Below, piece after piece: positions 1-25,110 of a stretch of 25,110 nucleotides of DNA. A model generated the notes under the pieces. The model made no database searches. It worked only from the letters and a program-made list of their open reading frames with translations, and had not been told where the DNA came from. Position 1 is the stretch's first letter; every line of letters starts with the position of its first letter. Origin of the DNA: a virus; IMG/VR virus record IMGVR_UViG_3300036444_000034, positions 1 through 25,110 of that record; one strand, given 5' to 3'. Made by a program: the position numbers and the translations under genes.

Positions 1-1536
1 ATGCCAAAGGGAGCGACCAGTAGCGCGAAGCGCCCCGAGGCGTTGCGCATAGCGCTCCATCCCAAGCAGTGGGTGGCGTTCGGCTCGGCGGCGACCGAGG
101 TGCTTTATGGCGGGGCGGCGGGCGGTGGCAAATCGCATCTGATGCGGCAGGCGGCGATCAGCTGGTGTGCCGAGATCGCGGGCCTGCAGGTCTATCTGTT
201 TCGCCGCATCCGCGAGGACCTGAGCAAGAACCATATGGAAGGCCCGTCGGGCTTTCGCGCGCTGCTCGCCGGCTGGGTGGAATGCGGGTTCGTGGTGATC
301 GTCGAAGACGAGATCCGCTTCTGGAACGGCTCGAAGATCTATCTCTGCCACTGCAAGGACGAGAAGGACCGCTTCAAGTACCAGGGCGCCGAGATCCACG
401 TGCTGTTGATCGACGAGCTGACCCATTTCACCGAGGTGATCTACCGCTTCCTGCGCAATCGCGTGCGGATGACCGGCATTGCGGTGCCCGAGAAATATCG
501 CGGGCGGTTCCCGCGCATTCTCTGCGGCGCCAACCCCGGCGGGGTCGGGCACCAGTTCGTCAAAGTGACCTTTATCGATGCCGCCGCGCCGCTCGCCATC
601 CACCGCACCGAAGCAGCGGAAGGCGGCATGCTGCGCCAGTTCATCCCGGCGCGGCTCGAGGACAACCCGACGCTCACCACCGAAGACCCGGCCTATGAGG
701 CGCGGCTCGAGGGGCTGGGCAGCGCCGCCTTGATCCGCGCCATGCGGCATGGCGACTGGGACATTGTCGATGGCGCCTTCTTCGATTGCTGGCAGACGCG
801 GCTGCATGTCATCGAGCCCTTCACCCTCCCCGAGGACTGGGCGAAATTCCGCTCCGGCGACTGGGGCAGCGCCCGACCATTCTCGTTCGGCTGGTGGGCG
901 ATTGTCGGCGACGACACCCGGCACCCGGTGTCGGGCGTGCTGCTGCCGCGCGGGGCGCTGATCCGCTACCGCGAATGGTATGGGTGCGAGCCGGGCAAAC
1001 CCAACAAGGGGCTGAAGCTGACCGCCGAGCAGGTCGGCAAGGGTTTGGCGCAGCGCGAAACTGAAACGGTGGGGCTGGGCGTGCTCGACCCGGCGGCCTT
1101 TGCCGAGGATGGCGGGCCCTCGATCGCGAGCCGCATTACACTGGGCTCGGGCGACAAGCGGATCTTCTTTCGCGGCGCCGACAACAAGCGGGTGTCGCAG
1201 CGCGGCGCCATGGGCGGCTGGGACATGCTGCGCCAGCGTTTCGTCGGCACGAGCCTCGATGAAGACGGCAAGCCCGACCCCGCGGGCCGCCCGATGATCT
1301 ATTGCTTTTCGACCTGCCGCGACTCGATCCGCACCATCCCGATGCTGCAGCACGACCAGGCGCGGCCCGAAGATCTCGACACCGACACCGAAGACCATGC
1401 CGCCGACGACTGGCGGTATGCCGCGATGTCGCGCCCCTGGGTGCGGGCGAAGCCGGCGGCCGAGCCGCACCGGCGGAGGTCGGGATATGCGGCAGCGAGT
1501 GGCGGCGCCAAGCCGGGCGACTGGCAGAGCTATTGA
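1..1536 (+). CDS. terL: Phage terminase large subunit (packaging ATPase and nuclease)
   Basis: Motor protein that pumps DNA into the prohead at the portal and cuts the concatemer. The N-terminal ATPase domain has a Walker A loop GGAAGGGKS at residues 37-45 and a Walker B strand VLLIDE at 134-139. The C-terminal RNase H-like nuclease domain shows the expected spaced acidic residues: D287 in RSGDWGS, D363 in GVLDPAA, and D469/D470 in AADDWRYAA. At 511 residues it is full length for the Terminase_6 type. The window begins exactly at this ATG, so neither an upstream ribosome site nor the small terminase can be seen. The portal gene follows after a 188-base gap that holds a palindromic repeat. The overall packaging assignment is secure; the exact start is not testable here. 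Confidence 0.95.
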   Translation: MPKGATSSAKRPEALRIALHPKQWVAFGSAATEVLYGGAAGGGKSHLMRQAAISWCAEIAGLQVYLFRRIREDLSKNHMEGPSGFRALLAGWVECGFVVIVEDEIRFWNGSKIYLCHCKDEKDRFKYQGAEIHVLLIDELTHFTEVIYRFLRNRVRMTGIAVPEKYRGRFPRILCGANPGGVGHQFVKVTFIDAAAPLAIHRTEAAEGGMLRQFIPARLEDNPTLTTEDPAYEARLEGLGSAALIRAMRHGDWDIVDGAFFDCWQTRLHVIEPFTLPEDWAKFRSGDWGSARPFSFGWWAIVGDDTRHPVSGVLLPRGALIRYREWYGCEPGKPNKGLKLTAEQVGKGLAQRETETVGLGVLDPAAFAEDGGPSIASRITLGSGDKRIFFRGADNKRVSQRGAMGGWDMLRQRFVGTSLDEDGKPDPAGRPMIYCFSTCRDSIRTIPMLQHDQARPEDLDTDTEDHAADDWRYAAMSRPWVRAKPAAEPHRRRSGYAAASGGAKPGDWQSY

Positions 1537-1576
1537 GGGGTCGGCACCGGAGAAGCCGGTTGGACTCGCACTAACC

Positions 1577-1678
1577 CACCCACCGGCTGTCATCCCTGCG
1601 AAAGCAGGGACCCAACCATCCAACTGCGCTGTGGCGAGTTGGGTCCCTGCTTTCGCAGGGATGACATCGAGGGTGGGG
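1577..1678. repeat. Palindromic intergenic repeat, copy 1
   Basis: A near-perfect 26-base inverted repeat has arms at 1589-1614 and 1640-1665, each containing the core CCCTGCGAAAGCAGGG, which is itself a small palindrome. The arms are separated by about 25 bases, and the outer ends are CCACCGGCTGTCATCC on the left and GGATGACATCGAGGGTGG on the right. The same design recurs at 3728, 4152 and 7618. It looks like a chromosomal REP-type element that has invaded the prophage. It could also act as a bidirectional hairpin between terL and portal. Confidence 0.9.
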
Positions 1679-1724
1679 CGATCGCAGTGGTTCAACTCAT
1701 CCGTGCAGTGATTTAGGAGTTCCG

Positions 1725-3701
1725 ATGAGCGATCTCGCAAACCTCGCAGCCACGACGCCGGTTGCCGACCCGGCCGTCTCCCCTGCCCCGGCCGCTGTGC
1801 CCGGCCGGTCCCTGGCGCGGCTGAAGCAGGATTACCTGAGTTATCTCGATGGCAAGCGCGCCGAGATCGACGAGCAGCAGGAAGCGCGGCGCTACTACCA
1901 TGGCGCGCACTGGACGGCGAAGCAGATCAAGACGCTGAACCAGCGCAAGCAACCCGTCGTCACCTACAACCGCATGGCGCGGAAGATCAACGCCGTGGTC
2001 GGCCTGCTGGAGCGGCAGCGCCAGGACCCCAAGGGCTATGCCCGCACGCCGAAACATGAGGATGGCGCGGAGGTCGCGACCGCGGTGCTGCGCTATGTGC
2101 TCGACGAGCAGCGCTGGCAGGAAAAATCGCCGATCGCCGGGCTCAATGGCGCCGTCGACGGCATTGGCGGGCTCGAGCTGACGCTGGAAGCCGGCGACAA
2201 GGGCGACACCGAAATCGGCTTCGAAGTCGTCGACCCCGCGGGGTTCTTTTATGACCCGACCTCGACCCGCGCCGATTTCTCCGATGCAGGCTATATGGGG
2301 ATCGGCAAATGGGCCGACGCGAGCGAATTGCTCGCTGCCTTCCCCGACAAAGAGCGCGAGATCGAGGCCTCGGTGGACCTGGGCTCCGAGCTCAGCAGCA
2401 ACCCCGACAGCGACGATAACTGGGTGATGGGCGACGAACACCATCGCCGGGTGCGCGTCATCGACCACTGGTACAAGCGCGGCAACCAGTGGTGCTTTGC
2501 CATCTATACCGGCGCCGCCATTCTCGCCGAGGGCGAGAGTTATCTGCGCGACGAGAAGCGCCGCACGCTCTGCAAATACGTGATGTTCTCGGCCAATGTC
2601 GACCATGACGGCGACCGCTATGGCTTCTTCCGCAACATGAAATCGGCGCAGGACGAGATCAACCAGCGGCGCTCCAAGGGGCTGCACACCAGCCAGTCGC
2701 GCCGCATCGTCATCCGCGATGGCCAAGGGCTGGAGCCGGAAAAGATCCGCGCCGAGCTCGCCCGCCCCGATGGCGTGGTGGTGGTGCCGGTGGGCGCCGA
2801 GCTGCCGCAATTCGACGATGCGGCGCGCGGCGCCGAGCTCAACGCCAATCTCGGTTTCCTCGAGGAGGCGAAGCAAGAGATCGAGAATTACGGCTTCAAC
2901 CCGGCGCTGATGGGCTCGGGCATCCAGGATATGTCGGGCCGCGCCATTGCGCTGCAGCAGCAGGCGGGGATTGCCGAACTCGGCCCGTATTTGCTCGGTT
3001 ATCGCGGCTGGAAGCAGCGGGTGTATCGCGCCATCTGGAACGCGGTGCAGAGCCTCTGGACCGCGGAGCGCTGGATCCGCGTCACCGATGACGAGGGGCT
3101 GGGCAACTGGCTTTCGGTCAACCGGCTGGCGATCGACCCCATGACCGGCATCCCTACCATCACCAATGCGCTCGGCTCGCTCGATGTCGATATCATCCTC
3201 GATGAGGGGCCGGACACCGTGACCATGCAGGCCGACACCAACGAGTCGGTGCGCCAGGCGCTGCAGGCGGTCGGCCCGCTGCTGCAACCGGCAGTGGCCG
3301 CGGCGGCGCTGGAAGTGCTGATCGAAACCTCGTCGATGCCGGCTTCCGCCAAGAAGAAATTCCGCGATGCGACGCGGCAGAAGCCGCAACAGCCCGACCC
3401 CAGGGAACAGCAGGCCGCCATGCTGCAGCAGCAGGCGGCAATGCTGGAGCTGCAGGGCAAGGCGCTGGGCAACCGGAAGACCGAGGCCGAAACGGCAAAG
3501 CTGATGGCGGAGGCCGAGGATATCGGCGCCGAACGCGAGGCCGAGGGGCTGGAGCAGCGGATCGATGCGGTGGAACGGCAGGACGAGCTGATGTTCCGGC
3601 GCGAGGAACAGGATGCAAGGCGGACGAACCGGCAGCTGGAGCTGGCGGGGCGAGCGCTGCAGGTGCAGGCGGCTGAGGTACGGGCTCGGCCGGGTGGGTG
3701 A
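1725..3701 (+). CDS. Portal protein, P22-like
   Basis: Dodecameric ring at the capsid vertex through which DNA enters and leaves. The protein has 658 residues, somewhat shorter than the P22 portal. Its N-terminal region contains QQEARRYYHGAHWT and VVTYNRMARKINAVVG, the pattern I associate with P22-type portals. The C-terminal hundred residues are a long Gln/Glu/Arg-rich helix, probably coiled coil, matching the barrel region of P22 gp1. An AGGAG ribosome site at 1715-1719 lies 5 bases before the ATG. It stands between terminase and scaffold, the standard order. Family assignment rests on sequence pattern and position, not on a database search. Confidence 0.9.
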   Translation: MSDLANLAATTPVADPAVSPAPAAVPGRSLARLKQDYLSYLDGKRAEIDEQQEARRYYHGAHWTAKQIKTLNQRKQPVVTYNRMARKINAVVGLLERQRQDPKGYARTPKHEDGAEVATAVLRYVLDEQRWQEKSPIAGLNGAVDGIGGLELTLEAGDKGDTEIGFEVVDPAGFFYDPTSTRADFSDAGYMGIGKWADASELLAAFPDKEREIEASVDLGSELSSNPDSDDNWVMGDEHHRRVRVIDHWYKRGNQWCFAIYTGAAILAEGESYLRDEKRRTLCKYVMFSANVDHDGDRYGFFRNMKSAQDEINQRRSKGLHTSQSRRIVIRDGQGLEPEKIRAELARPDGVVVVPVGAELPQFDDAARGAELNANLGFLEEAKQEIENYGFNPALMGSGIQDMSGRAIALQQQAGIAELGPYLLGYRGWKQRVYRAIWNAVQSLWTAERWIRVTDDEGLGNWLSVNRLAIDPMTGIPTITNALGSLDVDIILDEGPDTVTMQADTNESVRQALQAVGPLLQPAVAAAALEVLIETSSMPASAKKKFRDATRQKPQQPDPREQQAAMLQQQAAMLELQGKALGNRKTEAETAKLMAEAEDIGAEREAEGLEQRIDAVERQDELMFRREEQDARRTNRQLELAGRALQVQAAEVRARPGG

Positions 3702-3727
3702 GGCTAAACCACAGGAAATCACCCCAA

Positions 3728-3825
3728 ACTCGGTGTCATCCCAGCGAAAGCAGGACCCAACGCGCCGCAGCGCAAGTGGGTAGATGGGTCCCAGCTTTCG
3801 CTGGGATGACAGCCGGTGGGTGGGT
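3728..3825. repeat. Palindromic intergenic repeat, copy 2
   Basis: Same element as copy 1 but in the opposite orientation: the AACTCGGTGTCATCC end is on the left and GATGACAGCCGGTGGGTGGG on the right. Arms are at 3735-3759 and 3785-3810; the left arm has lost one base. It is almost identical over its whole length to copy 3 at 4152, including the central loop, so the two form direct repeats around the GIY-YIG gene remnant. Confidence 0.9.
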
Positions 3826-3836
3826 TAGCTACGTGC

Positions 3837-4138
3837 CTACCAAATGCCTTTGCCCAATGCCGGAAACAGATCGTCCCAATTCGGGTTCAGGTCCCGGAAC
3901 AGCTCGATCTTCCAGGCGCGCTGCCACGTCTTGATCTGCTTTTCTCGCGTATAGCTGCCTCGATCGACTCGTGCGGCTCGAACCACACGAGCCGGGTGAC
4001 GTCGTACTTGCTGGTGAACCCAGCAACGACATGTTCGCGATGTTGCGCGACACGACCCATCAGGTCGCTGGTGACGCCAGTGTAGAGCGTCCCGTTGCGC
4101 CGCGAGGCGAGCAGATACACGAAGTACGTTTTGTGCAC
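3837..4138 (-). pseudogene. GIY-YIG nuclease (COG2827-type), frameshifted
   Basis: A GTG start at 4138 with GGAGG eight bases upstream opens a frame beginning VHKTYFVYLLASRRNGTLY. It has the GIY-YIG fold signature (VYLL...LYTGVTSDL), a helix with RVAQHR, and the family motif VWFEPHESIEAA. Near 3950 one base is missing. Shifting frame there restores the usual C-terminus TREKQIKTWQRAW...LNPNWDDLFPAL and a TAG at 3837-3839. The full product would be about 100 residues, the normal size for this single-domain family. It lies antisense to the head operon, between two direct copies of the palindromic repeat, with its ribosome site just outside copy 3. It is probably inactive unless the shift is a sequencing error. 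Confidence 0.8.
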
Positions 4139-4151
4139 CTGCAGCCCCTCC

Positions 4152-4250
4152 AACTCGGTGTCATCCCAGCGAAAGCTGGGACCCAACTCGCCGCAGCGCA
4201 AGTGGGTAGATGGGTCCCAGCTTTCGCTGGGATGACAGCCGGTGGGTGGG
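4152..4250. repeat. Palindromic intergenic repeat, copy 3
   Basis: Perfect 26-base inverted arms lie at 4160-4185 and 4211-4236. The sequence is nearly identical to copy 2, in the same orientation, including the loop with CCGCAGCGCAAGTGGGTAGA. Together copies 2 and 3 bracket the nuclease remnant. The following 179 bases up to the scaffold gene show no further gene or repeat that I can support. Confidence 0.9.
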
Positions 4251-4429
4251 AACAATTGTGCCACTTCCCAAGATCTGCGGCCCCACGCACCGGCCCCATG
4301 CCCCACACGAATTCCGTCCGCGCCACGACACGGCGTAACGGGCTGCCGGCGCCCTCTGGCCGGTTTCGCTGCACTCTCCGCGACAGTGAGGGTCACGCCA
4401 ATCGGACGCGATAGTCCGGGAGACACGAG

Positions 4430-5197
4430 ATGAACGACACTGAAACGGTCGACGATACCGCCTTGTTCAACGCCACCGTCACGGGTGAAGCGCCTGTGGC
4501 CGAAGCGGAACCGGTGATCGAGCCGGTCGCCGAACCGCGGCCCGAGCCGGCCATTCCCCCGGCCCGGCTGCGTGAAGAAGCCGATGCAAGGCGGGCGGCG
4601 GAGCGGGATCGGGATGAGCTGAAGCATCGGCTCACCCGGCTCGAGGCGCAGCTGCAGCCGCAGCAACAGGCGGCGCGGCCTCCCGAATTCTGGGACAACC
4701 CGGATGAATGGGGCCGTTCGCTGGTCACCCCGATCCACGAGCAGCTGTTCCAGCAGCGGCAGGGCGTCTCTCGCCTCTTGGCGGAAGAAAAGCACGGGTC
4801 GGATACGGTGCGGGCGGCCTACAACGCGCTCGGGCAGGCCATGCAGGCCGACCCGGCGGTGCAGACCGATTACCTCAGGATCATGCGCTCGAACCACCCT
4901 TATGGCGAGCTCGTCGCCTGGCACAAGAAGCGCCAGGCGTTCGATGAGATCGGCGGCGACCCCGCTGCCTATCGCAACCGCGTGCTCGACGAGGCGATGC
5001 GGGACCCCGAAGTCCAGCAGCGTTTCCTCGCCCAGCTGCGCGGCGCCGCGCAGCCCACCGTTGAAGCCCCCCGTCGTTCAGCCGTGCCGCATATCCCCAC
5101 GCTGCAAGGCATCGGCACTGCCGCCGGCCCCGCATCCGCGGCCGGCGACCCCTCCGATGCCGAGCTGTTCTCGGCAACCACCCGCCGGCGACGCTGA
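4430..5197 (+). CDS. Capsid scaffolding protein (putative)
   Basis: Probable internal scaffold that templates prohead assembly and then exits. It has 255 residues. The N-terminus is acidic and Pro/Ala-rich. A charged heptad-like helix follows at about residues 42-85 (REEADARRAAERDRDEL and following), then a helical middle. The extreme C-terminus is basic, ending TTRRRR, which recalls the positively charged coat-binding tail of P22 scaffold. Ribosome site GGGAGA is at 4418-4423. Position between portal and major capsid protein is the strongest argument. I see no protease triad, so a scaffold rather than a maturation protease is preferred. Confidence 0.7.
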   Translation: MNDTETVDDTALFNATVTGEAPVAEAEPVIEPVAEPRPEPAIPPARLREEADARRAAERDRDELKHRLTRLEAQLQPQQQAARPPEFWDNPDEWGRSLVTPIHEQLFQQRQGVSRLLAEEKHGSDTVRAAYNALGQAMQADPAVQTDYLRIMRSNHPYGELVAWHKKRQAFDEIGGDPAAYRNRVLDEAMRDPEVQQRFLAQLRGAAQPTVEAPRRSAVPHIPTLQGIGTAAGPASAAGDPSDAELFSATTRRRR

Positions 5198-5230
5198 AGC
5201 GCGCTCGGCTGAAAAGCAGGACCATCAGAC

Positions 5231-6433
5231 ATGGCTCTTTCTCCCAACCACCCCAACAATGAAGTGATCAAGTTCCGCCAGGATGTCGCCTATGACTTCC
5301 TGCGCTCGTCGCGCTTCGATGCCTATATGGGCGACGATTCCACCTCGGTGATCGTGCGCATGTCGGATCTAGAAGCCGACGGCAAGGAGATCCGCGTGCC
5401 GCTCGTCACCCAGCTCTCGGGCGATGGCGTCGGCGCGGGCACGCTGCGCGGCAACGAAGAGCAGATCGACAGCTACGGCATGCCGCTCTGGGCCGACTGG
5501 GCCCGAAACGCCGTGGCCAATAACCGGGCGCAGAACAAGGAGAGCTCGTTCTCGGTGCGCTCGACCGCCCGGAGCCTCTTGCGTGGCTGGTCGAAGCGCA
5601 TCGTGCGCGACGACCTGGTCGATGCGCTGCTGTCGATCCCCAGTTCGGCGATGCAGGCCGGCCGCTTCGGCAACCCCGGCAACCGCGTCAACGGCATCAA
5701 GTGGTCGGCGGCCACCGCCGGCAACAAGAATGCCTGGGTTACCGCAAACCCCGACCGCGTGGTGTTCGGCTCGGCGCTCTCCAACTACTCGACCACCTTC
5801 GCCACCGCGGTGGGGAATGTCGATGCGGCCGCCGACAAGATGTCGGCGGCGGTCGGGAGCCTCATGAAGGACCAGGCCAAGCAGACCGGCGTCGACCCCA
5901 ACAACCCCGGCGTCTACAACGGCCGCCCCAAGATCAGCCCCTATATGGAGGCCGAGGGCGACCAGGAATGGTTCGTCTGCTTCGTCGGCGCCCGCGGTTT
6001 TCGCGACCTGAAGGCCGACCCGGTGATGACTGCCGCCAACCGTGACGCCCGCAACCGCGAAGGGGGCGACCCGACCAAGACCAACCCGCTCTTTACCGGC
6101 GGCGCGCTGGTCTATGACGGGGTGATCTATGTCGAGATCCCCGAGATCACCCAGCGCCTGCTGCTGAAGGGCGCCGGCGCCGCGGGGATCGACGTCGAGC
6201 CGGTGTTCCTCTGCGGCCAGGGGGCGCTCGCCTATGCGCTCGGCCAGATGCCGCGGCCGACCACGCTCGAGGACGGCGACTACGATTTCGTCACCGGCAT
6301 GGGCATCGAAGCCCAGTACGGCGTCGGCAAGATCGCCAAGGCCCCGCTGGCGGCGGGCGCCTCGGCTACGATCGGCTCGCTGGTCGACTGGGGTGTGGTG
6401 ACTGGGTTCGTCGCGGGGGTGGGGAATAGCTAA
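5231..6433 (+). CDS. Major capsid protein, N4 gp56 / Phage_capsid_3-like
   Basis: Main shell subunit, 400 residues, expected HK97 fold. Diagnostic stretches are KEIRVPLVTQLSGDGVGAG then GNEEQIDSYGMPLWADW near residues 55-95, followed by an RSLLRGWSKRIVRDDLVDAL helix, and a C-terminal region with FVTGMGIEAQYGVGK. This pattern fits the N4 gp56-like coat family more than the P22 gp5 coat. The head is therefore a mosaic: P22-type portal, gp4 and gp10 with a different coat lineage. AGGA at 5218-5221 precedes the ATG by 9 bases. It directly follows the scaffold gene and is probably cotranscribed with it. Confidence 0.85.
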   Translation: MALSPNHPNNEVIKFRQDVAYDFLRSSRFDAYMGDDSTSVIVRMSDLEADGKEIRVPLVTQLSGDGVGAGTLRGNEEQIDSYGMPLWADWARNAVANNRAQNKESSFSVRSTARSLLRGWSKRIVRDDLVDALLSIPSSAMQAGRFGNPGNRVNGIKWSAATAGNKNAWVTANPDRVVFGSALSNYSTTFATAVGNVDAAADKMSAAVGSLMKDQAKQTGVDPNNPGVYNGRPKISPYMEAEGDQEWFVCFVGARGFRDLKADPVMTAANRDARNREGGDPTKTNPLFTGGALVYDGVIYVEIPEITQRLLLKGAGAAGIDVEPVFLCGQGALAYALGQMPRPTTLEDGDYDFVTGMGIEAQYGVGKIAKAPLAAGASATIGSLVDWGVVTGFVAGVGNS

Positions 6434-6465
6434 GGCGGACTTTCCTGCACCGCCCTCTCCGCTAT

Positions 6466-6728
6466 CCTCCCCCGCGTGGCGGGGGAGGGGAACCGCCGTA
6501 GGCGGTGGAGGGGGCGGCCAAACTCTCAGTCGCTCCTCGCTTCGCTCGGATCGCACAACCTGCGGTTGCGGTACCCCTCATCCGGCGCTGCGCGCCACCT
6601 CCGGGCGAGGGCTTCGCCCTCGTCCGCCGACCGCAAGGGGAGAAGGCAGGTCGGCGCGTAGCCGCAGACTCTGACTGCCCCCGCCACCACCCTACGGGGG
6701 GTCCCCCTCCCCCGCCCCGCGGGGGAGG
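6466..6728. repeat. Compound hairpin element bounded by identical hairpins
   Basis: This fills most of the 367-base gap between coat and decoration genes. The left end is a 10-bp stem (CCTCCCCCGC / GCGGGGGAGG, 6466-6488, loop GTG). The right end is the same stem at 6706-6728 with loop CCC. Between them lie smaller perfect hairpins, for example ACCGCC-GTA-GGCGGT at 6492-6506 and CGAGGGC-TTC-GCCCTCG near 6606-6622. No open frame in it looks coding. It resembles the mosaic intergenic repeats of alphaproteobacterial chromosomes. It could attenuate transcription between the highly expressed coat gene and the genes behind it. Confidence 0.75.
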
Positions 6729-6800
6729 ATCATGGAGAGGCCGGTGCCCCGCCCTGCCCCTCCACCCCCCTTCCCCCCATTCCAGAAAAGGAGATCGGCC

Positions 6801-7223
6801 ATGGCTGATCGTAACGCCTATAGCCAGCCGCAGGTTGGCAACCAGGGCTTTGCCCGGACCATGAAGTGCCTTGGCGCCGATGTGGCGCTGCTCGCCGGTG
6901 ACCTCGCCATCAACAAGACTGTCGGCCTGTTCGTCGTGCCGCGCGGGTTCGTGCTCACCGGCATTTCGGTGGTGGTGCCCGACCTCGACAGCAACGGCTC
7001 GCCGCTCCTCACCTTCGCCATCGGCGATGAGGGCGACGATGACCGGTTCATCGCCACCGGCGCCACCACCGGGCAGGCCGGCGGCACCAACACCACGCTG
7101 GCGGCGACGGGCCTGAACTACGAGTTCACCGCCGATACCGAGATCATCTGGAAGACCGTCGCCGCGGCGGCCACGGCGGTGGCCGGCACCATCCAGCCGC
7201 GCTTTTTCGGCTACATGAAGTAG
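6801..7223 (+). CDS. Putative capsid decoration / head-stabilising protein
   Basis: A 140-residue, beta-rich protein without membrane or signal segments. It begins MADRNAYSQPQVGNQG and contains a conserved-looking core VVPDLDSNGSPLLTFAIGDE followed by a Gly/Thr-rich stretch; it ends QPRFFGYMK. A strong AAGGAG site at 6788-6793 lies 7 bases before the ATG, suggesting high translation as expected for a capsid component. Position immediately after the coat gene is where cement or decoration proteins are normally found. The function is inferred from size, translation signal and position; I do not recognise the family by name. Confidence 0.6.
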   Translation: MADRNAYSQPQVGNQGFARTMKCLGADVALLAGDLAINKTVGLFVVPRGFVLTGISVVVPDLDSNGSPLLTFAIGDEGDDDRFIATGATTGQAGGTNTTLAATGLNYEFTADTEIIWKTVAAAATAVAGTIQPRFFGYMK

Positions 7224-7230
7224 GCCCCAA

Positions 7231-7575
7231 ATGGCGAAGGTCACTTACCACGCGCCCGAGGGCGACAGCGAAGTGGTGAGCCTTGCAGGGCTGCGCTTCT
7301 TCGATGGCGAGCCGCGCGAGCTCGACGAGACCGAGCACGGGGCGCTGCTCGAAAAGCTGGCAAACAACCCGCATTTTACGGTCGAGGGCACACTCGTCGG
7401 CCTCGACGAGACCGATCCGCCGGCGATCGGGCTTCGCGCCGTTCATCGCGGCTTCGGACGGTACTCGATCGTCCGCGGCGACGAAGACGCGGAGATTCGC
7501 GACGGCCTCAACAAGGCCGAAGCCCACGCCTTCAATGCGCTGTCGGAAGCGGAGAAGCGGGCGTTTGTGGGATAG
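7231..7575 (+). CDS. Conserved phage protein of unknown role in head region
   Basis: A 114-residue protein starting seven bases after the decoration gene, so translationally linked to it. The N-terminal half (SLAGLRFFDGEPRELDET then LANNPHFTVEG) resembles short head-completion-type phage proteins. The C-terminal half has GRYSIVRGDEDAEI followed by an alanine-rich helix with LSEAEKRAFVG. The Shine-Dalgarno sequence is weak, which fits coupling to the upstream stop. No catalytic motif or membrane segment is visible. It is probably a minor virion or head-completion component, an inference from position only. Confidence 0.6.
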   Translation: MAKVTYHAPEGDSEVVSLAGLRFFDGEPRELDETEHGALLEKLANNPHFTVEGTLVGLDETDPPAIGLRAVHRGFGRYSIVRGDEDAEIRDGLNKAEAHAFNALSEAEKRAFVG

Positions 7576-7617
7576 AGGTGCGGCCGACCGCGAAAGCTGG
7601 TTGGCCTCGCCCCTGCC

Positions 7618-7720
7618 CCACCCACCGGCTGTCATCCCAGCGAAAGCTGGGACCCATCTATCAGCTGGTGCTAGCGGCGAGTTGGGTCCCAGCTTTCGCT
7701 GGGATGACACCGAGTGTGGG
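7618..7720. repeat. Palindromic intergenic repeat, copy 4
   Basis: Perfect 26-base inverted arms lie at 7631-7656 and 7683-7708, with the CCACCGGCT end on the left as in copy 1 and opposite to copies 2 and 3. It occupies the gap between the 114-residue head gene and the gp4-like gene. The rest of that gap (7721-7797) shows nothing else that I can support. Confidence 0.9.
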
Positions 7721-7807
7721 GTGATTGCGGTGCGTCAGTTGGACTGCGGCGCAATCCCCCCATCCCACCGGCTGACTCGCACTTATCCCCTCCACCCAGG
7801 AGCCCCC

Positions 7808-8146
7808 ATGCCCAAGACCCGTCACGACCTCGTCAACCGCGCGCTCGCCGAACTCGGCGTGGTCGGCGCCGGGCAGACGGCTTCGGCCGAGGATTTCGAT
7901 GAGATCGACAAGGCCGTTGCCCCTGTGATGAGCGACCTCGCCACCCGCGATATCTGGGTGTGGGGCGACCCCGATGCCTATGACGACGATGCCTTCGACC
8001 ACCTCGCGGTGCTGCTCGCCAATGCCCGGGCCCGCGCCTTCGGCCTGACTCCCGACGAGCAGAAGCGGCTCCTCGCCGAGGCGCGGCTGCGCGGCCTGAA
8101 GCCCACCATCCTTTCCGGACGCACCCAGGAAATCGAGTACTTCTGA
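7808..8146 (+). CDS. gp4-like head-to-tail adaptor (P22 tail accessory factor)
   Basis: In P22, gp4 is the first protein to bind the portal after packaging and begins closing the channel. This 112-residue version starts MPKTRHDLVNRALAELGVV, matching the 'DLV+.AL..LGV' opening of P22 gp4. It keeps an alpha-helical body with VMSDLATRDIWVW and ends EIEYF, comparable to the tyrosine-rich end of gp4. It is shorter than P22 gp4. Ribosome site AGGAG at 7798-7802, spacing 5. The stop overlaps a downstream ATG as TGATG, and that ATG is the apparent remnant of gp10's original start, so the P22 order 4-10 was probably once intact here. Confidence 0.7.
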   Translation: MPKTRHDLVNRALAELGVVGAGQTASAEDFDEIDKAVAPVMSDLATRDIWVWGDPDAYDDDAFDHLAVLLANARARAFGLTPDEQKRLLAEARLRGLKPTILSGRTQEIEYF

Positions 8147-8180
8147 TGCCACCGCCACCTGGCCTAACGGCCAGGCCGCC
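8146..8180 (+). pseudogene. Remnant of the original gp10 5' end
   Basis: The sequence from the ATG overlapping the gp4 stop matches the intact gp10 start at 11232 over about 27 bases: ATGCC-CCG followed by CACCTGGCCTA-CGGC. It is one base shorter, so the frame is lost. In the shifted frame it reads TWPNGQA against TWPTGTA in the intact gene. The likeness then fades. I read it as the scar left when the ejection-protein block now at about 8180-11231 was inserted at the start of gp10. The match is short, so chance or convergent phage start sequence cannot be excluded. Confidence 0.45.
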
Positions 8181-8282
8181 GTTCCCGGCATTGCAAGCCG
8201 CACCTTTGGCGGCAGCCCGTTTGGCGGCTTCGGCGCTTCCTGCGCGGACTTTCCCACAACCAACAGCTACTGAGGTACCAAA

Positions 8283-10016
8283 ATGGTTGGTGTACCGTTC
8301 AATCCACGGACGGCCTTTCAGCCGACTGAAAAGCCGCAGCGGGTGCAGTTCGACCCGACGGGCATCGACCAGTTGCGCGCTATTAAGGCGCAGATCCCCG
8401 GCGCCGCCGACATGAGCGACGCCCAGTTCGCACTGAAACTGCACCGAGATCGCTATTCGACCTATCCACTTGTCGACTTCCTCAACGCGTTCGGGTTGGA
8501 ACGGCGCGACGTGCTGAACGAAACAGCGAATACCCCTGGTTACAACTATGCCTCAGAAATGCTGGCTACCCCCGGCGTCGGCGAGGCGCCGAGGGAGGCA
8601 GCCGCTCGACACGGCGGCGTACTCACAACCCGCGAGCCCGGTCTGCCCGAGAACGCGGGCCGTGCCTTTCTGCAGGGTGGCTCGTTCGGCTGGGGCGATG
8701 AAGCGGTTGCTGCTGGTGCTGCGGCGCTCCATCCCCTCGTCCACGGCGAGTCAGGTAAGGATTTCGACGAGCGATATCAGGCCTATCTCGACCGCGAGCG
8801 CGGCTACATCGACAAGTTTCGAGAGCAGAACCCGATCGTCGCCTACGGCTCCGAGATTGCCGGCTCACTCCCAACCGCTTTCGCGGCCGGCGGCCAACTG
8901 CTGGCGCGAGGCGGCGGCGCACTCGGCAACCTTGCGGTCAATGCTGGAGTCAACGCAGGCCAGGGCTTCGCCTATGGCGCCGGCGCCTCCAATGGCGACA
9001 CCGCTGCCGAACGAATGACAGACGGTGTGTGGGGCACGGCGAGTTCGATGGTTACCGGAGCCGCGCTCGACGGCGTCACCAGTGCCGTCAAAGGGGTCGC
9101 CAACTGGCTTGACGGCAAACAGGTCATCAAGGCGGCACCGACCGCTCAGCAGCTCAAAACGCAATCAAGGGCCTCCACCAAAGCAGCGAAGGTCGCCGGT
9201 GTCTCACTGCGCCCAACGGCCGCTGCTATCCTCAAGCAGGATCTGGAGCAACTGCTGACCAACGGGGGGCTGATGCAGAGTGGCAGGCTGGTGGGAAACT
9301 ATGACGACATCGGCAAGGCCATGCGACACTTGGACGAGTTGGCCGAGCAACCCATGACCTTCAGCGCCTTTGAGCTGTTAGAAGACAGTTTCAGAACCGC
9401 TTCGAAAAGCAGAAAGCGACGTGAGGCCGAACTTGCCGGTCAGTTGCTTGAGCAACTCGATACCTTCATCGACAGCTTGCCGCAGGCCGCCTTCGAGGGC
9501 GTCGGCGACGGTATCGAAGCCGCCGCCCGGTACAAGGCCGGTAAGCAGCAATGGCAGGCATACAAGCGCACCAAGCTGATCGAGGACGCAATCTATGACG
9601 CCCGCCTTTCGGAGAACTTCACTGATGCCATGAAGGACAGCCTGCGCGAGATACTGCGAAGCGACAAGGATCGTAGCCGCTTCACTCCGGAGCAGATTGC
9701 CCAGATCACACAGTTCGTGCAGCACGGCGGGTCGGTGGGCAAAGTGGCCCAACAGGTGGTGGGAAGCGAGGCCCTGTGGAAGATGATCACGCCCCCGGGC
9801 GTGTCAGCCAGCGTGCCTGCTGCCGTCGCTCCGCACGTCGTTCGCTCCATTGACAGGAGCCCTATGTTTCAAGCCGACGCATTGCGCGCCAGCATCGCTT
9901 CAGGTGCCGCTCCCAAAGCGCCTCGGTTCGATGATCTCGACCTCAGAGTGCTGGCCCCGGGCGTCGGCAATGCCTCCGGCAACTACCTCGAAACGCTCAT
10001 TACTGGCCAACGCTAG
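8283..10016 (+). CDS. Large DNA ejection (internal virion) protein A
   Basis: A 577-residue protein of the kind stored in the podovirus head and ejected into the envelope to help form the DNA channel. It begins MVGVPFNP, has a polar first 115 residues, then the glycine-rich motif GGSFGWGDEAVAAG at about 131-145. A Gly/Ala-rich hydrophobic stretch follows at about 190-237, then long charged helices, and it ends in LDLRVLAPGVGN. The same ending recurs as an orphan at 17440-17706, and the opening resembles protein B (MAWVPFDP). GAGG lies 7 bases before the ATG. Its stop overlaps the stop of the convergent membrane-protein gene inside one CTAG. The position between gp4 and gp10 is unusual. Function is inferred from composition and relatives. 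Confidence 0.65.
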   Translation: MVGVPFNPRTAFQPTEKPQRVQFDPTGIDQLRAIKAQIPGAADMSDAQFALKLHRDRYSTYPLVDFLNAFGLERRDVLNETANTPGYNYASEMLATPGVGEAPREAAARHGGVLTTREPGLPENAGRAFLQGGSFGWGDEAVAAGAAALHPLVHGESGKDFDERYQAYLDRERGYIDKFREQNPIVAYGSEIAGSLPTAFAAGGQLLARGGGALGNLAVNAGVNAGQGFAYGAGASNGDTAAERMTDGVWGTASSMVTGAALDGVTSAVKGVANWLDGKQVIKAAPTAQQLKTQSRASTKAAKVAGVSLRPTAAAILKQDLEQLLTNGGLMQSGRLVGNYDDIGKAMRHLDELAEQPMTFSAFELLEDSFRTASKSRKRREAELAGQLLEQLDTFIDSLPQAAFEGVGDGIEAAARYKAGKQQWQAYKRTKLIEDAIYDARLSENFTDAMKDSLREILRSDKDRSRFTPEQIAQITQFVQHGGSVGKVAQQVVGSEALWKMITPPGVSASVPAAVAPHVVRSIDRSPMFQADALRASIASGAAPKAPRFDDLDLRVLAPGVGNASGNYLETLITGQR

Positions 10017-10270
10017 CGGCCTTTCCGCCCAAAGAACGCACCGGGGAAGCGACCGGCAACTGCGACCCCCAACAGGAAGGCCAGTGGCACCGCAACGAGA
10101 ACGGCGTACGGGCGGGGGCTGACAAAGGACATGACGATCACCACGATAGTCGCAATGCCGAACACCAGCATCGCTCCGAGGAGCACCCGCGGCTTATCGA
10201 GCGGCCCCCTGGGCTGCTCCGTCCATTCGCCACGCTCGCGGCTCAGCTCGATCTCGGGCCGTTCGGTCAT
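10013..10270 (-). CDS. Small two-span membrane protein, candidate exclusion protein
   Basis: An 85-residue protein with a polar N-terminus (MTERPEIELSRERGEW) and two hydrophobic segments: VLLGAMLVFGIATIVVIVM at about residues 31-49 and YAVLVAVPLAFLLGVAVAG at about 56-75. It ends in a basic tail FFGRKGR. It is convergent with ejection gene A and shares the CTAG containing both stop codons. The ATG at 10270 lacks a good ribosome site (a GAGGG is about 14 bases away); the frame remains open upstream but that stretch does not look coding. The convergent position resembles P22 sieA. I do not recognise a named family. Confidence 0.5.
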   Translation of the reverse strand: MTERPEIELSRERGEWTEQPRGPLDKPRVLLGAMLVFGIATIVVIVMSFVSPRPYAVLVAVPLAFLLGVAVAGRFPGAFFGRKGR

Positions 10271-10581
10271 CGATGTTATGGATCCCTCTGCAATGGTTAC
10301 AAGGAGGATGCACCCCGTCAAGCTCGACGGCAAGCCACCGTGCAAAGTGGCGGCCACGGGTAAGGCCGTCGCTCTAGGCGTTCCGCACCATCCCAGCGGT
10401 CGCCAGCATCTCTCCTCCGGTGCTCCTAAGCGCATTGGCGCGCGGGACCTGGGGAGCAGGGCAGCAACCCTAAGGCGCGCGCGCCGATCGCTGAGCTCGT
10501 GTGCATCCAATCTGGCTTGCGCCTGGTGATCGGCGCACCCCTAAGCAACGCCGTTCGATCGGCGTGAACTCAGATCGCGCG
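10271..10581. other. 311-base gap between two - strand membrane genes
   Basis: No open frame here looks coding on either strand. On the - strand a sequence near 10440-10472, GGGTTGCTGCCC followed by GCTCC, resembles the -35 half of the promoter class seen at 10995 but has no matching -10 hexamer. It may be a decayed promoter for the gene starting at 10270. The block contains alternating GC runs (GGCGCGCGCGCC near 10473) but no long inverted repeat. Confidence 0.4.
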
Positions 10582-10968
10582 TCATAGCGGCCAATGCTTG
10601 AGTGCCATTGGAGCCACCAATACGATCAGGCCGATCAACAGCACGGTCACTAACCAGAGCGCGTTTCGAAGGCCGAGCACCACTCTGTGAATGCTCTCCG
10701 CCGCTCTGGCCGCGAGCGCCGCATCCCTGCGGCCGTTCAGCAGCAGAATATCTCGCCTCTTTTCGTCCATGAAGTGGTCCAGCTCGTATGCGCCGAACCG
10801 GCCGAGCTCTTCGTGCAGAGCATTGTCAGCGAACTTGCGGTCGATCGTCAGATCGACGTATCCCCGTGTCTTGTGGCGGAACTCCCTGATGGCTTCGATA
10901 CGTGCGCGCAAATCCTCGCCGGCGACCTCGGCGGTGGTTCGCTCCCTCTTGGTGTCCGACGATTCCAT
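10582..10968 (-). CDS. Tail-anchored small membrane protein, candidate exclusion protein
   Basis: A 128-residue protein with a long charged helical cytoplasmic part (EIKRE-type composition, ending ALAARAAESIHRVV) and one C-terminal membrane span, LWLVTVLLIGLIVLVAPMAL. The start at 10968 is chosen because GAGGG sits 6 bases upstream; the ATG at 10974 would touch that site. A conserved promoter lies at 10995-11023, giving a leader of about 20 bases. The architecture, soluble helical domain plus tail anchor, differs from the other small proteins here. It may be the partner of the two-span protein encoded next to it. Role inferred only from position. Confidence 0.6.
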   Translation of the reverse strand: MESSDTKRERTTAEVAGEDLRARIEAIREFRHKTRGYVDLTIDRKFADNALHEELGRFGAYELDHFMDEKRRDILLLNGRRDAALAARAAESIHRVVLGLRNALWLVTVLLIGLIVLVAPMALKHWPL

Positions 10969-10994
10969 GCTCATCCCTCATGACTTCAGGCGCT

Positions 10995-11023
10995 ACGTTA
11001 GGTCTGGGTCCTCGGGGCAGCAA
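10995..11023 (-). promoter_or_regulatory. Conserved - strand promoter, member 1
   Basis: On the - strand: -35 TTGCTG (11018-11023), a 17-bp spacer containing CGAGGACCCAG, and -10 TAACGT (10995-11000), about 20 bases before the gene at 10968. Sequence and spacing are shared with the elements at 16202, 18550 and 19444. The constant GAGGAC in the spacer suggests an operator or another selected feature. Confidence 0.65.
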
Positions 11024-11113
11024 TAGCCCATCGATCCTCGCGGTTTGCGTAGACGAGGTCGCAGTTGAACTCTGCGAAACCGCGTATGAGACGTGTGCCT
11101 GTCCGTGAGCCCT

Positions 11114-11146
11114 TTGCACCGCCGCCGCCAACGCGCCGCGGTGCAA
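11114..11146. terminator. Hairpin upstream of gp10
   Basis: Nine-base perfect stem TTGCACCGC / GCGGTGCAA with a 15-base GC-rich loop. No U-run follows on either strand, so a factor-independent terminator is doubtful. It lies between the - strand promoter at 10995 and the start of gp10 and may separate the two transcription units. Confidence 0.35.
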
Positions 11147-11231
11147 GTCACCTCACCTCGTGCCCCCAGCCCCACCCCTCCCCCGGATCTTCCGGCGACT
11201 TAACTCACCCGACACCAATCGAGTATTTCCG

Positions 11232-12650
11232 ATGCCCCCGATCACCTGGCCTACCGGCACCGCGCCGGGCGTGAACCCCACTGAAACCGGCGGGCGGTTG
11301 ATCAATGCCTTCGCCGAGCGGGCCCCATCGGGCTCGCGCAGCGAGATCGTCTGGCGTCGCGTCGCCGGGCTGATCGCCCGCTTCACCACCACGCAGACCG
11401 CCATTCGCGGCGCCCTGTTGGTGGGCTCGGTGCTCTATGTGGTTTCCGGCAACCGGGTCTATTCGATCACCTCGAGCTATGGGGTGACTGAGCTGACCGG
11501 CACGGTGGGCGGCACGGGCCCCGTGACCATGGCACGCAACATGAAGGCGCCGGTGCCCGATGTGCTGATCGTCCATTCTTCGGGCATGTCATCGATCAAC
11601 ATCTCCGGCGCCTCTGTCGCCGTGTTCAGCGATGGCGACCTGCCCTCGGTCAACTCGATCTGCTGGGTCGATGGCTATTTCATCGTCACCGCCGAGAACG
11701 GCCTCGCCTACCAGTCGGGGCTGAACGACACGAGCTTCGCCTCGGTCGACCGCACCACGGCCGAGGCCGACCCCGACGGGCTCTATCGCGCCATCGCCTC
11801 GGGCAGCGACCTGATCCTGATGGGCACCGCCTCGCTCGAATTCTACGCCAATGCCGGCAACCCCACCGGCTTCGCCTTTAACCGCAGCGTGGTGGTGCCG
11901 ATCGGGCTCAAGGCCCCCTATGCCGTCGCCGGGTTCGAGCCGGGGTTTGCTGATACGGTGATTTTCGTTGCCAACGACAACACGGTTCGCAAGCTCCAGG
12001 GCTATGACCCCACGCCGATTTCGGGGCCCGACCTCAACCGGCTGATCGAGGCGGTGGCCAACCCCGCCGAGCTGATCGCCTGGGTCTACCAGGCGGCCGG
12101 CCACGCCTATTGGGTGCTGAGCGGGCCGGGTTGGACCTGGGTCTACGACGTTTCGACCGGCAGCTGGCACGAGCGGCAGAGCTATGGCTTTAGCGATTGG
12201 CGCTGCCGCTATGGCGTCGCCGCCTGGAGCAAGTGGTTCACCTTCGACCTCGAGAGCGGCAAGGCGTTCGAGCTGAGCTCGGCGGCGCGGCGCGATGGGG
12301 CGAACCCCCTGGTCTGGACGCTGCGCTCCAACCAGGCGCACCGCTTCCCCGGCCGCGCCGTGATCCACAAGGCCAGCTTCGATTTCGAAACCGGCATCGG
12401 CATCGACGCCGGCATCTCGCCGATCGAAACCGAGCCGGTGGTGCGGATCCGCTGGTCTGACGATGGCGGCCGCAACTGGGGGAACCCCTTGACCCGCCGG
12501 CTCGGCACCCAAGGCGAAGACGTACCTATCGACATCAACAATGCCGGGCTGACCGGCCGAAAGGGCAGGATCTGGGAGATGAGCATCTCCGACCCCGTCG
12601 AGATCGCGTTTTTCGGCGGCGCCATGGATATCGAGGAGCGCGCCGCATGA
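11232..12650 (+). CDS. gp10-like packaged DNA stabilisation protein
   Basis: In P22, gp10 binds under gp4 and seals the portal channel after packaging. From the ATG at 11232 the product is 472 residues, the length of P22 gp10. It begins MPPITWPTGTAPGVNPTE, typical of the Phage_stabilise family, and continues as repeated beta strands (LYVVSGNRVYSI, YFIVTAENGLAYQSG, HAYWVLSGPGWTWVYDV), consistent with a propeller. The frame is open up to 11160 but the extra residues are proline-rich and look non-coding. The ribosome site is weak. Its stop overlaps the next start (ATGA). The ejection-A block separates it from gp4. Confidence 0.85.
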   Translation: MPPITWPTGTAPGVNPTETGGRLINAFAERAPSGSRSEIVWRRVAGLIARFTTTQTAIRGALLVGSVLYVVSGNRVYSITSSYGVTELTGTVGGTGPVTMARNMKAPVPDVLIVHSSGMSSINISGASVAVFSDGDLPSVNSICWVDGYFIVTAENGLAYQSGLNDTSFASVDRTTAEADPDGLYRAIASGSDLILMGTASLEFYANAGNPTGFAFNRSVVVPIGLKAPYAVAGFEPGFADTVIFVANDNTVRKLQGYDPTPISGPDLNRLIEAVANPAELIAWVYQAAGHAYWVLSGPGWTWVYDVSTGSWHERQSYGFSDWRCRYGVAAWSKWFTFDLESGKAFELSSAARRDGANPLVWTLRSNQAHRFPGRAVIHKASFDFETGIGIDAGISPIETEPVVRIRWSDDGGRNWGNPLTRRLGTQGEDVPIDINNAGLTGRKGRIWEMSISDPVEIAFFGGAMDIEERAA

Positions 12651-13024
12651 GCACGCCCGATAGCCTGAGGCCGATCCCGCATCCGAGCGCCCGGCTGGTC
12701 GACGCCGACGGGGCGATCGCCAAACCCTGGTACGACTGGCTGAACCAACTGGCGACAAAACTTGCCGAGCTGACCCCGCTCGAGGGCACCGCAACCTACG
12801 ATCCGCCGCTGCTCGCCGATGGCGCCGGCGCCACTACCGACGTGACGGTGCCGGGCGCGGCGCTGGGCGATTTCGCCACCGCGGCGTTCTCGCTGGCCAC
12901 CGCAGGCATCGTCATCACCGCCTGGGTGAGCGCCCCGAACACTGTTTCCGTCCGCTTCCAGAACGAAACCGGCATGCCGCTCGACTATGGCAGCGGCAAG
13001 CTCACCGCCCGCGTTTACAAATAG
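12647..13024 (+). CDS. Virion structural protein in the tail-needle (gp26) position
   Basis: A 125-residue protein whose ATG overlaps the gp10 stop, so it is translationally coupled. The N-terminus carries ARLVDADGAIAKPWYDWLNQL, a short helix-forming motif common in phage tail and head-fibre proteins. The C-terminal half is a compact beta domain (LGDFATAAFSLATAGIVITA, then NTVSVRFQNETG). In P22 the next gene after 10 encodes the tail needle gp26. This protein is much shorter and lacks a long coiled coil, so it is not a needle homologue by sequence. A minor tail or head-plug component is the likeliest role. Confidence 0.6.
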   Translation: MSTPDSLRPIPHPSARLVDADGAIAKPWYDWLNQLATKLAELTPLEGTATYDPPLLADGAGATTDVTVPGAALGDFATAAFSLATAGIVITAWVSAPNTVSVRFQNETGMPLDYGSGKLTARVYK

Positions 13025-13033
13025 GAGCCACCT

Positions 13034-13729
13034 ATGGCTGACATTTTCGAAACCATCGGCGACTGGCTGGGCCTCAACAAGGGCAAGGCCACGCAGAAGG
13101 CCGCCGAGCAGAACCGCGGCGTCATCGACCAGCTGGGTAATACCGGCCGGCCGATCATCGAGGGGATCCAGGGGGTTACCGGCGACTACCTCGATCTCGG
13201 CAAGCTCGGCGCCGGCCGTTACGCCGATGCCATGGGCCTCAACGGCCCCGACGGCTACGCCCGGGCCGAGGCAGCGTTCCGCGCCGGGCCGGGCTACCAG
13301 TTCGCGCTCGACCAGGGGCTCGATGCGGTGGCGCGCAAGGGCTCGGCCATGGGCCGGCTCGACAGCGGCAATACCGATCTCGACCTGATGCGCTACGCCA
13401 CCGGCTATGCCGACCAGGCCTGGGGCAACTGGACCAACGGGCTCTCGGGCTACAACAACATGTACGGCCAGGGCGTCGGCAACGACGTCGCCGCCCGCGG
13501 CCTCGGCCTCGATTTCGAGAGCGGACTGTCCTCCGCCTATATGGGCGCCAACAACCAGGTCGCCGCCGGCAAGGAAGCCGGCCAGGGCGCCATGCTCGAC
13601 GCGCTGGGCTCGATCGTCGGCATCGCCGGCCAGGCGTTCGGCGGCGGCGCCTTTGGCGGCTATGGCGGCTTCAAGGGCGGCGGCGGCATGGGGCCGAACA
13701 CGCTCAACGGCACAGTCACCCAGCGATAG
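13034..13729 (+). CDS. Ejection-type internal virion protein (gp7/gp20-like position)
   Basis: A 231-residue protein beginning MADIFETIGDWLGLNKGKAT with an AGGAG site upstream. It contains GPGYQFALDQGLDAVARKGS followed by GRLDSGNT, Ala/Gly-rich helices, and a glycine-rich end (FGGGAFGGYGGFKGGGG). P22 gp7 is of similar length, and this gene lies between gp10 and the large ejection protein, as 7 and 20 do in P22. I infer a DNA ejection or transfer component packaged in the head. The homology to gp7 itself is not demonstrable by eye. Confidence 0.6.
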   Translation: MADIFETIGDWLGLNKGKATQKAAEQNRGVIDQLGNTGRPIIEGIQGVTGDYLDLGKLGAGRYADAMGLNGPDGYARAEAAFRAGPGYQFALDQGLDAVARKGSAMGRLDSGNTDLDLMRYATGYADQAWGNWTNGLSGYNNMYGQGVGNDVAARGLGLDFESGLSSAYMGANNQVAAGKEAGQGAMLDALGSIVGIAGQAFGGGAFGGYGGFKGGGGMGPNTLNGTVTQR

Positions 13730-13739
13730 GAGCCCGCAG

Positions 13740-14036
13740 ATGGCACTGAACTACCCCGACTACCTCGTCCCGCAGCCTTCGCCGACCAAGCTCACCGACC
13801 TGCTCGACCTGTGGAACCAGGGCGTCGCCCAAGGCAACGCCGATCGCTACGAGCGCGAGGCGCCGCAGCAGTTCGCCAACGCCGCGGCCCCGCTGTCGCA
13901 GTTCGGGCTGACGACGCCGCCCGATCAGTTGCGGGCGCTGTTCGCGAACCCGCAGACGCGGCCGCTCGCCCTGCAGATGGTGCAGGAGGCATCCGCCCGG
14001 CGCGCGGCTGCCGGCTATAAGCCGCAGCGACAGTGA
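13740..14036 (+). CDS. Small conserved virion-region protein
   Basis: A 98-residue protein, MALNYPDYLVPQPSPTKLTD and onward, predicted mostly helical, with no membrane segment. AGGAG at 13728-13732 overlaps the preceding stop and lies 7 bases before the ATG at 13740, so it is coupled to the upstream ejection-type gene. The longer frame that could start further upstream only overlaps that gene and is not credible. It precedes the large ejection protein and is probably an accessory of the same ejection apparatus. Function unknown. Confidence 0.65.
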   Translation: MALNYPDYLVPQPSPTKLTDLLDLWNQGVAQGNADRYEREAPQQFANAAAPLSQFGLTTPPDQLRALFANPQTRPLALQMVQEASARRAAAGYKPQRQ

Positions 14037-14155
14037 TCGCACTCCGGCACGCGGGGACCTTCAGACAGAGTCACCCACTCCATCGGCGCGTACTGCGCCA
14101 ACGCTGGCGCGGCCGCCGCTTTCTCCTCCACAACCATTAGCTATAAGGTGCAATG

Positions 14156-15904
14156 ATGGCTTGGGTACCGTTTGATCCGATGCAGCGCCCGACCCCTGTC
14201 ACTGAGGATCCGCTGCTCGCGATCTATTTGGCGAGGACGCAGGGTGCCAACCCCAACCGCCCCGAGACCTATGGCGAGAGTCATTTTGCGCAGAACATGT
14301 CCGGGCTTAACGAGGGTATCGGGTACTTGCTTGGAGGCCCGGTCGATCTCACTGCGGCTCTGCTCAACCTGGGTATCGGGGGCCTGAATATGGCGTTCCC
14401 GCCCGAACAAACGCTTGCCGACCAGATTGCAGGCAAGCACGTGGAGCCACGCTTCAAGCCGATCGTAGACCCGGTAGGCGGCTCGCAGATGATCAACCGC
14501 TTCATGGCCGATGTTGGCGCGATCACGCCAGAAACGAACGACCCCGGTAAGCAGTTCGGGCGTCGTGTCTTTCAGGAAGTCGGCGCCTCGCTCATCCCGA
14601 CGATGGGTACGATGAGTCGCGCAGCACGCCCCCTTGCTGCTGCTGCCAAGGAATTCACCCTTGCGGGCGGTGCGGGCATAGGCGCCGCTACTGCGGATCA
14701 GTTAGCCCCGGACAATCCTTGGGCAGAGTTCATAGGGCAAATACTGGGAACTGTCTCCGCGCAGGGCGCCACCAAGCTTGGCAGCAAGCTCATCACCCCA
14801 TTTCCCGTTCAGGACCCCGCTCGGCTCGGCGCGATGGAAATGCTGCAACGCGAAGGCATCGACCTTTCCGCGGGGCAGCAAACCGGGCACATTGGGCTGC
14901 AGAACATCGAAGGCGATTTGGCCGGCGCCGAGGTTGTCCAGCTCACCCAGAAGCAGACGGAGCAGTTCACCGAGGCCGTACTCAAACGGATCGGCATTAG
15001 TACCAACCGCGCGACCAAAGACGTGCTGAAGACCGGCAATGAGAACCTGGTTGCCGCATTTGGCGACATCGGTTCGCGCAATGACATCCAGCTGGCAGAC
15101 GGGAGACTCGGCAAGCAACTAGGCGACGCATACCAAGTATATGCCAAAAGTACCACTGAAGCCAATCGCCTGCCGGCTATCGAGAACTCCTTCATCGAGG
15201 CCGTCATGGCGCTGAAACCAAAAGGCGGAATCAATGTGCTTGATGGCAGCACCTACGCTAACCTCAGGACCCGCGTTGGCCAGTTGGCGCGCGATACAGC
15301 CGACCCAAAGCAAAACTCCGTGCTCATGGAGATCCAGCGCGCCCTGGATGACGCAATGGAACGCAGCCTGTCCAAGGAGGACGTCGGCGCATTTCGGTGG
15401 GCTCGCGCCGCGGATCGCGACTTCACGATCATTGAGAAGGCGGCACTGCAAGACCCGTCCGGACTAATCTCACCTAAGGCATTGCAAAGTGCCGCGGTAG
15501 CCGGACAGGATGACCTCGCAAAGCTCGCCGACAGCGGCACGATGTTGATGACACCACCGTCATCGGCCGGTACAGCGCCCGGCACGCGGCAGCTACTCAC
15601 AACGATGCCAACCATCGCGGGTGGTTACATTGGCCAACGGATCGGCGACGTGGAGGGGGCTGCGGCTGGAGCAGCGGCGGCAGCGGCGGCCAGCTCAGCC
15701 GTCCCCTACGCTATTGGTCGCGCAATCCTCTCGAATCCGGGACGACGATACCTAGCTAACCAAGTACTCAATGGGCCACCGTCCGGGTCTAACGGCTTCG
15801 GACCGCTTGGCGCAATGCTCGCGGGGCAGACCAGCGAGATCGGCCCGTCGCGCGACCCACTGGCCGAGCTTAGCGAGTTAATGTATCTGGCCGGCGGCAA
15901 ATGA
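14156..15904 (+). CDS. Large DNA ejection (internal virion) protein B
   Basis: A 582-residue protein starting MAWVPFDP, the same opening pattern as protein A. It has NMSGLNEGIGYLLGGPVDLT at about residues 47-66 leading into a hydrophobic stretch, a second Ala/Gly-rich segment at about 157-183, long charged helices with coiled-coil character in the middle, and a very Ala-rich C-terminal segment (GAAAGAAAAAAASSAVPYAI) at about 495-520 that could insert in membranes. Two adjacent ATGs are possible; the second (14156) is 7 bases from AAGG and gives the same N-terminus as protein A, so I chose it. It corresponds in position to P22 gp16. Function is inferred. Confidence 0.7.
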   Translation: MAWVPFDPMQRPTPVTEDPLLAIYLARTQGANPNRPETYGESHFAQNMSGLNEGIGYLLGGPVDLTAALLNLGIGGLNMAFPPEQTLADQIAGKHVEPRFKPIVDPVGGSQMINRFMADVGAITPETNDPGKQFGRRVFQEVGASLIPTMGTMSRAARPLAAAAKEFTLAGGAGIGAATADQLAPDNPWAEFIGQILGTVSAQGATKLGSKLITPFPVQDPARLGAMEMLQREGIDLSAGQQTGHIGLQNIEGDLAGAEVVQLTQKQTEQFTEAVLKRIGISTNRATKDVLKTGNENLVAAFGDIGSRNDIQLADGRLGKQLGDAYQVYAKSTTEANRLPAIENSFIEAVMALKPKGGINVLDGSTYANLRTRVGQLARDTADPKQNSVLMEIQRALDDAMERSLSKEDVGAFRWARAADRDFTIIEKAALQDPSGLISPKALQSAAVAGQDDLAKLADSGTMLMTPPSSAGTAPGTRQLLTTMPTIAGGYIGQRIGDVEGAAAGAAAAAAASSAVPYAIGRAILSNPGRRYLANQVLNGPPSGSNGFGPLGAMLAGQTSEIGPSRDPLAELSELMYLAGGK

Positions 15905-15992
15905 CGTCGCCACCCGCGGCAGAACCAGTTCCATCGGCCATTGCCACCGCATCTGCCGGTCACAACGGCCAGTGTCGTGATCTAAACGTGCG

Positions 15993-16172
15993 TCAGCGAT
16001 CAAAGAAAAATGATAATAAGAACCTTACCACCCGCTGTAACCAAAAGATGACACTGAAAAAGAACACTGTCGCAACCAGGCCGACGAACACCCCCACTCC
16101 CACGTTCAGGGCGAGCGGGTCGGTGATCCCAGCCCCGCCGAACAGACCGTAAAGAAATTCCTGGAGTTTCAA
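15993..16172 (-). CDS. Family-b small membrane protein (b1)
   Basis: A 59-residue protein convergent with ejection gene B. A TTG start at 16172 is preferred because AGGAGG lies 7 bases upstream. The paralogue at 19411 has the same CGACAG-TTG-AA context. The protein runs LKLQEFLYGLFGGAGITDP, then a long hydrophobic region LNVGVGVFVGLVATVFFFSV and FWLQRVVRFLLSFFF, one span plus an amphipathic or second span. The promoter at 16202-16230 gives a leader of about 23 bases. The shared motif with b2 is LK[LV]QE...G[IV]TDP. Holin-like size, but position and promoter argue for a lysogenic function. Confidence 0.6.
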   Translation of the reverse strand: MKLQEFLYGLFGGAGITDPLALNVGVGVFVGLVATVFFFSVIFWLQRVVRFLLSFFFDR

Positions 16173-16201
16173 CTGTCGGCCTCCTGTCGTTTGCAACGCC
16201 A

Positions 16202-16230
16202 ACGATAGGGGCCCGTCCTCAGCGGAACAA
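16202..16230 (-). promoter_or_regulatory. Conserved - strand promoter, member 2
   Basis: On the - strand: -35 TTGTTC (16225-16230), 17-bp spacer containing TGAGGAC, -10 TATCGT (16202-16207). It drives b1. Same layout as members at 10995, 18550 and 19444. Confidence 0.6.
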
Positions 16231-16349
16231 GCATCGATCTACCAGAGTTGCCCGCCCGCAGTGGGGTGCAGCATAGTGGCGGAGATCAGCCCCGCAAAGC
16301 TGCTTGCGAATTCCCGACAGCCTTATCCCCCTCCCCCGGAGACTTCCCC

Positions 16350-16580
16350 ATGGCAGCCATCTTCAGCGATCCGCTGGCGGGTCTGCTCGACACGATCCCG
16401 CGAACAGTGGCGAACACAGCGGCCCGCATGCGGCCGGAAACTGTCAATGCTCGCATTGCTGCAGCGCTGATGAACCCACCATCACCGGCTTACATTGACC
16501 AGTTGATCGCAGCGCGGGCTCTCGCTAACCGCAAGAGCCTGCTGGCGCCGGGCGTCACAGCAGCATTGACGCAGACGTAA
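16350..16580 (+). pseudogene. Mini-gene: duplicated start joined to an ejection-protein C-terminus
   Basis: An intact 76-residue frame, MAAIFSDPLAGLLDTIPR and onward, with GGAGA 6-8 bases upstream. Its first codons and the 17-base leader CCCCTCCCCCGGAGACT are the same as those of the tail fibre gene at 19535 (MAAIW). The remainder (PETVNARIAAAL then ARALANRKSLLAPGVTAAL) looks like the end of a large ejection protein, with LLAPGV as in protein A. I interpret it as an ejection gene whose middle has been deleted, leaving start and C-terminus. It may still be translated. It is followed by convergent family-c membrane genes. Confidence 0.5.
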
Positions 16581-16604
16581 TGGCCTGAGATTGGCGGGCA
16601 GTGA

Positions 16605-16862
16605 TCACCAGTCGAGACGCTTCAGGCTGATGGTGAGCATCGCGCCGGCCATGAAGCCGAGGACCACCACGGCGAGGAAGGCGTACCATGGCATCCACTC
16701 GTGAAAGCCGATGAAATACATCCAGGCGGCGCCGCAGAGCGAGAAAATCGACGCCACGCGGTGCAAGCCCCGATCGGGCCGCTTTCGGTACCTCCCGTCT
16801 TCACCGCGGACCCTGTAGTCCATTGTATCGAGTTTGATCTCGGTTGGCCGTTTTCCCGCCAT
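16605..16862 (-). CDS. Family-c small membrane protein (c1)
   Basis: An 85-residue protein with a basic cytoplasmic N-terminus of about 35 residues (MAGKRPTEIKLDTMDYRVRG) and two membrane spans, ASIFSLCGAAWMYFIGF and YAFLAVVVLGFMAGAMLTI, ending SLKRLDW. GAGGA lies 8 bases before the ATG at 16862. It is paralogous to c2 at 17275: KRPTEIKLDT against ERPTRIDLYT, matching spans and C-termini. It is convergent with the mini ejection gene at 16350. The upstream block at 16951-16986 is shared with c2. Candidate superinfection-exclusion or surface-modifying protein; family not recognised. Confidence 0.65.
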   Translation of the reverse strand: MAGKRPTEIKLDTMDYRVRGEDGRYRKRPDRGLHRVASIFSLCGAAWMYFIGFHEWMPWYAFLAVVVLGFMAGAMLTISLKRLDW

Positions 16863-16952
16863 GCACCGGTTCCTCTTCCTGAGCCCCTGCACTCCAAACA
16901 AGCGCTGGTTTCGCCGTCACGAGGCAGCAACGCAAGTTACCTCAACCGTGAA

Positions 16953-16981
16953 ATCTGACGGTGCGGCCGTGGCAAAACCAA
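16953..16981 (-). promoter_or_regulatory. Putative promoter of c1, second class
   Basis: On the - strand: TTGGTT (16976-16981), 17 bp, TCAGAT (16953-16958). The 36-base block 16951-16986 matches the one before c2 at 32 of 36 positions and is followed in both by GGTTGAGGT. The -10 hexamer is poor (3 of 6 to consensus), so the block may instead be an operator. Confidence 0.4.
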
Positions 16982-17020
16982 GTCGCCGGGCGGGCTGGCC
17001 GCTGGCATGAGGGGAGCTTA

Positions 17021-17275
17021 TCACCGGTCGCCATGCTTGAGGCTGCGCGCGAAGAAGCTGCCAGCGAAAAAGCCGTACACCAAGACGTCCAGGAAGCCGA
17101 TCAAAGGCACGGCCTCGCGAAAGCCGACAAGGTACAGACAAGCAGCGAGGCCAAGCGCAATAACGGCACCGATAAAGTGCAAGGTGCGGTTGGGTCGCCT
17201 GCGCGTTCTCCTGCCTGCGTCACGAACTTTATCGGTCGTGTAGAGGTCGATTCTGGTGGGCCGTTCGCTTGCCAT
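17021..17275 (-). CDS. Family-c small membrane protein (c2)
   Basis: An 84-residue paralogue of c1. The basic N-terminal part is MASERPTRIDLYTTDKVRD with a cluster of arginines (GRRTRRRPNRT), followed by two spans, FIGAVIALGLAACLYLVGF and FLDVLVYGFFAGSFFARSL. The ATG at 17275 has AGGA 9 bases upstream; the frame is open further but without a better start. It lies tandem to c1 and shares the upstream 36-base block. Tandem retention of two divergent copies, both intact, suggests selection for different specificities rather than redundancy. Named function unknown. Confidence 0.6.
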   Translation of the reverse strand: MASERPTRIDLYTTDKVRDAGRRTRRRPNRTLHFIGAVIALGLAACLYLVGFREAVPLIGFLDVLVYGFFAGSFFARSLKHGDR

Positions 17276-17369
17276 CGCCACGATTCCTATTACTGAGCAC
17301 TTGCTCCACATGCAGTCGTCGTTGGCAACACTGCCAATCGCGCTAAGACACAAATCACCTCAACCCGAA

Positions 17370-17398
17370 ATCTGATAGTGCGGCTATGGCAAAACCAA
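17370..17398 (-). promoter_or_regulatory. Putative promoter of c2, second class
   Basis: On the - strand: TTGGTT (17393-17398), 17 bp, TCAGAT (17370-17375). It is identical in hexamers and spacing to the c1 element and lies within the repeated block 17368-17403. It sits about 95 bases before the c2 start. Confidence 0.4.
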
Positions 17399-17439
17399 GT
17401 CGCGCTTGCCGCCATCTGGCTCGGCCTGTTCGATAGCCG

Positions 17440-17706
17440 AAAGGCGATGGACTGCGTCCACGGGGGCCAATTTTGGTCGGCACAGGAGCGGCCGTCGGGC
17501 CGCCAATAGTACGCAAAATTCTTGACGGAGGCGCATCCACCTTCGGGAAGGAACTGCGCACCACGGTCGCATCGGGTAGGCGGCTTCCTCCAGTTGATCC
17601 ATTGGACCTGCGCCTACTCGCTCCAGGCCTCGGCAACAACGAAAGGGTGCGCGAGCCCATCGAGATCATTGTCAGAGGTGGGAAGCCTCCTGCTCCCTTA
17701 CGCTGA
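17440..17706 (+). pseudogene. Orphan C-terminus of an ejection protein related to A
   Basis: A frame open from about 17437 ends at 17706 and reads VGTGAAVGPPIVRKIL, then LRTTVASGRRLPPVDPLDLR followed by LLAPGLGNN. This parallels the end of protein A: VPAAVAPHVVRSI, LRASIASGAAPKAP, LDLRVLAPGVGN. The order of the three blocks is conserved. Only about the last 80 codons remain, preceded by an in-frame stop and no good ATG or ribosome site (a TTG at 17473 is possible). It is therefore the tail of a lost paralogue, or an inactive donor cassette. Confidence 0.65.
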
Positions 17707-18056
17707 GGAAGGGCAGCTCTAGCAACGGCCCACCTGTATCCATGCGGTCCTCTCATGGCGTCGGCGCAAAGCATTGGAGCCACGCCCAGTGCCGACAGCG
17801 AATACGCCTATCTCAGCCGAGACAGGATCGTGTTTCAACTACATGTTTGATGCAGGTTCCCAAGCCTCGCTCGAGCCGATTGGCCTGCTGCCGGTCTGGG
17901 CCCACCCTCGGAAGAGCACCATCACGGGCACCGTTGAAAAGGGCGACACCCCTGCGAGGAGCGGCGCAGTACGCCACACAGAACGGCTACCTTAGCCAGC
18001 CGGGGGCAATAGGCAGCCTTGCTGAAATATACCGATACTGCAAAGCCCGATCGGAA
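17707..18056. other. 350 bases without a recognisable intact gene
   Basis: Short frames only. One, from the ATG at 17755, encodes MASAQSIGATPSADSEYAYL and stops after 31 residues. None has a good ribosome site or recognisable product. It lies between an orphan ejection-protein end and a run of - strand membrane genes, so decayed phage coding sequence is the likeliest content. From about 18000 the sequence becomes clearly AT-richer than the rest of the window. Confidence 0.4.
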
Positions 18057-18164
18057 TCAGATTACCGTTATAATTCTGGTAAGGCAGTAGGCCAGAACTA
18101 CCACTCCTATCGTTGACATCAGCAACGCCTTTACGTTCGCATGAAAATTCAACCGCCTCTTCAT
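18057..18164 (-). CDS. Very short single-span membrane peptide (d1)
   Basis: A 35-residue frame with an ATG at 18164 preceded by AAGG at spacing 4. It has a basic start MKRRLNFHANVKALL followed by a hydrophobic span LMSTIGVVVLAYCLTRIITV. The positive-inside layout is correct for a membrane peptide. It lies downstream of a1 on the same strand and may be cotranscribed. A competing frame (18225-17992) covers the same bases but has no membrane pattern or start signal. Support is modest because of the small size. Confidence 0.4.
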   Translation of the reverse strand: MKRRLNFHANVKALLMSTIGVVVLAYCLTRIITVI

Positions 18165-18279
18165 GATACCTTATCTTTAGCCGATCTCCCACTCCGATGG
18201 AATTCGCGCTGTCATCGACAATCATCTGTATCGAAATAATCCTCTCTTCTAACCCCCTCGAGTATCTGTAAAATATTAC

Positions 18280-18456
18280 CTAAAGATATAGAAATGATTC
18301 CATCACGATGGCGTACAATATTCCGCCCGTGGAAACGATAAGAACATCAGTTCGATCAGTCACTCGCTCGAGGACGTACCATAAAGCGATGGGAATAAGC
18401 AGGCTGGCCCCCACGACCCACAAGTACGAAAAAACCGGCCTCAGCGTTTGCCACAT
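18280..18456 (-). CDS. Family-a small membrane protein (a1)
   Basis: A 58-residue protein starting MWQTLRPVFSYLWVVGASLL with GGGGGA about 8 bases upstream. It has two membrane spans joined by the loop YVLERVTDRTDVL, then GGILYAIVMESFLYL. The loop is nearly identical to that of a2 at 18860-19129 (YVLERVTDRTEVL), while the flanking spans differ. The frame extends upstream to 18594 but that part lacks coding character. A member of the conserved promoter class lies at 18550-18578. The charged invariant loop between variable spans suggests a shared partner and variable membrane contacts. Confidence 0.6.
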   Translation of the reverse strand: MWQTLRPVFSYLWVVGASLLIPIALWYVLERVTDRTDVLIVSTGGILYAIVMESFLYL

Positions 18457-18549
18457 GCAACTTTCCCCCGGTAAGCGCCGGGCGAACATAATAGCGCTGG
18501 CACGAGCTGGGAAGGTCGCGCGATGACATCTGCCGTCGTTGCAGCCGCA

Positions 18550-18578
18550 ATAAAGTCGCCCCGTCCTCGGACCGGCAA
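18550..18578 (-). promoter_or_regulatory. Conserved - strand promoter, member 3
   Basis: On the - strand: -35 TTGCCG (18573-18578), 17-bp spacer with CCGAGGAC, -10 CTTTAT (18550-18555). It lies upstream of a1 with a leader of about 90 bases, longer than for the other members. The + strand sequence GTCCTCGG-CCGGCAAC is the shared core. Confidence 0.5.
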
Positions 18579-18737
18579 CCTGGCTATCGCGCAACGGCCA
18601 CGATGATCTTTCTACTCAGCTTGCGGCCGGCAAGTTGACCCCGCGCGCCGCATACGAGGCGGTGCAGCAGCGACGACCGGCGAGCTGGCCCTTTTGAGAG
18701 GACGCGCTCATCCGGCAAAGGTCGGTCAGCTATTAAG

Positions 18738-18827
18738 TTACCTACAAAATCGAAAAGGGAAGAACCGACGCAAAACGCCTGAAACACATTCCAATGTGAT
18801 AACCGACGCCACAATTATTATGTGCAT
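18738..18827 (-). CDS. Possible very short membrane peptide (d2)
   Basis: A 29-residue frame downstream of a2 beginning MHIIIVASVITLECVSGVL and ending in a basic, aromatic tail. One hydrophobic span. No ribosome site is visible before the ATG at 18827, so translation would depend on a2. The position after a2 mirrors d1 after a1. The 18579-18737 stretch beyond it holds no intact gene; a + strand frame there ending GKLTPRAAYEAVQQRR may be another decayed phage fragment. Confidence 0.2.
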   Translation of the reverse strand: MHIIIVASVITLECVSGVLRRFFPFRFCR

Positions 18828-18859
18828 TATTGTTCTATTATGGTAGTCACTCGCCCAAT

Positions 18860-19129
18860 CTATAGAAAAACCATACTCGCACCCCGATCGGCAGGGACAC
18901 TTGTATCGTTTGGCGTTTCCATTCCCTGCGTTACTTTGGCGATTTGCCTCGACAGACGGTATGTAGAAAGCTGCTGGCTGTACATCAGCCACGAGAAAGC
19001 ACCCAATAGCATGCCGGCAAGCGTGACCATCAGGACCTCGGTGCGGTCGGTAACGCGCTCCAGCACATACGAAACGAGGTAGAGGCCACCCAGTCTAGAC
19101 CCGATGAGCCAGATGTACGAGATAACCAA
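18860..19129 (-). CDS. Family-a small membrane protein (a2)
   Basis: An 89-residue paralogue of a1. The start at 19129 is TTG with GGGAG close upstream. It runs VISYIWLIGSRLGGLYLVS, the family loop YVLERVTDRTEVL, a second span TLAGMLLGAFSWLMYS, and then a soluble tail of about 35 residues that a1 lacks (SQQLSTYRLSRQIAKV and onward). It is the middle gene of the - strand run b2-a2-a1. No promoter of the conserved class was found directly upstream, so it may be read from the b2 promoter. Confidence 0.5.
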   Translation of the reverse strand: MVISYIWLIGSRLGGLYLVSYVLERVTDRTEVLMVTLAGMLLGAFSWLMYSQQLSTYRLSRQIAKVTQGMETPNDTSVPADRGASMVFL

Positions 19130-19177
19130 TCGCTCCCTGGCGAAAACGAGAACATGCGACCCTCTTGCGTGGTGGTG

Positions 19178-19411
19178 TTACGCGAGCATAGAGGCGGGGG
19201 TGTTGGCTGGGAAGTAGGCCGCGCCGCACGCCGTCTCGTGGCAACGGGAGCCGACGGCGCAGCTCAGGACGAACAAAGTCAGGCGCACGGCTACCGCAAG
19301 CAACGTCGCTATCACGAAACCAACGATGCCGCCCCCAACCACGCTCGCTGACATTGGGTCGGTGACGCCGAGCCAATCGCACGCGGCCTGAATCCACTCC
19401 TGAACCTTCAA
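19178..19411 (-). CDS. Family-b small membrane protein (b2)
   Basis: Paralogue of b1, about 77 residues. It reads LKVQEWIQAACDWLGVTDP, then a long hydrophobic region VVGGGIVGFVIATLLAVAV and RLTLFVLSC, then a Cys/Ala-containing tail. I take the TTG at 19411 because the CGACAG-TTG-AA context matches b1 and because the promoter at 19444-19472 would leave almost no leader for the ATG at 19429, which nevertheless remains possible. It lies just before the tail fibre gene, divergent from it, and leads the - strand run towards a2 and a1. Confidence 0.55.
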   Translation of the reverse strand: MKVQEWIQAACDWLGVTDPMSASVVGGGIVGFVIATLLAVAVRLTLFVLSCAVGSRCHETACGAAYFPANTPASMLA

Positions 19412-19443
19412 CTGTCGAGCTTCCGTCATTGCGTCTGTGCGTC

Positions 19444-19472
19444 ACGCTAGGGCTGGGTCCTCGGCGCGGCAA
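19444..19472 (-). promoter_or_regulatory. Conserved - strand promoter, member 4
   Basis: On the - strand: -35 TTGCCG (19467-19472), 17-bp spacer CGCCGAGGACCCAGCCC, -10 TAGCGT (19444-19449). It is the closest relative of member 1 at 10995; about 30 of 38 positions agree across 19440-19477. It drives b2. Confidence 0.65.
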
Positions 19473-19534
19473 CGCCCTTGTGCGTTCATCCACCCTTGGC
19501 CACCAGCCAATCCCCTCCCCCGGAGACTCCCCCC

Positions 19535-20527
19535 ATGGCAGCCATCTGGCCCGGCTCGCGCGTGCCCAATTTCGGCATCGGCGACCGACTCTCTTTCTAC
19601 GATACCGCCACCTCGACGCCGCAGGTGGTCTATGCCGATGGCGCGTTGAGCGTGGCGCATGATCAGCCGATCCTTGCCGATGCGCGCGGCATGTTTCCGG
19701 TGATCTACCTGAGCCCGGCGCCGGGCAGCTATCGCCAGAAGCTCACCGATGCCAATGGCGTGCTGATCTTCGACGACGACGATATCGACGTGCCGCAATC
19801 GGCCGATTACGAACCGCCCAACCCCGGGGTCACCGACCCGACGCTGCTCGTCACCACCGGCATGCGCATCGGCTATTATGGCACCGCGGCGCCCACCGGC
19901 TGGGTGCGCTGCAACGGCCGCACGCTGGGCTCGGCGAGTTCGGGCGCCAGCGAGCGCGCCAATGCCGATGCCCAGGCACTGTTCCTTCACCTGTGGACGG
20001 CCGACACCACGCTCGCCGTCAGCGGTGGCGGCGCCTCGGCGGCCGGCGACTGGGCCGCCAACAAGACCATCGCGCTACCCGACTATCGCGACCGCATCGC
20101 CATCGGGCTCGGCGCCATGGGCAATGCCGACATCAACCTGATCCCCGATGCGACGGTGGATGGCGGGGAGACCAACACCACGCTCGGCGCGACGGTGGGC
20201 AGCGCAACGCAGACCCTCACCGCGGCGCAGATGCCGGTGCACGCACACGGCAAGGGCACGCTGAAGATGCCCAACCATGGGCATCCCTTTCGAGCCAATG
20301 TCGGGAGCAACGCCGACTCCGCCTACCCCGGCGGCATCCTGTTCCGGAACGCAAGCCCACTCGCCACCGTGCCCGCATACACCGGCACGCCCAGCGATAG
20401 TGCGGGCCAGGGGATCGGCGGCTCCGGCGCGATCGACCTCGATGGCGACATGGCCAATGCGGGCAGCGGCAACTCCCACCCCAACGTCCAGCCCTCGCTG
20501 TTCGAACTCGTCATCATCAAGCTCTGA
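19535..20527 (+). CDS. Tail fibre protein with phage collar domain
   Basis: A 330-residue receptor-side tail protein. The N-terminal part (MAAIWPGSRVPNFGIGDRLS through ARGMFPVIYLSP) is a beta-rich virion-attachment domain. From about residue 108 comes a collar-type domain: GYYGTAAPTGWVRCNGRT then NADAQALFLHLW and ALPDYRDRIAIGLG. The characteristic LTAAQMPVHAH at about 228-238 and PNHGHP further on supply metal-binding-type histidines seen in collar fibres. It ends PSLFELVIIKL. GGAGA at 19522-19526 is 8 bases from the ATG. The leader and first codons are duplicated at 16333-16360. It is short for a fibre, so it may be a tip or adaptor. Confidence 0.8.
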   Translation: MAAIWPGSRVPNFGIGDRLSFYDTATSTPQVVYADGALSVAHDQPILADARGMFPVIYLSPAPGSYRQKLTDANGVLIFDDDDIDVPQSADYEPPNPGVTDPTLLVTTGMRIGYYGTAAPTGWVRCNGRTLGSASSGASERANADAQALFLHLWTADTTLAVSGGGASAAGDWAANKTIALPDYRDRIAIGLGAMGNADINLIPDATVDGGETNTTLGATVGSATQTLTAAQMPVHAHGKGTLKMPNHGHPFRANVGSNADSAYPGGILFRNASPLATVPAYTGTPSDSAGQGIGGSGAIDLDGDMANAGSGNSHPNVQPSLFELVIIKL

Positions 20528-20535
20528 GGCCCGCC

Positions 20536-20681
20536 ATGTACGAGTTGCAGTTCTTTGCCACCGACGATGCCGACTGGGCGCAACGGGTGGACCTGATCGA
20601 CGACGCCACCAACCTGCCGCTCGCCACATCCGGCGTGCTGTTCGAGCTCGAGGTGAGCGAACACGGCGCCCGCCGGCTGTA
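20536..20681 (+). pseudogene. 5' half of a virion protein gene, cut off by inserted DNA
   Basis: Begins MYELQFFATDDADWAQRVDL with GAGG 6 bases upstream, overlapping the tail fibre stop. The sequence looks like a normal small virion protein through FELEVSEHGARRL. At about 20681 it changes abruptly to reverse-strand glycan-gene sequence, and the frame runs on only to a chance stop at 20742. The missing 3' part should lie before the intact endolysin; 23740-23850 (AGCHRSYLAGIAMSIS) is a weak candidate. Probably inactive. Confidence 0.6.
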
Positions 20682-20882
20682 CAAGATATTCTGCACGGGT
20701 GTGTGCAGGTATCTCGCGCCGATCGCCCTAGACAGAGCGTAGATGCCCAGAACCCGGTGCAGTTGAGCTCCTGCGCCGTCGTTCATTTCTTCGCTGTCGT
20801 ATGTGACAGCGGAGTTTGCGAAAGTTCCGAGATGGCGATGTAAGCCGGCCAGGACGCGAGTTCGTAGCCCCTGCACGGACAT
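20682..20882 (-). pseudogene. 5' fragment of a glycan-locus gene
   Basis: From an ATG at 20882 the frame reads MSVQGLRTRVLAGLHRHLG, then DGAGAQLHRVLGIYALSR and GARYLHTPVQNILY, and ends at the junction with the virion gene at about 20681. The combination of D-G-[AF]-G-A-Q and Y-[LVI]-H-T-P is known to me from proteins of bacterial surface-polysaccharide loci that resemble fucosyl- or glycosyltransferases. Only the first 67 codons remain. It has the same strand as the Kelch-glycosyltransferase gene, so both may come from one imported glycan cluster. Confidence 0.45.
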
Positions 20883-20988
20883 ATGCCTCAACCTTCCGCA
20901 ACAAGCGGCCTCAACACTAGCGACTTCGCCCACCGAAGAATAGTAGGCGGCCCTCCGGTATCTCGCGCCCGCTCCCATCCGTGAATAC

Positions 20989-21290
20989 GGGAGACTTCCA
21001 GGAGCCCCAACGCCCACGCGGGGCTGCGATCCTGGTCGACTTCATCATCAACCTCGAAACAACCGCCAGGACCGGGAGGCCTGTTACACGATCATCGGCT
21101 ATCACAACGAAAGGCCGGCGAGTTGCCCAAGCCGTCACCGAAATGACGCTCGAACAGCTACTGGTCGAGCAGCGCTGGGTGCGCAATTCCAAGACACCAA
21201 GCGGCGCGCCGGGCCGGTAGCAGGTCATCCGGTCGCCCCTCCGCAACCTCGCTGCCGAACTGGACGTGCCGCTCTCAGGCGCCGATCGAG
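20989..21290 (+). pseudogene. Decayed second copy of the endolysin gene
   Basis: Base-level similarity to the intact endolysin at 23969 runs from its ribosome site (GGGAGACT) to codon ~95. The start codon has become AGG (21000-21002), one base is lost within the next 20 (frameshift), and the tyrosine codon of GRYQII is now TAG. Recognisable pieces include TEMTLEQLLVEQ, RWVRNSKTPSGAPGR and, in shifted frame, TIIGYHNERP. Weak similarity may continue towards 21385. It lies in the same orientation as the intact copy, with the glycosyltransferase gene between them. Confidence 0.85.
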
Positions 21291-21389
21291 ACGACCGGCA
21301 CTGGCGGGCTCGTTGCCTTCAGGCATTCGGGAGTGCGAGCCGCCGACACAAGACGCCGATGCTACTCAAGCCGGTGATACGCCGGTGTT

Positions 21390-23672
21390 TTACCAGATCA
21401 CCTCGAGCGCCGCGGCCAGATCACTCAGGAGTTTGCTCTGCCGGAATCGAGCCAGGGCACTCTCCCGCCCCGCCTGCCCGAGCCGCTTGGCGAGCGGTCT
21501 GTCTCGCACCAGGGTTTCCACCTGCCGCTGCAGCTTGGCCTGCCCCTCCTCGCCCGTCGGGTATTGGTAACCGGTGACCCCATGCACGATGATTTCCGCA
21601 GTGCCACCGGCTGAGGTGCCCAGCACCGGAAGTCCAAATGCCATGGCCTCCGTGGTCACTCGGCCAAAGGTTTCCCCTCGGCCCTTTGCCGCCCCCTGCG
21701 AGTTCATGATGAAAGCGTCGCTGGCGAGGTAGAACGAAGCGACTGCCGACTGCTGCAGGTAGGTTCTGGCTGGCGACAGGACAGCCCTCTCGTCCGGGGT
21801 CAGGCCCTTGAGAAGCGCCGAGCGGTCGGCGCGGCGGTGCAGCCCTACGATCAACAGCTTGATCGGCAGGCTGCTCTCCGCCGCCAGCTTGGCAATCGTC
21901 CGGATAAGCATCCGTTGCCCTTTTCCCGGCTCGAAACGGCCCAGGGAGAGCAGAAGAAAGTCATCCTTCGACACGCCAAGTCGTTGGCGAATGTCGTCAC
22001 GGGCGAGTCCCACCGGACGTTGCGTGCGGGCGTGCGGCTTCATGGGAAAGGGCAGCGACGCACAATCCGCTTTCGCCACGAAGTCATCGCTCAGCGGCGG
22101 GTGCATGACTCGAACCTCTGGCGGCAGCGCTACGGCTTTCTGCCAGGCGGCAAGCGCCGCGCTGCTGTCGAAAATCGCAAGCGCCGCCAGCTGAAGCAGA
22201 TCGGCTGCCTGTTTGAATCCCTCGATGTCGATTTCATGCACCCACCAGACCAGGCGCTGCGCCAGAAACGGATTTGCAGCCAGGCACTTACGCACCCACG
22301 CCGCCGTTGGATCGCTCGCTGTATTGGCGATGATGGCGTCGGAGGCGGCTGCGACGGCAATCGCGCTTTCGATCGGGATCAGCGGTACGCCGAACTGGGA
22401 CGCCAGATTCCAGCCCTTCACGTCGTCCGCGGCAGTCGCCAGGCGGACGGTGGCGCCGCTCTCGATGAGTGCCTGGGCCGTTTCCAGCAGCAGGAGCGGC
22501 GCTCCGCTGCGGGTCAGATCGTGCGAAACCAGCAATATCTTCTTGCCGGCGAAACCGGCGCTTTCACGAACCCGCGCCGCTGGCCATGCCGGCAGAGTCG
22601 TCGTCAACATTTCGCGGGTGATTTCCCCCGGCCTGTCACGGTCCGGCAGAGCGCCGCGCTGACCAGCGACGACGAACAGACGATCGCCGAACCGGCCGAC
22701 GACGGGAATTTTGAGTTTGTGTGGCAGGTACCCGAACATCGACCAGCGATCCGCCACCGGATCGTAGGCTTGTATGGCGTCGGTCAGCCTCAGGTAGAAT
22801 TGCTCGGGGTCTTTATAGACTTGCCCCCCGATCAACAGAATCCGGCCATCGACGACTATGGTCGAGAAATCCATATGGGATACTGCGATCGGAACGTCCG
22901 CAACTCTGGTCCATGGGCCCGAAGGATCGGATAAGCGGAAGGCTGAGGACAGATAGGTCTCCGGCGTTCGTCCCGTGCAGGTGCAGTCCGGATCGCCCGG
23001 GATCGCTTGGAAATCGCCCTGCTGGCCGCCGAACACGTACAGACTGTCGCCCACCACAGCGCTCGATCGGTGCATGCCGGCAATGGGGATTGCCTGCTCG
23101 GCCCGCCACGTCGCCTCATCCGTTCGGCCCTCCGACACGGCTAGGCTCCAATGGTCGGCCCTTGCTGTCCAGCGGTCCTCGTCGGCGCCTCCGACGAAAT
23201 GCAATCGCCCGCGCCAGTACTGCATCGTGGCGGCGTATCGAGGGGCCGGAACTGGAGGCAACTCGTGCCACCGATTTTCGCGGGTATCATACGAAAAGAC
23301 ATTTGGAACCGCGGGCCGGCACTGTGGGCCAAGCTGTCCAGAAGCGAAATAGATGTGGCGATGCCCGTCGGAAGCAACCGCACAGTGAGAATGCGCCAAC
23401 CCGGAAGGCGTCGCTATGCGGCCAACCCAGCGCTCCCGGCGCATGTCGAACACGAAGATCTCTTCATTCGCCGCGCCCAGGGATTTGTAGCCGCACACAA
23501 CGTAGAGCAAATCTCCGATCTGTGCCCCGCCGGCATCCAACAGTGGTTCGGGGCACGGCGCACCGTTCTTCCATTCCAGCCCACCCCGTAGCGCTTTCCG
23601 CCTGAGCCACCACGCTTCGGCTCGGCGCAGCCAATGCTCAGGTTTCTTCAGCCACGCGGAGACCCGGGCCAT
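21390..23672 (-). CDS. Kelch-repeat / GT4-type glycosyltransferase fusion
   Basis: A 760-residue cytoplasmic protein with two parts. Residues about 35-375 are Kelch-like blades, with repeated hydrophobic strand-GG patterns such as DSLYVFGGQ, RILLIGGQVY and RLFVVAGQRG followed by W-containing strands. Residues about 385-760 are a GT-B glycosyltransferase: KKILLVSHDLTRSGAPLLLL, then LLLSLGRFEPGKGQ, and the family-4 E-x7-E motif in GRGETFGRVTTEAMAFGLPV. The latter domain should transfer an activated sugar to a surface glycan. GAGGGA lies 4 bases before the ATG at 23672. It is convergent to the tail genes, flanked by endolysin copies, and intact. A role in serotype conversion is inferred from the P22 gtr position. 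Confidence 0.85.
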   Translation of the reverse strand: MARVSAWLKKPEHWLRRAEAWWLRRKALRGGLEWKNGAPCPEPLLDAGGAQIGDLLYVVCGYKSLGAANEEIFVFDMRRERWVGRIATPSGLAHSHCAVASDGHRHIYFASGQLGPQCRPAVPNVFSYDTRENRWHELPPVPAPRYAATMQYWRGRLHFVGGADEDRWTARADHWSLAVSEGRTDEATWRAEQAIPIAGMHRSSAVVGDSLYVFGGQQGDFQAIPGDPDCTCTGRTPETYLSSAFRLSDPSGPWTRVADVPIAVSHMDFSTIVVDGRILLIGGQVYKDPEQFYLRLTDAIQAYDPVADRWSMFGYLPHKLKIPVVGRFGDRLFVVAGQRGALPDRDRPGEITREMLTTTLPAWPAARVRESAGFAGKKILLVSHDLTRSGAPLLLLETAQALIESGATVRLATAADDVKGWNLASQFGVPLIPIESAIAVAAASDAIIANTASDPTAAWVRKCLAANPFLAQRLVWWVHEIDIEGFKQAADLLQLAALAIFDSSAALAAWQKAVALPPEVRVMHPPLSDDFVAKADCASLPFPMKPHARTQRPVGLARDDIRQRLGVSKDDFLLLSLGRFEPGKGQRMLIRTIAKLAAESSLPIKLLIVGLHRRADRSALLKGLTPDERAVLSPARTYLQQSAVASFYLASDAFIMNSQGAAKGRGETFGRVTTEAMAFGLPVLGTSAGGTAEIIVHGVTGYQYPTGEEGQAKLQRQVETLVRDRPLAKRLGQAGRESALARFRQSKLLSDLAAALEVIW

Positions 23673-23968
23673 GCTGTCCCTCTGGTTGATTGCGGCTCGG
23701 CGCCGCTCGGCAAATACACCATAGCGCCATCAGGTCATCGACCATCGCCGGGTGCCACCGCTCTTATCTGGCCGGCATCGCGATGTCGATCTCGACCAGC
23801 CGCCTCAGTTCGGCGGGAGGAACTGACGGCCCGGCGAAAGCCTCCCGGCTTCGATCACGCCGGCTGACAGCCGATCGACGCTCGCTCTCATGATCCTCAC
23901 CGCTGCGGCCCCCTAACGCTCCGCAAGGTCGTGCGGCGCGAACCATCACGTCAACATCGGAGACTGCC
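23673..23968. other. 296-base gap before the endolysin
   Basis: No intact gene is supported. The first bases carry the ribosome site of the - strand glycosyltransferase. A + strand frame around 23740-23850 could be the displaced 3' end of the virion gene cut at 20681, but the likeness is too weak to assert. GGAGA at 23959-23963 belongs to the endolysin. Confidence 0.4.
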
Positions 23969-24703
23969 ATGAACCCCAACGTCCCCCGCGGGGCGGCGAT
24001 GCTGCTCGACTTCATCGCCGGCCTCGAAACCAACCGCCAGGGCCAAGCCGCCTACGAAACGATCATCGGCTATCGCAACGAAAAGCCCGGCACCCTGCCG
24101 AAGCCGATCACCGAGATGACGCTCGAGGAACTGCTGGCCGAGCAGAAGCGCTGGGTCCGCAACCTGAAGGCGCCGAGCGGGGCCGCCGGCCGCTACCAGA
24201 TCATCCGGCCGACGCTCCTCAGCCTCATCGCCGAGCTGGGCGTGCCGCTCTCGGCGACGTTTGCGCCCAAGCTTCAGGATCGCTTCGGCCTTGCTTTGCT
24301 GCAGCGGCGCGGCTGGAGCCAGTTCGCCGCCCACGCCCTGTCGTTGCGCGATTTCGGCAACCGCCTGGCGCGCGAATGGGCAAGCTTTCCCGTGCTCAGC
24401 CGGCAGCAGGGCGCCCATCGCACGGTGGAGCGCGGGGAAAGCTACTATGCCGGCGACGGCATCAACGCCTCGCTGACCAGAGCCTCCAGTGCCGAAGCCG
24501 TGCTGGCCGAAGTGCTGGACGAGCTTTCCCGCGCACCGGCGCCGGCCAAACCCACGCCGGCCCCGCTCCCGACCAGGCCCCTGCCCACGCCCGAACAAGT
24601 CCCGCCTCGCAAAGGCTGGGGCCCGCTGGGCTGGTCCAGCCTCGGGCTCGCCATCGCCGTGGGGCTGGTGGTCGCTGCCTTCACCCTCCCGCTCCCCTTC
24701 TGA
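23969..24703 (+). CDS. Endolysin, lysozyme-like, with C-terminal membrane anchor
   Basis: A 244-residue cell-wall hydrolase. The N-terminal catalytic domain begins MNPNVPRGAAMLLDFIAGLE with a candidate catalytic glutamate at residue 20 (GLET). This is followed by YETIIGYRNE and the lysozyme-like SGAAGRYQII, then a helical body. About residues 190-215 are a proline-rich linker (APAPAKPTPAPLPTRPLPTP). The last segment, SLGLAIAVGLVVAAFTLPLP, is a membrane span, so the enzyme is tail-anchored rather than signal-anchored. GGAGA lies 5 bases before the ATG. It sits immediately before a holin-like gene, the usual lysis cassette. A decayed copy lies at 20989. Confidence 0.8.
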   Translation: MNPNVPRGAAMLLDFIAGLETNRQGQAAYETIIGYRNEKPGTLPKPITEMTLEELLAEQKRWVRNLKAPSGAAGRYQIIRPTLLSLIAELGVPLSATFAPKLQDRFGLALLQRRGWSQFAAHALSLRDFGNRLAREWASFPVLSRQQGAHRTVERGESYYAGDGINASLTRASSAEAVLAEVLDELSRAPAPAKPTPAPLPTRPLPTPEQVPPRKGWGPLGWSSLGLAIAVGLVVAAFTLPLPF

Positions 24704-24714
24704 GGACACTTGAA

Positions 24715-25110
24715 ATGACCAGGTTTCTCTCTTCCGCCGCCCTCGGCTGGTTCCTGCGCCGCATCCTCGATTGGGGCGGCTGGCTCGGGGCCGCCCTGCT
24801 CGCCGTGATCAACTTCTACAACGCCCTGCCGCCCGAGCTGCAGGGCGTCATCGTCAAGATCGTTGAAGGCAACTGGCAGAGCATCACGCTGGGGTCGGTT
24901 CCCGGCCTGATTGCGCTGGTCTGGAGCCAGGTCCAGTCGTTTCGCGCCACGGTCCGGCCTCAGGTGGTGATCGACGGCCAGCAGTTGCCGATCGACAGGA
25001 TGCCGAACCGCGAAGCCACCGGCGTCGCGGAGCTGAGCCGCACCGCGCTCGGCAAACGCTCTGGGACGCTGGTCGAAAAGCTGTTGAAGCTCAAGCTGGG
25101 GAGGCGGTGA
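24715..25110 (+). CDS. Holin-like two-span membrane protein
   Basis: A 131-residue protein with two hydrophobic segments: GGWLGAALLAVINFYNAL at about residues 21-38 and LGSVPGLIALVWSQVQ at about 56-71. A cytoplasmic C-terminal half follows that ends in a basic helix (EKLLKLKLGRR). GAGGA at 24702-24706, overlapping the endolysin stop, is 8 bases before the ATG. The position 11 bases behind the endolysin points to the lysis cassette: a holin, or a partner that releases the tail-anchored endolysin. The long soluble tail is not typical of small holins. The stop codon is the last base of the window. Confidence 0.65.
   Translation: MTRFLSSAALGWFLRRILDWGGWLGAALLAVINFYNALPPELQGVIVKIVEGNWQSITLGSVPGLIALVWSQVQSFRATVRPQVVIDGQQLPIDRMPNREATGVAELSRTALGKRSGTLVEKLLKLKLGRR

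Follow-up and report, generated by a model that had tools for sequence, protein, structure and literature searches.

Paired ejection-protein C-termini and small membrane-protein genes as a candidate array of ejection/immunity modules in a P22-like element

In phage P22, gene 16 ends 22 b from the convergent sieA gene, which lies ahead of the tailspike gene. SieA is a 164 aa protein encoded by one gene per phage, and mutations that escape it lie in the C-terminal regions of the ejection proteins gp16 and gp20 (PMC10883804). Its types A and B share one specificity despite their strong divergence (PMC10883804), which means that sequence type does not have to dictate specificity. A 2024 study found it 'difficult to understand' how interactions between SieA and the ejection proteins persist, given the great diversity of both (PMC10883804). 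At 21 related ejection/tail junctions, we found a convergent gene with a transmembrane (TM) span at 11, a minus-strand gene without a TM span at 4, and neither at 6. Effector-immunity arrays of the T6SS, CDI and Rhs type form a second point of reference; in T6SS, arrays of orphan partners that arise through sequential displacement have been described (PMC5361080).

The locus analyzed here shares features with both. As in P22, a convergent gene for a predicted inner-membrane protein directly follows the last ejection gene, ahead of the tail gene, and the C-terminus, the region of the ejection protein that SieA is known to target (PMC10883804), is the part paired with a small gene. In contrast, SieA forms no array, has no orphan C-termini, and its published types lack type-specific matching. 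The original prediction had drawn the parallel with sieA, and the geometry is indeed that of gene 16 and sieA, without sequence homology. The small proteins matched P22 SieA only at the level of TM noise (E 0.005-0.02), and the SieA motif FxRYPxEAxxFNK is absent from them and present only in SieA itself, ruling out kinship in sequence. With the effector-immunity arrays (e.g. the Vibrio cholerae T6SS clusters, PMC5361080), the locus shares a polymorphic C-terminus with a neighboring partner, modular exchange, displaced partners retained as orphans, and older 3' ends kept as remnants. It differs in that the polymorphic component is a DNA-ejection protein of the virion and the partner a tiny, convergently encoded membrane protein. 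In the known arrays, the C-terminal part is toxic and its partner counteracts the toxicity. The Ltp lipoproteins of Streptococcus phages (PMC3952083) are also distinct, each being a Gram-positive surface lipoprotein encoded by a single gene at another position, with no pairing array. No description of such arrays, or of a Devosia gene transfer agent (GTA), was found in the open-access literature. From these comparisons, we infer that the locus may work like SieA combined with an effector-immunity array, while standing outside the SieA family by sequence.

The whole stretch of DNA analyzed (the window; trimmed) covers all 25,110 bases of IMG/VR record IMGVR_UViG_3300036444_000034. It is a P22-like structural cluster, in which the portal, coat, gp10-like and ejection genes are of P22 type and in P22 order. 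The genes run terminase, portal, scaffold, coat, gp4-like, ejection A, gp10-like (Hc3), gp7-like, a small gene, ejection B, tail and lysis. The relatives of the window belong to Devosia (Hyphomicrobiales), a genus of soil bacteria. Being the variable part, ejection A identified no close relatives among viral contigs and annotated phages when used as a query; the relatives were obtained with the gp10-like gene as the query, yielding a comparison set of about ten independent relatives. Their structural genes are mostly >80% identical, whereas the ejection and minus-strand genes behave as cassettes. These cassettes occupy two positions, the interval between the gp4-like and gp10-like genes (position 1) and that between the gp7-like and tail genes (position 2). 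The B type of ejection gene occupies position 2 in both the window and L004 but position 1 in L003, L005 and L006; for the A type, position 1 is used in the window and position 2 in L002, L006, L009 and L010. The ejection proteins were typed by their last 80 residues into T1-T7, and all loci were searched with these types and with the small proteins. The features of the window are as follows.

8283..10016, + strand: ejection protein A, 577 aa, C-terminal type T1c; position 1 cassette between the gp4-like and gp10-like (Hc3) genes
10013..10270, - strand: m1, 85 aa, 2 TM spans; stop codons overlap ejection A by 4 b
10384..10485, + strand: remnant of a T6-type ejection C-terminus, 71% to the T6 of G004; frame broken
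10582..10968, - strand: m2, 128 aa, 1 C-terminal TM span; T6 partner; 80% to m2 of G004 and 70% to m2 of L014
13740..14036, + strand: small late gene preceding ejection cassettes; at both positions in L002, L004, L007 and L010
14153..15904, + strand: ejection protein B, 583 aa, C-terminal type T2; position 2 cassette
15993..16172, - strand: a1, 59 aa, 1 TM span; start codon uncertain
16350..16580, + strand: orphan T4-type ejection C-terminus, 77% to the end of the L010 ejection gene
16605..16862, - strand: b1, 85 aa, T4 partner; predicted two-helix hairpin membrane protein
17021..17275, - strand: b2, 84 aa, paralogue of b1 (45%)
17437..17706, + strand: orphan T1b-type ejection C-terminus (start given as 17440 in the original prediction), 68-70% to the ejection-gene ends of L009 and L010
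18280..18456, - strand: c1, partner type of T1b; truncated in the window
18554..18694, + strand: remnant of a T7-type ejection C-terminus, 74%
18860..19153, - strand: c2, partner type of T7, 74-76% to c2 of L002; frameshifted in the window
19178..19429, - strand: a2, 83 aa, 1 TM span; a1 paralogue; adjoins the tail gene
19535..20527, + strand: tail gene bounding position 2; phrog_8763, 4.9e-39

The layout originally proposed, with ejection genes A and B, two orphan C-termini and eight minus-strand membrane genes, is present as described, and the paralogue pairs a1/a2, b1/b2 and c1/c2 were recovered. Three details required revision. Both orphan C-termini exist, but two more had been overlooked, namely the T6 and T7 remnants. 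The two proteins behind ejection A had been described as unrelated to each other; m2 has its own T6 remnant, which removes it as a further partner of A, and m1 shows distant relatedness to b2 (E 4e-5). The pair c1/c2 stands as a pair of paralogues but not as two whole genes, since c1 is truncated, its C-terminal half lying out of frame at about 18060-18152, and c2 is frameshifted.

Ejection A is 43% identical to the tail-adjacent ejection gene of L006/L009 and, over 395 aa, 29% identical to the final ejection gene ahead of the G134 tail gene. Its structure model is of low confidence (pLDDT 57), with the last ~35 residues unstructured. Ejection B matches the PHROG DNA-ejection family phrog_26400 (1.8e-15) and is 37% identical over 371 aa to the corresponding gene of L105. 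The orphan T4 end is fused to a duplicate of the leader and initial codons of the tail gene (ATGGCAGCCATC). TM spans are predicted in all eight minus-strand genes. An ejection C-terminus of its own lies directly upstream of each of six of them (m1, m2, a1, b1, c1 and c2), while b2 and a2 adjoin a paralogue or the tail gene. Position 2 holds six of the minus-strand genes, suggesting that the array is a derived state. The small proteins belong to no known family in Pfam, PHROGs and PADLOC (m1 and b2 were scanned with PADLOC only, and a1 was outside the scans), and the structure model of b comprises two helices at low confidence. Comparisons with homologues gave dN/dS values of 0.15-0.31 for b, 0.40 for m2, 0.32 for c2 and 0.42 for a, indicating purifying selection. 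The sequence GAGGTRAYTTG upstream of minus-strand genes was considered as a shared regulatory motif and rejected, as its sites are few and mostly in the window, reflecting local duplication.

C-terminal type and small-gene family are associated far beyond chance. T4 is followed by b in the window, L010 and the L003 group, and as remnants in L002 and G004; one T4 copy in the L003 group is instead followed by an F26 remnant. T5 precedes F23 in L002, L007 and the L003 group, and T6 precedes m2 in the window and G004. T7 is followed by c2 in the window, L002 and G096, and T1 by c at six loci with matching subtypes. T2 is followed by a in the window and the L003 group, the a1 family standing behind T2 in L003, L005, L006 and G001. 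A seeming T7-to-a exception in L004 was discarded, since a c2 remnant lies directly behind T7. T3 has variable neighbors: the T3 ends of L003 and L004 are similar right up to the stop, 88% alike over the last 25 aa, and their partners are F33 and F42, respectively. In a curated set of 31 pairs, 29 were concordant against a mean of 9.2 in shuffles, none of 20,000 reaching 29, and the result holds within position classes. With an automatic rule that includes held-out loci, 27 of 32 pairs were concordant (mean 8.9; maximum 23 in 20,000 shuffles). The original prediction held that each C-terminal type should co-occur with one small-gene family, and this expectation is borne out, T3 excepted. Strict pairing with whole ejection families was rejected, because the pairing goes with the C-terminus. 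Some co-occurrence would be expected from physical linkage alone.

Two further cases lie outside the primary set. The held-out locus L014 (Devosia MAG-137) carries a T6 end (77.5%) followed by a minus-strand m2 gene (70%), at position 2 rather than at position 1 as in the window; beyond m2 lie degenerate T4 and T7 pieces and then c2. A profile of b, searched over 136 Devosiaceae genomes, matched only in G001, G004 and G086, and an order-level match in G402 proved false. A match to the gp10-like gene is absent from G086, a prophage of a different backbone, in which a b homologue (36%) is convergent with, and overlaps, the end of a T4-type ejection gene. Since this ejection gene is homologous along its whole length (36% over 579 aa), G086 shows a T4-b pair that persisted on another backbone, rather than an isolated C-terminus swap.

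Pairwise comparisons of the loci indicate how the pairs move. At position 2, the ejection bodies of L002 and G004 share 61-78% nucleotide identity, while the last codons and the c gene are mostly 91-98% identical. Ejection B of the window and of L004 is about 90% identical up to the last ~17 codons and then unrelated, the partner switching from a to c. In both comparisons, a similar body thus carries an exchangeable C-terminal end tied to its partner gene, with the T3 ends of L003 and L004, alike with different partners, as the counter-example. Comparison of the sequences shows that the C-terminus and the small gene recombine together as a single block, into either position. Furthermore, orphan C-termini and orphan partner genes lie downstream. 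Immediately behind an intact ejection gene, the small gene was intact in 16/16 independent cases, against about 22/31 for genes farther away (one-sided Fisher p 0.015; cases grouped by hand). The arrangement shows a succession in which an incoming module pushes the older one downstream, the displaced C-termini remaining as remnants and the small genes persisting before they decay. The proposal that the locus grows by adding matched pairs agrees with this picture, in which each pair travels as a unit and displaced pairs build up and then deteriorate.

The chromosomal setting departs from the lysogenic prophage originally envisaged. The element starts beside the same chromosomal gene in 4/4 genomes with an assembled left junction (G005 left out), and the right flank is common to G002 and G096, and to G001 and G004. 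Between G001 and G004, dS is mostly 0.10-0.39 in the flank, with one gene at 0.57, and 0.23 for terL, 0.22 for Hc3 and 0.31 for the tail gene; the dS of the element genes equals that of the flanking genes. Between species, terL, portal, coat and Hc3 have dN/dS values of 0.06-0.22. A search for tyrosine and serine recombinases gave no match near the element in the four chromosomal genomes, while a serine recombinase is present in the complete relative G009. The coat gene is split in G096, one of the four chromosomal copies. In the relatives whose chromosome is assembled, the shared flank, the equal dS and the lack of a nearby recombinase show that the P22-like element, which has no integrase, is inherited vertically at one Devosia locus and is no ordinary prophage. 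'Immunity' may therefore be a better term than superinfection exclusion by a lysogen. The relatives share features with GTAs of the RcGTA type and with Bartonella BaGTA, namely a vertically inherited chromosomal phage structural cluster under purifying selection with no integrase nearby. Unlike these agents, whose particles package and transfer host DNA, the element has a P22-like short-tail module with ejection proteins and is at most a candidate GTA.

We consider it fairly probable that the locus represents an array of ejection/immunity modules, in which small inner-membrane proteins block conduits carrying the cognate C-terminus, diversified by displacement. Each module would consist of the C-terminus of a DNA-ejection (pilot) protein and a convergent small inner-membrane-protein gene with its stop at or near the ejection-gene end. 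The minus-strand genes would be expressed in the carrier, and their products would insert into its inner membrane and recognize the C-terminus of the cognate ejection protein from an arriving particle. Recognition may keep the conduit from assembling or functioning, in the manner of SieA in P22, making the carrier immune to its own particles and to those with older types. Considering the vertical inheritance and missing integrase in the relatives, the particles have probably been domesticated and would resemble GTAs or bacteriocins, not an ordinary phage. More tentatively, a domesticated P22-derived particle with exchangeable ejection tails and matching membrane proteins could constitute a kin-recognition (effector-immunity) system, whose particles injure or inject only cells without the matching protein, strains diversifying by stacking modules.

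The small genes might instead be ordinary genes for lysogenic conversion or cargo that occupy a recombination hotspot, hitch-hiking with the C-termini only through their touching or overlapping 3' ends. Linkage is tight, with overlapping 3' ends in the window and in most of the outgroups, and the T3 mismatch and the six of 21 related junctions lacking a convergent gene accord with such hitch-hiking. It is nevertheless unlikely, given that the T4-b pair is kept at 36% identity in a phage of another backbone, that pairs occur at both positions, that partners switch where only the last ~17 codons switch, and that C-terminal remnants are retained with their own partner type. Very unlikely, in our judgment, is a role as a helper that folds, anchors or masks its ejection protein in the producer, as a chaperone or guard against self-toxicity, with no action on incoming particles. 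Such a helper would account for the cognate pairing and for the intact gene that always adjoins an intact ejection gene (16/16). Yet the small genes lie opposite to the late genes and hence are not co-transcribed with them, several orphan partners are retained without an ejection gene, and some related phages lack the gene. Least probable is mere decay of a degrading prophage region in which functionless fragments pile up. The broken c1 and c2 in the window, the remnants in several loci and the split coat gene in G096 fit decay, but the small genes have dN/dS of about 0.15-0.6 in most comparisons (1.03 in one F26 comparison), the low values for terL, portal, coat and Hc3 extend across species, and proximal genes are always intact.

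The matched and mismatched natural pairs within one genus make the specificity of conduit blockers directly testable. If the interpretation as ejection/immunity modules is true, the displacement-array logic of T6SS and CDI extends to virion ejection proteins, and membrane proteins that block matching injectors would constitute a previously undescribed modular lock-and-key system. The findings also point to an undescribed, vertically inherited P22-like element in Devosia, possibly a gene transfer agent or a killing particle.

Two copies of the tail-gene leader, each with the gene's first codons (ATGGCAGCCATC), lie in the window (16330-16365 and 19510-19550), and the duplicated segment is joined in frame to the T4 orphan ejection-protein C-terminus; this fusion is likely a recombination scar. 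The start of the endolysin gene is partly duplicated as well (76-84% at the nucleotide level), and its two copies are separated by a gene that is also present in the Devosia genome G001:

20981-21276 and 23969-24252, copies of the endolysin start
21390-23672, - strand, kelch/glycosyltransferase-like gene

REP-like palindromic repeats (TGTCATCCC...GGGATGACA) lie between the structural genes:

1575-1671, 3717-3828, 4135-4250 and 7617-7733, REP-like repeats
3837-3986, GIY-YIG-like gene fragment accompanying them

The GIY-YIG-like gene is whole in two compared loci (L006, L009) and in Devosia G096, whereas the window retains a fragment. Such repeats and a fragment of this kind are unusual within a phage late operon. 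Upstream of several diverged membrane-protein genes of the c-family (L002, L007, G096, L010), TTCCCA-N17-TATGTT or a near variant occurs at 56-65 bases, constituting a promoter-like element.

Several Devosia species (G001, G002, G004, G096; L036-L039, L042, L044, L066, L067) carry a P22-like structural cluster at one chromosomal locus. Its dS equals that of the flanking genes, and the cluster lacks an integrase. It is passed on vertically. In four other Hyphomicrobiales genomes (L112, L113, L115, L118), a P22-like gp10 homologue and its neighbours adjoin the same host-like genes, which by eye resemble cytochrome b561, enoyl-CoA hydratase and glucokinase; this looks like a second P22-like cluster with vertical inheritance. 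The Devosia cluster is a candidate for a gene transfer agent or particle that does not belong to the RcGTA type.
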